From NCBI GenBank assembly GCA_913062605.1, contig CAJXWQ010000002.1:68761-132760 (forward strand): a DNA stretch of 64,000 nucleotides, in the 5' to 3' direction. The first letter of the stretch is position 1; every line of letters begins with the position of its first letter. The notes beneath the pieces are model-generated. The model searched no databases, was not told where the DNA came from, and saw only the letters and a list, made by a program, of their open reading frames with translations. A program made the translations under genes and the position numbers. Shown here in pieces: positions 1 to 64,000 of the stretch. This DNA comes from an uncultured Cellvibrionales bacterium (GTDB taxonomy: Bacteria > Pseudomonadota > Gammaproteobacteria > Pseudomonadales > Porticoccaceae).

Positions 1-2
1 GG

Positions 3-260
3 GGCTGCGGCCTCATGGCCTGTGTTGAGTTTGTGAAGAATAAGCAGTCAAAAGAACGTTTTCCGGAGGAGCTTGATATTGGAAAATGGATTTCTAACCA
101 GGCTGATTCTCGGGGTCTTATTGTGCGCCCCATTGTGAACCTGAATGTGATGTCACCCCCGCTGATTATCAACCATGATCAGATTGACTGTATTGTCAGC
201 ACCCTGCGGGAAAGCATTATTAGTACGGTGGAAGAACTCATCGAAAAAGGTCACTTTTAA
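3..260 (+). CDS. Class III aminotransferase, C-terminal fragment (cut by window edge)
   Basis: The reading frame is open from the left edge and ends at TAA 258-260, giving the last ~85 residues of a PLP-dependent class III aminotransferase. Visible family features are the C-terminal 'GLMACVEFVKNK' strand and the 'PPLIINHDQID' stretch before a final helix, typical of omega-amino-acid:pyruvate or polyamine aminotransferases. The catalytic lysine and cofactor site lie outside the window, so the substrate cannot be assigned. It converges on the decarboxylase gene 24 bases away. A polyamine or beta-alanine substrate would fit that neighbour, but this is only inference. Confidence 0.8.
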   Translation, partial: GCGLMACVEFVKNKQSKERFPEELDIGKWISNQADSRGLIVRPIVNLNVMSPPLIINHDQIDCIVSTLRESIISTVEELIEKGHF

Positions 261-283
261 ACCATGCCCTATTATTTCACCCA

Positions 284-1441
284 CTAAGTCATCACCACGT
301 TCGGTACTGGAAACCCATTAAATTCAGTAGCACAGCACGCTGTGTATGCGCCCATGTACGGGAGGTAAATCAGATCACCTGATTGTAAATTATTTGGCAA
401 ACGCTGGTTTTCAACACAAATATCCAATGAATCACACGTGGGGCCTGCCAACGTCCAGTTAGCCATAACACCCTTACGATCACTGATAACCGGGTAATGA
501 AAACGATCATTCAATTCCATCAGCCCGCTATACACACCGCTATCCAAATAAAGCCAACGCTGCCCATGACGCACCGCGGTGCCAATTACTTGCGTCACCA
601 TACACCCGGCCGATGCCACTAAGCTCCGTCCAGGCTCAGCAATGACCAGTATGTCCTTATCCACTAATTCAAGCTCTCTGCCAATCACTTCACCAATGGT
701 TTCTATGGTTGGCACCTCAGGGTTCATACACACAGGAAACCCGCCGCCAAGGTTCAGTAGGCGCGGCTTCAGCCCCTGCTGCTGCATGCCTTGAAAGAAC
801 TGCCGGGCAGAACGAATACCCTGCTGCCAATTATTGATATTTAAACACTGAGAACCCACGTGAAATGTAATACCTGCCAAATCCATGTTTAATCGCACAC
901 ATTCTGCAATCACTTCAGTTGAGTCCTTGAGGCCAGCACCAAACTTTTTATCCAATGGCCAGGCCGATCCTTTGTTGCTGATTTTAATCCGCAAATACAC
1001 ACTGGCACCGGAGTATATCCGGTGGATTTTCTGCACCTCGGCAACGGAGTCTACTGCATACCACTGAAGACCCCGTTTAACCGCCTCGTACAAATACACT
1101 TCTGACTTAATTGGGTTTGAATAAAAAATTTCTTCGCCCGGCACGCCTAATTCAAGCAATAACGCCAACTCTGCAAGCGAGGCAATTTCAAAACAAACCC
1201 CTTCATCATGCAGTGTTTTTAACACTCGAACATCCGGGTTAGATTTCACCGCAAAATGGGGGCGAATACCGGGCATCGCCCCCATAAAACGATGGGCATT
1301 GGCTCTCAGTTGATCCTGGTTAATAAACAGCGTGGGTTGGCTATAGCCCGACGATGCCACTCGTGAGCGAACATTTTTAAGAATATGTGAGACATCATCC
1401 ACAGTATGGCTGTTTAAAAGGTTGGCTGAACTTCTGGACAT
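284..1441 (-). CDS. speC: Ornithine/lysine decarboxylase-like enzyme (fold type III PLP)
   Basis: PLP-dependent decarboxylase of the Orn/DAP/Arg group 2 family, expected to make putrescine (or cadaverine) in the cytosol. The N-terminal alanine-racemase-like barrel shows the PLP lysine in 'FAVKSNP' (about residue 66), 'HVGSQ', the phosphate-binding 'LNLGGGFP' and 'EPGRSLV'. The C-terminal beta domain has 'GPTCDSLD', which supplies the Cys/Asp active-site pair of ornithine decarboxylases. Its 385 aa match the Pseudomonas ornithine decarboxylase of ~387 aa. An in-frame GTG lies 9 bases earlier, but AGGGAGG sits only 2 bases from it and 11 from the ATG, so ATG is chosen. It is divergent from an Lrp/AsnC regulator, which suggests local control. 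Substrate preference (Orn, Lys or carboxynorspermidine) is not proven. Confidence 0.8.
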   Translation of the reverse strand: MSRSSANLLNSHTVDDVSHILKNVRSRVASSGYSQPTLFINQDQLRANAHRFMGAMPGIRPHFAVKSNPDVRVLKTLHDEGVCFEIASLAELALLLELGVPGEEIFYSNPIKSEVYLYEAVKRGLQWYAVDSVAEVQKIHRIYSGASVYLRIKISNKGSAWPLDKKFGAGLKDSTEVIAECVRLNMDLAGITFHVGSQCLNINNWQQGIRSARQFFQGMQQQGLKPRLLNLGGGFPVCMNPEVPTIETIGEVIGRELELVDKDILVIAEPGRSLVASAGCMVTQVIGTAVRHGQRWLYLDSGVYSGLMELNDRFHYPVISDRKGVMANWTLAGPTCDSLDICVENQRLPNNLQSGDLIYLPYMGAYTACCATEFNGFPVPNVVMT

Positions 1442-1548
1442 AACAAACACGGCCTCCCTAGGGACTCCATTATTTAGTGTAATCAGTACAGATGGCAGTT
1501 TGTATGATCAGATGCTACAACTAGATATATAAGTTCTACCATTTTGTT

Positions 1549-1558
1549 AAGTTAACTT
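1549..1558. promoter_or_regulatory. Possible operator: 10-bp palindrome in the divergent promoter region
   Basis: AAGTTAACTT is a perfect palindrome 10 bases before the ATG of the Lrp-type regulator, in an A/T-rich 127-base gap shared with the divergent decarboxylase gene. Lrp/AsnC proteins bind degenerate palindromes and often autoregulate. The assignment rests on position and symmetry only. Confidence 0.25.
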
Positions 1559-1568
1559 GGCATTTTGT

Positions 1569-2024
1569 ATGAAAACTCCTTACCTGAAGGCTCCTCACCT
1601 AAAAGAGCTGGATCATCGACTGATTAAATTGCTTCGTGACAATAGCCGGGAAAGCATTGCTAATCTTTCTAGAAAGCTGGGTGTCAGCCGTGCGACGGTG
1701 AAAGAACATATGGCTACGCTGGAGCGACGGAAGGTAATTCAGGGCTACACCATTCGCTTCCACCCGGAACATGAACAACGCCAGTTAAATGCCTATGTGA
1801 TGATTTGTGCAGACCCCAGACAAATGCCATCGATTGTTCATCAGATAAAACAACTACCCTCAGTGGAATCCCTGCAAACCATTAGTGGAATTTACGATTT
1901 AATGACACTGATTACCTGTGAATCTACCCTGCAACTGGATCAGGTCATCGACAAAATCACCGAAATAGAGGGCGTTGAAAAAACTCTGACGAGTATTGTG
2001 TTAGCGAGTAAATTTCAGCGTTAG
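1569..2024 (+). CDS. Lrp/AsnC family transcriptional regulator
   Basis: This 151-aa protein has the two-part Lrp/AsnC build. An N-terminal winged helix-turn-helix spans about residues 15-60 ('LDHRLIKLLRDNSR', then 'LSRKLGVSRATVKEHMATL'). A C-terminal ligand-binding RAM domain follows, with 'SGIYDLMTLI' matching the usual 'G-YD' turn. Such proteins sense amino acids and control amino acid or polyamine genes. The longest frame starts at TTG 1557, but ATG 1569 gives the normal N-terminus. It is transcribed away from the decarboxylase gene, so that gene is the obvious candidate target (inference). Confidence 0.9.
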   Translation: MKTPYLKAPHLKELDHRLIKLLRDNSRESIANLSRKLGVSRATVKEHMATLERRKVIQGYTIRFHPEHEQRQLNAYVMICADPRQMPSIVHQIKQLPSVESLQTISGIYDLMTLITCESTLQLDQVIDKITEIEGVEKTLTSIVLASKFQR

Positions 2025-2076
2025 TAAGGCGCACTTCTATGCCTCGATAAATCGGCATATACTGCTGAATCAGTCA

Positions 2077-2094
2077 CCCACGATAATGCGTGGG
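2077..2094. terminator. Hairpin after the Lrp-type gene (weak terminator candidate)
   Basis: CCCACG and CGTGGG form a perfect 6-bp stem with loop ATAATG, 53 bases after the Lrp-type stop codon. No T-run follows, so it is either a weak terminator or unrelated structure. The rest of 2025-2249 shows no convincing gene or signal. Confidence 0.3.
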
Positions 2095-2250
2095 CAGATA
2101 GAGGGAACACTCGCCAACGTTGTTATCGAGTATAGGCGTTTAGCGCGGAAAGGATTCAAACACTTCGAAGAAAACCTTCCCCAACTCATAGACTAAAAGT
2201 CACCTCGAAGTATCCGAAATAGAAAATCGAGCTGGCTCCATATAAAAATG

Positions 2251-3458
2251 TTATGCCTTTAGAATGGAGAAAATAGATTGAGAGGACAGTGGCTAGGTCG
2301 TTATGGCGGCTCCAACGAAGGACAAATCATTATTAATCTTGATGATCGAGGTTCTTTCTATCAGGGCGTCGCTTATCTCGTTACAGATAATGGTGAGATG
2401 CCGTCGTCAGCTGGATTTTTTAGAGTAGAGAAAGATAAAAATAATTTACGGACAGTAACTGACTATATCTTGCCAATTAACCCTGCTACTGGGACTACAG
2501 GAGACTGGAGTCAGTTAAAGCAGGCATACCCTGATATTGATCTAGCCAAGTCCGCCGAAATCAGTGGTTCGTTTTCGGGAAACAAACTTAAACTCAAAGC
2601 TATAACAGATCTTGGGTCTGAAATTACGGCTGAACTTAAGCGTGAGCCCAAAAATTCCAAGTCCAAATTAAAAGCAGATAAACTAGATTGGAAGGGCTAT
2701 AAAAAGCTTGTCGAAGAGTTCGCACCTAGCCGGTTCCTATATCGGGGACAGGAACAGTCATGGAAGCTTAGAACGGCTTATCATCGCCGTGGTCGCTTTG
2801 ATTTACAGAGGTTTATAACAGAAGATGTTCAGACACTACATCAGCACTTAAGCGCAAAGACTAATCATGTTTTTAACCTAGAAATAACAAAAGAAAATGG
2901 CGCTTTCTACAATCTTGCTCAACATCATGGTTACCCGACTCCTCTTCTAGATTGGACATACTCCCCATATGTGGCGGCCTTTTTTGCATTCCGGAATATC
3001 TCCAAAGAAAATCCGCCAAAAGAGAATATCCGAGTATTTCTATTTGATCAGCAACAATGGAAAAACGATTGGAATCAAATGGGAGTCCTGGATATAGCAA
3101 GCCTCCATCTATCAATAATGGAATTTATTGCCATTGAGAATGAGCGACTAATCCCACAGCAAGCAGTTACAACAGTAACTAATGTTAGTGACATTGAGAC
3201 CTATATTCATTTCAGAGAAGACCTTTCTAAAAACAAATACCTTAAAGCTATTGATATTCCTGCAACCGAAAGAAACAAAGTAATGGATGACTTGGCGTTC
3301 ATGGGCATAACAGCTGGCGCTCTATTTCCAGGATTAGACGGCGCATGCGAAACACTCAGAGAAAGGTTTTTCGATACATGATACCAAACCTATGTGCCAG
3401 AAATGGCATAACAAGGCGCTCAAATGCGACCGTATACTGCGGCACTTTAGCTAAGGCC
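2251..3458 (+). mobile_element. Single integron-type gene cassette carrying an FRG-domain gene, no integrase nearby
   Basis: The segment starts at a core-like G/TTATGCC (2250-2257) and its gene is followed by GGCATAAC (3405-3412), the exact reverse complement. An excised integron cassette needs this pairing between its first bases and the R'' box of its own attC. Complementary L arms follow the R'' box. One promoterless-looking gene fills the cassette with 27 bases of leader, as is usual. The far boundary touches the stop codon of the CoA-transferase gene. No intI gene is present in the window, so this would be a lone attC cassette. The reading is an inference from symmetry. Confidence 0.55.
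2278..3381 (+). CDS. FRG-domain protein (cassette-borne)
   Basis: A 367-aa soluble protein starting at TTG, with GGAG 8 bases upstream (2265-2268). Residues ~135-260 match the FRG domain, named for its Phe-Arg-Gly motif: 'FLYRGQ', a long helical part, then 'NLAQHHGYPTPLLDWT' and 'PYVAAFFAF'. The first ~110 residues form a separate beta-rich region ('YGGSNEGQIIINLDDRGSF') that I do not recognise. FRG proteins are widespread, biochemically obscure, and often sit in mobile or defence-type DNA. The gene lies alone inside a putative integron cassette between the Lrp-type regulator and the CoA-transferase. Its codon use is more A/T-rich than the flanking genes. No function is claimed beyond the domain name. 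Confidence 0.8.
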   Translation: MRGQWLGRYGGSNEGQIIINLDDRGSFYQGVAYLVTDNGEMPSSAGFFRVEKDKNNLRTVTDYILPINPATGTTGDWSQLKQAYPDIDLAKSAEISGSFSGNKLKLKAITDLGSEITAELKREPKNSKSKLKADKLDWKGYKKLVEEFAPSRFLYRGQEQSWKLRTAYHRRGRFDLQRFITEDVQTLHQHLSAKTNHVFNLEITKENGAFYNLAQHHGYPTPLLDWTYSPYVAAFFAFRNISKENPPKENIRVFLFDQQQWKNDWNQMGVLDIASLHLSIMEFIAIENERLIPQQAVTTVTNVSDIETYIHFREDLSKNKYLKAIDIPATERNKVMDDLAFMGITAGALFPGLDGACETLRERFFDT

Positions 3459-3464
3459 TTAAAT
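3406..3464 (+). other. attC-like recombination site of the FRG cassette (right core degraded)
   Basis: R'' is GCATAAC (3406-3412). AAGGC (3413-3417) pairs with GCCTT (3456-3460). GCT-AAA-..-CCG in 3418-3432 pairs with CGG-..-TTT-AGC in 3440-3451 around the spacer TATACTG, with unpaired bases in one arm as in real attC hairpins. The expected AGCGTTA crossover core is not intact. TTTAGC is followed by TAAGGCC, as if GT were lost, or the core has shifted to CTTAAAT (3458-3464). The site overlaps the stop codon of the convergent CoA-transferase gene. Confidence 0.5.
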
Positions 3465-4652
3465 CACCCCATCATCCTTTAACTGCTGTTGAGTCTCCTG
3501 ATCCAACCCCAACAAATCGCCAAGCACTTCCGCATTATGGCTACCCACCTCTGGCCCCGGCCATTGAGTATTTCCCGGAGTATCACTGAGCTTGGGAATC
3601 ATCCCCGGAATTTTCAGTGGCTCACCATTAATTTCGACCTGCTCAAATAAACCCCGATCATTAAAATGTGGGTCGGCCAGCATATCTTCTGCATTGTAAA
3701 TCGGCCCGGCGGGGACCCGGCTTTTATCCAGTGATTGGAGAATGTCTGCACTGGGCAGACTGCCACACCAGGCCGAGAGTGCCGTATCAATTTCCTGCTC
3801 GTGTTGAACACGGCCAGTGTTATCAGACAGTCGTGAATCATTGGCCATATCTGGCCGCCCTGCTGCTTCCATCAGTCGTTTGAAAATTGAGTCGCCATTG
3901 CCGCCAATCACCACATATTTACCATCAGCACAGCGATAGGTATTGGTGGGTACGATGCCGGTTACTGTGGTTCCCGATGGTTCACGAATCACGCCTGCAC
4001 CATCAAACTCTGGTACCACTCCCTCCAATAAATTAAACATGGCTTCATAGAGGGCAATATCTACGACCTGCCCTTCACCACTGGACTCACGGGACAACAG
4101 AGCCAGGGTAATACCGAATGCGGCGTGTAATCCGGCAATGCTATCGCCAATACTCAGGTTGGGGCGAACGGGTGCTTCATCTTTAAAGCCGTTGACGTAA
4201 CGAAACCCGCTGATGCCTTCACAGACAGAGGCGAAACCCGGTTTGTGTGCATAGGGGCCGGTCTGTCCGTAGCCGGAGATACGGGTATAGACTAATCCGG
4301 GATTGGAGGGTTTAAAGCGCTCTGGACCCAGCCCCCACTTTTCCATCACACCTGGTCGAAAGTTTTCAATCAGTACATCCGAACCATCAATTAACTGGCC
4401 CGCTAATTCCCGGCCTTGCTCAGTTTTCAAATCCAAAGTAATACATTTTTTGTTGCGACCTAAACTGCGCCACCACAGTGACGTGCCGTCTTTCATTACA
4501 CGCCAGTTACGCAGGGGGTCACCACCGCCAGGTGGCTCCACTTTAATAACCTCGGCACCGAAGTAAGCCAGTAATGAACCGGCAAAAGGACCTGCAAGTA
4601 ATTGCCCCAACTCGATCACTCGGTACCCCGAGAGCGGCTTTTTATCAGTCAC
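3459..4652 (-). CDS. CaiB/BaiF family (class III) CoA-transferase
   Basis: The 397-aa protein moves CoA between carboxylic acids through an aspartyl-CoA intermediate. It has the family N-terminus ('GYRVIELGQLLAGPFAG', 'FGAEVIKVEPP', 'DVLIENFRPG'), and the catalytic Asp is probably in 'SIGDSIAG' (about residue 170). The C-terminal 'SRVPAGPIYNAEDMLADPH' is also typical. The start is GTG with GAGG 8 bases before it. It lies 56 bases downstream of an AEC transporter on the same strand, so the pair may import and activate one organic acid (inference). Its stop codon abuts the attC-like site of the FRG cassette. Annotations such as formyl-CoA or succinyl-CoA:mesaconate transferase cannot be separated by eye. 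Confidence 0.88.
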   Translation of the reverse strand: MTDKKPLSGYRVIELGQLLAGPFAGSLLAYFGAEVIKVEPPGGGDPLRNWRVMKDGTSLWWRSLGRNKKCITLDLKTEQGRELAGQLIDGSDVLIENFRPGVMEKWGLGPERFKPSNPGLVYTRISGYGQTGPYAHKPGFASVCEGISGFRYVNGFKDEAPVRPNLSIGDSIAGLHAAFGITLALLSRESSGEGQVVDIALYEAMFNLLEGVVPEFDGAGVIREPSGTTVTGIVPTNTYRCADGKYVVIGGNGDSIFKRLMEAAGRPDMANDSRLSDNTGRVQHEQEIDTALSAWCGSLPSADILQSLDKSRVPAGPIYNAEDMLADPHFNDRGLFEQVEINGEPLKIPGMIPKLSDTPGNTQWPGPEVGSHNAEVLGDLLGLDQETQQQLKDDGVI

Positions 4653-4708
4653 TTTATATTCCTCAATCTCTCAATCCGCTATCTAAATCAGCTATTTATA
4701 TCCGTCAT

Positions 4709-5599
4709 CTATAACAGCAGAGCCAACAGTAACGGCACTGCAACAAGGGCCATGACTGTAGAGGCAACCACGATACCAGCCACCGCATTGGGGTCGCGAT
4801 CAAATTTTAGCGCCAACAGGTAGTTAAACACGGCTGCCGGCATAATGGATTGCAGAAGCACCACATTTTTTGCGGTACCGGTGAGCCCCAACAGCGAAAC
4901 GACAATCCAGGCAAATACCAAGCCACCACCTATACGTAATACGGAAAATCCGATACTCCGCCACCATCCTGTAGTAGTTAAACTTGATAGGGAAACACCC
5001 AGAGTGATCAGCATAAGAGGAATCGTGAACCCTGCCAGTAATTCCACCGTAGTATCAATCCAGAGGGGTAATGTTGTATCAGTACCGAGCAACCAAAGTG
5101 CAACAGCAATAGAGTAGATCAGTGGCTGCTTTGCCAAATCCCTGAGCATGGGCACCAAGCCTGTATTAGCTTTAGACATTAGCGCCACACCACCAGTCAT
5201 CAATGCGGTCATTTGTACGAGAAAAAAGGCTAGTGCCAAGGCCAACCCTTCCTCACCAAAGGCAAACAGACACAGTGGCAACCCCATATTGCCATTGTTA
5301 GGAAAGACCACTGCTGATAATAATGAGCGAACATCGCCGCCAGAATAGCGAATAACAAGCACCGCCAAGGCCGCTGTTCCAATAAAAATCAATGATGCTG
5401 CCAAGGCGACCTGAGCAAACCCCTGCCCGGAGATTTCTGCCTGACTAATAGTAGATACGATCAGGCACGGTGCACCAATATTCATCACGGCCCGACTGAC
5501 AAATTCTGCGGCATAGGGTGTGGAAGAACGCCCCCAAAAAACCCCAATAGCCGTACAAACCAACACCGGTGCGATTACATTCCACAATTCAAACAGCAT
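4709..5599 (-). CDS. AEC family transporter (auxin efflux carrier type)
   Basis: A 296-aa inner-membrane protein with about ten hydrophobic segments in the AEC two-repeat layout. Visible family features are the N-terminal 'NVIAPVLVCTAIGVFWG' helix, the 'NIGAPCLIVSTIS' segment, the 'VVFPNNGNMGLPLCLFAFG' stretch with the conserved Asn-Gly-Asn, and the C-terminal 'SIMPAAVFNYLLA' and 'DPNAVAGIVVASTV' helices. Bacterial members move dicarboxylates such as malonate or malate. The class III CoA-transferase downstream on the same strand suggests a shared organic-acid substrate (inference). Confidence 0.88.
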   Translation of the reverse strand: MLFELWNVIAPVLVCTAIGVFWGRSSTPYAAEFVSRAVMNIGAPCLIVSTISQAEISGQGFAQVALAASLIFIGTAALAVLVIRYSGGDVRSLLSAVVFPNNGNMGLPLCLFAFGEEGLALALAFFLVQMTALMTGGVALMSKANTGLVPMLRDLAKQPLIYSIAVALWLLGTDTTLPLWIDTTVELLAGFTIPLMLITLGVSLSSLTTTGWWRSIGFSVLRIGGGLVFAWIVVSLLGLTGTAKNVVLLQSIMPAAVFNYLLALKFDRDPNAVAGIVVASTVMALVAVPLLLALLL

Positions 5600-5767
5600 T
5601 TTTCTACGTTCACCTCATTTTAATGCCAGCAACGCTATACTGATACCAACCAATTTGATAAATAACACTTGGCTATTTTGGCTGGAATGATTGCGCAACA
5701 TACCGCACGGAACAATCTCCCGCTAGCCGCCTCTAAGAACTTATACTCATCAACAGGCGTGGGACGT

Positions 5768-7162
5768 ATGGGCTTTTCCCAAAAAATATTAAACACTGTA
5801 CTGTTGGTAGCGTGCATATTAACAGGCACTGTGGTGGTGGCGGGCTCTCCATCAGACCATCCCGGAAAAAACAGCCCTGAAATAAATAGTCCCGAAGTAA
5901 ATAGTCTCGCCATAAAAAGTGACAGCCCCGTCACTGAGCTTAACCATGTTGCATCACCTGCTGATGAACAACATGGCCTGTCAGATACCTTTGACATTAA
6001 CTTCTCTATTGAAAATTACCAATCTGCCATTGAACAACAGGAAAATGAAGCCGGCCCCTATGATCCCGCGTTGTCAGAATTGTCCTTTGGGCTAGGAAAT
6101 GTCCTCCTGTACAACCACCGCTACGCAGATGCCATAAGTGCCTATAAACGATCCATGCACCTCCACCGAGTCAATGATGGCATCTACAGCCCATCCCAGA
6201 CCCCTATGTTACGTGGAATGATTAAGAGTCATATTAAGCTGGGGCAGACTAAGGACGCCTCTCAGAATTACCGCCAACTGTTCTGGCTGCATGCAAAAAC
6301 CTATGGTGAAAAAGATCCCAGATTGATACCTCTGATGGATGAAATCGGTCAGTGGCATTTGAAAGCCTATGCCCAAACAGGGCTCCAAGAAGACATCTAT
6401 CACCTCCAGGCCTCATCTCACCTTTATCTATCTGCTATTGAGCTAACCACTGAGGCGTTAGGCTCTTCCAGTCTGCAACTAGTGGGTCTATTGAACAATC
6501 TGGCGCTGACAAGTTATTACTTTGCCCTTCATCAGTGGAATTACCCCGATGCACGGGAGAATAACGCCCCTTCTCACTTTGGCTATCGATCATTTGGTCT
6601 TAGTGAAGAGGCACTCAGGAGAGGTAACCCCTATCGAAATGGTCTCACAAGCTATAGGAGGACTCTGGATGTTTTTGAGAACAATCCTGACGCGCCCATA
6701 GAAGATAAAGCTGCAACCCATGCCCAGCTAGGGGATTGGTATCTACTATTTGGCTACCAGGATTTAGCGATGGAGGCCTACCATCAAGCACATTCTGATC
6801 TGAGTGGTATTGAGCAGAAAGAGGTTATTCTGGAAACATTGTTCGGCACACCAAAAATACTGCCCATCACCCAAAAACAAATATTAAAGACCCCAAGTAT
6901 TGAAGGTGATGAACACCGTGAAAACCCTGAACGTGATGGCACTCCTTTATTCATTGAGCCTTATGTTAAGGTCGCTATTGATGTAACACCTGAAGGCAGA
7001 GTCACGGAGATTGATATTCTAAAAACCCACCCAGAGAATGCGCCAGGATTAGAAGCCCGAGTAAAACGGAGCCTGCGCGTCAGTAAATTTAGACCGCGTT
7101 TTGCCGATGGTCATGCAGTGCTCACCAATGACTACCCCATTAAAATGCTTACACCTAATTAG
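5768..7162 (+). CDS. TPR protein with TonB-like C-terminal domain, first gene of the 13-gene locus
   Basis: From ATG 5768 the 464-aa product begins with a signal peptide ('ILNTVLLVACILTGTVVVAG'). The longer frame from TTG 5669 would place 33 residues ahead of it and is rejected. A low-complexity linker follows ('NSPEINSPEVNSLAIKSD'), then tetratricopeptide-like helices in which one unit contains 'LGNVLLYNHRYADAISAYKRS'. Residues ~390-464 resemble a TonB C-terminal domain ('VAIDVTPEGRVTEIDILKTHP', '...KFRPRF'). It would be periplasmic. The next gene begins 8 bases later. I infer a scaffold or load-bearing role in the envelope complex encoded downstream. Confidence 0.7.
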   Translation: MGFSQKILNTVLLVACILTGTVVVAGSPSDHPGKNSPEINSPEVNSLAIKSDSPVTELNHVASPADEQHGLSDTFDINFSIENYQSAIEQQENEAGPYDPALSELSFGLGNVLLYNHRYADAISAYKRSMHLHRVNDGIYSPSQTPMLRGMIKSHIKLGQTKDASQNYRQLFWLHAKTYGEKDPRLIPLMDEIGQWHLKAYAQTGLQEDIYHLQASSHLYLSAIELTTEALGSSSLQLVGLLNNLALTSYYFALHQWNYPDARENNAPSHFGYRSFGLSEEALRRGNPYRNGLTSYRRTLDVFENNPDAPIEDKAATHAQLGDWYLLFGYQDLAMEAYHQAHSDLSGIEQKEVILETLFGTPKILPITQKQILKTPSIEGDEHRENPERDGTPLFIEPYVKVAIDVTPEGRVTEIDILKTHPENAPGLEARVKRSLRVSKFRPRFADGHAVLTNDYPIKMLTPN

Positions 7163-7170
7163 CAAGGCAA

Positions 7171-7953
7171 ATGTTTATGCGACACATGACCGGACTTCTG
7201 ACCTATGCACTGACCATAGCCATGGTCTTCCTGCTGGCCAGTTGCCAGAGCTCCTCGCAGTCCTCGAGTACGTCAACAACTTCATCATCGACCAGTTCAT
7301 CACAAGCACCACCTTCTAGCGCCGCTTCCGACTCTAGCCCCTCCTCCAATGGTGAACAGGGGGGAGAAAATATACCAGAACAGCAAGCATCCAATGAACC
7401 TGTAGACAGTAAAGGTGCACCTAATGACTCGAGTGATGACGGTGCCGGTGAAGAAGCAGGCATGTCCTCAGGGGGAGCTGGGGGAGAGATCATGAGCGAT
7501 GAAGAAGTTGTCTCCATACTCGATGACCAGCTGGATGAATCAATCGCGGTCTTTGACGGCATGATTATTAATGAAAGAGTCGCCGCTCAGGCTACCGAAA
7601 ACGACCTCCCCGAAGATGACGAACCTTGGGGAGAGGATGAACCTTTATTTGAGGAAGCGGATATCTCAGAAAACTCAGATAGCCAGGAACAAGCCTCATC
7701 ACCAACAACAGGAGGTGATGCCAGGGGAGATGATGTCACCTCAACGGCTCGTGGCGCCGGGGATGGCACCATCATTTCCCGTAGCGGCGTTAGAGGTAAT
7801 GCTGCAAATACTCAAGCCCCAGCAGACGTGCCCGATGGGAGCGATGATGATATCGTTGCTCGACAAATCCGTGAAGCCGCTCTGAAGGAAAAAGACCCAG
7901 TCTTACGTGAAAAACTCTGGGATGAATACCGCAAATACAAACGAGGCCAATAA
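7171..7953 (+). CDS. Ser/Asp/Glu-rich predicted lipoprotein of unknown function
   Basis: The 260-aa product starts with a type II signal peptide ending in lipobox 'LLASC' (Cys about 25). A Ser/Thr tract follows, then a long acidic, apparently disordered region ('SSDDGAGEEAG', 'EDDEPWGEDEP'). The last ~45 residues are charged and helix-like ('REAALKEKDPVLREKLWDEY'). It resembles no catalytic family I know. The composition suggests a flexible tether anchored in a membrane. AAGG lies 5 bases before the start, and the next gene follows after 3 bases, so translation is probably coupled. Confidence 0.65.
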   Translation: MFMRHMTGLLTYALTIAMVFLLASCQSSSQSSSTSTTSSSTSSSQAPPSSAASDSSPSSNGEQGGENIPEQQASNEPVDSKGAPNDSSDDGAGEEAGMSSGGAGGEIMSDEEVVSILDDQLDESIAVFDGMIINERVAAQATENDLPEDDEPWGEDEPLFEEADISENSDSQEQASSPTTGGDARGDDVTSTARGAGDGTIISRSGVRGNAANTQAPADVPDGSDDDIVARQIREAALKEKDPVLREKLWDEYRKYKRGQ

Positions 7954-7956
7954 GCA

Positions 7957-9141
7957 TTGTCTATCTCTATAAAGTATCTGTTCCAATGGTTAGCCCTCTT
8001 GCTGGCCTCATCAGCACTGATTGCCTGTAGTGGTCAACGTGTGACCACTACAGTAATCACCCCACTGCAACAACAAACTGCCCAAGTAGAAGAATCCCGG
8101 TTGCTGGATATCGCCATCCTGCCATTTGACCTGGGACTTGACGATGCTGGCGACGATAACGTCACCGTACTACCGGCAGTACGTAATGCAGAAGCTCAAT
8201 ACCTGCCCAACAAACTGGTAGCGACCCTTCAGCAAACTGCCTCTTGGGGTGCTGTACGAGCAGTCCCCAGCCGCCAGACCATCGTTGATGTGTATGTGGA
8301 TGGAACCATTGTGCATTCCGATGGTGAGACACTGACTCTAGATATCAGTGTTTCGGATTCCAGTAATCGTCACTGGTACAAAAAATCCTACGGTGAAACC
8401 GTGGGGCAATATGCCTACGACAATAGCCGACAAACAAAGCGTGATCCCTTTCAGGGATTATTTAACCGTATTGCTAATGATTTACTGCAATACAACCAGC
8501 AGTTAAGTACAGAAGATGCCAAAAAACTGCGCACTATATCCTCTCTACGTTTTGCCCGTGATTTCTCACCCGAAGCATTTAGTGACCATATTAAAGAAAC
8601 ACCCGGTGGCCAACTGGAAATACTTAGTTTGCCCGCGCGAAGTGACCCCACGCTTCTGCGTATCGAGCGTATACGTGAGCGGGATTACCTCTATATCGAC
8701 ACCATGCAAGAATACTATGATGCCTTCTCTCTCAGAATGGATAAACCTTACCAAGCATGGAGAATGGCCAGCTATGAAGAGCTAGAGGCCGTACGTGAAC
8801 TCAAACGCCAATCCCGCAACCGCACGATTGGTGGCATTGTCGCCATCTTGGGCGGCATCGCCGCCGCCGGAAGTAATAATGGCTCCGCTCAGTCTGCGGC
8901 AGCTGTATCCATCGGCGCAGGGGCGTTACTAATTAAGAGTGGGCTTTCCAAAAAAGCAGAGCTACAAATTCACGAAGATGCCTTAATAGAATTGGGGCAA
9001 TCTCTAGAGGCAGCCATTGAACCTCGTGTGATTGAACTGGAAAACCGCACCATCACTCTAACAGGCAATGTAGAAGCCCAGTACGCCCAGTGGAAAGCAC
9101 TGTTACGGGATATTTATCAAGCTGAGCGCGGCGGAATCTGA
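7957..9141 (+). CDS. Predicted lipoprotein with glycine-rich hydrophobic segment
   Basis: A 394-aa product starting at TTG, with a signal peptide and lipobox 'LIAC' (Cys about 24). The middle region ('DIAILPFDLGLDDAGDD', 'AEAQYLPNKLVATLQQTASWGAVRAVPS') looks like the domain of periplasmic or outer-membrane lipoproteins that set a threshold path or pore-assembly surface. A Gly/Ala-rich hydrophobic stretch ('GGIVAILGGIAAAGS', about 290-325) may insert in or across a membrane. The closing helical part ('QIHEDALIELGQSLEAAIEP') is regular. Spacing to both neighbours is under 6 bases, so it belongs to the locus. Function unknown. Confidence 0.65.
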   Translation: MSISIKYLFQWLALLLASSALIACSGQRVTTTVITPLQQQTAQVEESRLLDIAILPFDLGLDDAGDDNVTVLPAVRNAEAQYLPNKLVATLQQTASWGAVRAVPSRQTIVDVYVDGTIVHSDGETLTLDISVSDSSNRHWYKKSYGETVGQYAYDNSRQTKRDPFQGLFNRIANDLLQYNQQLSTEDAKKLRTISSLRFARDFSPEAFSDHIKETPGGQLEILSLPARSDPTLLRIERIRERDYLYIDTMQEYYDAFSLRMDKPYQAWRMASYEELEAVRELKRQSRNRTIGGIVAILGGIAAAGSNNGSAQSAAAVSIGAGALLIKSGLSKKAELQIHEDALIELGQSLEAAIEPRVIELENRTITLTGNVEAQYAQWKALLRDIYQAERGGI

Positions 9142-9146
9142 TCACA

Positions 9147-10643
9147 ATGGAAAGCAATAACGGCTTCGACCCGATCGAGCCAGCAGATATCACCCTGACC
9201 CAATCGGCTACCACCGCCAGAGAGGAAAAGCTCCCCTGGCAACAACAGCCGACGACCTATATTGCACTGGTCATCAGTATACTTCTGGCATTAGCCATTA
9301 TTTTTATTCTCCCACTGCTGATCAAACCCGCTGAAACACCCGCTGTTATTATCGAGCCACAGGACATTCAACGACCCAGTGTTCGAGAAGCGCCCTTTCA
9401 AGATGCCCAACTGTCCAAGGCTCGCAGGGCCGCCCAGGACACCCTGAGCCAAATTCTCGAAAAACAAAATTTTCTTGAAAAGAAAAACATCCGGCTTTGG
9501 GATGAAGCGGTATTCCAGACAGCTCTGGACCAAGCCGCCCATGGCGACGGTCTCTACCGGCAACGGGAATTTTTAGGGGCACAGACCGCCTACCAAGAAG
9601 CACTGAGTCAGCTCACTGCATTGGAAAAACACATACCAGATGAACTCTCCCTGGCTCTCGCCAATGGGCAACGTGCCATGACTGAGGGTGATGCCAGCGG
9701 TGCCCGGCAATACTATGAACTCGCCCTGGCCATTGACCCCAGAAGCAGTGAAGCAAAAACAGGTATCGATAGAACCGGCACATTGGACAAGGTCTTGGTT
9801 TTGCTCCGTCAGGCTCAGAGTGTTCTGGAACAACAACAGCTGGAGCAGTCGCAGGCTATTTTTCGGGAAGCCCTGACACTGGACCCACTGCACCCTCTGG
9901 CCATTAATGGTGTAGAGGAAACCTCCCGTCTCATTAAAGAAAGGGATTTCAACAACGCTATGAGTCGAGGCTACATCTCACTGGACAAGCAGCAATTCAA
10001 TACCGCCAGCAAAGTATTTAATGAGGCGTTAAAACTATACCCCGGCCACAAAGGGGCGCTTTCCGGCCGGGCTCAGGCAAACAATGCCGCAGCTCAACGC
10101 GCCACCCAATCACAGCTGGCTCAAGGCACAGCACTTGAATCCAAAGAACAGTGGCATAAGGCCAGGGATATCTACACCCGGATACTGGCTCGGGATAACT
10201 CGGTAATTGACGCCAAAATGGGGCAAATTCGCAGTTCGGCCCGAGCAAATCTCAGTGACAGTATTCAGACGATTCTAAGCAAACCCCTGCGGCTGTCCTC
10301 CACTAGTGTCTATCAGCATGGCCAACAGCTGCTCGTAGATGCCCGAGGTATAAGCTCACCGGGACCCAAACTAAGAGAGCAGATTAACCAGCTTGATCAA
10401 CTGTTAAAAAATGCTCTCATGCCCGTCACTATTGAACTGCAATCTGACAGTCGCACTGCCGTCACCCTGTTCAAAGTGGGGGAGCTTGGACAGTTTGACA
10501 AAAAGCACCTATCTCTCACCCCCGGTAATTATGTGGCGCAGGGCAGCCGACCGGGCTATCGTGATGTGCGTGTTGAGTTTCAGGTGACATCAAAGGGGTT
10601 ATCCAATCCTGTAGTCGTGGCCTGTAAGGAGCCGGTATCGTGA
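9147..10643 (+). CDS. Single-pass membrane protein with periplasmic TPR array
   Basis: The 498-aa product has a short cytoplasmic N-terminus and one transmembrane helix ('YIALVISILLALAIIFILPL', ~39-58). A periplasmic part with four or more TPR-like units follows ('YRQREFLGAQTAYQEAL', 'ASGARQYYELALAIDP', 'SQAIFREALTLDPLHPLAI', 'NTASKVFNEALKLYPGH'), then a small beta-rich tail. TPR arrays bind partner proteins. The orientation suggests it recruits the secreted or lipoprotein members of the locus. It overlaps the next gene by 4 bases (GTGA), so translational coupling is likely. Confidence 0.72.
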   Translation: MESNNGFDPIEPADITLTQSATTAREEKLPWQQQPTTYIALVISILLALAIIFILPLLIKPAETPAVIIEPQDIQRPSVREAPFQDAQLSKARRAAQDTLSQILEKQNFLEKKNIRLWDEAVFQTALDQAAHGDGLYRQREFLGAQTAYQEALSQLTALEKHIPDELSLALANGQRAMTEGDASGARQYYELALAIDPRSSEAKTGIDRTGTLDKVLVLLRQAQSVLEQQQLEQSQAIFREALTLDPLHPLAINGVEETSRLIKERDFNNAMSRGYISLDKQQFNTASKVFNEALKLYPGHKGALSGRAQANNAAAQRATQSQLAQGTALESKEQWHKARDIYTRILARDNSVIDAKMGQIRSSARANLSDSIQTILSKPLRLSSTSVYQHGQQLLVDARGISSPGPKLREQINQLDQLLKNALMPVTIELQSDSRTAVTLFKVGELGQFDKKHLSLTPGNYVAQGSRPGYRDVRVEFQVTSKGLSNPVVVACKEPVS

Positions 10644-12700
10644 CCGATAAGAACATACCGACTAAGGGTGAATCACTCATAGCACCCGTCGAGTTCACCC
10701 CAATGGAAGGGGAGGTCAAACGACCCACTTTCACACTTCGGCCAATAGCCATCATGACCGGATTGGCTTTTCTGATCAGCCTGCTGGTACTGTGGTTTTT
10801 GCTAACCGCTAAATCCGTGATTATCAGTATCGACCCAGCCACAGCAGAGGTACACCTTGAAGGCGGTATCACCTTTGAACTGGCTGATCATTACCTGATA
10901 CGACCGGGTGAATATCAGTTGATCGCCACGTCAGAGGGTTACCTGGATCTAAAGCAGTCATTTATCGTCAGCGAGGACGACAACCAGTTATTGCCGCTGA
11001 CATTGGAGAAGAAACCGGGGCATCTACAGATAACCACCAGCCCTGCCGGCGCTGAAATATTTGTCGATGGACAACAGGTGGGTATCAGCCCCATGACGGT
11101 TACCCCTCTATCAGCGGGTAACCACCGACTGGAAATTCTAGCTCCACGCTATTTCACCCATCAGGCCAGTGTCGATATCGAAGGCCTGGACCACAACCAA
11201 GCCCTTAACGTTGATCTCGACCCCGCCTGGGGACAGATTCAGCTCAGCTCCATTCCACCCAATGCAGCGGTCACCATCAACAATGAACCTCGTGGTCACA
11301 CACCGTTGACCACAGAACTTCTTACCGCTGGCGAGATGGTGAGTGTCGCGTTGAAGAGTTACAAGCTCTGGAATAAAGCGTTACAGGTGCCTGCGGGTGA
11401 AACACTGATAGTCCCAGAAATTATTCTGGAGCCATCAGATGGTGTCATCGAAGCTACCTCTACCCCCTCGGGGGCAACCATCACAGTTGATGGGCAATAT
11501 CGTGGTACCACACCCATCACCCTGAAGGTGGCCGCCAACGAAAAGCACCAGATATCACTCTTCCTTAATGGCTATACCACCAACAAACACTCCCTATTGC
11601 TAGCACCTGGAGAAACAGAAAAACTGACTATTTCGATGAAGGCTAACGTTGGGGGCATCAGGGTGCTGGCCTCACCCTCTGACGCCTCAGTATGGGTTGA
11701 TGGTGTACGAAGAGGCACTGCGGGAAAAACCTTCCGCCTACCTGCACGTCCCCACCGAATTGATATCAAAAAGCCTGGGTACGCCAGCGAAACCAGAACC
11801 GTCACACCCCAGCCTAAACTGGACCAAGTGATTAGAGTGTCACTCCTCACTGAACAAGAAGCACGATGGGCTAGTATCCCCAAGGTCATCACCAGCCCCG
11901 GCGACCAGACCCTCAAGTTATTTAAACCAAAAACCAAATTTGTCATGGGTGCCTCACGACGAGAGTCGGGAAGACGTGCCAATGAGGTATTGCGAGATGT
12001 CCAGCTAACGCGCCCCTTTTATCTGGCAACCAAGGAAGTCACGAACTCGGAATTCAAACGCTTTCAACGCCAGCACAGCTCTCGGCATATCAATGGCAAC
12101 ACTCTGGATTTACCGGTGCAGCCAGTGGTGAATATCAGTTGGCAGCAAGCGGCTGCCTACTGTAACTGGCTGAGCAAAAAGGAAAATTTGAAACTATTTT
12201 ATAAAGAGGAACAAGGTAAAATAGTTGGCGAAGACATCAAAGCTAATGGTTACCGCCTACCAACAGAAGCTGAATGGGCCTGGGCTGCTCGAATAACCGA
12301 CAGTGGCGCGAAGAAGTATATTTGGGGTAACCAGTTTCCACCCACTACAGGAAATTTTGCTGATATCAGCGCAGGAAAAGTTATCGGCCGAGTGGTTAAC
12401 AACTATAACGATAGCTATCCCGGCTCGGCACCCGTGGGTAGCTTTCCCTCAAACCATAAGGGAATTTTTGATCTGGGGGGCAATGTGGCTGAGTGGGTGA
12501 ATGACTACTACGGGATCGAGTTTAGTCTCAGTATGGCCGCAGACATAGACCCTTCCGGTCCAGCAAAGGGTGATATACGAGTGATCCGGGGTGCCAGTTG
12601 GCGCCATAGCAGTATCACTGAGTTGCGACTTTCATTCCGTGACTACGGCATTGATCCGCGCGATGATGTGGGCTTCAGGATTGCCCGCTATGTGGAGTAG
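10640..12700 (+). CDS. Membrane-anchored PEGA-repeat protein with cysteine-less FGE-like domain
   Basis: A 686-aa protein, GTG start overlapping the previous stop. It has one transmembrane helix (~36-56). Five PEGA-type beta units follow (~60-400; e.g. 'SPAGAEIFVDGQQVGISPM', 'TPSGATITVDGQYRGTTPI', 'SPSDASVWVDGVRRGTAG'). The C-terminal domain (~425-686) is of the FGE-sulfatase/SUMF1 fold ('GYRLPTEAEWAWAAR', 'FDLGGNVAEWVNDYYG', 'RVIRGASW', 'DDVGFRIAR'). Active formylglycine-generating enzymes carry two cysteines just after the 'RGGS' element. Here that stretch reads 'WRHSSITELRLSFRDYG' with none, so oxidase activity is unlikely and a binding role is inferred. No sulfatase gene is nearby. Confidence 0.8.
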   Translation: MTDKNIPTKGESLIAPVEFTPMEGEVKRPTFTLRPIAIMTGLAFLISLLVLWFLLTAKSVIISIDPATAEVHLEGGITFELADHYLIRPGEYQLIATSEGYLDLKQSFIVSEDDNQLLPLTLEKKPGHLQITTSPAGAEIFVDGQQVGISPMTVTPLSAGNHRLEILAPRYFTHQASVDIEGLDHNQALNVDLDPAWGQIQLSSIPPNAAVTINNEPRGHTPLTTELLTAGEMVSVALKSYKLWNKALQVPAGETLIVPEIILEPSDGVIEATSTPSGATITVDGQYRGTTPITLKVAANEKHQISLFLNGYTTNKHSLLLAPGETEKLTISMKANVGGIRVLASPSDASVWVDGVRRGTAGKTFRLPARPHRIDIKKPGYASETRTVTPQPKLDQVIRVSLLTEQEARWASIPKVITSPGDQTLKLFKPKTKFVMGASRRESGRRANEVLRDVQLTRPFYLATKEVTNSEFKRFQRQHSSRHINGNTLDLPVQPVVNISWQQAAAYCNWLSKKENLKLFYKEEQGKIVGEDIKANGYRLPTEAEWAWAARITDSGAKKYIWGNQFPPTTGNFADISAGKVIGRVVNNYNDSYPGSAPVGSFPSNHKGIFDLGGNVAEWVNDYYGIEFSLSMAADIDPSGPAKGDIRVIRGASWRHSSITELRLSFRDYGIDPRDDVGFRIARYVE

Positions 12701-12719
12701 GACTGGGTTGAGTAGAGCT

Positions 12720-12977
12720 ATGTGGAGTAACACAGTGAAATGCAAGGCTGGCGTAGGATTACTATTGCTGACAATACTGTTCCCGCTATCGGTTACAGCA
12801 GAGAAATCCACTGAAGAAGCGTCGGCAGATGTAGAGCAGGTAGAAAAACCTGATCCTAAATCTGCCGCTAAACCTACTACTAAGCCCAGGCCACAAAGCA
12901 AAACAACAGACCGGGAATTTGATCCCAGTGAAGAAATATCAGAGGATCTATCGGTCCCTTTCCCAGTAGATATTTAA
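12720..12977 (+). CDS. Small predicted secreted protein
   Basis: This frame encodes 85 aa from ATG 12720: a signal peptide ('AGVGLLLLTILFPLSVTA') followed by a charged, proline- and lysine-rich tail ('EKPDPKSAAKPTTKPRPQ') ending in an acidic segment. A start at ATG 12690, overlapping the previous stop, is possible but would put extra charged residues before the hydrophobic core. The reading frame is open even further upstream inside the PEGA/FGE gene, which is taken as chance. No family recognised. The low-complexity tail resembles a periplasmic linker peptide. Confidence 0.5.
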   Translation: MWSNTVKCKAGVGLLLLTILFPLSVTAEKSTEEASADVEQVEKPDPKSAAKPTTKPRPQSKTTDREFDPSEEISEDLSVPFPVDI

Positions 12978-12996
12978 GGGAACGGCTAAAAAGGGC

Positions 12997-13836
12997 ATGA
13001 CTAAAAAAGTACGGTTACAAAGGAACCTGTCAAATATGCAAACAAGAGCTTCCTCAGATTTTCTCTATCAGGTCTTTGCTCTGATTCTGGCACTTATTCT
13101 GGTACATACTTTTTACCTCACACTAATACGCCCCAATGCCAATGCGCTTCTCCAGCAACAGCTAGCAAGAGAGGCTGCAGGAGAAGCCTATGTGGCCGAG
13201 CGCTCTTTCTTCATTGTGGTCAAGGATTATGAGCAAGAGGCCTGCTTTGTCTTAATGTTATGGGCCTTCGCCATTATGGGGCTCAAAGCCCGCAATGCTA
13301 TGGGTGAACGCAAACTATTAACCGGGCAACTGCTTAACGTGTCAGAGGGCACCCGAATTTTGCCCGAAGATGCTCGACAGATGTCTCGACCTATCCAGGC
13401 ATTACCTGACGCACAGAAAGATTATCTGGTATCCCGGTCACTATTGGCAGCCCTTCGACGATTTGACTCCACTCGTAACATTCAAGATGTTTCCAGTGCG
13501 GTCAGTGAGGTACTGGACACCGAATCAGACCGACTGGACTCTGAGCTATCTATGGTGCGATACATTGCCTGGGCAATCCCCTCCATCGGCTTCATTGGTA
13601 CGGTAAGAGGTATTGGTGAAGCTTTAGGCCAGGCCCACAAGGCAGTGCAAGGTGATATTGCCGGGGTGACCGCAAGCCTTGGCGTTGCCTTTAACTCCAC
13701 GTTTATCGCACTGGTCATCAGCATTGTGGTGATGTTTTTAATGCACCAGCTACAGCTGATGCAGGAACGACTGGTATTGGATACCCACAGCTATTGCGAT
13801 GACAATCTACTGCGCCACCTCAAGACAGATGGATAA
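12997..13836 (+). CDS. MotA/TolQ/ExbB-like proton channel subunit
   Basis: A 279-aa inner-membrane protein with helices near residues 24-44, 81-97, 188-208 and 224-250 and a cytoplasmic domain between the second and third. The last two helices carry the family pattern: 'IAWAIPSIGFIGTVRGIGEAL', then 'GDIAGVTASLGVAFNSTFIAL'. This corresponds to the TolQ/ExbB/MotA pore segment with its Gly-T-V-x-G turn and Thr/Ser-rich final helix. Such proteins form pentamers around a dimer of MotB/ExbD-type subunits and use proton flow to do work in the periplasm. Two candidate partners with the required transmembrane Asp lie downstream. An alternative ATG at 13036 would shorten the N-terminus. Confidence 0.82.
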   Translation: MTKKVRLQRNLSNMQTRASSDFLYQVFALILALILVHTFYLTLIRPNANALLQQQLAREAAGEAYVAERSFFIVVKDYEQEACFVLMLWAFAIMGLKARNAMGERKLLTGQLLNVSEGTRILPEDARQMSRPIQALPDAQKDYLVSRSLLAALRRFDSTRNIQDVSSAVSEVLDTESDRLDSELSMVRYIAWAIPSIGFIGTVRGIGEALGQAHKAVQGDIAGVTASLGVAFNSTFIALVISIVVMFLMHQLQLMQERLVLDTHSYCDDNLLRHLKTDG

Positions 13837-13857
13837 GCATTCCCCTAAGGGCTGATC

Positions 13858-15216
13858 ATGAATGTTGCCATTATTGAAATCAACGACAGCGGCTTGTGCT
13901 GTGGCAATGATCGGGGTGAGCTGATTGTCAGCCCCGGCTATGCCCTTCTCACCAACGAAGGCATTACCACCGGCAAAGAGGCCTTTGAGCATGCCTATCT
14001 GGAACCACAACAAAGCTTTAACCAGTATTGGCGCCAGCTAAATCTGTCCCCGCTTCCCGCCCCCAACAACCATGCCCGGCACCATGCAGACTTGGCCTAT
14101 GCCCAACTGCTGGAACTACACCGTGAAAGTGGTAGCCCCCAGCAAATTATCTTCGCCACCCCGGGCAGCTTCGACCGGGATCAGCTATCCATCCTGCTTG
14201 GGCTGGCCAAGGCATCCCCCTTTGAGGCTTTAGGCTTAGTTGACTCAGCGGTGGCTGCAGCCAGTCAGTCTGGTCTTAGCGGCCAGTTATTACATCTGGA
14301 TATCCAACTCCATCAGTGTGTACTGACCAGACTCAACGCCGGTAGCCCTGTTGGGCACAACGATGCGGAACACAGCCCTATTGAACGCAACTATATTGAA
14401 CGTACTGATGTCGAGGTCATCTCCGATATAGGCCTAAAAACCTTTTACGACACCTGGGCTCAGCATATCGCCAATATGTTTATTCGGCAGTACCGGTACG
14501 ACCCACTACATACCGCTGCCGGAGAACAGCAACTCTATGACTTATTACCAAACTGGCTGAGTCAGATAACGGAAACATCAGAGCTGGCAATTGCCCTTGA
14601 TAGCCCCCAAGGAAGTTATCGCCTCAACCTCAACCGCAGTGATTTATTGGCGAGCAGCCGCACTCGGCTGGATCAGCTACAGAAAAAAGTACGCAATATT
14701 CGACGAGAGGGTGAAACCATCATTGCCAGCCACAGAACCCTATTGTTACAGGGGTTCTCAGAACAGCTGAGGCAAATCAACACCCTGCCCAATGATGCTG
14801 TTATTCAGGGTTGCCTGAATAACCTGGAGGCCATTGTTGGCAATGAGGAAACTACCCACTTTGTCACCCGATTGCCTAGTAACAGTGTCCAATCCCAGAT
14901 ATCGGCATCTACATCAGTACCGACACCTACATCAGCACCAGTGCCGGCACCCACCGTCACGGCCACACCAACCCATGCACTGTATCAGCACAAGGCCCAC
15001 GAGATTGGTGATGGTCTATATATTCGCATTGATGACGACCAACTGATTTTTTCCCATCAGCACACCGGAGATATTTCACTCACCAAAGAGAATGGCAAAG
15101 TACAGTTACGCTCCGACCGTCCCGATCTGTCTACATCGAATAACAGGAATGACCTTCCTTCCGGAGCCACTATCCACATAGGTGCGCACCAGCTGCAATT
15201 AATTGAGGTCACCTGA
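13858..15216 (+). CDS. Actin/Hsp70-like ATPase-fold protein with FHA-like C-terminal domain
   Basis: The 452-aa product begins 'MNVAIIEINDSGLCCGND', like the first phosphate loop of the actin/Hsp70 fold. It continues with 'IIFATPGSFDRDQLSILLGLAK', 'ALGLVDSAVAAAS' and a second loop-like 'LLHLDIQLHQCVLTRL'. A Thr/Pro/Ala linker (about 350-372) leads to a beta-rich tail ('DGLYIRIDDDQLIFSH...GATIHIGAHQLQLIEV') that resembles an FHA or similar small sandwich. No signal peptide, so it should be the cytoplasmic member of the locus. Key nucleotide-binding residues look imperfect, so ATP hydrolysis is uncertain. AAGGG sits 8 bases before ATG. Confidence 0.6.
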   Translation: MNVAIIEINDSGLCCGNDRGELIVSPGYALLTNEGITTGKEAFEHAYLEPQQSFNQYWRQLNLSPLPAPNNHARHHADLAYAQLLELHRESGSPQQIIFATPGSFDRDQLSILLGLAKASPFEALGLVDSAVAAASQSGLSGQLLHLDIQLHQCVLTRLNAGSPVGHNDAEHSPIERNYIERTDVEVISDIGLKTFYDTWAQHIANMFIRQYRYDPLHTAAGEQQLYDLLPNWLSQITETSELAIALDSPQGSYRLNLNRSDLLASSRTRLDQLQKKVRNIRREGETIIASHRTLLLQGFSEQLRQINTLPNDAVIQGCLNNLEAIVGNEETTHFVTRLPSNSVQSQISASTSVPTPTSAPVPAPTVTATPTHALYQHKAHEIGDGLYIRIDDDQLIFSHQHTGDISLTKENGKVQLRSDRPDLSTSNNRNDLPSGATIHIGAHQLQLIEVT

Positions 15217-15217
15217 G

Positions 15218-16282
15218 TTGCGCCGCCCCAAGCGAAAAATTACCACCTTCAGCCTGTCATTTCTCGACATCATGGCCTGTGGTTTTGGCGCAGTCACTTT
15301 GTTATTCCTGATCCTCAAGCACGATGCTACCGCCGTTGAAACGGCAGACCCTTACCTTGTCGCTGAAACCAACCTGCTCACCGAAGAAGTCCGGATAGGT
15401 GAGGAAGATTTGGTCACACTAAAAAACAGTTTGGCCGCTCTGGAACAAACATTTTTGGACGCCCAGGGACTCTCTAAAAGAGTGCTTGCCCAAACTCGGG
15501 AAGTCCGTCGAGAATTAAGTGCCCAATCTGACCCGGAACAGGAAGTTGAACTGTTGCGTAAACAGGTGGAAGAACTTGAAGAGGAGACAGCCAAACTTCA
15601 AGATCAGGGCAATGATGAAAATGTTCGGCGTTTTGTGGGTGAAGGTGAACGCCAATATCTCACCGGCCTCAAACTAGGAGGTCAACGTGTCATGATTCTG
15701 GTAGATATCTCTGCCAGCATGCTGTCTGACTCCATCGTCAATGTCATACGCCGACGCAATATGAGTGATGACATCAAACGCAATGCGGATAAATGGAAAC
15801 GAGCAATCCGCACCACCGAGTGGCTGATCGCACAATTACCCCGGACAAGCCGCTACCAAATTTACACATTCAATACAAAAGCCAATGCTGTCAATGGTGA
15901 TAATGGCATTTGGCGAGACACTGCCGACAGCGCAGGCATGGATCAAAGCATCAAGGCGCTGGCACGTATTGCCCCAAATGGAGGAACTAGCCTGATCAAC
16001 GCGTTCCAGGCTATAGGGGACTTTAATAACCCACCGGACAATCTATTTTTAATCACCGACGGCCTGCCCACTCAGGGCAAAAAAGCGCCCAGTGGTAGTA
16101 CTGTCTCCGGTAAAAAGAGAGCAAAACTCTTCAATGAGGCTAGTAGTGAATTACCTCGGGGCATACCCCTCAATGTTCTACTATTCCCCATGGAGGGTGA
16201 CCCGGTAGCCGCCGCTAGTTTTTGGCAACTAGCTCTGTTCACTAAAGGCTCATTTATAAGCCCATCAAGGGACTGGCCATGA
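15218..16282 (+). CDS. MotB/ExbD-like membrane protein fused to a VWA domain (copy 1)
   Basis: A 354-aa protein. TTG 15218 is preferred over TTG 15203 because GAGG lies 9 bases before it. After a basic N-terminus comes one transmembrane helix with motif 'SFLDIMACGFGAVTLLFL', whose Asp (about residue 17) matches the proton-carrying Asp of MotB/ExbD. A coiled coil (~60-130) follows, then a von Willebrand factor A domain with metal-site motifs 'DISAS' (~163-167), 'GGTSL' and 'TDGLP'. The VWA part would be periplasmic. It starts 1 base after the actin-like gene and overlaps copy 2 by 4 bases. Domain reading is firm; the role as stator partner of the MotA-like protein is inference. Confidence 0.8.
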   Translation: MRRPKRKITTFSLSFLDIMACGFGAVTLLFLILKHDATAVETADPYLVAETNLLTEEVRIGEEDLVTLKNSLAALEQTFLDAQGLSKRVLAQTREVRRELSAQSDPEQEVELLRKQVEELEEETAKLQDQGNDENVRRFVGEGERQYLTGLKLGGQRVMILVDISASMLSDSIVNVIRRRNMSDDIKRNADKWKRAIRTTEWLIAQLPRTSRYQIYTFNTKANAVNGDNGIWRDTADSAGMDQSIKALARIAPNGGTSLINAFQAIGDFNNPPDNLFLITDGLPTQGKKAPSGSTVSGKKRAKLFNEASSELPRGIPLNVLLFPMEGDPVAAASFWQLALFTKGSFISPSRDWP

Positions 16283-17280
16283 GCCGGGAAAAACGCAGAG
16301 AAAGACGTATCTCGGCTGAAATCAGTATTTCATTTCTGGATGTGATCAGCTGTGGCTTTGGGGCCATTGTACTGTTACTTCTCATCGCCAAAACAGTGGA
16401 ATCCACTGCCTTCGAAACCGTGGAGCGGCCACTGGAAGGCAGTGTTGCCGAGTTACAACAGCAGTTATTTCAAATTAGAGGTGAAACTACGATACTGAGT
16501 CGCTCTCTAAAGACCCGAGAAGAACAACTTTCAGACCTTCAGCTGCGCATAGCACAGCTGCAAGAGGAGCTGGCCAGTGTGCGCAGACAGAGAGATGCCG
16601 TCGCACAGGTAGATACCTCCGAAAAAGATAAACTGACACTGGCCCTGCAAGTTCTCACGGAAGAAATGAAACGGTTGCTCGATGACCAAAACAGGGTGAG
16701 TAACCAGCTCATTGGTGGCATACCGGTAGATAGCGAATACATTATTTTTATTGTCGACACCTCAGGTAGCATGTTCAATTTTGCCTGGCCACGAGTGCGA
16801 CAGGAAATGATCAATATCCTCAACATCTATCCACGGGTGAAAGGGATACAGATCATGAATGATATGGGCGAATATATGTTCTCCAGCTATCGGGGTAAAT
16901 GGATTCCGGACACCCCCGCTCGACGTCGAGCGGTTCTCAATCGTCTCGCCACTTGGACACCCTTCAGCAACTCCAGCCCAGTTGAGGGGGTACAGCAAGC
17001 CATCCGCCGGTTTTATGCCTCAGATAGAAAAATCAGTCTGTACGTATTTGGCGATGATTTCACTGGCCACTCCATCGCCCGAGTGGTTGACACCATCGAC
17101 AAAATTAACCGAAAAGGCAGTGCTAGCAAGCGATTGGTACGAATTCATACCATCGGCTTCCCTGTCCACTTTCTAGTTCAAGGGGGCAATCTGCAAACGG
17201 CAACCCGATTCTCCGCACTGATGCGGGAACTGAGCTATCGTAATAATGGAACCTTTGTCGGTCTCAGTGGCCTTGAATAA
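16279..17280 (+). CDS. MotB/ExbD-like membrane protein fused to a VWA domain (copy 2)
   Basis: A 333-aa paralogue of the preceding gene, ATG overlapping its stop (ATGA). It repeats the architecture: basic N-terminus, transmembrane helix 'SFLDVISCGFGAIVLLLL' with an Asp near residue 21, coiled coil (~50-110), then a VWA domain opening with a complete MIDAS motif 'DTSGS' (160-164) and 'YVFGDDF' later. The second MIDAS element is less clear than in copy 1. Two different VWA stators in tandem suggest a heterodimer. A 13-bp direct repeat covers its stop codon and the next bases. Confidence 0.8.
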   Translation: MSREKRRERRISAEISISFLDVISCGFGAIVLLLLIAKTVESTAFETVERPLEGSVAELQQQLFQIRGETTILSRSLKTREEQLSDLQLRIAQLQEELASVRRQRDAVAQVDTSEKDKLTLALQVLTEEMKRLLDDQNRVSNQLIGGIPVDSEYIIFIVDTSGSMFNFAWPRVRQEMINILNIYPRVKGIQIMNDMGEYMFSSYRGKWIPDTPARRRAVLNRLATWTPFSNSSPVEGVQQAIRRFYASDRKISLYVFGDDFTGHSIARVVDTIDKINRKGSASKRLVRIHTIGFPVHFLVQGGNLQTATRFSALMRELSYRNNGTFVGLSGLE

Positions 17281-17357
17281 ATGGCCTTGAATAAGTGACC
17301 ACAAAAAATTCCAATCAATGCTTTCAAATAAAGGCACCCAAATAAAAGGTACCACCG

Positions 17358-17999
17358 ATGACAATATGCAGGGCCACTCGATATCATCGACTAGTACTGC
17401 TACTCGCTTCAGTCCTGACTGGCGCCTGTTCAACGGACATCATTATCCATGGCGATTACCCCTCGGCCCTCACCCGACAACTCCCCCACCATGTAGGACT
17501 GGTACTCGATGATACCTTCACCCATTACACCTTTGAGAGCAGCCAGGAACAGGATGTCACCATGGCACTGGGCGAATCGCAAACAGCGCTCTTCAGTCAA
17601 ATATTCGGTGATATATTTAAGAGCGCCACCAGGCTCAACACCATCAACCAAACCTTAACCAGCAAAGTGGATTTGGTCGTTGTTCCTCACATTGAAGAGG
17701 TTCAGTTGGCCATGCCTTTTGAAACCCGACTTAACGTGTTTGAGGTCTGGCTTAAGTACAATCTGCAGGTTTTCGACAGCGAGGGTGAACCCATTGCGGA
17801 CTGGTTGATGACGTCCTATGGCAAGACTCAAAGCCGCCTCCTGACATCTGAAGAAGAAGCACTGAATCAGGCCACCACTGAAGCGCTAAGAGACGCTGGG
17901 GTGCGATTGGTCATCGGCTTTCACAGGGTACCTGAAATTCGGGACTGGCTTGCCAGCCAACAGACCCCGGGCACATTGGCACAGGGAGATAGTCAATGA
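17358..17999 (+). CDS. Predicted lipoprotein
   Basis: A 213-aa product with signal peptide and lipobox 'LTGAC' (Cys about 24). The mature part alternates strands and helices ('VDLVVVPHIEEVQLAMPFETRLNVFEVWLKYNLQVF' region), a pattern common in small outer-membrane lipoproteins. No catalytic motif. The 77-base gap before it is the largest in the locus and could hold an internal promoter. AAAGGT lies 9 bases upstream of ATG. No family recognised with confidence. Confidence 0.65.
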   Translation: MTICRATRYHRLVLLLASVLTGACSTDIIIHGDYPSALTRQLPHHVGLVLDDTFTHYTFESSQEQDVTMALGESQTALFSQIFGDIFKSATRLNTINQTLTSKVDLVVVPHIEEVQLAMPFETRLNVFEVWLKYNLQVFDSEGEPIADWLMTSYGKTQSRLLTSEEEALNQATTEALRDAGVRLVIGFHRVPEIRDWLASQQTPGTLAQGDSQ

Positions 18000-18008
18000 G
18001 GCCTAGTC

Positions 18009-18704
18009 ATGAGACATAGTGTGGTAACACAAATAACCACCCTTGCGCTGGTGATACTGTCACTTGCTGCCTGCTCTACCTCGACCACGATTGATGAATT
18101 TAGAGAGGCCCGTCTCGACCTAGAGCTCAGCGATTCTGAGCAAGTAGTCGTTATGGGAAGGAGGCATGCTGGCGAATATGAGACAGAACCAGACTTCATA
18201 GACTGTATAGGCAACCGACTTGCCAGTGGCGGAAAAGTATCGGTTATGCCTGAACAGCAGTTTCTGGACAGCTTCTACCCCTGGTTTGAGCCAAGGGTGG
18301 CCCCCCTAAAGCTAAAACGTATGGGTATGATGCTCAATGATCCACTGATTGCAGAACGGATTAATAGTCTCAGCATACGCTATTTAATCTGGGTGGATGG
18401 CCGCACTGAAACCACAGAAAAAAGTGGTTCAGTTAACTGCGCTCTTGCTCTCGGAGGTGGCGGATGTTTTGGGTTTGCCTCTTGGGATAAAACAGCAAGC
18501 TATGAAGCAACCGTATGGGACTTAAAACAACTCGATGAAGAGGGTCGAGTAAAAGTAAGCACTGAAGGGTCATCCTATGTATTGGCAGTGGTTGCCCCAA
18601 TCCCCTTTATTGCACAGGTTCAAGATAATGCCTGTAAAGGCATCGGTGACCGCTTGAAAGGTTTCTTTAGCCACGTTGAACCCGGCCGTAGTAAGCGGAA
18701 TTAA
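18009..18704 (+). CDS. Predicted lipoprotein
   Basis: A 231-aa product with signal peptide and lipobox 'LAAC' (Cys about 22), followed by a mixed alpha/beta domain ('QVVVMGRRHAGEYETEPDFIDCIG'). A Gly/Cys-containing hydrophobic loop ('CALALGGGGCFGFASW') and a second late Cys ('DNACKG') suggest periplasmic disulfides. It lies 2 bases before the protease gene and 9 bases after another lipoprotein, so it is part of the locus. Function unknown. Confidence 0.65.
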   Translation: MRHSVVTQITTLALVILSLAACSTSTTIDEFREARLDLELSDSEQVVVMGRRHAGEYETEPDFIDCIGNRLASGGKVSVMPEQQFLDSFYPWFEPRVAPLKLKRMGMMLNDPLIAERINSLSIRYLIWVDGRTETTEKSGSVNCALALGGGGCFGFASWDKTASYEATVWDLKQLDEEGRVKVSTEGSSYVLAVVAPIPFIAQVQDNACKGIGDRLKGFFSHVEPGRSKRN

Positions 18705-18706
18705 CT

Positions 18707-20116
18707 ATGATGTATCACAACCTGATTTTCACTCTATTGATCGCCCTCTTCTTCACAGGGCAGCTTGCTCATGCAGCCAAAGACACACCCGAAACCGGCG
18801 AAGAAATGCATGAAGAGATTATTGCCAATATGCCCTTGGTAAAAGGCAAGTTAGCTGAGTACGTCAACCAGGTGGGGCAGCGTATCATCCGCCATTTGGA
18901 TAACACAGACGAAACATTCACCTTCACCGTTATCGATAAGCCCCACATTAACGCCTTTGCCCTCCCGGACGGCTATGTCTACATCAACCGAGGGCTGATT
19001 ACCTACCTAAACTCCGAAGCACAGCTGGTTGCTGTACTGGCCCATGAAGTCGGCCACGTTACAGCCAACCACCATGCCCGAGGGGAGCGAGCTCAACTAG
19101 GCTCCAACTTGATGGCAGGACTATTAGCCATTCTAACCCGCAGTGCCGATGTTGGTGAGGCAAGCGCCCTATGGGGAACCTCTCTGGTGAGTGGCTACGG
19201 TCGAGACATGGAGCTGGAGGCCGATGAGTTGGGTAGTCAGTATCTCTTCAACTCCGGTTACGACCCTCAGGCCATGATCGAGGTTATCTCCCTACTGAAG
19301 GATCACGAACGTTTCGAGAAACAGCGTGCACAAGATTCGGGTAAAAAAGTTCAGACCTACCACGGTCTCTTCTCCACCCATCCACGTAATGATAAGCGGC
19401 TTCGAGAAGTGGTGAGCAAGTCTGGCAGCTTCCCCAAAGCCACCGATGCCGAACAAAACATCACCCCATTTAGAATGGCAACTGAAGGCATGGTCTGGGG
19501 CAAAAACTTTGAAAAAAATGTATTACCGGAGAATGTTTATCAGAATAAAAAGCGGGCCTTTCAAGTGTACTTTCCCAAGGAGTGGAACTTCAGTGAGCAG
19601 GCGCAATTAATTCAAGCTGAAAATAAACTTAAAAACGCACGTATCGATATCACTATTATGACTCGCTCTGTGGCAGCACCTGAAAAATTTATCAAAAACC
19701 GGCTAAACATACCGCTTATTAAAAAATCTGAGGCCTTTATACAGTTGAGACTCAAGGGGCACACAGGGTTTGTTCCCGGCGAAAACGGTCTGCCTGACCA
19801 ACGTCTAGCCGTCATCTATTATGGCCGTCAGGCTTACGTATTTCGTGGGAAAATTGATTCAGGGGCTGATGAGAAACAGGCCAATAGTGATTTTCTTCGC
19901 ATCATTAAAAGCTTCCGCCCCATTTCGAAACGCTCCTTAAAAGAGCGTAAACCAAAAACCATTCATTATGTTAAAGCCACTGAAAACACCCGTTTTTCCC
20001 GACTTGCTCGTCACCTTAAACTAGGTAAATACGGCGAAGATGAATTACGAATCATCAATGGTTATTATCCTGCTGGCGAGCCAAAGCCCGGTGAGTGGAT
20101 CAAACTTATTCGTTAA
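18707..20116 (+). CDS. M48 family periplasmic zinc metalloprotease, BepA-like
   Basis: A 469-aa exported protease with a signal peptide ('LIFTLLIALFFTGQLAHA'). The M48 catalytic core has zinc motif 'HEVGH' (113-117) and the distal ligand segment 'ELEAD' (~169-173). The second half is an extension ending in a LysM-like segment ('FSRLARHLKLGKYGEDELR'). BepA/YfgC-type proteases monitor outer-membrane protein and lipoprotein assembly. Here it closes the 13-gene locus, 2 bases after a lipoprotein gene, so it may process or police its components (inference). Confidence 0.85.
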   Translation: MMYHNLIFTLLIALFFTGQLAHAAKDTPETGEEMHEEIIANMPLVKGKLAEYVNQVGQRIIRHLDNTDETFTFTVIDKPHINAFALPDGYVYINRGLITYLNSEAQLVAVLAHEVGHVTANHHARGERAQLGSNLMAGLLAILTRSADVGEASALWGTSLVSGYGRDMELEADELGSQYLFNSGYDPQAMIEVISLLKDHERFEKQRAQDSGKKVQTYHGLFSTHPRNDKRLREVVSKSGSFPKATDAEQNITPFRMATEGMVWGKNFEKNVLPENVYQNKKRAFQVYFPKEWNFSEQAQLIQAENKLKNARIDITIMTRSVAAPEKFIKNRLNIPLIKKSEAFIQLRLKGHTGFVPGENGLPDQRLAVIYYGRQAYVFRGKIDSGADEKQANSDFLRIIKSFRPISKRSLKERKPKTIHYVKATENTRFSRLARHLKLGKYGEDELRIINGYYPAGEPKPGEWIKLIR

Positions 20117-20285
20117 TAATGTTTTTTCTGTAGTACAGTTTTACACCAACAGTGTTTTATTAAAATCCACGGATAGAACTGATCAGTCACAAAAGTTCTT
20201 TGCCGGGTCTACCAAGACAAGCCTACTATCCAGACTTACTTTTCTACGGACAGAATTTTGTAAAAAAATTATCCAGGAGCACATC

Positions 20286-20777
20286 ATGGAACATTATTGC
20301 CCGTCCATACCTAGCACTCAGGTAACAACAGAATATGTAATGACCTATGTGGCGCCACTTGATCCACCTGTGGTCATTGATGACGGAATGATGATTGTCA
20401 ATGTTCGCCCAGGCGGCTGGGTTCAAGGTCCAAAGATCAGCGGAAAATTTATTGCTCCTGGTGCTGACTGGCTTCGTATTATGCCTTCAGGCGTATTTCG
20501 CCTGGATGTTAGAGGCCTGATCCAAACCGATGACGGCGCCCATATATACATGTCTTACAACGGCATTATCAAAAACTCCGAAGAAAGCGCTGAGCGCCTC
20601 AATAGCGGAGAACTACTCACCGATAAAGATATCCCCTATTTTATTGCAGCACCGACATTTCAAACATCGTCTAAAAAATATGCATGGCTCAATGAGGTTC
20701 AGACTGTCAATAAGATGGTCGAAATTCAATTTGGAGAATTGGGTTATGTAAAGTACGACGTGTTCATTGTTCGATAA
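20286..20777 (+). CDS. DUF3237 family protein
   Basis: The 163-aa product starts at ATG 20286, preceded by CAGGAG 6 bases upstream. The longer frame from 20040 overlaps the protease gene and is rejected. It contains DUF3237 features: 'VRPGGWVQGPKISGKFIAPGADW', 'FRLDVRGLIQTDDGAHIYM'. The family folds as a beta barrel and its activity is not established. It stands alone between the 13-gene locus and an oxidoreductase gene. DUF3237 genes often sit near genes for degradation of aromatic or lipid compounds, so a link with the oxidoreductase is possible. Confidence 0.8.
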   Translation: MEHYCPSIPSTQVTTEYVMTYVAPLDPPVVIDDGMMIVNVRPGGWVQGPKISGKFIAPGADWLRIMPSGVFRLDVRGLIQTDDGAHIYMSYNGIIKNSEESAERLNSGELLTDKDIPYFIAAPTFQTSSKKYAWLNEVQTVNKMVEIQFGELGYVKYDVFIVR

Positions 20778-20894
20778 AGTACTGGGTAAATGGCGGACTG
20801 AACTGTATTCGCCTACTATGACCAGTCTACTTAGTCTTAACCATTACAAACAAATTTCACTCTAATTAACACTAAATACATGAGGAACATGTTT

Positions 20895-21908
20895 ATGTCC
20901 GAAAGCAACCGCGTTTGGCGCCTTCGTAAACGCCCTGTAGGTGATATCACGGATGATGTCCTCAGTCTTGAAAATGAAGCGATTCCTGAACCTGGTGAAG
21001 GGGAGTGTTTGTTTCAGTTAAATTACTTGTCTCTGGATCCCACCAATCGCATATGGATGAGTGATATAGAACAGTATATGCCACCCGTTGAACTGGACGC
21101 GCCCATGCGAGGTGTCGTCTGTGGCACCGTGATCAAAAGCAACACCCCGGCCTTCAAAGAAGGCGATATTGTCAGCGGTATTGGCTCTTGGGCAGACTAC
21201 CAAATTGGATCACCCGAAACCGTTGGGTTGTTAGGTGATACCGGTGATGTACCGGTTATTGATGCCTTCGGAACTCTTGCTTTAGTGGGTCCATCCGCCT
21301 ACTTCTGTTTACTCGATATTGGCGAGCCAAAAGCGGGAGAAACCGTGGTGGTTTCCGCCGCAGCTGGTGCTGTGGGGTCTCTGGTAGGCCAGATCGCCAA
21401 AATCAAAGGTTGCCATGTGGTTGGCTTGGCAGGTAGCGATGAAAAATGCCAATGGATTAAAGACGACTTAGGCTTTGATGAGGCCATTAACTACAAGACT
21501 GAGAATGTCCCAGAGGCACTAGCACAAGCCTGCCCCAATGGTATTGACGTTTACTTCGACAATGTGGGCGGCAAGATCCTAGATGCCTGTCTAAAGCTGA
21601 TGAATCTCTTTGGCCGGATACCCACCTGTGGACTGATCTCTCAATACAATACAACCGAACCCGTACCTGGCCCGTACAACTATGATTTGATATTGATGCA
21701 TCGGTTGAAAATCCAGGGCTTTATTATTCTCGACTATATGGATCGATACCCAGAGGCCACAGAAGCCCTGGTTCGCTGGATGGACGAAGGTAAGTTAAAA
21801 GCACGCCTTGATGTATCAGACGGACTGGAAACAGCGCTGCAAACCGTTAAGAAGCTCTATACCGGAGAAAATACCGGTAAGTTGATGGTTCGGGTAAAAG
21901 ACGTCTAG
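20895..21908 (+). CDS. NADP-dependent MDR oxidoreductase (CurA / leukotriene B4 dehydrogenase-like)
   Basis: A 337-aa medium-chain reductase, zinc-independent type. The N-terminal GroES-like domain has 'YLSLDPTNRIWM' and 'GVVCGTVIKSN'. The cofactor domain has 'VVSAAAGAVGSLVGQIAKIKG' in place of the GxGxxG of zinc enzymes, plus 'DVYFDNVGG'. Members reduce enone or alkenal double bonds with NADPH. ATG 20895 is chosen because GAGG lies 9 bases before it; two in-frame ATGs further upstream are too close to or inside the Shine-Dalgarno. A strong terminator follows. Confidence 0.88.
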   Translation: MSESNRVWRLRKRPVGDITDDVLSLENEAIPEPGEGECLFQLNYLSLDPTNRIWMSDIEQYMPPVELDAPMRGVVCGTVIKSNTPAFKEGDIVSGIGSWADYQIGSPETVGLLGDTGDVPVIDAFGTLALVGPSAYFCLLDIGEPKAGETVVVSAAAGAVGSLVGQIAKIKGCHVVGLAGSDEKCQWIKDDLGFDEAINYKTENVPEALAQACPNGIDVYFDNVGGKILDACLKLMNLFGRIPTCGLISQYNTTEPVPGPYNYDLILMHRLKIQGFIILDYMDRYPEATEALVRWMDEGKLKARLDVSDGLETALQTVKKLYTGENTGKLMVRVKDV

Positions 21909-21964
21909 ATAGGATTTACACCACGCAATTCTGATGGTGAAGAGAGTATAAGAAGAGTCTCTAG

Positions 21965-21994
21965 AAAACAGCCCAGCAAATGCTGGGCTGTTTT
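21965..21994. terminator. Rho-independent terminator, works in both directions
   Basis: A perfect 14-bp inverted repeat (AAAACAGCCCAGCA / TGCTGGGCTGTTTT) with a 2-base centre, GC-rich core, A-run on one side and T-run on the other. It lies between the convergent oxidoreductase and DUF3094 genes and can terminate both. Confidence 0.92.
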
Positions 21995-22025
21995 AATACA
22001 TAGATCACAAGTGGTCGATAACCGA

Positions 22026-22214
22026 TTAAACGACACCCGCAAACTTGGCGAAATACCAAGCTGCTGCACCCAAGCCAGCCACCACAATCCACCACAAAAA
22101 TAACAGGCTAAACCTAAACGGTTTACGCTCTACAGAATGAATCCCTTCATTAAGCGCTTCGTTAATTCGAGCCAGGTCGTCTTCGTTGTACTCATCTTCT
22201 TTTCTCATGCCCAT
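22026..22214 (-). CDS. DUF3094 family small membrane protein
   Basis: A 62-aa protein: an acidic N-terminal half ('DDLARINEALNEGIHSVERKPF') followed by one transmembrane helix ('LLFLWWIVVAGLGAAAWYFA'). The 'VERKPFR' junction before the helix is characteristic of the DUF3094 family in Pseudomonas relatives. Function unknown. Met1 and Met3 are both possible starts. It is upstream of and convergent with the terminator, and separate from the bio operon by 82 bases. Confidence 0.75.
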   Translation of the reverse strand: MGMRKEDEYNEDDLARINEALNEGIHSVERKPFRFSLLFLWWIVVAGLGAAAWYFAKFAGVV

Positions 22215-22296
22215 GGCAATTGCTATCCCATTAATTTGTTACGTTTAAACGCTTGTTACTTCTAAACCTTTACTGTTAAACCTGTACTGTTAAACA

Positions 22297-22995
22297 TTAG
22301 TTACTGGCAGCTTGTCCTAGCAATATATCCAGTCTCAGGTGTTCTACCACTCGCTCAGCATCCAGCCCTGGCTGATAGGGCACTTCACCAATCATGGGGC
22401 AGGGAATCCTGCGTTGCAAGGTGTGGAGGTTTTCCTGATAACGGTCCATCGCTGGAACAACCTGATTAGCCACCCAGCCCGCCAGAGTCAGACCATCATG
22501 TTGAATAGCCTCGGCTGTCAATAAGGCCAAATTAATACAGCCAAGATCCATGCCCACCACCAGTATGACAGGCAACTGCATGATTTTTGCCAACTCGGCA
22601 AAGGTTTCCCGATCGTTCAGTGGTACTCGCCAACCACCTGCTCCCTCTATCAAGGTCAGGTCAGGGCGCTGCATCATCACCCCTCGACAAACCCCTGCCA
22701 ACCGGTCTGCACTCAATCGACGTCCAGCTTCTGCGGCAGCAATATGTGGTGCAATAGCGGGCTCCAGTGCCACTGGATTAATCTGTTCGTAGCTAATGGA
22801 TAAGGTGGTCTGTGCCTGAAGTGCCAATGCATCCTCATTGCGCAATTCATCGTCAATCAACTCGCAACCTGCCGCCACAGGCTTGAGGCCGGCTGTACTC
22901 AACCCCTGTTGTCGTGCAGCAGCCAACAGTCCAGCCGTCACCAGTGTTTTTCCTACATCCGTGCCGGTGCCTGTCACAAAATAGGTGCTAGACAT
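22297..22995 (-). CDS. bioD: Dethiobiotin synthetase
   Basis: A 232-aa ATP-dependent enzyme that closes the ureido ring of dethiobiotin from 7,8-diaminopelargonate and CO2. The P-loop 'GTGTDVGKT' is at the N-terminus. 'KPVAAGCE' and 'IEGAGGWRVPL' supply substrate and metal contacts, and the length is normal. It is the last gene of the biotin operon, overlapping the bioHC stop by 8 bases, so translational coupling is expected. No bioA is present in this cluster, so the preceding transamination must be encoded elsewhere. Confidence 0.95.
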   Translation of the reverse strand: MSSTYFVTGTGTDVGKTLVTAGLLAAARQQGLSTAGLKPVAAGCELIDDELRNEDALALQAQTTLSISYEQINPVALEPAIAPHIAAAEAGRRLSADRLAGVCRGVMMQRPDLTLIEGAGGWRVPLNDRETFAELAKIMQLPVILVVGMDLGCINLALLTAEAIQHDGLTLAGWVANQVVPAMDRYQENLHTLQRRIPCPMIGEVPYQPGLDAERVVEHLRLDILLGQAASN

Positions 22996-24628
22996 GACAA
23001 TGAGCCACTCCGTAAATTACCTCCCAAGTTGCCGGCAACTCCCCTTGGGGATTGCGAAATTTTTCATAGGCACTCACCAACTTTCGAATATGTTCACGCC
23101 CTGTCATCCCACGATTTTGCCCCACATTGACATTGTGGGCTCCCAAGCCTTTTAGTTCACTGGTCAGGTGCCGAAGATCCCGGTAAGTCAACAAGCACAT
23201 ATCTGTTTCAAAATCCTGAAAAACCATGCCTGCTTTGGTAAACACGGATTGCCAATTACTTGCTTCTAGGAAGTGGTTTACATGCACATAGTCATCCACT
23301 ACTGCCCAGGACTCACGAAGCTCAAATAGTGTCTTTTGCCCCAGTGAGGTAAATGCTATAAGCCCACCGGGCTTGAGCACTCGGACAATTTCAGAGGCTA
23401 ACACCGGTAATTGTTCGCACCACTGAAAGGCCAAGCTGGAAAACATCAGGTCCACAGAATTATCTGCCAAGGGAATATTTTCTGCATCACCACACAACCA
23501 GGTAACAGGCATATCGCGTTTACTGGATGCAAAATTCAGCATTCCCTGTGCCAAGTCGATGCCGGTAATATCCGCAGAGGGGTATTTTTTAGCGAGCTGC
23601 TCTGTGAAGTAGCCCGTGCCGCAACCCAGATCAATAATTTTAAAAGCGTCACACTGATCGGGCTGATAGTTACTAGGAAGTGCCTCGATCAACCGCTGCC
23701 CCACCTGACGTTGTAGGCGAGCCACTGAATCATAGCTACTGGCAGCACGACTGAATGAATCTGCCACCCGCTGTTTATCCAGATGGTAGCGCCCCTCTCG
23801 TAAAAAAGTACAGATTATTGAAGCCAGTTGCTTCGGGCAGCTTAGCTGAGGCACATGTGCCGTATGTTCCAAAACCTCAACCTGCTGACTAGGGTTCAAT
23901 GCCTTAATGTTACTGGCAACAGCAACAGGTACTAGCTGATCAGCACCACCGTAGATGTGCAGCCCGCGTACCTTGAGTGATTGCAAAGCCTCCCGATTAT
24001 CAAGCTCAGACAGTAACTCCAACCCTCTGCGCCAACAGCTATCATTTGGAGCCTTGGCGGCATGATTAAAGGTTTCTCTCAGAGTTTTCAGCAGGGACCG
24101 CTCCATCTTGTCACCACGGCACTGTAGTCCATGGAAGCGTTTCAGACAAAGTGCAGGTTGCTGCTGGAATAACTGAAAAAACTCATCAAATGTTTGTGCA
24201 GGCATGGCACAAGGCCAATTGGGTTGCTGCACAAAACAGCCGTTACTGGCAATCGTGATGAGACTATTGAATCGTTCTGGATAACGGCTAGTCAGCATCG
24301 TCGCCAGCATGCCACCCAAAGACCAACCTAGCAGTGTGCAGCGTGTGGGTAATACCGCACTAATGGCATCCAAATAGTGCTCAATGCCCTGTTTCTCCAA
24401 GGGCACGTCTTGTCCCAAAGGCAGGCTCTGACCAAACCCCGGTAAATCTATCGCCATCACATGCATATGCTTAGTCAGTTCGGGCAATATGGTCTGCCAA
24501 ATACGGCTATCGCTACCCCAGCCATGTAGAAGCACCAAAGGCTCTGGCTGAATTTGATTACCCTGACAAGGGTAGTCATAAACCGCTAACTGAGAAGGTA
24601 ATACTTTATTGGCTGCCGTCGCTATCAT
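22988..24628 (-). CDS. bioHC: BioH-BioC fusion: pimeloyl-ACP methyl esterase / malonyl-ACP O-methyltransferase
   Basis: A 546-aa two-domain protein. Residues 1-275 are an alpha/beta hydrolase of the BioH type: oxyanion 'HGWG' (35-38), nucleophile Ser103 in 'GWSLGG', Asp230 in 'GGADQLVP', His258 in 'HTAHVP'. Residues ~283-546 are BioC: N-terminal '[17 protein letters not shown]', SAM loop 'DLGCGTG' (333-339), '[15 protein letters not shown]'. BioC methylates malonyl-ACP to prime pimeloyl synthesis and BioH removes the methyl at the end, so one chain carries the first and last dedicated steps. The frame is uninterrupted across the junction. It overlaps bioF by 4 bases and bioD by 8. Confidence 0.93.
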
Positions 24629-25836
24629 CCGTCCTTACTCCGTAGATCAACCAGTGTTTTATCCATGGCATCAAGCAGTCTATCCACCTGTTCTTCGGTA
24701 TGCTCAGCACTGAGTGTTACGCGTAACCGTGCGCTGCCCACCGGCACAGTGGGTGGCCGAATGGCACCCACAAGAAAACCTTTACTCTGAAGCTGCTCAC
24801 CCACTTTTTGGGTCAGTTCATCATCATGGAGTAATACGGGTTGGATCGGCGTTGTGGATGCCATTAATTCCAGCCCCAGTTCTTCAACCCCTGATCTAAA
24901 ACGCTCAATCAGGCTTTTTAATTGCTCTCTCCGCCAGGTTTCCCGCTGTAGAATTTTCAAGCTGATACGGGTCGCCGAAGCCACTGCCGGGGGTAATGCA
25001 GTGGTGTAAATATAGGTGCGGGCATATTGAATCAGGGTTTCAATCAAGGCCTCGGAACCCGCGACAAAGGCACCAAACGTACCAAAGCCTTTACCCAGAG
25101 TGCCCATCAAAATCGGTAACTCACTGAGACCCAGACCATAATGCTCAGTAATACCACCACCATTTTCACCTAACACACCAAAACCGTGCGCATCATCAAC
25201 CATTAGCCAACCATTGTGTTGCTGGCATGCCTCGACGAGAGCAGGCAAAGGTGCCAGGCTGCCATCCATACTGAAGACACCATCGGTCACCACCAGCTTT
25301 CGTCCACTGGTCACTTTTTGCATACGCAGGCTAAGGTCATCACTATCGGCATGATGATAGCGATGACAACGGGCATCGCTAGCCAAACCACCATCCAGCA
25401 AAGAGGCATGGTTTAGACGATCTTCAAAAATATGATCGCCCTTATCTGCCAACGCTTGAATAGTGCCAAGATTAGCCATATAACCTGTGGAAAACAATAA
25501 TGCCCTGGGCCGGTTCGTAAAGGCAGCCAGCTCTTCCTCAAGAGCATGATGCTCATGGGAGTGGCCATAAATAAGATGAGAAGCACCACTGCCCACACCA
25601 TAGGTTTCAGCCCCACGGCGCAGGCTATCGATTACCGCTGGGTGGCTGGCAAGGCCAAGGTAATCATTGCTACAAAATGCCACACAGGTTTTGCCATCCA
25701 CTTGTACCTGAACATCCTGTGCCGACTCCAGAACATGGCGCTGCCGATAGAGATTATCCAGCTTACGTTGGTCTAACCTGGACTGAAGCTCAGAATCCAT
25801 CGATGAAGACTTGGAGGATGACTTAGAAGATGACAT
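24625..25836 (-). CDS. bioF: 8-amino-7-oxononanoate synthase
   Basis: A 403-aa PLP enzyme of the alpha-oxoamine synthase family joining pimeloyl-ACP and alanine. It shows '[13 protein letters not shown]', '[13 protein letters not shown]', '[16 protein letters not shown]', '[10 protein letters not shown]' and the PLP lysine in 'GTLGKGFG'. The first 12 residues are an odd Ser/Lys run ('[11 protein letters not shown]'). A start at Met13 would remove it and give a family-normal N-terminus, but no clear ribosome site separates the two. It lies 17 bases after bioB and overlaps bioHC. Confidence 0.95.
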
Positions 25837-25853
25837 AGGGAGCGGCCACCACG

Positions 25854-26912
25854 CTACTTAGCTGCGTTATAGAACAGGTGATCGGTCTCGGCCTCAGCCA
25901 TCGCTTGATGGAGTACAGCCTCCTCCTCGTCACTGTCCCGTTCAACCTGATAGGACTCGGGCTTAATCCCCAACCGTTCAAGCAGTTCCATATCTTTATT
26001 GGCCTTGGGATTTGGCGTGGTCAGCAGTTTTTCACAGTAGAAAATGGAATTGGCCCCTGCCATAAAGGCCAGAGCCTGCATCTGGTCATTCATCTCTTCC
26101 CGACCAGCAGACAACCTAACATGGGATTTGGGCATCATAATGCGAGCCACCGCAATGGTGCGGATAAATTCAAAAGGGTCCAGATCTTCCTGCTGATCCA
26201 GTGGTGTCCCTGCCACTTTAACCAGCATATTGATAGGCACTGATTCTGGTTGCTGGGGAAGGTTCGCCAGTTGCATCAGCAACCCTGCACGATCTTTTTC
26301 GCCTTCACCCATACCAACAATTCCGCCAGCACAGACCTTCATCCCGGCCTTTCGTACATTGCCCAGTGTATCCAGACGGTCTTCGTAGGTACGCGTGGTA
26401 ATAATTTCACCGTAGTATTCCGGTGAGGTATCAAGATTGTGGTTGTAATAGTCCAGTCCCGCATCAGCAAGCATCTGTGCCTGGTCTTCCTTCAACATGC
26501 CCAGTGTCATGCAGGTCTCCATGCCCAGAGATTTCACCTCACGAACCATCTCGGCAACGTAGGGTAAATCCTTATCCTTGGGTGAGCGCCAAGCGGCACC
26601 CATGCAAAAACGGGTAGCGCCCGTCGCCTTGGCAGCTCGGGCCTCTTTGATCACCTGCTCAACGGCCATCAGCTTTTCTTTCTCTAGGCCGGTATCGTAA
26701 CGAGTGCTCTGAGGACAGTATTTACAATCCTCCGGACAGGCGCCCGTTTTAATCGAAAGCAATGTACTCAATTGCACTTCATTGGGATCAAAGTGCTGCC
26801 GATGGACCACCTGTGCCTGAAACAATAAGTCATTGAACGGCTGATTAAACAGCGCGAGAACTTCGTCTCTTGTCCAATCTTGGCGGATTGCAGTTTGGTT
26901 ACTGGCAGGCAT
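25854..26912 (-). CDS. bioB: Biotin synthase (radical SAM)
   Basis: A 352-aa enzyme inserting sulfur into dethiobiotin. The radical-SAM cluster motif is 'CPEDCKYC' in '[16 protein letters not shown]'. Downstream '[11 protein letters not shown]', '[10 protein letters not shown]' and 'SAGREEMND' match BioB, including the arginine of the auxiliary 2Fe-2S site. ATG 26912 is used; a GTG four codons earlier (26924) is also possible and the ribosome sites are weak. It is first in the biotin operon and divergent from comF, with a short shared promoter region of about 90 bases. Confidence 0.96.
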
Positions 26913-27000
26913 GGGTAGTCTCACGTATTCTTTATCTGGCTCACTATGATAAGTGAGGCAGCTCCACTGTCAACCAAAAATGGATTTAAGGTTAACAGCT

Positions 27001-27759
27001 ATGGTCGAACACTCTAAAACAACCAGCCTGCTCCGACGATGCTCTGCGGCCCTACAACGTGGCAGTTATTATCTGTTTCCCGGGCGCTGCGTACTCTGTA
27101 GCGCATTATCAAAACGCCCATTGGATCTGTGTGTGGGGTGTGAAGCCGAGTTGCCCTTTAACCAACCTGCCTGTCTATGCTGCGCTCTGCCAATGAACTC
27201 TACCAGCAGCACCCATCTTAACAGCGCCACCTGCGGCAAATGCATCTCAAACCCACCGGCCTTTACCCGCTGTATTGCTCCGCTGCGTTATGAATTCCCC
27301 ACCAATAAACTGATCAATGGCTTTAAACATCATGGTCAGTTTAGTCGAGGGACTGTGCTGGCAGAGCTATTACTGTGTGAACTCACGCCTCAGAAAATAC
27401 TGCCCGAGCTGATTTTGCCAGTTCCCCTCCATTGGCGACGGCAATTTACCCGAGGATTTAATCAGGCCCAGTGGTTAGCACATTACCTTGGTCGGCAATT
27501 AGACATTCCCGTAGACACCCGGCTGCTTTCCCGTCAAAAATACACACCGGCCCAACAAGGTTTACCTCGCAAACAACGGCTTAAAAATCTCAAGGGAGCT
27601 TTTCGGCTCAATCACAACATCGAGGGTAAAAATATCGCCCTGGTTGATGATGTCGTCACTACTGGTAGCACCATCGCAGAACTGTCTCAATTGCTCCGAA
27701 AAGCCGGTGCAAAGGAGGTAGAAATATGGTGCCTGGCGCGCACACCGCTGGAAAAATAG
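27001..27759 (+). CDS. comF: ComF family phosphoribosyltransferase-like protein
   Basis: A 252-aa protein with an N-terminal zinc-finger-like cysteine set ('PGRCVLCSAL', 'CVGCEAEL', 'CLCCALPM', 'CGKC') and a C-terminal PRTase domain with the PRPP loop 'VALVDDVVTTGSTI'-type sequence ('IALVDDVVTTGSTIAEL'). ComF proteins support DNA uptake during competence in several bacteria, although the enzymatic role is unclear. The longest frame begins at GTG 26953; ATG 27001 has TAAGG 9 bases before it and is preferred. Divergent from bioB, an arrangement common in Pseudomonas relatives. Confidence 0.88.
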   Translation: MVEHSKTTSLLRRCSAALQRGSYYLFPGRCVLCSALSKRPLDLCVGCEAELPFNQPACLCCALPMNSTSSTHLNSATCGKCISNPPAFTRCIAPLRYEFPTNKLINGFKHHGQFSRGTVLAELLLCELTPQKILPELILPVPLHWRRQFTRGFNQAQWLAHYLGRQLDIPVDTRLLSRQKYTPAQQGLPRKQRLKNLKGAFRLNHNIEGKNIALVDDVVTTGSTIAELSQLLRKAGAKEVEIWCLARTPLEK

Positions 27760-27825
27760 TGGTATGGCCCCGATAATGTCACAACGAACTGCCCCTATGA
27801 GACTATCTCTAATGAGACCAGCCCT

Positions 27826-28611
27826 ATGAATTTGTCCCTTTGGGAAGAAATACAGCAGGAAACCCGTGTTATTGCAGAAGCTGAACCGGTACTGACCAGC
27901 TTTCTACAAGTCACCATCCTCAAACATGGCTCCCTACTGGCTGCACTGAGCTTCCTGTTAGCTGAAAAGTTGGGGGGTGAAACAACCCCCGCCCTGACGC
28001 TACAAGAAGTATTTGATGAGGCATTCCGCTCAGACCCAACCATTGAAGAGCAGGTTAATGGTGATATCTGTGCAATTCACACCCGTGATTCTGCCTGCGA
28101 AGGTCTCTCTTCAGCCTTCCTTTACTACAAGGGGTTCCATGCCCTTCAAGCTTGGCGAGCAGCCCACTGGCTGTGGAAAAATGATAGAAAACCTCTGGCA
28201 CTGGTATTACAAAACCGTATCTCCGTTATGTTTGGTGTAGATATTCATCCGGCAGCGGTGATCGGCAAAGGCGTTATGTTTGACCATGCCACCGGTATTG
28301 TTATTGGTGAAACTGCTGTAGTAGAAGACTGCGTTTCTATTCTTCAGTCAGTCACACTGGGCGGTACCGGTAAAGATGCTGGTGATCGACACCCCAAAGT
28401 TCGACGCGGCGTCCTAGTTGGCCCCGGTGCAAAAATTCTTGGCAATATTGAAATTGGCGAAGGGTCAAAAATTACCGCCGCCAGCGTGGTGCTAAAAGAT
28501 ATTCCTCCTCACTCGATTGTTGCTGGCGTACCAGCCACTGTCGTGGGTACACTGGATATCGAATCCCCTGCTGAGCAAATGGATCAGGGGTTGAGCGGTT
28601 GCAACCACTAG
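27826..28611 (+). CDS. cysE: Serine O-acetyltransferase
   Basis: A 261-aa enzyme making O-acetylserine, the acceptor for sulfide in cysteine synthesis. It has the CysE N-terminal helical domain ('LWEEIQQETRVIAEAEPVL', 'DPTIEEQVNGDICAIHTRD') and a left-handed beta-helix with hexapeptide turns ('GVDIHPAAVIGKGVMFDHATG', 'GVLVGPGAKILGNIEIGEGS'), plus the catalytic His in 'DHATGIVIGE'. The short C-terminal tail is where cysteine feedback acts in homologues. DUF5062 follows after 23 bases. Confidence 0.95.
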   Translation: MNLSLWEEIQQETRVIAEAEPVLTSFLQVTILKHGSLLAALSFLLAEKLGGETTPALTLQEVFDEAFRSDPTIEEQVNGDICAIHTRDSACEGLSSAFLYYKGFHALQAWRAAHWLWKNDRKPLALVLQNRISVMFGVDIHPAAVIGKGVMFDHATGIVIGETAVVEDCVSILQSVTLGGTGKDAGDRHPKVRRGVLVGPGAKILGNIEIGEGSKITAASVVLKDIPPHSIVAGVPATVVGTLDIESPAEQMDQGLSGCNH

Positions 28612-28634
28612 CCCGTTCTTATTAAGGAAAAAAG

Positions 28635-28895
28635 ATGTCCAAACAGAAAAATGAAGCTGAGTTATTAAAAGAAGCACTACGGATCGGCATGGTTTATGCC
28701 GAAAAGCGTGGCGTGGCAAAATTTGACCAAACCGACTCAGCCAAGGACAAAATTGAATACGTTTACCGGTTGCTGGTGCATGACAAACTGATCCAGCCAC
28801 TGGCAAAAGCCCAACTGGATATCCAACATATGAAACATAAGCTGGCGGTTTGGATTACCAAGCAGTTACCCGCAGATCACCCACTTTTGAAATAA
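28635..28895 (+). CDS. DUF5062 family protein
   Basis: An 86-aa helical, basic, soluble protein ('ELLKEALRIGMVYAEKRGVAKFDQ', '...VYRLLVHDKLI') that matches the DUF5062 family of gammaproteobacteria. It has no signal peptide or membrane segment. AAGGAAAAAAG before the ATG makes a good ribosome site. It sits between cysE and a rhomboid gene, all co-directional, and may be co-transcribed. Its function is not known. Confidence 0.75.
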   Translation: MSKQKNEAELLKEALRIGMVYAEKRGVAKFDQTDSAKDKIEYVYRLLVHDKLIQPLAKAQLDIQHMKHKLAVWITKQLPADHPLLK

Positions 28896-28925
28896 CATTT
28901 TCCCAAACCTGCGATCTAACAGGTG

Positions 28926-29660
28926 ATGAACAAAAGCTCTTCACTAAAAAATAGCATTCTTATAGCCACGGGGTTTATTGTCTTAATCTGGTGGCTCAAG
29001 CTCTGTGAGGTCATGCTGGGCTGGAACCTTCACCAACTAGGGGTTTACCCCCAAACCCCCGCCGGGCTCATCGGTATTATCACCGGCCCCATTATTCACG
29101 GCTCTTGGCAGCACGTGATTGGTAATACTCTGCCCCTGCTACTGCTGGGCAGCATCCTTCTCTATGGTTACCCCAAATCACGCTGGTGGGCTTTAGCCAT
29201 TATCTGGTTGTTATCCGGCGCAGGGGTTTGGCTGTTTGCTCGTGACAGCTACCACTTTGGGGCCAGCGGCCTCACTCACGGAATGTTTTTTTACCTGTTT
29301 ATCGGAGGTATTCTCAGGCGGGATAAACGCTCCATCGTCCTACTCATGATCGCTTTTTTTATGTATGGCGGCATGTTGTTGACGATATTCCCTCGCGAAC
29401 CAGACGTTTCCTATGAATACCACTTTTTCGGCGCTTTAGGCGGAACTCTTAGTGCTCTGATCTTTCGGCTATGGGACCCCAAAACTGTGCCGGAAGCCTA
29501 TTCCTGGGAACAACAATTCGGTGATGGATATGTGGTTGAAGAAGAGGATCTGATCATTGGAGATCAATGGAAAACTGAAAAACAGAGGGAGCGAGAGAAA
29601 GAACTAGAAAACCCTCATACGACTGATGCGTTTAAAAATTCAGACAATCACCCAAAATAA
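28926..29660 (+). CDS. Rhomboid family intramembrane serine protease
   Basis: A 244-aa membrane protein with six hydrophobic segments. The catalytic serine lies in 'GASGLTHG' and the partner histidine in 'YEYHFFGALGG' of the last helix. The early loop 'GSWQHVIGN' matches the conserved 'H-x-x-x-N' region. The last ~60 residues are a charged cytoplasmic tail ('EKQREREKELEN'). An in-frame GTG one codon earlier (28923) is an equal start. It converges with recQ, whose stop codon is 8 bases away. Substrate unknown. Confidence 0.85.
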   Translation: MNKSSSLKNSILIATGFIVLIWWLKLCEVMLGWNLHQLGVYPQTPAGLIGIITGPIIHGSWQHVIGNTLPLLLLGSILLYGYPKSRWWALAIIWLLSGAGVWLFARDSYHFGASGLTHGMFFYLFIGGILRRDKRSIVLLMIAFFMYGGMLLTIFPREPDVSYEYHFFGALGGTLSALIFRLWDPKTVPEAYSWEQQFGDGYVVEEEDLIIGDQWKTEKQREREKELENPHTTDAFKNSDNHPK

Positions 29661-29668
29661 TATACGTT

Positions 29669-31468
29669 TTATCTACCTGCCAAATGTTCATTAATGACCT
29701 GTAGAAAACCGGGGCCATATTTTTCTAACTTACGCTCGCCCACACCACCAAGCTGACTAAATTGCTCCATGTTTTGCGGCACCGTGACACACATTTCCTG
29801 CAACGTCCGATCATGAAAAATAATATAAGGAGGAATACCCTGTTCATCAGCAAGTTCTCGCCGACACTCTCTCAGCACCTCCCAAAGCGCCTCATCAATG
29901 TCCGCCGAAAGGAATGTTTTAGTCAGGCGCTTGGCTTCTTTTTTCTTAATATCCCGGCGCAGCTCAATGGGCTCATCACCACGTAGTAATGGACGGCATT
30001 TCTCCTCCAGCCGCAGTGCACCAAAACGTTCCACATCCACACAAAGATAACCCCTAGCAACCAACTGACGGAACACCGAACTCCATTGGTTGTTATCCAG
30101 AGTCTTGCCAATACCATAGGTCGGTAATTGATCATGACCATATTGGGTGATTTTGTCCGTCTCAACACCCAGCAATACATCAACCACATGCTTCACGCCG
30201 AAACGCTGACCTGTTCGATACACCGCACTCAGGGCCATACGTGCAGCCTCGGTTCCATCCCAGGTATCGACAGGTTCCAAGCAGTTATCACAATTGTCGC
30301 AGGGTTCGGGCAGAACATCGCCAAAATAATTCAATAATACCTGTCGGCGACAACTGGTGATTTCACACAATCCCAACATGGCATTTAGCCGATGCTGTTC
30401 CGCTCGTTTATGCTCTTCACTTCCTTCGGAATTCCCCATCATCTGTCGGAGTTTGATGACATCCTGAAGACCATAAACCATCCAGGCGTTAGCCTGCTCA
30501 CCATCACGGCCAGCACGACCCGTTTCCTGATAGTAAGACTCCACCGTTTTGGGCAAATCCAAATGGGCCACAAAGCGCACGTCGGGTTTATCAATCCCCA
30601 TACCAAAGGCAATGGTGGCCACCACAATCACGCTATCTTCACGCAAAAATCGAGACTGATTGTCGGCTCTGGTTCCAGTATCCAAGCCTGCATGGTACGG
30701 AAGTGCGTTAAACCCTTGCTCCTGTAACCAATTAGCAATCTCTTCTGTTTTCTTTCGAGACAGGCAATAAACAATACCCGCATCAGTCGCGTGCTCATCT
30801 TTCAGAAAACGTAACAACTGCTGTTTGGCATTGTGTTTCAACGCAATGCGATAACGAATATTGGGCCGGTCAAATCCCGCAATAAACTGACGCGCTTCCG
30901 CCAAGTCCAAACGGTTGATTATTTCACTGCGAGTACGAGCATCGGCTGTGGCCGTCAGTGCAATACGGGGCACATTCGGGAAGTATTGGTGCAAGATACG
31001 GAGCTTTAAATAATCTGCTCGAAAGTCATGACCCCACTGAGACACACAGTGCGCTTCATCAATGGCAAATAATGCAACGGGGGCCTGCTGAAGTAACGAT
31101 AGAGTTCGATCCTGATTCAGTCGTTCTGGGGCGATATACAATAAATCCAGTTCACCCGCTAACAATGCCTCTTCCACCTGCCGGGCGGTCACAGCATCCA
31201 GGGTGGAGTTCAAGTAGCTCGCCCTCACCCCCAATTGGCGCAAGGCATCCACCTGATCTTTCATCAAGGCTATTAAAGGGGAAATTACAATGCCACAGCC
31301 GGAACGAAGAAGAGCTGGAATCTGATAACACAGGGATTTACCACCACCCGTGGGCATCAACACCAAGGCATCGCCCCCATCCATCACCGTTTGGATAATC
31401 TCATCCTGAGGTGGGCGGAATGACGGGTAACCGAAAATGGTTTGTAGGACATCTTGGGGGGAGCTCAT
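29669..31468 (-). CDS. recQ: ATP-dependent DNA helicase RecQ
   Basis: A 599-aa 3'-5' helicase acting in recombination and fork repair. The helicase core has Walker A '[15 protein letters not shown]', 'DEAH', 'TATA', and the late motif '[10 protein letters not shown]'. A four-cysteine zinc site follows ('[12 protein letters not shown]', 'CDNCDNC'), then the winged-helix RQC region ('[18 protein letters not shown]') and a C-terminal HRDC domain ending in '[16 protein letters not shown]'. Full domain set and normal length. Confidence 0.97.
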
Positions 31469-31919
31469 GGCGGCGGAGTATACCCGAACTCATCAGTGAT
31501 GGGGTGCGGGTAGCTCACCACTCAGTCCCTCAGCTTGGTTGGCTTTAGGTTATGCAAAATAGATCGGCCCTCTTGTTTACAACCCCCTGGCTACTCCTTA
31601 CTTCATGGGGCTATCCGCCCTGGTTGCTCAACCTAAAAAATCACAAGCCATCAGGCTTTGTATCAAAGAAAAGTAACGGATAAGGCATTGATTTTTTAGA
31701 CTATTGATTATGATCAATAGTCTAAAAATTTAATGAGAGCCTTGCACTGAGGCTAGTTTTGTCAGTGATTTCATCTTTTGATACTCCTCCCAATTATTTG
31801 ACTTTTGAGTCAAAATCTCCATTCTTTAGCATCAATTGCCCCTTGATACAGAGCCTTCTAGTTAAAAGGCCTTCAGCCTTATTAATTAACAGTTAGTCCA
31901 TCACGAGGTACGTCGTCAC
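31469..31919. other. 451-base gap between recQ and the cassette array
   Basis: There is no convincing gene in this stretch. A 44-codon frame (31552-31686) lacks a ribosome site and conserved features. The gap holds a perfect 16-bp inverted repeat (31693-31728), a lone GTTATGC (31549-31555) resembling a cassette core, and A/T-rich sequence leading to the first cassette boundary at 31892/31893. Promoters for recQ and for the cassette genes are expected here but none stands out. Confidence 0.5.
31693..31728. repeat. Perfect 16-bp inverted repeat with 4-base loop
   Basis: TTTTTAGACTATTGAT and its exact complement flank TATG. The stem is A/T-rich with terminal T and A runs, so it could be a bidirectional terminator insulating the cassette array, or a dimeric-regulator site. 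No transposase is nearby, which argues against a transposon end. Confidence 0.6.
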
Positions 31920-32501
31920 ATGACTTCATTTGCATCTCTGCTAGCCGAGGTTCGTGCCTGCACGATATGTGCGGAATATCTGCCGCACGGAGTTCGTCCT
32001 ATTTTACAGATACATCCACAGGCTCGAGTTTTGATCGCCGGACAAGCGCCAGGAAGGAAAGTCCATGAATCCGGCGTGCCTTTCGATGATGCCAGCGGAG
32101 ATCGACTACGTGAATGGATGGGGGTGACGCGCGAAGTTTTCTACGATTCGAAGCAAATTGCCATTTTGCCAATGGGCTTTTGTTTTCCCGGCACGGGAAA
32201 ATCCGGTGATCTGCCGCCACGACCTGAATGCGCTCCAGCTTGGCGCGATCAGGTGCTCAGTCATCTGCGACATGTTGATCTTACGCTGGTTGTTGGGCAG
32301 TACGCGCAGGCTCATCACATGAACGGGGGACGATTGTCACTTACCGAAACGGTTCGAGCGTGGCGAACCTATTGGCCCAAGGTGATTCCTCTTCCGCACC
32401 CAAGTCCGCGAAATAACATTTGGCTTAACCGAAATCCATGGTTTGAGAAGGAGCTACTCTCTATGCTTCGGCGGCGAGTCTCGGAAGCGCTTGACACATG
32501 A
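31920..32501 (+). CDS. Uracil-DNA glycosylase superfamily protein (cassette-borne)
   Basis: A 193-aa soluble protein of the compact UDG-like family ('LLAEVRACTICAEYLPHGVRP', 'VLIAGQAPGRKVHESGVPFDD', 'MGFCFPGTGKSGDLPPR', 'PLPHPSPRNNIWL'). The 'GQAPG' loop and the late 'HPSPRN' loop correspond to the catalytic and DNA-intercalating motifs of the superfamily; the cytosolic substrate is unproven. GAGG lies 11 bases before ATG. It begins 27 bases after a cassette boundary, and its attC starts 4 bases past the stop. The family is widespread in proteobacteria, so the gene could have been captured recently. Confidence 0.85.
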   Translation: MTSFASLLAEVRACTICAEYLPHGVRPILQIHPQARVLIAGQAPGRKVHESGVPFDDASGDRLREWMGVTREVFYDSKQIAILPMGFCFPGTGKSGDLPPRPECAPAWRDQVLSHLRHVDLTLVVGQYAQAHHMNGGRLSLTETVRAWRTYWPKVIPLPHPSPRNNIWLNRNPWFEKELLSMLRRRVSEALDT

Positions 32502-32505
32502 TGCG

Positions 32506-32570
32506 GGTTAACAAGTCGCTCAACACGGATCCTTCGACTCCGCCCAAGGCCGGTTAGCTTAGCGTTATGG
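32506..32570 (+). other. attC recombination site of the UDG cassette
   Basis: A 65-bp site: R'' GGTTAAC (32506-32512), then AAGTCGCTCAA; on the right CCGGTTAGCTTAGC followed by the crossover core G/TTATGG (32564-32570). The arms TAAC-AAG-CGCT-..-CGG and CCG-..-AGC-CTTA-GCGTTA are imperfectly complementary with unpaired bases, as integrase substrates require. Length and AGCGTTA core are classical. Confidence 0.75.
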
Positions 32571-32600
32571 TTCTAAACTCATATAAATAAGGGAAGTTTT

Positions 32601-33269
32601 ATGAACACTATTACAAAGTTAGTATGTTTAATTGTTCTATCAATATCAGCAAGTTTTGCTAGTGCGGCTTCATCAAAAATTGGAATTCTAGTTTTTGATG
32701 GTTTTTTGACTAGCGATGTAACTGCACCAATAGAGGTGTTTGGGGCAGCAACAAAAAAATCATGGTTTTCGTCTTACGAGGTAGTGGTTATCTCTGCAAC
32801 AAAAAAAAAGATAGTTGTATCTGAAGAAGGACTAACGGTGATAGCTGATAAAACTATCTATGATGATTTAGAGTTGGATGTTCTTCTTGTTCCTAGTGCT
32901 TATGATATGGATGACTTTATAGGCGATAAAAAATTGATCAGTTTTATTAAGAAGCAGGGAGCCTCAGCATCATGGATGGCAAGTAATTGTTCAGGCGCTT
33001 TTCTTTTAGGTGAGGCTGGTATTCTAGATGGTAAAAAGGCGACAACGTGGGCTGGCGGCGAAAAAGACCTCGCAAAATCATATCCTAAAATAAATGTGCA
33101 ATATGACCAAAACGTAGTTATTGGCAAGAAGGTAATCACTTCAAATGGCGGCCCGGTTAGTTATCAAGCCGCATTTGCATTACTTACAAAGCTTAGCTCC
33201 GAGGAATTTTCTAAAGAAATATCTGAGTCAATTCAATTTAACAGGCTTGATCGTGCATTCAAGCCATAA
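32601..33269 (+). CDS. Exported DJ-1/PfpI family protein (cassette-borne)
   Basis: A 222-aa product with a clear signal peptide ('LVCLIVLSISASFASAA') and then a DJ-1/PfpI domain: 'IGILVFDGFLTSDVTAPIEVFG', nucleophile-elbow Cys in 'ASNCSGAFLLGEAGILDG', 'ATTWAGG'. Close relatives are isonitrile hydratases and the ligand domains of GlxA-type regulators, which are cytoplasmic; an exported form is unusual. Strongly A/T-rich codon use. Good ribosome site (AAGGGAAG). Its last codons overlap the R'' box CCATAAC of its own attC remnant. Confidence 0.8.
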   Translation: MNTITKLVCLIVLSISASFASAASSKIGILVFDGFLTSDVTAPIEVFGAATKKSWFSSYEVVVISATKKKIVVSEEGLTVIADKTIYDDLELDVLLVPSAYDMDDFIGDKKLISFIKKQGASASWMASNCSGAFLLGEAGILDGKKATTWAGGEKDLAKSYPKINVQYDQNVVIGKKVITSNGGPVSYQAAFALLTKLSSEEFSKEISESIQFNRLDRAFKP

Positions 33270-33290
33270 CAAATTGCTGCATCAGAAAAT
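33264..33290 (+). other. Truncated attC (R'' plus part of L'' only)
   Basis: CCATAAC (33264-33270) is the exact complement of the cassette start GTTATGG at 32564, followed by AAATTGCTGCATCAG as a left arm. No matching right arm or AGCGTTA core occurs before the next gene at 33306. A deletion probably fused this cassette with the next. Confidence 0.5.
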
Positions 33291-33305
33291 TAAAGTCTTT
33301 TAAAA

Positions 33306-33680
33306 ATGCGAACGCTAATATGCCCCACGTGCAGTTGCTCCCTAATTAGATTGGGAGTTACCAAGGAGAATGCAGTAACACTAAAATTCAAAGAAAAGGA
33401 ATATTCATTCTGTTGTGATGGATGTGCCACAATATATGAAGAAAGTCCTAAAACTCTATTAGCTGAAACAAGTAATCTCGTTGTGTGTCCTAGTTGTTTA
33501 GCAGAAAAACCAATAAATCAAACCGTGGAAATCAATTACCAAGGTAAGATATTTAACTTTTGTAAGTGTCCACATTGTATGACAGTTTTTCAGGAAGATA
33601 CTGAATATTATATTAAGCGTTTATATGGTGAGGTTGAATATTCTGGAGTCTTTTCTGGTGGACGTGGATGCTGTACCTAG
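33306..33680 (+). CDS. Duplicated YHS/TRASH-like zinc-binding protein (cassette-borne)
   Basis: A 124-aa soluble protein made of two similar units. Unit one (1-53): 'CPTCSCSL', a strand pair ('VTLKFKEKEYSFCCDGCA') and 'YEESPKTLL'. Unit two (~58-112): 'CPSCLAEK', 'VEINYQGKIFNFCKCPHC', 'FQEDTEYYI'. The pattern Cys-x-x-Cys, beta hairpin, Phe-Cys-x-x-Cys, Phe/Tyr-x-x-(Ser)Pro resembles YHS or TRASH metal-binding domains found with metal transport or sensing. It ends in 'GGRGCCT'. A/T-rich. No clear Shine-Dalgarno. Metal and function are unknown. Confidence 0.65.
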   Translation: MRTLICPTCSCSLIRLGVTKENAVTLKFKEKEYSFCCDGCATIYEESPKTLLAETSNLVVCPSCLAEKPINQTVEINYQGKIFNFCKCPHCMTVFQEDTEYYIKRLYGEVEYSGVFSGGRGCCT

Positions 33681-33694
33681 TACGAAGTAAAAAT

Positions 33695-33784
33695 ACATAA
33701 CAAGGCAGTGTTGTTTGAACCTTCGGTATCAGACAGCCTAAAACGTGGCTTTGCCACTAACTGCCGAAAACCTTAGCGTTAACT
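33695..33784 (+). other. attC recombination site, 90 bp
   Basis: R'' ACATAAC (33695-33701), AAGGCAG left arm, right side CTGCCGAAAACCTTAGC then crossover core G/TTAACT (33778-33784). TAAC-AAGG pairs with CCTT-AGCGTTA and GGCAG with CTGCC. An inner hairpin GTGGC-TTT-GCCAC fills the variable part. The R'' box also pairs 6 of 7 with the cassette start at 32564, supporting one fused cassette holding both preceding genes. Confidence 0.7.
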
Positions 33785-34171
33785 ACACCCAATATCAAAT
33801 TACGGATACTACAATAAAAATTATTAACATTGTTTTTATCGGCATATTTTTACCGATACCGCTGCCTGCTTCGGCTGGCGTATATGACGCATATGGATTC
33901 AGACATGATAAACAAAACCCTAAGTATCTCTGAGTAACTGGGCGTTCCCCATCATCTGATGCCGCTGCATGCTCTACTTATTCTGCTGACGTCCTAATAA
34001 TCTGACCTTTTGTCTCACCCAGAACTAGACCGTCCTCACAAAACCAAAAACCCTTTCTCTGTTTGAGAACTGAGTATCAGGTGTGTTGCGACCGATCACC
34101 TAGTATCGACCCTGTTTTGGGCTTTTAATCTTCTCACGGTCAAATAGTTCTCGATATTGAGGAAAGTCATC
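33785..34171. other. Gap after the cassette array with a possible peptide-coding remnant
   Basis: A reading frame to 33933 encodes a hydrophobic segment followed by 'GVYDAYGFRHDKQNPKYL', like a short secreted peptide, but its only usual start codons lie inside the attC, so it may be a decayed or misread cassette gene. The remainder (33934-34171) shows no gene or clear signal. Confidence 0.35.
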
Positions 34172-34336
34172 ATGAATAACCGGAATATTGCTTATCTTCT
34201 CGCGGTTGTGTGTGGAACCTTTTTTGGGGCTTCTTTTGGTATGTTTGCTCATGGCCCAGATGCGTGGGCTGGTACCGGCGTGATGTGTGCTATTGGTGCC
34301 TGTGTTACTGCGAGTGAGTTTATCCCCTCCTTTTAA
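34172..34336 (+). CDS. Small membrane protein, 54 aa
   Basis: ATG with GAGG 9 bases upstream opens a 54-codon frame. It has two hydrophobic stretches: 'IAYLLAVVCGTFFGASFGMF' and, after 'AHGPDAWAG', 'TGVMCAIGACVTASEFI'. A good rho-independent terminator begins 35 bases after the stop, giving a complete small transcription unit. I do not recognise the family. It could be a short two-helix membrane peptide. Confidence 0.55.
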   Translation: MNNRNIAYLLAVVCGTFFGASFGMFAHGPDAWAGTGVMCAIGACVTASEFIPSF

Positions 34337-34371
34337 ACTTATTTTGTTCTCCTTTTTGTTCTCCCCTGTTA

Positions 34372-34396
34372 GGCCACCTAGATGTGGTCTTTTTTT
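34372..34396 (+). terminator. Rho-independent terminator
   Basis: GGCCAC / GTGGTC (one G-T pair) form a 6-bp stem around CTAGAT, followed directly by seven T. It ends the transcript of the 54-aa gene. Confidence 0.8.
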
Positions 34397-34544
34397 GTGA
34401 TATGGGCGAGATACTTTCTATAAAGCGTCATATAATGCGCGGCTATCGCTGGCACAGGAGAGCGTGAGGCTTTTACAAGGCCGACCCTCTTGAATGTAGC
34501 CACTTATCAGAATTCAATATTATTGCCGTAACGCAGGACAGACT

Positions 34545-34748
34545 ATGGAACGCCCAGAAGTAAAAAAAGGTGAGTGGATTATTTTGAGACAAAACGCAGA
34601 GGATCCCGGTATTGAGGCCAATATTTACCGAGTAGAGGAAGACGGGACATTATTTGTGGGTTATCACGCCTACAGTATTAAAACGACCAAGGCTCATGCC
34701 GTCTGGACTGATACTTTCTGGATGGTGACTGAACGCCGTAAGCGCTGA
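34545..34748 (+). CDS. Small conserved-looking protein, 67 aa, unknown
   Basis: A 67-aa soluble protein beginning 'MERPEVKKGEWIILRQNAED' with alternating strands ('ANIYRVEEDGTLFVGYHAYS') and a basic end. This looks like a small beta-barrel. AGGA lies 8 bases before ATG. A TATAAT hexamer (34431-34436) about 110 bases upstream could be a -10 box, but no good -35 accompanies it. A hairpin follows the stop codon. No family recognised. Confidence 0.6.
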   Translation: MERPEVKKGEWIILRQNAEDPGIEANIYRVEEDGTLFVGYHAYSIKTTKAHAVWTDTFWMVTERRKR

Positions 34749-34765
34749 GACCAGGCATTGAAAGC

Positions 34766-34785
34766 AGGAGGCTGAATAGCCTCCT
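34766..34785. terminator. Hairpin between convergent genes
   Basis: AGGAGGCT / AGCCTCCT form a perfect 8-bp stem around GAAT, 17 bases after the 67-aa gene and just before the end of the convergent MepK-like gene. The T-run is poor on either side, so termination may be partial. Confidence 0.6.
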
Positions 34786-34789
34786 TGGG

Positions 34790-35347
34790 TTAACTGCCCC
34801 AGTAACGTACACGCCCTACGTCGAGATGCACAAAGTCGCTTCTTGAATAAAGACCAACACCACCGCCTTTTAATACCTGTGCGCCCTGGTGCAGGTATTT
34901 GGTCTCAATGCCAGGGATACGAATATCAATCGCTTTGCCCTGCATATGCAGGCTTTTTTTGGCGACTCCACCACTTTTTTGGCTCAGCATGTTATTCGTC
35001 GCGGGAGAACGGTAGCCTGAGATGATATGAAATGGTCTGGATGTGCCCAGCATATCTTTTAAATCACTGAGCAGTGTCAGAAGTTCAGGTGATATTTCAC
35101 ACACTTCATCTGTCCGATGATCGCGCAACAGATGATTAACTTCCTTTAAACTCTTGGGCAGAAACTGACCATTAAGGTAGAAGGTTGTCTTAAGCGACTC
35201 ACCCGTATGCAAATTATAAAATGCCATGCTTCTTTCTGGAGAAGAAACGACTTTGCCCAGTGCGGAAGAAGAAACAGCCAGCCCAGCAGTTAAACCACCC
35301 ATCATGCGCAGAAAGGTTCTGCGAGAGTTTAAAGACTGTTTTTGCAT
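34790..35347 (-). CDS. mepK: MepK/YcbK-like murein endopeptidase (M15/DUF882), Tat-exported
   Basis: A 185-aa protein with a twin-arginine signal ('SRRTFLRMMGGLTAGLAVSSSALG'). The zinc-peptidase domain carries 'SGYRSPATNNML', 'SLHMQGKAIDIRI' (the S-x-H-x-x-G-x-A-x-D site) and 'FVHLDVG'. E. coli MepK cuts peptidoglycan cross-links, including the 3-3 bonds made by L,D-transpeptidases. The next gene upstream on the same strand is an LdtD-like L,D-transpeptidase, the same pairing as ycbB-ycbK in E. coli, so the two probably act together on cell-wall cross-links. Confidence 0.9.
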   Translation of the reverse strand: MQKQSLNSRRTFLRMMGGLTAGLAVSSSALGKVVSSPERSMAFYNLHTGESLKTTFYLNGQFLPKSLKEVNHLLRDHRTDEVCEISPELLTLLSDLKDMLGTSRPFHIISGYRSPATNNMLSQKSGGVAKKSLHMQGKAIDIRIPGIETKYLHQGAQVLKGGGVGLYSRSDFVHLDVGRVRYWGS

Positions 35348-35468
35348 AATGATTGAACAACGCTGCGGGTGAGACTATTAGCTACAAATTATGTGCCTGT
35401 GTACGGAGGGCACCAGATTATATAGTGCGCGATTATGCCCCAGCAGGCTTTAATTGTACATAAAACGA

Positions 35469-36740
35469 TCAATTTAGAGATGGTTCTACCGAGGGGCTCC
35501 CATTATTCTGTTGGGCCAACTCAATGAGATCATGCCGATAAAGGTCTTCGGCGAAATGTAAGAGGTTGTTTTCATCCAGCCAGGCTGTCCAATAGGTCAC
35601 ATGAAGCTCAACAGGGTTCTCCAGGCGAATGTTGTGCGTCGTCACATCATCAAACAACGGATCCAGCTCTTCCGGCGCCCAACGATTAGAACTCTGTACT
35701 AACGCATCTGCCAGCATGCGTGGCTTTTCCAGTCGAATACAGCCGGAACTGAATGCCCTTTGGTCGGACTCAAAAAGAGATCGGAGTGTTGTGTCATGCA
35801 GGTAAATACTGTTGTTACTATCAAGCTGAAATTTAATGCGGCCCAATGTGTTTTTTATACTCGGGGGTTCCCACAACCGCTGATATTCACCACCTCGATA
35901 CATTTTTTCCAGATCAATCTGGTCTTCTGGAACAATCACTCTGGGTATTTCCCAGCCCGATAAAACCTGAAAGTTGTGCTTTGACAGGTAGGTTTTGTCT
36001 TCTTCCCACTGAGGCAAAATATCCCTAAACGCAATACTTTTGGGGACACTCCATGAAGGGTTAACCACGACGGTTTTAACCTTGCTACTAAAAATGGGCG
36101 TTTGCCGACTGCGACGACCAATGATAGCTTTCATATCCAGCTGAATCACACCCTGGTCATATAATCGAAGTCGATACTCGGGGACGTTTACCTGAAGGTA
36201 ATGCTCTCCGGCAATGGATTGAAGCGCCTGCTGTCGATTGATGTTCAATAACAGCTGCTCAACCCTCCGACGAGGGGAAACACTCAGTAGCCGGCGTGTT
36301 TGAGAACCCAGAATGCCATCTACTTTTACACCATGTCGTTTCTGAAAGGCCAATAACGCTTCATATAATTCAAGGTCGAATAATTCAAGTGGCTCCAAAA
36401 AAGAGGCGTCTTCTTCTATATCGCCCAACAGGTGAAGAAGGTTCCGCAATGGAATCACTTGTTCGTGAACATCACCGAGACCAATTAAAGGGCCGCCCGA
36501 TAAAGGCTCCCAATGACCTGAACGCTCAATATTTTCATAGAAACTCACTGCATCCTGTAAGCCAGAAAATTGCTTGCCCTGGATTGGTTTTTCAATCGGT
36601 GGATAGGGTGCCGTTTGATAAACATACTGATTGATTGGCTCAACGAAGGCTAACGACTGCTCCTCTCCCAAGTCTGCTACAGCCCATAAGGGAAAAAACA
36701 GCAAACCAAAAAGTAACAGGGGCAACCTTTCAAATGACAT
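35469..36740 (-). CDS. ldtD: LdtD/YcbB-like L,D-transpeptidase
   Basis: A 423-aa periplasmic enzyme that makes 3-3 peptidoglycan cross-links. The start is ATG 36740, with CAGGAGGAG 7 bases before it and the signal peptide ('LPLLLFGLLFFPLWAVA') at the N-terminus; the longer TTG frame adds 13 unlikely residues. A peptidoglycan-binding helical domain ('VDGILGSQTRRLLSV') is followed by the YkuD catalytic domain with His in 'IYLHDT' and nucleophile Cys in 'SSGCIRL'. Co-directional with mepK, 121 bases apart. Confidence 0.9.
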   Translation of the reverse strand: MSFERLPLLLFGLLFFPLWAVADLGEEQSLAFVEPINQYVYQTAPYPPIEKPIQGKQFSGLQDAVSFYENIERSGHWEPLSGGPLIGLGDVHEQVIPLRNLLHLLGDIEEDASFLEPLELFDLELYEALLAFQKRHGVKVDGILGSQTRRLLSVSPRRRVEQLLLNINRQQALQSIAGEHYLQVNVPEYRLRLYDQGVIQLDMKAIIGRRSRQTPIFSSKVKTVVVNPSWSVPKSIAFRDILPQWEEDKTYLSKHNFQVLSGWEIPRVIVPEDQIDLEKMYRGGEYQRLWEPPSIKNTLGRIKFQLDSNNSIYLHDTTLRSLFESDQRAFSSGCIRLEKPRMLADALVQSSNRWAPEELDPLFDDVTTHNIRLENPVELHVTYWTAWLDENNLLHFAEDLYRHDLIELAQQNNGSPSVEPSLN

Positions 36741-36969
36741 GCATATCTCCTCCTGAGGTAGCGCATCAACTAAACACAACGTAGCAGCGACCTACTTGCT
36801 GCATTTGCTTTCTACATTAGCTTTCTATATCGACTCACACTCACGGTTAGACACATCGGCATGAATAAAGGTTCTACATGCTATTAGTCTAGCTTGGGTT
36901 GATACCCAATATCTTAATAAAACAGAACATTGGCATGTTAGGAACCCCATAGCCAGGGAGGGAGCTGGG

Positions 36970-38805
36970 CTAGCGCCCTCTCAAAAAGAGCTTATCCAGC
37001 TCTTCCAGCGATATTTGGGTCCAGGTGGGACGACCGTGGTTGCATTGCCCACTCCGTTCAGTTGCTTCCATATCTCGCAACAGCGCATTCATTTCCTGAA
37101 GACTAAGCTTTCGGTTAGCTCGTACAGAACCATGGCAGGACATCGTCGCCATAATTTCATTGAGATGCTGCCGAATACGGTCACTGCTACCATGGGTCGT
37201 CAGGTCAGAAAGTACATCACGTACCAAAGGCTCTACATCAGAATCACGCAACATAGCGGGTATCTGCCTGACGATCAGGCTTTCCGGGCCAGCCCGTTGC
37301 AGGGAAAAGCCCAGTGAACCAAACAGTGTTTGATGTTCATCTGCAATATCAGCTTCTGATTGGCTCACCGCCAGAGTGACGGGCACCAGTAATGGCTGGG
37401 AGCGAATACCCTCTAAATCAAATGCCTGCTTCATTTGCTCGTAAGTAATCCGCTCATGGGCAGCATGCATATCCACCAGCACCATTCCCTGGACATTTTC
37501 GGCCAAAATATAGATGCCCTTAAGCTGGGCTATGGCATATCCCAATGGGGGTACTTCGTTATCCGATGTAGGCATGCCAGTAGAATGATCAGGCGAGCCA
37601 ATAACCGGTTCGCTACTGCCAAGTGGTGTCTGGTGTAATGACTGATATACAGCCATATTTTCTGCCACGGCTCCAGAAGATATTGAAGACGTAGGTGACC
37701 TAAGGTTCATGCTGGGCTGCTGTGAAAAGGGCGATGGCTCCCTCCCATTATTTTCCACTGGGAGTGCTGTGACATCTGACACACTGGAAGCCTGATCTCC
37801 TGGCCGAATATTAGCCACAGCCCGATGCAAACTCCGGAACAAGAAGTCATGTACTGTGCGGCTATCACGGAAACGAACTTCGTGCTTGGTCGGATGAACA
37901 TTAACATCCACATCCGTGGGGTTCAGTTCAAGATACAGCACAAAAGCGGGATGACGCCCATGGTACATAACGTCCTGATAGGCCTGCCGAACAGCATGAG
38001 TAACCAACTTGTCGCGGATACACCGGCCATTTACAAAGAAATGCTGTAAATCTGCCTGACTACGAGAAAATGTGGGCAACCCCACCCAACCCCATAACCT
38101 CAGTCCTGCTGCCTCTACATCCACATAAAGGGCATTCTCCATAAAGGAGGAGCCACAGATAGCGGCCACCCGCCGCTCTTGCTCTAACTGAGTATTCGCA
38201 GCCCTGAAACTGTGTATGGCCTTACCATTGTTGCGCAGGGAAAAGTCGACACCGAAGTGGCTCAGAGCGAGCTTTCTGAGCACTTCATCAATGCGTTTGT
38301 ACTCGGTTTTTTCTGTCCGCAGGAACTTGCGCCGTGCCGGGGTATTAAAAAACAAATCTCGAACTTCTACGGTGGTCCCTCTGGGGTGCGGTGCAGGAGT
38401 GATTTTTACATCCATGTTCCGCCCTTCAGTTTCTGCCTTCCAACCGTGATCCTGTTCATGTTCATTGGAGGTAATCGCCAACCGCGATACGGATGAAATA
38501 CTGGCCAATGCTTCCCCACGAAAACCCAATGTGGCCACTGCTTCCAAATCGTCCAACTGTTCAATTTTACTGGTGGCATGACGGCTCAGTGACAGCGGTA
38601 AATCCTGATCTCCAATCCCGCTGCCATTGTCACGTACCCTAATCAATTTAATGCCGCCATTCTCCACATCAATATCAATGCGACGGGCACCACTATCAAT
38701 ACTGTTCTCTAACAGCTCCTTGATCACTGATGCAGGGCGTTCAACCACTTCACCGGCGGCAATCTGGTTGGCCAACCTGGGGCTGAGTAAATGGATTTTT
38801 GACAT
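36970..38805 (-). CDS. mutL: DNA mismatch repair protein MutL
   Basis: A 611-aa GHKL ATPase coordinating mismatch repair. N-terminal motifs: '[21 protein letters not shown]', 'DNGSGI', '[15 protein letters not shown]', '[19 protein letters not shown]'. A variable linker (~340-415) separates it from the C-terminal dimerisation domain ('[12 protein letters not shown]', 'CNHGRPT'). In Pseudomonas miaA-hfq follow mutL; here the gene ends the block and LdtD/MepK genes lie downstream. Its upstream leader carries a repeated CTTTAGGT motif. Confidence 0.97.
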
Positions 38806-38905
38806 GACTTATTTTCTTTAGGTAAGTTTTCTTTAGGTCGCGTTTCTTTAAATCACTTGTCTTTAGGTCACTGATTGTTAAATCACAGGCTTTTATGCAA
38901 TAGCT

Positions 38906-40225
38906 TCATGATGTAGGTATTCTCAAGCGCTGTCCCACTTTAATGCGAGTATTTTTCAGCCCATTGTGGCGCAATAGTGCCTTAACTGAAACATTGTGGC
39001 GCACGGCAATACCAGACAGGGTGTCACCTCGAGCAATGACATACGTATTCCCACCACCTGTTTTTTGAGCAGCCAGCAAGGTGCCCACCGGCAGGTTGTT
39101 AGAAAAGTAGCGATTCACACCCTGAAAAATTGAACGAGCCATTTTCTGCTGATAACTTCGGCTCGCCAGACGCTTTGCTTCGGTAGGGTTGGAGATAAAA
39201 CCAGTTTCCACAAGAATTGATGGGATATCTGGTGACTTCAACACCACGAAACCCGCCTGCTCTACTTGTTTCTTATGTAATCGGGCAATACCGCCTATAG
39301 ATTTCAGCACCTCAGACCCAACTTCAAGGCTACTGCTCAGTGTGGCAGTCATGGACAAGTCCAGTAAGACACTGGCCAACATACGATCCTTGTCATCCAG
39401 GCTCACGCTGCCAGCACCCCCAATTAAATCGGCACGGTTTTCACGACCCGCCAGGTAACGTGCTGTTTCACTGGTTGCTCCACGCCGAGATAATGCAAAC
39501 ACAGAGGCACCATTAGCAGAGGATTTTTTGAATGCATCCGCATGTATGGAGATAAACATATCCGCACGTTTTTTATGGGCAATACTGGTGCGTGTCCGCA
39601 AGGGGATGTAGTAATCACCGCTACGGACCAGCACAGCCTTATAACCTGGTACTCGGTTAAACTGCTTTTGCAATTCACGACTGATGGCCAACACCACCTG
39701 CTTTTCCCGGATGCGTTTTGGGCCCGAAGCACCGGGATCTTCACCACCATGACCAGCGTCAATGGCAATGATAATGTCCCGTCGGTTATTGTCAGCGGTA
39801 ACATCCGCTACGGTTTTGGTTGTTTCCTTATCATGGTCATAGAGGTCCACCACCAACCGATCACCGTATTGTTCATTCTTCGAGAGAGAAAAGCTACGCG
39901 GTCTAACCGCTTCTTTCAGGTCTAGCACTATGCGTAGATTTTTTTGTTTATTTTCACCGGTACGGATAGAGGTAATTGGTGATTTTCCAAGATCGAGACC
40001 AGCAGTACTCGCCTTAAGTGACGTATCGTCAATATCAATCACAAGCCGATTGGGGCTCTCCAGAGAAAACACCTTATGGGCCACTGGCTTACTGAGGTCA
40101 AAAACCAAACGTGTATGATCTGGCGCTCGCCAGACCCGAACACCATCCACTGTCGCAGCTGCCAGTGACTGGCTGGCAACCACCAGAGTGATAAATACCA
40201 AACAAATGTTGCGTAATATCAGCAA
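38906..40225 (-). CDS. amiB: N-acetylmuramoyl-L-alanine amidase (AMIN-Amidase_3-LysM)
   Basis: A 439-aa periplasmic cell-division amidase cutting the lactyl-peptide bond of peptidoglycan. Signal peptide, AMIN domain (~25-130, 'RVWRAPDHTRLVFDLSKPV'), Amidase_3 zinc domain with 'DAGHGGEDPGASG', 'SIHADAF' and 'LVETGFISN', then one LysM repeat ('VIARGDTLSGIAVRHNVS') at the end. The AmiB/AmiC class is activated by EnvC/NlpD-type proteins. Gene order tsaE-amiB-mutL is standard in gammaproteobacteria. Confidence 0.95.
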   Translation of the reverse strand: MLILRNICLVFITLVVASQSLAAATVDGVRVWRAPDHTRLVFDLSKPVAHKVFSLESPNRLVIDIDDTSLKASTAGLDLGKSPITSIRTGENKQKNLRIVLDLKEAVRPRSFSLSKNEQYGDRLVVDLYDHDKETTKTVADVTADNNRRDIIIAIDAGHGGEDPGASGPKRIREKQVVLAISRELQKQFNRVPGYKAVLVRSGDYYIPLRTRTSIAHKKRADMFISIHADAFKKSSANGASVFALSRRGATSETARYLAGRENRADLIGGAGSVSLDDKDRMLASVLLDLSMTATLSSSLEVGSEVLKSIGGIARLHKKQVEQAGFVVLKSPDIPSILVETGFISNPTEAKRLASRSYQQKMARSIFQGVNRYFSNNLPVGTLLAAQKTGGGNTYVIARGDTLSGIAVRHNVSVKALLRHNGLKNTRIKVGQRLRIPTS

Positions 40226-40264
40226 CTACTCGCCCTCATTATTTTTCTTCCTGTGTCTTTTTAA

Positions 40265-40777
40265 CTAATTACTTTTATATTGCTGCTTTTTATCTAACGC
40301 CAGCAAGATGCTATCACCCACATCCGTTGCTGCTGTGATACTGATATCTCTACCATTTTTGGTAACACTAATCATAACCTCTAAATCTGGTACAGGGAGT
40401 ATTCCTGCCCCGCGATTAGGCCACTCAATCAGACAATAATTCCCCTGATGAAGATAATCACGGATGCCAATAAACTCCAATTCCTCGGGGTCACCGAGTC
40501 GGTACAGATCAAAATGGTGAAGTAATGCATCACCCAGTTGGTAAGATTCGACCAGAGTATAGGTCGGACTCTTTACTGCCCCGGTATGACCAAATGCCTG
40601 CAACACACCCCGGCACAGCGTCGTTTTTCCGGCACCCAAATCACCATCCAAGAAAACCAGCGCTCTATTTAAGGGGGCTTGGCTAAGCACAACGCCTAAT
40701 TGAGCACCAAGTTGAACCATTGCCTCCTCAGTGGCAACCGTCCGCTGGGCTGAGTGATTTGTTAACGATGGGCTCAT
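40265..40777 (-). CDS. tsaE: tRNA threonylcarbamoyladenosine biosynthesis ATPase TsaE
   Basis: A 170-aa P-loop ATPase that works with TsaB/TsaD to place t6A at position 37 of ANN-decoding tRNAs. Walker A 'GDLGAGKTTL', then 'KSPTYTLVESY', 'HFDLYRLGDPEELE' and 'LIEWPNRG' are all family hallmarks. It overlaps the nnr gene by 4 bases and precedes the amidase gene. Confidence 0.96.
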   Translation of the reverse strand: MSPSLTNHSAQRTVATEEAMVQLGAQLGVVLSQAPLNRALVFLDGDLGAGKTTLCRGVLQAFGHTGAVKSPTYTLVESYQLGDALLHHFDLYRLGDPEELEFIGIRDYLHQGNYCLIEWPNRGAGILPVPDLEVMISVTKNGRDISITAATDVGDSILLALDKKQQYKSN

Positions 40778-42270
40778 TCATTCACCAGGTGACGTAACGG
40801 GCCAAATAAGTCGGTTGCCAGCACGCCACGCTCACCATCAGACGCCACAGCCATATCAGCCGCTTCTGCATGCAGGCAAACTCCCATTGGCAATGCGATA
40901 TCCGAAGGTAACCCCTGAGCCAGCAGGGCGCCTATGATGCCGCTGAGTGCATCCCCCATACCACCTGAGGCCATACCTGGATTCCCCGCAGTACAGACAC
41001 CCACTGGTTGATCACCAGCAGTACAGACTAGAGAACCCGCACCTTTCAAAACAACCGCGCAATTAAATATCTTATGTAAAGCCCTTACCGCAGCAAACCT
41101 ATCTGCCTGCACCTCAGTATTGGTGATACCTAGCAAACGAGCGGCCTCTCCAGGGTGAGGAGTAATAACCCAGTTAGCATTACCAGGATTGGGGATTACC
41201 CGTCCCCCACTAACAATATTCAGTGCATCTGCATCTAACACCATTGGTAACCCTGTAGATACCGCTTGTTGCAGCATCTGTTCAGACCAGGGAGATTGAC
41301 CTAAACCTGGACCAACCACTAAAACAGTCGGCGAACTTAACAACGGAACCAACTCTTGGCCTGAGGCAACACCCTTGACCATCAACTCCGGGCGGCGCGC
41401 CAGAATAGCTGACACATGTTCAGGTCGTGTGACGACACTGACCAAACCGGCACCCGTCCGCAACGCAGCTTCAGCTGCCATTGCCACAGCACCCCCATAC
41501 CCTTCGTCACCGCCAATAACCAATACGTGACCAAAATCACCCTTATGGGCATCACGATGGCGGGAAGGAAAACTTGCCATCAAATCTTGTCGGTCCAAAC
41601 GTGTTGCGGTGTGTTTGACGCCATCGAAAATATCGGCGGGAACGGATAGATCGTTGTAAACCAGTTCACCACAAAGTGCTGGCCCCCGTCCGGTCAATAA
41701 CCCCTGTTTTAAACCGATAAACGTCACGGTCATATTAGCCTTTACTGCCGCCTCCAAAGCTGCGCCAGTATCACTAGAAAGGCCTGAGGGAATATCCACT
41801 GCCACTACGGGGAGCCCACTGTGATTAATCAGTCGTATTGCTTGAGCATAAGGTTCTCGTACCTGGCCACTCAGGCCAGTACCCAGCAATGCATCAATAA
41901 TTACACCAACTTGAAGGTCCAGGCAGTCACTAAATGGGGTCATCGGCACCCCGACCGACAGGGCATACTCATAGGCCGTGCATGCATCACCGGTCAATTT
42001 TTCCGGCGAGGCCAGCTGTATAAGCTGAACAGGTAATCGATTCTCCAGGGCAAGAGCTGCCACAATATAACCATCACCCCCGTTATTACCGGCACCACAA
42101 AAGATGGTAATAGGCGAACCCGGCCAGCGATGATTAATTTCATCAAAGACGGAGCGCCCTGCAGATTTCATCAATTTGATACCAGGAATACCCCGTTCCT
42201 GAATAGCAATTTGATCCAAATCTCGAACTTGTTGGGCTGTATATAACTCTGTTGGCAGTGATTGGGGCAT
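40774..42270 (-). CDS. nnr: Bifunctional NAD(P)H-hydrate epimerase / ADP-dependent dehydratase
   Basis: A 498-aa repair enzyme for hydrated NAD(P)H. N-terminal YjeF_N epimerase (~1-215): 'FCGAGNNGGDGYIVA', 'DALLGTGLSG', 'VAVDIPSGLSSDTG'. C-terminal ribokinase-like dehydratase: 'GDFGHVLVIGGDEGYGGA', 'VLKGAGSLV', 'GNPGMASGGMGDALSG'. Start ATG 42270 gives the usual N-terminus 'LYTAQQVRDLD'; the longer frame adds 24 residues and would run into the divergent queG leader. Intergenic distance to queG is 65 bases. Confidence 0.95.
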   Translation of the reverse strand: MPQSLPTELYTAQQVRDLDQIAIQERGIPGIKLMKSAGRSVFDEINHRWPGSPITIFCGAGNNGGDGYIVAALALENRLPVQLIQLASPEKLTGDACTAYEYALSVGVPMTPFSDCLDLQVGVIIDALLGTGLSGQVREPYAQAIRLINHSGLPVVAVDIPSGLSSDTGAALEAAVKANMTVTFIGLKQGLLTGRGPALCGELVYNDLSVPADIFDGVKHTATRLDRQDLMASFPSRHRDAHKGDFGHVLVIGGDEGYGGAVAMAAEAALRTGAGLVSVVTRPEHVSAILARRPELMVKGVASGQELVPLLSSPTVLVVGPGLGQSPWSEQMLQQAVSTGLPMVLDADALNIVSGGRVIPNPGNANWVITPHPGEAARLLGITNTEVQADRFAAVRALHKIFNCAVVLKGAGSLVCTAGDQPVGVCTAGNPGMASGGMGDALSGIIGALLAQGLPSDIALPMGVCLHAEAADMAVASDGERGVLATDLFGPLRHLVNE

Positions 42271-42335
42271 ATAATTCCAATTATCTGGGCAATATCTGTC
42301 AAAATTATACGTCATCTTCAAACAGCTGTTCGACC

Positions 42336-43463
42336 ATGTCATTCACAACTCAAGAAATTAATTACCCGCAACTGGCGCAAAAAATCAAGGAATGGGGACT
42401 GTCCCTGGGTTTTCAGCAGGTTGCCATTACCGATATTAATCTGGCCCAAACCGGTGACCGGTTAAACCAATGGCTGGAGAAAGGCTACCAAGGTGATATG
42501 CAGTGGATGGGTGAACATGGCGAAAAACGTTATCACCCGGAACAACTATTACCAGGAACCCAGCGAGTCATTAGTGTACGAATGGACTATTTGCCCGATG
42601 ACAGCAACATGATTGCCGTCCTAAAAGATGAGAATAAAGCGTATATTTCAAGATATGCCCTTGGCCGGGACTACCACAAACTGATTCGCAACCGGTTAAA
42701 AACCCTTGCCAAGGAAATTGAGCAGGCTGTACCAGATAGCCTGATTCAACGCCCTTTTGTGGACAGCGCTCCTGTAATGGAAAAACCCCTTGCAGAAAAA
42801 GCGGGGCTGGGCTGGATAGGTAAGCATACCCTTGCGATCAATAGTCAGGCCGGTTCCTGGTTTTTTCTCGGTGAAATTTACACCAGCCTGCCACTTCCTG
42901 TAGATCAATCCACGGAACAAGATCAGTGTGGTGACTGCAAGGCTTGCCTCAAAGTCTGCCCCACAGATGCCTTTCCAGCACCCTATGAACTGGATGCACG
43001 TCGATGTATTTCCTACCTCACGATTGAACACAAGGGCAGCATCCCCGAGGAATTTCGTGAACCCATTGGTAACCGAGTGTTTGGTTGTGATGATTGCCAG
43101 GCGATTTGCCCCTGGAACAAAGGAGCTACACCTACCAGAGAAAAAGATTTTTCTCCTCGCCATAACCTGGATAATCGTGAGCTTGCCGAATTATTTTTGT
43201 GGACTGAAGCAGAATTTTTGAAATATACCGAGGGATCACCGATTCGCCGCATTGGTTATGAGCGATGGTTGAGAAATCTGGCCATTGGTCTTGGTAACGC
43301 GCCCTCTTCCAACGCAGTTGTCGACGCATTAAAAGCACGTGAGGATTACCCCTCTGATATCGTTCAGGAGCATCTTATTTGGGCGTTAGGACAACACTCA
43401 ATGACGGAAACCGGAAAGAAAAAACGTAAGCGAAAAATCATTAACCCTGAGACTTCTCGCTGA
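42336..43463 (+). CDS. queG: Epoxyqueuosine reductase
   Basis: A 375-aa cobalamin- and Fe-S-dependent enzyme for the last step of tRNA queuosine synthesis. The two 4Fe-4S motifs are 'CGDCKACLKVCP' and 'CDDCQAICPW'. N-terminal 'MQWMGEHGEKRYHPEQLLPG' and 'SAPVMEKPLAEKAGLGWIGKHT' are QueG-typical, and a HEAT-like C-terminal part follows. ATG 42336 is preferred; the upstream frame reaches into the divergent nnr gene. Its stop codon is 6 bases from the convergent ytoQ stop. Confidence 0.96.
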   Translation: MSFTTQEINYPQLAQKIKEWGLSLGFQQVAITDINLAQTGDRLNQWLEKGYQGDMQWMGEHGEKRYHPEQLLPGTQRVISVRMDYLPDDSNMIAVLKDENKAYISRYALGRDYHKLIRNRLKTLAKEIEQAVPDSLIQRPFVDSAPVMEKPLAEKAGLGWIGKHTLAINSQAGSWFFLGEIYTSLPLPVDQSTEQDQCGDCKACLKVCPTDAFPAPYELDARRCISYLTIEHKGSIPEEFREPIGNRVFGCDDCQAICPWNKGATPTREKDFSPRHNLDNRELAELFLWTEAEFLKYTEGSPIRRIGYERWLRNLAIGLGNAPSSNAVVDALKAREDYPSDIVQEHLIWALGQHSMTETGKKKRKRKIINPETSR

Positions 43464-43469
43464 AATAAA

Positions 43470-43910
43470 TTATTTTTCCTTGCTCAGGTAGTGAAGAATT
43501 TCCACCACTTGGTCTGTTGTTTGCGCCCAAGCCATGGCACTACCATCCACCTCTTTTAATGGGTGGATAATGCTTTCATCGTGAAGAGTGATGTAGGGTG
43601 TACCCAGCGCAGCGCAATAACCCGCGTCAAATGCTGCATTCCACTGCTTATATTGGTCTCCAAAACGAATAATGGCCAAGTCACATTGCTCTATCTGAAT
43701 CTTGATTCGAATGGCATTCACTTTGGCTGACTTATGGTCTCGCCAAAATGGCTCAGCGTCCTTTCCCAGTACATCACCAGCAGCATCACTAGCATCATGA
43801 TCAGTGACAGGTGAACTAAATTGTACGGGTAAATTGAGCTTTTCTGACCCACGGATAATTTGTTCCCGCCAATCAGAATGAATCTCTCCGGAAAGATAGA
43901 TTTGCCACAT
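43470..43910 (-). CDS. ytoQ: YtoQ family protein
   Basis: A 146-aa soluble protein with the YtoQ signature 'IYLSGEIHSDWREQI', 'DAEPFWRDHKSAKVNAIR', 'DLAIIRFGDQYKQWNAAFDAGYCAALG'. The fold is related to nucleoside 2-deoxyribosyltransferases, whose 'SG' and 'DAGYC' loops it shares. No activity is established. It overlaps orn by one base, so the pair is likely translated together. Confidence 0.88.
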   Translation of the reverse strand: MWQIYLSGEIHSDWREQIIRGSEKLNLPVQFSSPVTDHDASDAAGDVLGKDAEPFWRDHKSAKVNAIRIKIQIEQCDLAIIRFGDQYKQWNAAFDAGYCAALGTPYITLHDESIIHPLKEVDGSAMAWAQTTDQVVEILHYLSKEK

Positions 43911-44485
43911 TACGATTCGTCACCCGCCATATTAAAAAATACATCGCGGTAATAGCTTAGTTCTGCAATGGAATCTTTTATATCGTCCATGGCTAGGTGG
44001 GCCCCCTGTTTCTTGAAGCCTTTCAGCAACTCAGGCCGCCAGCGTTGGGCAATTTCCTTCACACTACTGACATCCAAATTTCGGTAGTGAAAAAATGCCT
44101 CCAGCGCAGGCATCTGTCTTGCCATAAAACGACGGTCCTGGCAGATGGAATTACCACACATGGGCGACTTCCGTGCATCTACAAACTGTTGTAAAAACTC
44201 TATAGTGGCTCGTTCTGCCTCTGCCATGGTTGTCTGGCTATTCCTCACACGCTCAGTCAAACCGGACTTTCCATGCTGACGGGTATTCCACTCGTCCATA
44301 CCATTAAGCAGTTCACCTGGCTGGCGAATGGCTAATATAGGTCCTTCTCCAAGTATATTTAGGTCCTTATCAGTGACGAGTGTGGCAATCTCGATAATCA
44401 CATCTGATTCAGTATCAAGACCGGTCATTTCCAGATCAATCCAAATTAGATTCAGGGGATCATTTGTAACTTCAATTTCATTCAT
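43910..44485 (-). CDS. orn: Oligoribonuclease
   Basis: A 191-aa DEDD-type 3'-5' exonuclease that degrades di- and short oligoribonucleotides, including pGpG from c-di-GMP breakdown. Exo motifs: '[11 protein letters not shown]' , '[11 protein letters not shown]', and a closing '[14 protein letters not shown]'. ATG 44485 is preferred over TTG 44503. It overlaps the mscS-type gene upstream by 8 bases. The degenerate HD-GYP gene 4 kb away makes the c-di-GMP link noteworthy but not specific. Confidence 0.96.
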
Positions 44486-45542
44486 GGGGGCTGTCTTTTG
44501 CAATTCGGATAATATTATCGAGTTTTTCGATGCGTTCTTTTCGCTTGAATATCTCGGCCTTTATTTCAGTCGCTTGAGGCTCATCGACATCCTCAAGCTG
44601 TTCTTTTAGTTGCTTGATTTCTTCAACAAGGCTCCGGCTCTCATCCTTAAGATTTCGGACTTTTTCTGCCCTGTCAGCTTTATCAAAGATCAATGATTCC
44701 GGTGCGGTCTGACCTGCCTCAAGGGGATCACGTTGCTTGGGGGTGGCCATAAACTTTTCCCCATTGGTGAATTGCCGCTGGTTCATAAATGCCGGCGACA
44801 CTATTTCAATATCGGCACCATGAAGCTTGTCTAACACTTCCCTCCGAAGGCGGCTTCGCGCCGTTAACAGATGTTTAACTTCCGCATAGTAGCCGGAAAT
44901 TTTATAGCCGATGGAAAAATCGCCCAATGACATAACTTGGATAAAGGGTTCTTGTAACCCGGCAGTAATAGCCGCTTCTTTTAATAAGGGCTCCACCTGA
45001 TGATGTGGCACATCGTAGCCAAGGGACAGTTCACAGGAAATGATTGTGCCAGAGGATCTCACTACCGTTACCGGGCTGGAGGCCAGATAGAGATTCGGCA
45101 AGGTAATTAAGTCCCTGTCTTCGGACTGAATCTCTGTGTGAAACAAACCTCGCTCAGTCACTCGGCCAAAGTGGTCGCCTGCCCGAATAAAATCACCGTG
45201 ACGAAAACTTTGTACCGAACGTAGCATCAGCCCCGCCATGGCATTGGACACAAAGGTAGTTGAGGACAAGGCAATAACCCCGGTGAGCACCAAGCCCAGT
45301 AAACCCAACAGGTCACCTCGGGTAGACTCACTCACTGGCAATGCCAAAATAATACTGATCAAGGCAACCGCTGTGAGTAGCATCATGGCCACTTGACCTG
45401 GTACGCGAGACTTAATCGCTAAACTGGCACGGCGCACCAATAACCAGTCGGCAAACCATAGGGCCAACACAACAATCGCAATGGTTGCCAACAATGGTAC
45501 AAACTCGGCCATTGTCTGGTAAATTCCTTCCAAGTGAAGCAT
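44478..45542 (-). CDS. MscS family mechanosensitive channel
   Basis: A 354-aa membrane protein with three to four N-terminal helices. The pore helix and adjacent beta domain read '[33 protein letters not shown]', then '[16 protein letters not shown]', typical of MscS. The C-terminal ~90 residues form a charged coiled coil ('[34 protein letters not shown]') not found in minimal MscS. In Pseudomonas orn directly neighbours rsgA; here this gene is inserted between them on orn's strand. Confidence 0.9.
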
Positions 45543-45682
45543 ATCCGGTTCCTGTCCCTCGTTCCGTATATGCTATATCCTTGCGCCCAAGTAAGCCAGT
45601 GATGGCGGGGCATCGCTATTTAAATAGCGTACCTTATAAAACCCCACTTTAGTGCCACTAAACTTATGTGAATGGAGATGTA

Positions 45683-46714
45683 TTGACTAAGCGCCACCTG
45701 ACCAAGCAACAACGCCGAAGAATAGAGAAAAACCAGGCGGAGACCAGCTCACAGGTTGATGTCCGGCAGGAAGCAGATGGGCAGCTGTCTGCCACCACAC
45801 TTGGTCCTGAACAAAATGGTCGAGTCGTAGCCCGTTATGGTACTCAGGTCGATATAGAACCCGACCGACCGACCAATCACCAAATTCATCGTGACACTCA
45901 CCGCTGCCATCTGCGAGCGAACCTGCCCAATCTCGTTACAGGCGATCAAGTCACCTGGCAAGAGGGGGAAACACGGGGTGTAGTCATAGCACGACACACA
46001 AGATCCTCTGAATTATGTAGACCTGACAACCGTGGCAAGCTCCGCCCTGTGGCAGCAAACATTGACCGAATTGCCATTGTCATAGCCCCCTACCCGGAGC
46101 CCCACGCCAACCTGATTGATCGCTATCTGGTGGCTGCAGAACATCAGGCGATTCAGCCCATGTTAATCCTGAACAAAGCGGATTTAATTGATGATAATCA
46201 CCGCCTCTTTTTAGACCAATTGCTCGACAGCTATACCAAACTTGGTTATGACTGCCTGAAAGTCTCTGCCCACACAGGTGAAGGCATGAGCAGCCTAGCC
46301 GACTACCTCAAAACATTAACCAGTGTCTTTGTGGGGCAATCAGGTGTGGGGAAATCTTCCCTACTTAATACGCTGTCGCCAGAGATTAATCTAGCCGTTG
46401 GCGCGCTCTCTGCTGCGAAAGCAAAAGGTACCCATACCACTACGACCTCTCGGCTATTTCAGCTGCCCAACGGCGGCGATGTCATTGACTCACCCGGCAT
46501 CCGAGAATTTGGCCTATGGCACCTTGAACCAGAATCAATTGCCCAAGGGTTTGTAGAATTCCGCCCGTTCCTGGGAAATTGTAAATTCCGCGATTGCAAA
46601 CATAAGCAAGAACCCGGGTGCACACTCCGTCAGGCCGTCGACGACGGGGCAATAGGACAAGAACGATTTGATAGTTACTGGCATATCCTGCACAGCCTGG
46701 AACAAGACCAATAA
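45683..46714 (+). CDS. rsgA: Ribosome small subunit-dependent GTPase RsgA
   Basis: A 343-aa circularly permuted GTPase acting late in 30S assembly. OB domain ('GRVVARYGTQVDIEP'), then G4 'LNKAD', G1 'GQSGVGKSSLLN', 'THTTTTSRLF', G3 'DSPGIREFG' and a C-terminal zinc site ('CKFRDCKHKQEPGC'). TTG 45683 is preferred because GGAG is 5 bases before it and it gives the usual 'KRHLTKQQRRRI' start; GTG 45668 is the longer option. Confidence 0.96.
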   Translation: MTKRHLTKQQRRRIEKNQAETSSQVDVRQEADGQLSATTLGPEQNGRVVARYGTQVDIEPDRPTNHQIHRDTHRCHLRANLPNLVTGDQVTWQEGETRGVVIARHTRSSELCRPDNRGKLRPVAANIDRIAIVIAPYPEPHANLIDRYLVAAEHQAIQPMLILNKADLIDDNHRLFLDQLLDSYTKLGYDCLKVSAHTGEGMSSLADYLKTLTSVFVGQSGVGKSSLLNTLSPEINLAVGALSAAKAKGTHTTTTSRLFQLPNGGDVIDSPGIREFGLWHLEPESIAQGFVEFRPFLGNCKFRDCKHKQEPGCTLRQAVDDGAIGQERFDSYWHILHSLEQDQ

Positions 46715-46787
46715 GCATTCCAAGCTAACCTAGGAATGATACAATTCAGCCCCATCTAAAACCGGCAAATATGGAAACAGAATAACC

Positions 46788-47609
46788 ATGTCAGAGATCC
46801 CCAAGCTACTGGAACCCGAAGCACTTATTAACCTGCTAAGTGATCCCGATATCCTAATCGTGGATCTTTGTAATGACTCACTCTACAGCCGCATGCATAT
46901 TCCCGGTGCCATACATGTCTCTCCTCAGGAGTTAATGTGTGGCTCAGTTCCATGGACAAACAAACTCCCAACCGAAGAACAGCTAGCAGCCTTGGTAAGC
47001 CGTATAGGTTTGACCAATGATAAACATGTGGTTGTCTACGACGACGAAGGTGGCGGCTGGGCTGGACGCTTCATCTGGACCTTAGACGTGATCGAACACA
47101 CTAACTGGTCATACCTGAATGGAGGTCTTGTGGCCTGGCACAATGAGGGGCACCCAACGACCGATAAGATTCCCGCACCCAATGCAATCGAAAGGGATGT
47201 CACCATCAATCGTTCACCCATCATTGAAGCAGAAGAAATTATTGCCTATCTCGACACAGCACCCCAGGACCGTGATGAACTGCAAATCTGGGATGCTCGC
47301 AGTTTGGCTGAATTTAACGGTGAAAAGGTACTTGCAGAAAAAGGTGGCCATATTCCTGGCGCTACACACTGTGACTGGACCAGTATGATGGATGCCCGAG
47401 ATAATATGAGAATCCGTGAGGATGCTCTGGAATTCTTGGCATCACTGGGAATAACCCCAGACAAACCCACAATCACCCACTGCCAAACCCACCATCGCTC
47501 CGGATTTACCTATTTATTAGGCAGACTTTTAGGCTTTAACAGCATACGTGCCTTTCACGGTTCGTGGGCAGAGTGGGGTAATAGAAAAGACACTCCGATA
47601 GAGCAGTAA
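46788..47609 (+). CDS. Two-domain rhodanese (sulfurtransferase)
   Basis: A 273-aa tandem rhodanese. The first domain ('DILIVDLCNDSLYSRMHIPGA', 'VVVYDDEGGGWAGR') lacks the catalytic Cys, as is usual. The second ends in the active loop 'CQTHHRSG' with its Cys. The loop is longer and more basic than the 'CGSGVTA' type, similar to Pseudomonas/Azotobacter RhdA-like enzymes. The position between rsgA and psd is conserved, except that motB-motA normally precede it in Pseudomonas and are absent here. Confidence 0.92.
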   Translation: MSEIPKLLEPEALINLLSDPDILIVDLCNDSLYSRMHIPGAIHVSPQELMCGSVPWTNKLPTEEQLAALVSRIGLTNDKHVVVYDDEGGGWAGRFIWTLDVIEHTNWSYLNGGLVAWHNEGHPTTDKIPAPNAIERDVTINRSPIIEAEEIIAYLDTAPQDRDELQIWDARSLAEFNGEKVLAEKGGHIPGATHCDWTSMMDARDNMRIREDALEFLASLGITPDKPTITHCQTHHRSGFTYLLGRLLGFNSIRAFHGSWAEWGNRKDTPIEQ

Positions 47610-47612
47610 TCC

Positions 47613-48464
47613 ATGAATAACTTGCGGGCAGAGTGGTTCATCGCCCTACAGCGTTTGGTGCCTCAACACGGGCTATCCCGTCTCGGATCAACGTTAGCCG
47701 AGGCCACAACCCCTTGGCTCAAGAATGCATTCATCAAGCAGTTTATCCGCACTTACAATGTCAACTTGAATGAAGCAGCATCCAGCTCTCTGGATGACTA
47801 TCCGAGTTTCAACGACTTCTTTACGCGTGCTCTGAAAGAGGGCCTACGTCCCATTGATAGCGACAAGAGTAGTATCGTATGCCCCGCCGATGGCACCATC
47901 AGCCAACTAGGGCTGATTCGGGAAGGCAATATCTTCCAGGCTAAGGGTAAATCATTCTCGGTGGCCAACCTGTTAGGGGCCAATGATGCTGATAGCCAAC
48001 GTTTTATCAATGGTAATTTCATCACTATTTACCTGTCACCCAGTGATTATCACCGAGTGCATATGCCCGTAGAAGGAACCTTAGCCTATAGTCGTTATAT
48101 TCCTGGAAAGCTATTTTCAGTAAACGACACAGCAGCTCAGCACATCGATGGACTCTTCGCTAAAAACGAACGGCTGGTCTGTATGTTTGACACTCCAGTG
48201 GGGCGCTGTGCCGTTATTCTGGTAGGCGCAATGATGGTCGCAGGCATCGAATCTGTGTGGCAGGGACATTATCAACCCGGAGTAGTGCAAACCGATCAGT
48301 TTGAATCAGACCAGGTATCACTTAAGACAGGTGAAGAAATGGGGCGCTTTAAATTTGGGTCAACAGTGATATTAATGTTTGAGCAAGGGGCTACAACTTG
48401 GGATTACTGTTACCAAACTGGCACTACCACCCGGATGGGAGAGGCTCTGGCAAAGAACAGCTAG
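47613..48464 (+). CDS. psd: Phosphatidylserine decarboxylase proenzyme
   Basis: A 283-aa inner-membrane enzyme making phosphatidylethanolamine. It self-cleaves to create a pyruvoyl group; the cleavage motif reads 'FGST' in 'GRFKFGSTVI' (E. coli has LGST). Other marks: 'SFNDFFTRALKEGLRP', 'CPADGTISQLG', 'YLSPSDYHRVHMP'. It starts 3 bases after the rhodanese stop and is probably co-transcribed with it. Confidence 0.95.
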   Translation: MNNLRAEWFIALQRLVPQHGLSRLGSTLAEATTPWLKNAFIKQFIRTYNVNLNEAASSSLDDYPSFNDFFTRALKEGLRPIDSDKSSIVCPADGTISQLGLIREGNIFQAKGKSFSVANLLGANDADSQRFINGNFITIYLSPSDYHRVHMPVEGTLAYSRYIPGKLFSVNDTAAQHIDGLFAKNERLVCMFDTPVGRCAVILVGAMMVAGIESVWQGHYQPGVVQTDQFESDQVSLKTGEEMGRFKFGSTVILMFEQGATTWDYCYQTGTTTRMGEALAKNS

Positions 48465-48513
48465 CCTGTTAATGATGTGAAGTGCTAGTGTGGAAATACT
48501 AATATTGGAAGTG

Positions 48514-49950
48514 CTAGTAGCGAAAGTGTGCTTTCAGGCTAGCAAAGAAACCTCTACCTTCCTTTTGATGAGAAGACTCTTTCTCTACCTCATTGGCGAG
48601 GGCATCTCGCAATACGTTACTGCTATTTTTCATAAAAACACTTGAAACAGACGACAAATCTACGTCATAACCAGAAGGCTCCAAATCTCGTGCAATCGCT
48701 AATTTTGCAACAGATTTAGCTTTGCCTCGACCGCTATCTATTAGTGTTTTTCGAGAAGCCTCTTCGTCCTTCATATCCAAAAGCGTATATTCATCTGAGA
48801 TCAAGGCTTTTTCTTGATCAAAAACGGCCACTATAGGTGTCAGACGCGAATCATGGTGCTGTTCAACCACAATACCAACATCACCCGTTGTTAACTCCAC
48901 CAGTGTGCCCGTTGGATAGAGGCCAACTGACTGAATAAACTGTACAACTAGGTCTTCCTGGAATTTTTTATCCCGCATATTGTAAAGAAGACTAACCGCT
49001 CTGGATGCGGCCACTGGGTCAGCAGACTCACGTGGGTTAGAAATAGCATCGTAGGTCGATGCGATACCCGCAATACGAGCCAATAAAGGAATTTTTCCTC
49101 CGGACAGGCCTTCAGGAAATCCACTGCCATCATGACGTTCGCAATGGTAGCGAACCACCGATACCACCCGTGGCTCTACGTTACTTGAACTACGCAACAT
49201 ATCTACCCCATAGGGGACAAATTGCTGGTATTCAACCATATCATCTTCGTTACGAATCTTCTGGCGTAAAAGGCTATTGGATAACTTAACCTTGCCGATA
49301 TCTTTTAACAGTGTGCCCAAACACAGAATAGACATTTCATCCTTAGGCATCCCGATGTAGCGAGCAAACTGCACTGCCCAGAGAGCAGATCGCATACTAT
49401 GATCGTGCGTCTGTTGGTCTTTCAGACGCAACCGCAACAACCAAGTGAAAGCATCTGGACAGCGGACAACACTATTCACCATATCAGCTACGGAGTCTTT
49501 TAAGCCTTGATAGTCAAAATCTTTACCTTTAGCAATCTGCTTGACTGCTAACGTAAATTGACCGCGAAGCTGCAACAAAGCCTTTTCTGCATGTTCAACT
49601 TCTCTGGCCAGAGGGACTACCTGCTGGTAGACCTCCCGGCGTACAACGATAGGGGTCACTTCATGATACTCACTAAGACCTGCTTGATTACCAGTAAATA
49701 GGGGGGAATTTTTTCCACCAGCACCCAGCTTAGAAGCCGAAGATGCAGTCCCAGTTATTGGGCTACGGCCCTTGGTAATATCAATATAGACGTAGTCACA
49801 ATAGGCTCTTAGCGCACTGATTTCTTTTGGACCCTGAACAAGTAAACCCTGTATTGGAAAAGGTGTTTGGCTCCAGGGGCGATCAAGACATGACACAAAC
49901 ATCCCTAATGTTATGTCATCGGCATTGATTTTGACCTGCTTGATACTCAT
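48514..49950 (-). CDS. DUF3391/HD-GYP domain protein with missing metal ligands
   Basis: A 478-aa cytosolic protein: N-terminal DUF3391 domain ('LGMFVSCLDRPWSQTPFPIQGLL'), helical linker, HD-GYP domain (~175-370) and a C-terminal tail. HD-GYP enzymes hydrolyse c-di-GMP. Here His184 ('DHSMR') remains, but the HD pair reads Lys216-Asp217 ('LLKDIGK'), the usual mid-domain His is Phe244 ('YQQFVPYG'), the HHE motif is His-Cys-Glu (269-271) and GYP is GFP (277-279). Catalysis is therefore doubtful. It converges with psd. Confidence 0.88.
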   Translation of the reverse strand: MSIKQVKINADDITLGMFVSCLDRPWSQTPFPIQGLLVQGPKEISALRAYCDYVYIDITKGRSPITGTASSASKLGAGGKNSPLFTGNQAGLSEYHEVTPIVVRREVYQQVVPLAREVEHAEKALLQLRGQFTLAVKQIAKGKDFDYQGLKDSVADMVNSVVRCPDAFTWLLRLRLKDQQTHDHSMRSALWAVQFARYIGMPKDEMSILCLGTLLKDIGKVKLSNSLLRQKIRNEDDMVEYQQFVPYGVDMLRSSSNVEPRVVSVVRYHCERHDGSGFPEGLSGGKIPLLARIAGIASTYDAISNPRESADPVAASRAVSLLYNMRDKKFQEDLVVQFIQSVGLYPTGTLVELTTGDVGIVVEQHHDSRLTPIVAVFDQEKALISDEYTLLDMKDEEASRKTLIDSGRGKAKSVAKLAIARDLEPSGYDVDLSSVSSVFMKNSSNVLRDALANEVEKESSHQKEGRGFFASLKAHFRY

Positions 49951-50096
49951 TACAGATTGCTACCTATCTTTAAACTATGTGTCTCAGCGTTATGCATCTA
50001 CCGGAGTCATCACCGGACAATGATAAGAATAAGCTGAATGACCACAATATCAACCGCTATAGCGTGACAGGTCAGATAAGACGATAACTGGTTAGA

Positions 50097-51170
50097 TTAA
50101 TTAGATTTTTGGTGATATTTCACAGACAATTCGTGAACTGCGTCAATAAACGCTCCGGCGTGATCCGGGTTGATATCAGGGGTTATTCCATGGCCCAGGT
50201 TAAAAATATGCCCCTCACCAGAGCCAAACTGCTCCAAAATAGTAGCCACTTCTTGACGGATACGCTGGGGAGAGGCGCGAAGAATAGCCGGATCCATATT
50301 TCCCTGTAGTGCGACCCGATCACCCACTTGCTGGCGAGCATTGCCAATATGGGTGGTCCAATCAATACCAAGTGCATGACAACCCGAATTAGCAATATCA
50401 TCCAACCATTGGCCACCACCTTTGGTAAACAGAATGACAGGAACCTGACGCCCTTCGTTCTCTCGAATCAACCCATCAACAATTTGATTCATATACTGTA
50501 GAGAAAACTCACGGTAGGCTGAATGAGAGAGCGCACCACCCCAAGTATCAAATATTTGTACCGCTTGAGCGCCTGCTTTAATTTGAGCATTAAGATAGAC
50601 AATCACGGATTTGGCCAAAGTATCCAGCAATTGATGCATCAATTCTGGCTGGTTGTAGGCCATGGTTTTACAGCGGGCAAAATCTCGACTAGAACCACCT
50701 TCCACCATATAGGTAGCCAGAGTCCATGGGCTACCGGAAAAACCTATTAGAGGCACACGACCATTAAGTTCACGACGAATAGTGCTCACTGCATTAATTA
50801 CGTAGGGGAGGTCTTGTTCCGGGTCAATAACAGACAGGCAATTAATGTCCGCTTCTGTACGAACAGGCTTTCTAAAGCGAGGACCTTCGCCTGTTTCAAA
50901 ATATAAACCCAGTCCCATGGCATCCGGGATCGTCAAAATATCGGAGAATAAAATCGCTGCATCTAGCGGGTAGCGCTCCAAGGGTTGCAAGGTCACTTCA
51001 CAGGCAAGTTCGGGATTAGTACAAAGCGCCATAAAGTCACCCGCTTTGCCTCTACTTTCCCTATATTCTGGAAGGTAACGACCGGCCTGGCGCATCATCC
51101 ACACTGGCGTCATATCCACTGGTTGGCGCATCAGTGCGCGCAAAAAACGGTCGTTCTTCAACTCAACCAT
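50097..51170 (-). CDS. hemE: Uroporphyrinogen decarboxylase
   Basis: A 357-aa cytosolic enzyme converting uroporphyrinogen III to coproporphyrinogen III in haem synthesis. '[27 protein letters not shown]' is the diagnostic N-terminal block with the conserved arginines; '[15 protein letters not shown]', '[17 protein letters not shown]' and '[14 protein letters not shown]' follow. ATG 51170 has AAGG 10 bases upstream; TTG 51173 is an alternative. It lies 10 bases after gltD, the order found in Pseudomonas. Confidence 0.97.
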
Positions 51171-51182
51171 CAAGCAAACACC

Positions 51183-52634
<1,452 letters not shown>

Positions 52635-55600
52635 TTATTGTGGGGCAGCACGAGTATGCTCCAACAAACTTTGCAAGTTAGCGGCTTTGGGCTTCACCAG
52701 CCAAAACTTGCTGACAAAATATTCGAAATTTTCCAAAATCTCCTGGCCCCAGGCACTCCCGGTCTCTGCCACAAAATCGATAATCATACCCTCTAGATTA
52801 TGACGATAAGCTTCTGTCGCTTCACTGGTGATCCGTTGAATTTCCACAAGCTCCATATTGTAGCCATCAACAAAACTTCGATCTTCATCCAGAACATAGG
52901 CAAAACCGCCCGTCATACCAGCGCCGAAGTTGGAGCCCGTCGAACCGAGTACAACAACTACGCCACCTGTCATATATTCGCAACAGTGGTGGCCAGCACC
53001 TTCAACCACCGCATGGGCACCCGAGTTTCGTACGGCAAAACGCTCGCCAGCTCGACCTGAAGCAAACAACTTACCGCCCGTCGCCCCATAGAGGCAAGTA
53101 TTACCGATGATTGGCGCATCTTTGGAAGCAAATTGGCTACCTTCTGAGGGGGAAATCACTATCTTTCCGCCCGCCATGCCTTTACCAACGTAATCATTGG
53201 CATCACCACGGAGATAAATATCCAAGCCACCCGCATTCCAAACCCCAAGAGACTGGCCTGCTACCCCAGTTAAGTTTAGCCTGACGGAGGCACCTGCCAT
53301 TCCCTGGTTTCCATGCCGTTTAGCAATTTCACCAGACAAACGAGCACCGATGGAACGATCACAGTTGCTCACGTTATAGCTGAATTCTCCACCCAGTTTC
53401 TCTTCAATTGCGGGAAGTATGTCCACCACCATTTGCTCAGCCAACTGAGCTTGGTCAAAGGGGTTATTCTTCTCTACCTGGCAAGTCTGCGGTTTACTCT
53501 GTAACAGTTCATCGGTATAGATAATCGGTGAGAGATCCAGTTTTTTCTGCTGTTCAGTATTCCCAGGCAAAACTTCCAATAGATCAACTCGACCCACCAG
53601 CTCTACCAAGGAGTGGACACCCAAACGCGCCATCCATTCCCGTGTTTCTTTCGCCATAAAACGGAAAAAATTCTTGGCTGTTTCCACAGTGCCTTTGTAA
53701 TGCTCATCACGAAGGAGCTGGTCTTGGGTAGCTACACCTGTTGCACAGTTATTGAGGTGACAAATACGCAGATATTTACACCCAAGCGCCACCATCGGTC
53801 CTGTGCCAAAACCAAAACTTTCGGCACCGAGAATAGCGGCTTTTACTACATCAAGGCCCGTTTTAAGCCCACCGTCTGTTTGAACTCTTACCTTTCCACG
53901 CAAATCATTGGCGCGGAGCATTTGATGGGTCTCGGATAAGCCAAGCTCCCAAGGGGAACCTGCATAACGGATAGAGGAAAGCGGGCTAGCCGCTGTACCA
54001 CCATCGTAGCCCGAAATAGTAATCAAATCTGCATAGGCCTTGGCGACACCAGCGGCAATGGTACCCACACCGGGTCGTGAAACCAGCTTCACAGAAACCA
54101 GCGCATCAGGATTTACCTGCTTCAGGTCAAAAATTAGCTGAGCCAAATCTTCAATAGAGTAGATATCGTGATGAGGTGGTGGAGAAATGAGAGTAACACC
54201 GGGTACAGAGTATCGTAGCCGGGCAATCAGATCATTCACCTTACCCCCTGGCAGCTGACCACCTTCACCAGGTTTTGCGCCCTGCGCTACTTTAATCTGA
54301 ATCACTTCCGCACTAGACAAGTAGTGAGGAGTCACACCAAAACGACCAGAGGCAACCTGCTTTATTTTAGATACTTTTACTGTGCCATAACGAATCGGAT
54401 CTTCACCACCTTCACCAGAGTTGGAACGACCACCCAGGCTATTCATCGCTTCGGCCAGCGCCTCATGGGCCTCAGGCGACAGTGCACCAAGAGACATCCC
54501 CGCTGAGTCAAAGCGTTGAATAATGTGTTGAATAGGCTCAACCTCCGCCAACGGGATCGGTTCAATATCATCACGTATCTTGAGTAAATCCCTAAGGGTG
54601 GTCACTGGCCGCTCATTCACTAGTGCGGCGTAATCATGCCAAGCAGCATAATCATCATTCTGAACCGAGCGGTGAAGTGCCTGAATAACGTCTGGATTAA
54701 ATGCGTGATATTCCTGACCATGAACATACTTCAGAAGTCCACCGGGACTCACTGGTTTGCGCTCACTCCAGGTTTCATTAGCAAGTAGTTGCTGACTTTT
54801 TTGTAAGTCATCAAACCCAGCACCCTGAATACGGCTAGGCGTATCAGTAAAGCAGGCATCGACAACGTCTGAAGCCAGACCAACAATCTCATAAAGCTGG
54901 GCACCGCGGTAAGAGGCAATGGTAGAGATACCCATTTTCGAAAGGATTTTTAACAGGCCTTTGTTAATACCCTTGCGATAGTTTTTAAAGGCAGTATCCA
55001 AATCACACAGTAATTCACCAGACTGAATCAAGTCAGTCAGGATGTGATAACTAAGGTAGGGATAAACTGCTGAGGCACCACAACCAATTAGTGTGGCAAT
55101 TTGGTGTGAATCTCGCGCAGATGCTGTGCTGGCAATGATATTGGCATCACACCGCAGCCCCACAGCGATCAAGTGGTGGTGAACTGCCCCTACCGCCATC
55201 AACATCTGTATTGGCAGCTTACCTGGCCCAATATCAGAGTCAGACAAAATACAGCAGACCCCACCCTCTCTGACGAAAGCTTCTACTTCCTGACAGAGCG
55301 CTTTAATAGCCACCTCAAGACTCGCTTTCACCGGATCATAATTGATACTTATTTTCTGTATCCGATAATCGGCGAGACCACTATTTTTTAGTGCGTAATA
55401 CTTGCGTGGTGATAGCACCGGACTGGAGAGATTGACACGTGTACCAAGTTCTTTTGTCTCCTCAAAGAGACTGTGCTCCCGGCCCAACTGTGCCTGTAGA
55501 GACATAACTAACGTCTCACGAAGCGGATCTATAGGTGGATTAGTTACCTGTGCAAATTGCTGCCTAAAATAATCGTAGAGGGCTCTGTGTTTACTAGAAA

Positions 55601-57089
55601 GCACAGCCATTGGGGTATCGTCGCCCATGGAGCCGGTAGCCTCCTGGCCTCCCTCAGCTAAAGGACGGAGCACTTGATCCCGCTCTTCCTGAGATGCCAG
55701 GAACATTTTCATATATTTACGAATCTGATCCCGTGTTAGCGCACCTTCTACCTCAATACTGTCATCATCCATTGTCGACATGATTTTTACGGTGCCTTCA
55801 CGCAACCATTGCCGATATGGGTTACAAGAAGCCAGTTGCTTATCTACATCCTCACCATTAAGAATGGCCCCTGTTTCGGTATCTACCGATAAGATATCAC
55901 CAGGCCCCAAGCGGCCCTTAGCGACCACACTCTCGGGTTGGTAGTTGTAAACACCCACCTCTGACGCAACGGTTATCACATCATCATCGGTCAATACCCA
56001 GCGAGAGGGTCGCAGGCCATTTCGGTCCAATGTGCAGACGGCATATCGACCATCTGTAATGACCAATCCTGCGGGGCCATCCCAAGGCTCCATATGCATG
56101 GAAACATACTCAAAATATGCTCTTTCATCGGGGCCAAAGTCTTGAATATTATTCCACGCGGGTGGCACCAGCAGGCGCACAGCTTTATGCAACTCCATAC
56201 CACCGGCCACTAGAACCTCTAGCATATTATCGAGGCTTGATGAATCTGACCCGGTACGATTAACGAGGGGCGTAACCTCTTGCAGATCTGGCAATAGAGG
56301 TGTTTTAAATTTAGGTGTGCGGGCTACAGACCAGTTTCTGTTACCCGGGATAGTATTAATCTCACCATTGTGCGCCAACATTCTGAATGGCTGGGCCAGG
56401 GGCCACTGGGGCATAGTGTTGGTAGAAAATCGCTGGTGAAAAACGCAAATCGCTGTTTCCAGTGCAGGGTCTGCCAAATCCAAATAAAATTTTGGCAAAT
56501 CCACCGGCATCATCAGCCCTTTATAGCTAATCACATTTGTCGCCAGGCTTGCGATATAAAATGCAGTATCTTCCACCAGAGCCTTTTCGGCCTTTCGCTT
56601 GGCGATAAAGAGACGAGCGTTGAAGTGTTGCTCATCAAGGTTATCTGAAGCCACAAACACCTGCTCAATAACAGGTAGTGTTTCTAGTGCAATTTCACCT
56701 AGACAGGCGTCATCAGTAGGGACTTCTCGCCAACCAACAACAGTCAAATCTTGGGCAGACAACGCCGCAGACATAGCCTCCTTTGATTTTTCACGCTGCA
56801 CCATATCTTGGCTTAGCATGACAGCACCTATCGCGTATAAATCCGGTAGCTCAACCGTGAATTGCTCGCGCGCGACCTGACGCATAAAGCTGTCGGGCTT
56901 TTGCAGTAATAAGCCACAGCCATCGCCCGTCTTACCATCGGCGGCTATTCCGCCTCGGTGGGTCATACAGGTTAATGCTTCAATTGCGGTTTCTAAAAGA
57001 CGATGGCTTGCCTGTCCCCTAATATGGGCAATCAGGCCAAAGCCACAGTTATCTTTGAATTCATCTAACCGATAAAGGCCAGTCGACAT
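52635..57089 (-). CDS. gltB: Glutamate synthase large subunit
   Basis: A 1484-aa enzyme that makes two glutamates from glutamine and 2-oxoglutarate. The class II amidotransferase nucleophile is Cys15 in 'DNCGFGL' after a short propeptide. The synthase barrel has FMN and Fe-S features ('[21 protein letters not shown]'-type region, '[14 protein letters not shown]' cysteines), followed by the C-terminal beta-helix ('[13 protein letters not shown]', '[23 protein letters not shown]'). Full length, no frameshift. In Pseudomonas a SPOR/DamX-type gene separates aroB from gltB; here only 190 bases do. Confidence 0.97.
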
Positions 57090-57279
57090 AATAAGACTCT
57101 AGGTAAAGTTTCAACAAAAACAGCTGGTTACGGCAACGAAACCCACCAAAATGGTGACTCATCGGCGCAAAAGGAGACACATTTTACACATCCGCAGCCA
57201 GCGCCACAAATTTCTAGAGGTGAAAAAGTGTATTTACAGGCTGAATAACCTCAACAGGAAAATCATCCTTTCTTAGGTA

Positions 57280-58404
57280 TTAGTTTCGTTGGAGTAATTC
57301 GACCAGGAGTTTGTGATCAAAATCTGATGTTACCACCGCTTGACCAATAGCTTTTAGGAGTACGAGACGAATGGAACCATCCGTCACTTTCTTATCAACG
57401 GCCATCAGTTCAAGAAATTGATCAGATGTCATCGATGCCGGAGGGCTCACAGGAAGAGCACAGCGTTCAAACAGTGCTTGGGACCTACAGACATCTTCTT
57501 CTGAAATCCAACCGAGTGAATGAGAAAGCTCAGCCGCCATTACCATACCAGCAGAAATAGCCTCCCCATGGAGCCAATCACTGTAATTTTGAGCCGTTTC
57601 AATAGCATGGCCAAAAGTGTGCCCCAAATTCAGGATAGCTCTTATTCCATCTTCTCGTTCATCCTGACTCACAACCTTTGCTTTGTTTTCACAGGATCTT
57701 TGGATAGCAAATGCCAGTGCCTTGGAATCCCTCTTCAGCAACAGGTCGATGTTTTCCTCTAACCAGCAAAAAAACTCAACATCTGCAATCAAACCATATT
57801 TGATCACTTCTGCCAGGCCTGCCCGTAATTGCCGATCATCCAGGGTATTCAATGTCGCCGTATCAGCAATGACACATTGCGGTTGATAAAAGGCGCCGAT
57901 CATATTCTTGCCTTTCGGGTGATTAACGGCTGTTTTCCCCCCCACGGAAGAGTCCACCTGAGAAAGCAGTGTGGTTGGCACTTGAATAAAATTGATCCCA
58001 CGTTGATAGCATGCAGCAGCAAATCCTGTCATATCACCCACAACACCGCCCCCAAGAGCAATCAATGTAGTACGACGGTTATGCTGTTTGATCAGGAGCT
58101 GGTCAAAGATGTGGTTGAGTATCTCAAGGTTTTTGTATCGCTCACCATCGGGTAATATCACCGAGTCCACCTGATAAGCGGAAAGGTGATCCATGACAGA
58201 CGTCAGATATAGCGGGGCTATGGTTTCGTTGGTAACAACCAGCACCTGATTACCATGAATATAGGGCGCAAAGAGATTTGGTGCCTGCAACAATCCTTCG
58301 CCAATGAGTATTGGATAGCTTCGCTCGCCCAAATCAACTGTGAGCTTTCTGGTCTTTTCCACGATGAATTTTTCTGCTGTTGAATTTGGCCTGAAATGTA
58401 CCAC
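57280..58404 (-). CDS. aroB: 3-dehydroquinate synthase
   Basis: A 374-aa NAD- and zinc-dependent second enzyme of the shikimate pathway. '[13 protein letters not shown]', '[22 protein letters not shown]', '[27 protein letters not shown]' and the metal region '[12 protein letters not shown]' are diagnostic. The GTG start at 58404 is 1 base from the aroK stop; an internal GTG (58362) would trim 14 residues and is closer to the usual length. The 190-base gap downstream to gltB shows no gene or clear signal. Confidence 0.96.
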
Positions 58405-58405
58405 A

Positions 58406-58927
58406 TCAACTCATAAGATGACGAACTTCTGCAACAATATCTTCAGCGACCAACTGGGGTTTTCTTCTCTCAGTCATGACAACTAGATTAGCTACCTCAT
58501 GATACAGAGGATCACGGTCTGAAATCAGCTGCTCAATAACGGCACGAGGATTGTCGACTTGCAGTAGTGGTCGGTTACGATCATGAGCCGTTCTTTCCAA
58601 AAGCTGATCTACCGATGCATTTAAATAAACAACAAAACCTCTTTTCTTAAGTAACTCACGATTATTTTCAATGAGTACAACGCCACCACCCGTCGCTAGA
58701 AGAATTCCTTCTCTGGCCGTTATTTCTTCTAAAAGCTGACCTTCACGCTTGCGAAAACCCTCTTCTCCTTCCACATCGAATATCCAGGGGATATTGGCGC
58801 CACAACGCTGTTCAATCTCCGCATCAAGATCAACAAATTCCAAGTCGAGACTATTCGCCAAAAACCGACCAATAGTTGTCTTGCCAGCCCCCATGGGGCC
58901 GACAAGAAAAAGATTGTTGTTATTCAT
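58406..58927 (-). CDS. aroK: Shikimate kinase
   Basis: A 173-aa kinase phosphorylating shikimate. Walker A '[15 protein letters not shown]', shikimate-binding '[32 protein letters not shown]', 'LATGGGVVL' and lid 'RNRPLL' are complete. It sits between pilQ (16 bases away) and aroB (1 base), an arrangement conserved with type IV pilus genes in many gammaproteobacteria. Confidence 0.97.
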
Positions 58928-58943
58928 CAGGTGTTTTTAGGCA

Positions 58944-61082
58944 TTAATCAAGCAGGGCTTCATCTATGATTTTTGGTGTAATGAAAATCAGGATTTCCCG
59001 CTTTTCCATACTCTCCAAATCATACCTGAAGAGTCGACCCAGATACGGGATATCCCCAAGTAATGGAACTTTGTCTTCTGCAGTGAATGTTTCCATTTGG
59101 AACAAACCACCGAGGACAAGTGTCTGACCATCACCAACAATGGCTTGCGTTTCAACCTCGGTCACATCGATGACAGGCTCGCCCGTAGGCAGCAGGTCTC
59201 CAACAGAATCCTGAGCTATCACCAAATCCATCACGATCCGACCATCCGGTGTGATTTGTGGTGTTACTTCAAGCTTAAGCACCGCCTCTTTAAACTCTAC
59301 AGAGGTTGCACCACTAGATGTCGCATTTTGGAAAGGAATCTCTGTACCAGTTTTTATCACCGCTTTCTGCTTGTCACCCGTCAAAACTTTAGGTTGAGAA
59401 ACAATCTCGCCACCACCTTCATTCTCGAGTGCACTTAATTCAAGATCTAAAAAGGTATTACCCGTCAAGAACTCAAGCGCAAAGCTGCCAGTGGGATTTG
59501 CGACACCCAAATCCACATTCAAAGCATCATCATTTACTAAAATTGTGCCACCGCCACCATTGAAAATATCAATCGGGTTATTTGGGCTTGAAAATTGTTC
59601 CAGAGAACCGCCGAAACCAAAGTCATCACCATTGGGAGTGCGAGCACCCTGAATCCCCATACGTGCGCCAATTTCTTTTCTAAAATCTGTATTTGCAATA
59701 ACAATACGGGCTTCAATCAAAACTTGTCTAATCGGTATATCTATCTCGTCTATTAAACGTTTGAATTCAAGAATCTTATCTTCAGTATCGGTCAAGATAA
59801 CGGTATTGGTTCTCTCGTCAACAATGGCTGACCCACGCTCTGACAAAATACTACTCGTCGCCGGCCCATCACTACCGCCACCGCCACTGCCACTGCCACC
59901 TACATCAAACAACTCATATAGCTCTCTGGCATCTGCATATTTTATTCGAATAAATTCTGTGCGAAGAGGAGCCAACTCCTGCAACTGTTTATTAGCCTCA
60001 ACCTGTAATCTCTCCCTCTCAGCAATTTCTGCTGCCGGTGCCACCATCAGAACATTTCCTTCCTGACGCTTATCCAGCCCCTTAGCTTTCAGGATAATAG
60101 CGAGAGCCTGATCCCAAGGAACATTTTCGAGGCGAAGTGTAATGCTGCCAGAAACCGTATCACTGGCCACTAAATTCAGTTCAGTAAAATCTGCAATCAG
60201 CTGTAAGACAGACCTAACTTCAATATCTTGAAAGTTGAGAGATAGTTTTTCGCCCACATAGGCAAACTTCGATTTTTTATCTGCAAGCTCATCTGCCGTG
60301 AGTGGTTTTACACTGACCACATACTGATTATCTGCCTGATAGGCCATATAGTCATATTCACCAACTGCAGTCACCGTAACAGTCGTTGTGGATCCGTCAA
60401 AGCTGGCATCAATCTCTTTTACGGGTGTTGCAAAATCAATGACATCCAGTCGCCTGTCCTGAGACGCAGGCAATTCAGTGCGGAAAAAACTTAACCTTAT
60501 CTCGCTTCCTGCTTGAGAGATATCAACACTGACAGAGGGGTCCGAAAGTTCAATGGCAACCAAACCTTCACCCTGCTCTCCACGACGAAAATCTACGTTC
60601 TTGAGACTGTACTTAGCATTGTGAATTTTATTTTCAGAGGTGTTGGTCGCGACAGCCAATGATGCCTGCTTGTTAGGAGCGACAGCATCCCCTCCCCCTC
60701 CAACAAGAACAATCAGTGCATTACCTTCCGCTCGTGTTTCATAGGGGGCGACTTCTAGCATATTTAATATCAAACGCGTGCGGTCTGCTGTACTTAAGAC
60801 AACCGCACTTCTGGCATTTTCAAATGAAAGGGGATGCTTTTTCTGGTCCAGAGTACTTTCTACACCCGGAAGGTCCAGAACAATTCGAGCGGGATTATCA
60901 ATAGTATAACCTTCAGGGCTGGGCGGGGTGCCTGAAAAAGCCATCCGCACCTCAAAACTACCACCAGGCAATGTTGCAAAACTAATATCTTCGAGCAACA
61001 CTTGAGCCCACACCTGTGAGGAAACCCCCAGACAAGCAAGCCACCCTGTCAGTACCAGAACACTTTTCAGATACCTTTTCAT
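58944..61082 (-). CDS. pilQ: Type IV pilus secretin PilQ
   Basis: A 712-aa outer-membrane secretin forming the pore for type IV pili. Signal peptide ('YLKSVLVLTGWLACLGVSS'), two AMIN domains that bind peptidoglycan (~30-120 and ~155-260), a secretin/TonB short N-terminal domain ('LSLNFQDIEVRSVLQLIADF'), an N1-type domain with a Gly/Ser-rich insert, and the C-terminal secretin barrel ('EIVSQPKVLTGDKQKAVIKTGTEIPF' region, 'VPLLGDIPYLGRLFR'). ATG 61082 is chosen over 61100 because GGGGAAAG precedes it and it begins the signal peptide. Confidence 0.96.
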   Translation of the reverse strand: MKRYLKSVLVLTGWLACLGVSSQVWAQVLLEDISFATLPGGSFEVRMAFSGTPPSPEGYTIDNPARIVLDLPGVESTLDQKKHPLSFENARSAVVLSTADRTRLILNMLEVAPYETRAEGNALIVLVGGGGDAVAPNKQASLAVATNTSENKIHNAKYSLKNVDFRRGEQGEGLVAIELSDPSVSVDISQAGSEIRLSFFRTELPASQDRRLDVIDFATPVKEIDASFDGSTTTVTVTAVGEYDYMAYQADNQYVVSVKPLTADELADKKSKFAYVGEKLSLNFQDIEVRSVLQLIADFTELNLVASDTVSGSITLRLENVPWDQALAIILKAKGLDKRQEGNVLMVAPAAEIAERERLQVEANKQLQELAPLRTEFIRIKYADARELYELFDVGGSGSGGGGSDGPATSSILSERGSAIVDERTNTVILTDTEDKILEFKRLIDEIDIPIRQVLIEARIVIANTDFRKEIGARMGIQGARTPNGDDFGFGGSLEQFSSPNNPIDIFNGGGGTILVNDDALNVDLGVANPTGSFALEFLTGNTFLDLELSALENEGGGEIVSQPKVLTGDKQKAVIKTGTEIPFQNATSSGATSVEFKEAVLKLEVTPQITPDGRIVMDLVIAQDSVGDLLPTGEPVIDVTEVETQAIVGDGQTLVLGGLFQMETFTAEDKVPLLGDIPYLGRLFRYDLESMEKREILIFITPKIIDEALLD

Positions 61083-61105
61083 CTCACTTTCCCCAAACAT
61101 CTTTG

Positions 61106-61642
61106 TTAATCCTTTTCTTTCAAGGCCAAGGTACGTGGGCGTTCTACCCAGCTACCTTTACCATCGGGAACAACCTCAATCACATCTGCCTTCGAACTGG
61201 TCACAGAGGTGATACGCCCATGATTCTTACCCACATAATTGCCAACCGTAACACGATGAATACCGCCACCGCCGTCATTAATAAGCGACCAAATCTGACC
61301 GTCCTTAGACAGAATGCCTACCAGAGAGAGCGCAGCAAAGTTATATCCCTCCAAGTATTCTCTCTTACGACCTTCATCTGGTGCCGACACTTTTTCCTTG
61401 CCTGTCACTGAGCTCGCAACATCTAAAGCTAATGGCGGCTCAAATGGACTACGCATGGCTATTGCGCCATATCTAAAGGTTTTATAGGCTCGAAATGTTG
61501 GTAACGGCTCTATATCTCCCACCGGCTTTGCCTTAACATCTGCCATAAAGTGCTGAAGATCCTCGTGCTGACCGTCTCCCGTACAACCTGACAAGAGGAG
61601 AAGCCCAACAACTACCAAAAACAAACGGGTCATCTTCGTCAT
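61106..61642 (-). CDS. pilP: Type IV pilus lipoprotein PilP
   Basis: A 178-aa inner-membrane lipoprotein (lipobox 'LSGC') linking the PilMNO platform to PilQ. The C-terminal HR-type beta domain ('LEGYNFAALSLVGILSKDGQIWSLI', 'VTVGNYVGKNHGRI') contacts the secretin. GTG 61645 is directly before ATG 61642; ATG has AGGA 12 bases upstream. It starts 3 bases past the pilO stop. Confidence 0.93.
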   Translation of the reverse strand: MTKMTRLFLVVVGLLLLSGCTGDGQHEDLQHFMADVKAKPVGDIEPLPTFRAYKTFRYGAIAMRSPFEPPLALDVASSVTGKEKVSAPDEGRKREYLEGYNFAALSLVGILSKDGQIWSLINDGGGGIHRVTVGNYVGKNHGRITSVTSSKADVIEVVPDGKGSWVERPRTLALKEKD

Positions 61643-61645
61643 CAC

Positions 61646-62257
61646 TCAATCATCCTGCGTCTTGTAGCGGTATGTTTTCGCTTCAATTTCTAGTCTCTGC
61701 ATGCCACTTTTATTATTCGACGTAATACTATAATTGTGTAGCGTAACAATTCTCGGCAAGCTAGCGACACCACTGGCAAATGCACCGACATCATGATAAT
61801 CACCCACAGCCACTATTTTAATTGGCAATTCCACATAAAACTCTGCCGCTCTCTCAGGCTGCAAACTAATTGTAGTAATATCAAGGCTAGAGCCGCTTCC
61901 AATTTCTGTAATATCCTCAAGAAGCCCAGGCACTTCAGTATCACTCGGTAGTTGTGCCAACATAGCGCCAAATAGTTTTTCCACTTCGACCATTTGTTCA
62001 CGATAGTTCTCAAGATTAGCCGCCTGAAATGCCTTTTCCTCAAACTTTTTCTTCAGCTGTATTTCTTTACCCTTAACCAAGTCAAGCTCTGCATCAAGCT
62101 CCTTAATATGGAAGTAGTAGGCTCCTGACAAAACCAACACAAATGCCAGCGCAAATAAGAACAGCCTGATTGGCAATGGCCAAATGCCAATGCCATCATA
62201 ATCCAGCTCACCAAACTCAAAATTCTTTACCTGCTGAAAGGATTCGGTCAATGACAT
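61646..62257 (-). CDS. pilO: Type IV pilus inner-membrane protein PilO
   Basis: A 203-aa bitopic protein: short cytoplasmic part, one transmembrane helix ('RLFLFALAFVLVLSGAYYF'), coiled coil ('LKKKFEEKAFQAANLENYREQMVEVEKL' region) and periplasmic ferredoxin-like domain ('LPSDTEVPGLLEDI'). Pairs with PilN. GGAGG lies 6 bases before ATG 62257, which overlaps the pilN stop; a GTG one codon earlier is the alternative. Confidence 0.93.
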   Translation of the reverse strand: MSLTESFQQVKNFEFGELDYDGIGIWPLPIRLFLFALAFVLVLSGAYYFHIKELDAELDLVKGKEIQLKKKFEEKAFQAANLENYREQMVEVEKLFGAMLAQLPSDTEVPGLLEDITEIGSGSSLDITTISLQPERAAEFYVELPIKIVAVGDYHDVGAFASGVASLPRIVTLHNYSITSNNKSGMQRLEIEAKTYRYKTQDD

Positions 62258-62841
62258 CACGCACCTCCTTCAGCTGGGCCAGTTGATACCGCATCAACTG
62301 GAGCTTTTATGATTTTAACTCGCATCTCAAACTGACTACCGTCTTCTCCCAGCGCATCATTATCCTGCACTTTGGTTAAATTGGGCTCAGTAAACTTATA
62401 AGATGCATCAAGTCGCCGCATCAGAGAGGACACTCTGTTATTAGACTCGGCAAAGCCTACTAGCGATATCTGGTTACCCTTACGGATCATCTTGGTAAAA
62501 TAAACACCATCGGGTACAGCTCGAACAAACTCATCATAAATTTTGACAATTTCAGGCCGGTTACCCTGTAATTCCTGAATAACCTGTATGCGATCTAGTA
62601 GGTCCTGACGACGCTTCTTCAACCCTTTTATCTCTGCAACCTGCTTATCCAGTTTAGCAATTTCAGTCTTGAGTAGCTGGTTTCGGCTATTCTGAGACTC
62701 GATTTGATTGTTAACCACTCTGTCCCAGCCAAACGCCACCAACACCGCCATGACCAACACAACAACCATCAGAGACAGAAACTCTTTTTTCTTTTCGGTA
62801 CGAAACGCTTCGCGCCAAGGGAGTAAATTAATCTTGGCCAT
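62257..62841 (-). CDS. pilN: Type IV pilus inner-membrane protein PilN
   Basis: A 194-aa bitopic partner of PilO. The N-terminal 'INLLPWRE' is the segment bound by PilM in homologues. One transmembrane helix ('FLSLMVVVLVMAVLVAFGW'), a coiled coil and a periplasmic domain ('AVPDGVYFTKMIRKGNQISLVG') follow. ATG 62841 is 1 base after the pilM stop, with GAGGGGG upstream. Confidence 0.93.
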   Translation of the reverse strand: MAKINLLPWREAFRTEKKKEFLSLMVVVLVMAVLVAFGWDRVVNNQIESQNSRNQLLKTEIAKLDKQVAEIKGLKKRRQDLLDRIQVIQELQGNRPEIVKIYDEFVRAVPDGVYFTKMIRKGNQISLVGFAESNNRVSSLMRRLDASYKFTEPNLTKVQDNDALGEDGSQFEMRVKIIKAPVDAVSTGPAEGGA

Positions 62842-62842
62842 A

Positions 62843-63931
<1,089 letters not shown>

Positions 63932-64000
63932 TTACGCAAAGCAACTAATACAGCTTTAACCACTTCCTGCAAGTTTGCAAGTCTGCAAGCAGTGTATCGG

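Follow-up and report, generated by a model that had tools for sequence, protein, structure and literature searches.

A conserved thirteen-gene envelope locus with a MotA/TolQ/ExbB-type pore and paired VWA proteins as a candidate ion-driven trans-envelope motor

Introduction

Swimming, gliding, nutrient import, secretion, phage defence and maintenance of the outer membrane are all known to be powered by motors of the MotA/TolQ/ExbB kind. The closest described relatives of the locus reported here are the TPH-vWA motors, in which a TolQ-like pore gene without tolR or exbD stands beside a heterologous vWA pair with an ion-binding aspartate in the transmembrane helix, described there with an Idiomarina example (PMC12204202, 2025; accessible sections). 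In AF3 models from the same source, the transmembrane helices of comparable vWA pairs lie within a TolQ-like pentamer. A second described system, the Agl-Glt core (AglRQS with GltC, GltD, GltE and GltG), is given as conserved as one cluster in gammaproteobacteria in the accessible sections of PMC3169522.

The sequence-only reading of the window, the whole stretch of 64,000 nucleotides analysed here, did not recognise the parts of the locus as one named system. This stands for the cluster as a whole, for which no published account was found in a literature search, but not of its pore and paired VWA axle, which fit the 2025 account as far as its accessible sections go (PMC12204202). A tolQ-like gene adjoins a heterologous vWA pair with a transmembrane Asp, with neither tolR nor exbD beside it. 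The genes 07, 09 and 10, likened here by published description, very probably belong to the same family as the TPH-vWA motors.

Results

Thirteen open reading frames were confirmed on the + strand within 5768–20116 of the window (Table 1). As had been stated for most of the genes, neighbours overlap or stand less than 25 bases apart: the overlaps measure 4–14 bases and the gaps 2–21 bases, with the exception of 77 bases between genes 10 and 11 (17280 to 17358). A scan for promoters and terminators returned matches only at chance level.

Table 1. Genes of the envelope locus, with positions in the window
Gene	Position	Strand	Product and features
01	5768..7162	+	Exported protein with TPRs and a TonB_C-like C-terminus; upstream gene of the cluster in near relatives
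02	7171..7953	+	Lipoprotein; body variable; C-terminal helix motif DDxVxRQxREAA...LWxEYRxxK kept
03	7957..9141	+	Lipoprotein; residues ~40-183 with predicted FlgT/PelC/CsgG/TolB-N-like fold, long helices after
04	9147..10643	+	TPR-bearing single-pass membrane protein
05	10640..12700	+	Single-pass membrane protein with four PEGA and one FGE-like domain
06	12720..12977	+	Small secreted protein, terminus P-V-D-I-COOH; start codon uncertain
07	12997..13836	+	Pore subunit, MotA/TolQ/ExbB family
08	13858..15216	+	Predicted nucleotide-domain fold of Hsp70 type, phosphate loops degenerate; FHA-like C-terminal domain
09	15203..16282	+	Putative axle protein VWA1: TM Asp D22, coiled coil, VWA with MIDAS
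10	16279..17280	+	Putative axle protein VWA2: TM Asp D21, coiled coil, VWA with MIDAS
11	17358..17999	+	Accessory lipoprotein, no fold assigned
12	18009..18704	+	Accessory lipoprotein, no fold assigned
13	18707..20116	+	Accessory exported M48 metalloprotease

The cluster was searched with tblastn in 20 loci from relatives. All 20 show the detected genes in a single order, and 13 of them yielded all thirteen genes. Undetected by this search were gene 06 in L026, genes 06 and 08 in L027 and L038, genes 12 and 13 in L032 and gene 13 in L040; in L030 gene 01 lies at the contig edge and gene 06 was undetected, and L031 is cut by a contig end. Gene 01 was found in 18 of these loci, the remaining two being cut by contig ends. 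Among the named loci, which are the best 80 of 244 confirmed, 79 also share gene order and strand. As had been proposed, the genes form one conserved unit, the homologues not being found apart, and the single order in both sets led us to reject chance clustering. Because the named loci are the best of those confirmed, the counts are skewed to nearer relatives. Many loci come from MAGs, and they are not all independent: L080, L081, L083 and L084 are near-identical, and L042 and L047 lie on equally long contigs. The gene profiles were built from the 20 relatives' loci and include a few training rows with starts too far upstream and stops written as X. Reading frames without a stop or containing N were left out of the ORF set, and the quick tree has no outgroup and contains two long rows.

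Among the matches listed, the carriers include many marine bacteria and are mostly Pseudomonadota, with others in Thermodesulfobacteriota, Acidobacteriota and Myxococcota; Microbulbifer, Pseudoalteromonas and Bowmanella are culturable carriers. In the host's own family, 36 of 37 genomes gave a strong match, and the member G034 (94% complete) is without gene 07. The core that recurs in the best 80 of the 244 loci consists of genes 02–07, 09 and 10, a count that did not take in gene 01. Genes 08 and 11–13 are often absent from these loci and are missing in whole clades; gene 11 is present in 61 of 76 loci, gene 12 in 59 of 73 and gene 13 in 46 of 65. Since these four genes are accessory, the core comprises about eight genes, and the view of thirteen genes as one unit is corrected to this core with four accessory members. 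Genes 09 and 10 are paired in every one of the 75 loci of this set with room for both. In the locus L088, genes 02–05 are missing and genes 06–13 are present.

The product of gene 07 matches the MotA_ExbB family (PF01618) with 58.9 bits against a cut-off of 22.9, and the channel assignment, which could have failed in a profile search, stood. A profile of gene 07 found no relative among solved structures at E ≤ 0.001, so gene 07 is regarded as a distant member of the pore family. The residues T202 and T235, which we take to be the pore threonines from the TolQ/ExbB positions, are invariant (20/20), and GTV occurs in all 68 gene 07 sequences. The membrane Asp is kept in 75 of 75 gene 09 sequences and in 79 of 79 gene 10 sequences (as FLD in 78 and as YLD in L097); the DxSxS motif is likewise complete, with 75/75 and 79/79. 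Judged by sequence, this Asp is that of MotB/ExbD/TolR and the MIDAS motif is intact in both proteins, in line with the earlier assignment of two VWA proteins with a MotB/ExbD-like membrane helix. The helix is clear in gene 10 (hydropathy 2.5) and marginal in gene 09 (1.57), and the VWA model of Pfam matches gene 09 below its cut-off (E 1.6e-5) and gene 10 very weakly (E 0.16). Searched against the sequences of solved structures, gene 09 matched mainly coiled coils. Neither protein contains an ExbD/TolR or MotB periplasmic domain by Pfam, and for this reason genes 07, 09 and 10 are considered a variant and not a plain member of the 5:2 motors. The four ExbD genes of the host genome all lie on other contigs, three of them beside other MotA-family genes.

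The TPR, PEGA/FGE and M48 assignments of the sequence-only reading were recovered as Pfam-type matches: TPR_12 in gene 01 (49.1 bits, over cut-off), TPR_2 in gene 04 (50.9 bits), PEGA in four stretches of gene 05 (155.6 bits) together with FGE (151.3 bits), and Peptidase_M48 in gene 13 (123 bits). The TonB-like end of gene 01 is present as a TonB_C match, but at 20.7 bits it falls below the cut-off of 24.6. Hydrophobic segments were located at residues 41–59 of gene 04 and 36–54 of gene 05. Formylglycine-generating enzymes (FGE) have a copper-binding Cys pair in the C-terminal segment. In gene 05 this catalytic segment is free of Cys in all 73 sequences in which it was located, 5 of 78 proteins falling outside the pattern, and an active FGE enzyme was rejected on this ground. 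The product of gene 13 matches M48 and BepA structures by sequence and carries HExxH...ExxAD in 65 of 65 sequences. The lipobox Cys is invariant in genes 11 and 12 (29 rows each), and a sequence search of solved structures returned no relative for either. A strict regex recovered the tail motif of gene 02 in 56 of 65 sequences, and the nine misses visibly carry it; in some relatives' gene 02 no lipobox was seen.

The lipobox Cys of gene 03 is nearly invariant. A sequence search of solved structures gave nothing useful for this gene. Its AF2 monomer model (pLDDT 81.6) resembles FlgT (Z 10.5, rmsd 4.1, 132 aligned), an LPHT-ring chain (Z 10.0), PelC (Z 9.9, rmsd 2.2, 111 aligned), CsgG (Z 9.1) and TolB (Z 7.9). 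The model thus gives moderate support to an alpha/beta domain fold shared with the CsgG/PelC/FlgT/TolB-N superfamily, the grade being set by the weak Foldseek result (best E 1.6e-3).

Gene 08 has a predicted Hsp70-like fold, for which Pfam gave no match. Its AF2 model (pLDDT 90.4; Foldseek E 1.5e-17) superimposes on DnaK with Z 30.4 and rmsd 2.9 over 315 aligned residues when residues 1–331 are compared, and the predicted fold is that of the Hsp70-type nucleotide-binding domain. Hsp70 ATPases have Gly-rich phosphate loops; those of gene 08 are degenerate in the rows listed (11 of 33). In a profile search against the PDB, most of the 26 sequences at E ≤ 1 were FHA proteins, the best being CHFR (6.4e-4), which suggests an FHA-like end. 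The actin/Hsp70-like character read earlier was thus borne out by the predicted structure, while the FHA-like end and the degenerate loops had been missed.

The body of gene 06 is variable and its P-x-D-I-COOH end is almost fixed. In sequences picked by profile, the protein terminates in Asp-Ile in 88 of 88 cases, with Pro at −4 in 87. As these tails had been chosen by profile, a recount based on position was made; it gave 65 of 67, the misses being L082, which ends in HADI, and L098, which lies at a contig edge and in which an FPVDI end is seen. The codons at the tail sites vary synonymously. The D-I tail is also present in 7 of 7 sequences of a distant family whose mature protein has ~17 residues. 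The pattern FPxDI-stop has three matches in the DNA of the host genome and the control pattern none. Two further matches end short frames and gene 06 alone is a plausible gene, so a tail of this type on other proteins of the genome was rejected. The sequence-only reading had rightly listed the small secreted protein 06 and the lipoprotein 03, but overlooked the conserved tail of the one and the ring-former-type domain of the other. Newly seen here are the tail of gene 06, the predicted Hsp70-type fold and FHA-like end of gene 08, the putative CsgG/PelC/FlgT/TolB-N-like domain of gene 03 and the Cys-less FGE domain of gene 05.

Discussion

We propose that the products of the cluster make up a single machine that spans the envelope and is powered by an ion gradient, a model that we consider fairly probable as a whole. 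Copies of the gene 07 product, five by analogy, would form a ring in the inner membrane. The heterodimer of the products of genes 09 and 10 would be the axle, its membrane Asp residues carrying ions and its VWA heads turning or swinging in the periplasm. The membrane-anchored proteins 04 (TPR) and 05 (PEGA/FGE) may form the static frame, and proteins 03, through its CsgG/PelC/FlgT-type domain, and 02 the outer-membrane side. By working on a peptide ligand, for which the Asp-Ile terminus of 06 is the likeliest candidate, the heads would let the motor pull on or remodel outer-membrane lipoproteins. Where present, protein 08 may serve as a cytoplasmic adaptor or regulator and protein 13 in quality control. 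We infer, as had been done before, that the proteins assemble physically into one complex and that it uses protons; the layout from inner to outer membrane proposed at that time is supported. The model draws on gene order and co-occurrence, the PF01618 match, the invariant pore Thr and axle Asp residues, the pairing of genes 09 and 10, the intact MIDAS pair, the location of the ExbD genes elsewhere, the resemblance of the predicted 03 fold to outer-membrane-side proteins, the 06 tail and the published AF3 models of similar vWA pairs (PMC12204202). Counted against it are the distance of gene 07, the sub-cut-off VWA matches, the frequent absence of genes 08 and 11–13, L088 and G034.

The action of the heads on the 06 tail is the least certain step, as it is suggested by a juxtaposition of motifs. 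The tail may instead bind a TPR domain of 04 or 01, making 06 an assembly linker and leaving the heads to grip something else. C-terminal carboxylate clamps are known from the Hsp70/Hsp90-TPR kind of interaction, TPR proteins occur within the same cluster, and the conserved feature of 06 is the chain end itself; but both VWA heads have an intact MIDAS, which suggests some acidic ligand, and we regard TPR binding as possible though unlikely. In a metal-gated gripper, which is put forward with considerable doubt, the VWA1/VWA2 axle would turn in the pore ring and its MIDAS heads would bind and release the P-x-D-I-COOH end of secreted 06, so that force passes to a lipoprotein ring of CsgG/PelC/FlgT type at the outer membrane and to the PEGA/FGE/TPR frame. 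We know of no MotAB, Ton, Tol, Agl or Gld motor described as acting on a secreted tail ligand.

That the locus is an engine for surface motility or secretion, of the Agl-Glt or Gld/T9SS kind, appears distinctly unlikely. Its motor would then move an adhesin or a substrate across the outer membrane or along it, and 05 would be a GldK-like component of a ring. Among the NCBIfam models GldK fits gene 05 best (7.9e-32), the solved relatives of gene 05 include PorK chains (1.2e-16), and Gld/T9SS (GldKLM, PorK) likewise combines an FGE-type protein with an ion-driven motor. However, the GldK match reaches 111.1 bits against a cut-off of 350, on which ground T9SS/Gld membership was rejected, and SUMF1 is the better solved relative (4.6e-19). 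Protein 05 also differs in being membrane-anchored and in having PEGA repeats, and the GldL and GldM models found no match. No adhesin, sorting-domain substrate or outer-membrane barrel was seen in the cluster, which was surveyed without a dedicated barrel search. The parts of the Agl-Glt core are of the same kinds, namely a TolQ-like pore, two transmembrane axle partners and TPR, FHA and TonB-like domains, but AglQ and AglS are ExbD/TolR proteins and GltG is a membrane protein that combines FHA with TonB (PMC3169522, accessible sections). VWA, PEGA and FGE parts are not named for Agl-Glt in these sections, and membership was rejected since the axle pair of the cluster is VWA and not of the ExbD/TolR type.

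The motion and ion flow of the proposed machine are deduced, which leaves room for a static scaffold in which 07, 09 and 10 are a channel or anchor that does no work and the VWA, PEGA and TPR proteins tether both membranes; the invariant ion-carrying Asp and pore Thr would be needless there, and this reading is quite improbable. Still less credit is given to neighbouring envelope genes that share a stretch, with genes 11–13 as a separate module. The loss of genes 08 and 11–13 in whole clades and the 77-base gap would suit this explanation, but the order of the cluster persists across phyla despite changing flanks, in which the 25 largest families listed are lineage-bound or common. A Zorya-type anti-phage system was rejected as hardly conceivable: the MotA-like pore is common to both and gene 07 has a weak ZorA match (E 0.0055), but ZorB found no match and the cluster is near-universal in its own family.

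The trans-envelope motor proposed here would be a further whole machine of the MotA/TolQ/ExbB kind, with a core kept together in several phyla. Given the content of the cluster and its culturable carriers, the question of what the motor acts on is directly testable in Microbulbifer, Pseudoalteromonas and Bowmanella.

Among the known systems, Tol-Pal and Ton (TolQR, ExbBD) share with the cluster the pore family, the axle Asp and the action towards the outer membrane, and TolB-N of Tol-Pal is resembled by the predicted domain of gene 03; the cluster differs in having VWA heads in place of the TolR/ExbD domain. FlgT of the Vibrio flagellar H/T ring is closest to the gene 03 domain. This likeness is limited to one domain, and flagellar genes are absent from the cluster. 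For the TPH-vWA motors, the accessible sections of PMC12204202 describe the motor with its vWA pair and name no frame, lipoprotein, FHA or tail-peptide partners. To the pore and vWA axle that this published account reaches, the cluster adds a likely frame, an outer-membrane side and a secreted protein with a near-fixed end.

Organization and conservation of the gene cluster

The cluster of thirteen co-directional envelope genes is a real, widely shared, predicted machine. An ORF check of the window confirmed the position that the sequence-only reading had assigned to all thirteen. Adjacent genes overlap by 4-14 bases or are separated by gaps of 2-21 bases, with the single exception of the 77 bases between genes 10 and 11. 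The host draft genome comprises 2.17 Mb in 47 contigs and is 91% complete. Among the matches listed, the nearest named match of gene 10 is a Porticoccus MAG with 92% identity.

Features of the window and of two relatives' loci (L117, L040; coordinates of those loci). Presence: loci with the gene among those whose contig leaves room, best 80 of at least 244 relatives; gene 10 (query) and gene 01 (no room for counting) are omitted.
Feature	Coordinates	Strand	Description	Presence
FRG-domain protein	2278-3381	+	just upstream of the cluster; PF08867, E 1.5e-20; also PDC-S15 candidate defence models, E 2.1e-42	
Genes 01-13	5768-20116	+	envelope cluster	
01			TPR/TonB_C-like	
02			lipoprotein	44/46
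03			lipoprotein	52/53
04			TPR	55/57
05			PEGA/FGE	59/60
06			small secreted protein	63/66
07			MotA/TolQ/ExbB pore	66/66
08			Hsp70/FHA-like	61/68
09			VWA1	75/75
10			VWA2	
11			lipoprotein	61/76
12			lipoprotein	59/73
13			M48 protease	46/65
DUF3237 protein	20271-20777	+	E 1.7e-30; downstream of the cluster in near relatives only	
Fused ORF	22988-24628	-	single ORF, alpha/beta hydrolase fused to methyltransferase, BioH-BioC-like by eye; flanked by genes resembling bioD and 8-amino-7-oxononanoate synthase	
L117	about 6000-18600		two convergent halves, 06-10 and 02-05	
L040	about 2300-3100		same-genus genome; M48 gene not seen, gene 12 and the next downstream gene in place	

All genes detected by tblastn in 20 loci of relatives follow one order, and 13 of these loci contain the complete set. 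The gene 10 alignment, scanned against named genomes of bacteria and archaea, yielded at least 244 confirmed relatives. Among the best 80, which were retained, order and strand are preserved in 79, the exception being the Myxococcales MAG locus L117. Genes 08 and 11-13 are often missing. The five named loci among the best 80 scored without these four genes group in a single clade, whose ten rows are gammaproteobacterial and deltaproteobacterial-type loci. In the same phylum, a distant family carries 02-03-04-05-07-09-10 plus a micro-gene 06, without 08 or 11-13, and genes 02-05 were not found at the L088 locus. The recurrent flanking genes are lineage-bound or belong to common families, and the ends of the cluster therefore look sharp. 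In 11 loci (L027, L028, L029, L030, L031, L038, L056, L064, L068, L079 and L082) a protein resembling periplasmic PpiC-type isomerases by eye is encoded closely 3′ of gene 13 and may represent a fourteenth cluster gene of one subgroup.

The gene 07 census covered 58 genomes, 37 of the host's own family (host included) and 21 of other families of the order. Strong matches were obtained in 36 of the former, G034 (94% complete) giving none, and in three of the latter; six more of the 21 have weak, TolQ-like matches only. The gene 10 profile is positive in 96/390 genomes of the order and 18/398 of the phylum, two being weak in each case, and 13 of the 16 non-weak phylum genomes belong to one distant family. 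Four genomes (G518, G564, G655 and G723) show four gene 10 profile matches each. Their second copy is the more distant one, scoring 249-266 bits, and these genomes possibly encode two such motors.

The motor proteins

The product of gene 07 exceeds the Pfam MotA_ExbB cut-off, in agreement with the MotA/ExbB-like channel of the sequence-only reading, and a profile search of solved structures returned no relative at E 0.001. Its residues T202 and T235, at the positions of the two pore threonines of TolQ/ExbB, are invariant in 20/20 rows. The products of genes 09 and 10 each have at the N-terminus a hydrophobic stretch, marginal by hydropathy in 09 and clear in 10, with an Asp near its start; a coiled coil and then a VWA domain follow. 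Both this Asp and the MIDAS motif DxSxS are kept in 75/75 sequences of 09 and 79/79 of 10. No ExbD/TolR or MotB periplasmic domain was found in either protein. Since all four ExbD genes of the host genome lie on other contigs, three of them adjoining other MotA-family genes, the motor seems to use axles of the VWA type only.

The small secreted protein

Gene 06 precursors measure 46 to 121 residues and are variable in the body, yet end in Asp-Ile in 88/88 cases, with Pro at position -4 in 87/88. Because these ORFs were mostly profile-chosen, the count was repeated by position: a P-x-D-I-stop frame lies between 05 and 07 in 65/67 loci. The two others are L082, ending in HADI, and L098, which this count missed at a contig edge and which does end in FPVDI. 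The distant family has FPVDI in 7/7 loci, and cleavage at the apparent signal-peptide site would leave a mature protein of just about 17 residues. The fixed sites use synonymous codons (ATT/ATC/ATA, GAT/GAC and all four Pro codons), showing that the end is constrained as protein. Given its constant acidic residue and the two intact MIDAS domains encoded nearby, this end is a candidate metal-bound ligand. Alternatively, a TPR clamp might hold this end in place of the MIDAS metal; genes 01 and 04 encode TPR proteins. A metal-gated gripper, with VWA heads holding the P-x-D-I end, is in our estimate unlikely.

The remaining components

The modelled gene 08 product (pLDDT 90.4) has the Hsp70 nucleotide-domain fold (Z 30.4 vs DnaK), with phosphate loops that are degenerate in the 11 rows inspected out of 33, and an FHA-like C-terminal end by profile search. 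The gene is absent in some lineages; loci L027 and L038, from one genus of the host's family, have no match to it, and 09 lies almost directly 3′ of 07, so that the protein appears dispensable there. In the gene 03 model (pLDDT 81.6), residues about 40-183 resemble FlgT (Z 10.5), PelC (9.9), CsgG (9.1) and TolB-N (7.9), Foldseek matches alone being weak. These four are outer-membrane-side proteins, several of them ring-forming. Gene 05 encodes PEGA repeats and an FGE domain; GldK is its nearest NCBIfam model, under the cut-off, and SUMF1 and PorK are its solved relatives. None of the 73 catalytic segments located among 78 gene 05 proteins contains Cys. Gene 13 encodes a BepA-related M48 protease with its motif in 65/65, and genes 11 and 12 lipoproteins without an assigned fold. 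Conservation of gene 02 is limited to a C-terminal helix motif, and its lipobox was not seen in some relatives.

Proposed mechanism and comparison with known motors

From the observed linkage, motifs and folds we infer a trans-envelope motor, a layout that we regard as somewhat favoured. Gene 07 would provide an ion-driven ring around a 09/10 axle, 04 and 05 would form the frame, and 03 and 02 would make up the outer-membrane side. The VWA heads would make the working contact with a ligand, perhaps the 06 end, while 08 would regulate and 13 would clean up.

With the 5:2 motors the cluster has in common the family of its pore protein and the Asp of its axle, whereas the ExbD/TolR or MotB periplasmic domain of the latter is lacking. 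A search of open-licence papers found no account of the whole cluster, and a term search showed 'vWA' to be absent from PMC12505986 and PMC12905483. The motor half has recently been described from sequence; for the rest, no description was found in this literature. In the portions consulted, PMC12204202 names neither FGE/PEGA nor lipoprotein, FHA or tail-peptide partners for this motor family and reports no function. According to the same portions, vWA proteins, mostly heterologous pairs, adjoin tolQ-like genes without tolR/exbD and bear a TolR-like pore helix with an ion-binding Asp; AF3 models put them inside the pentamer, and the authors propose rotation in the pore. As described there, these motors agree with genes 07, 09 and 10.
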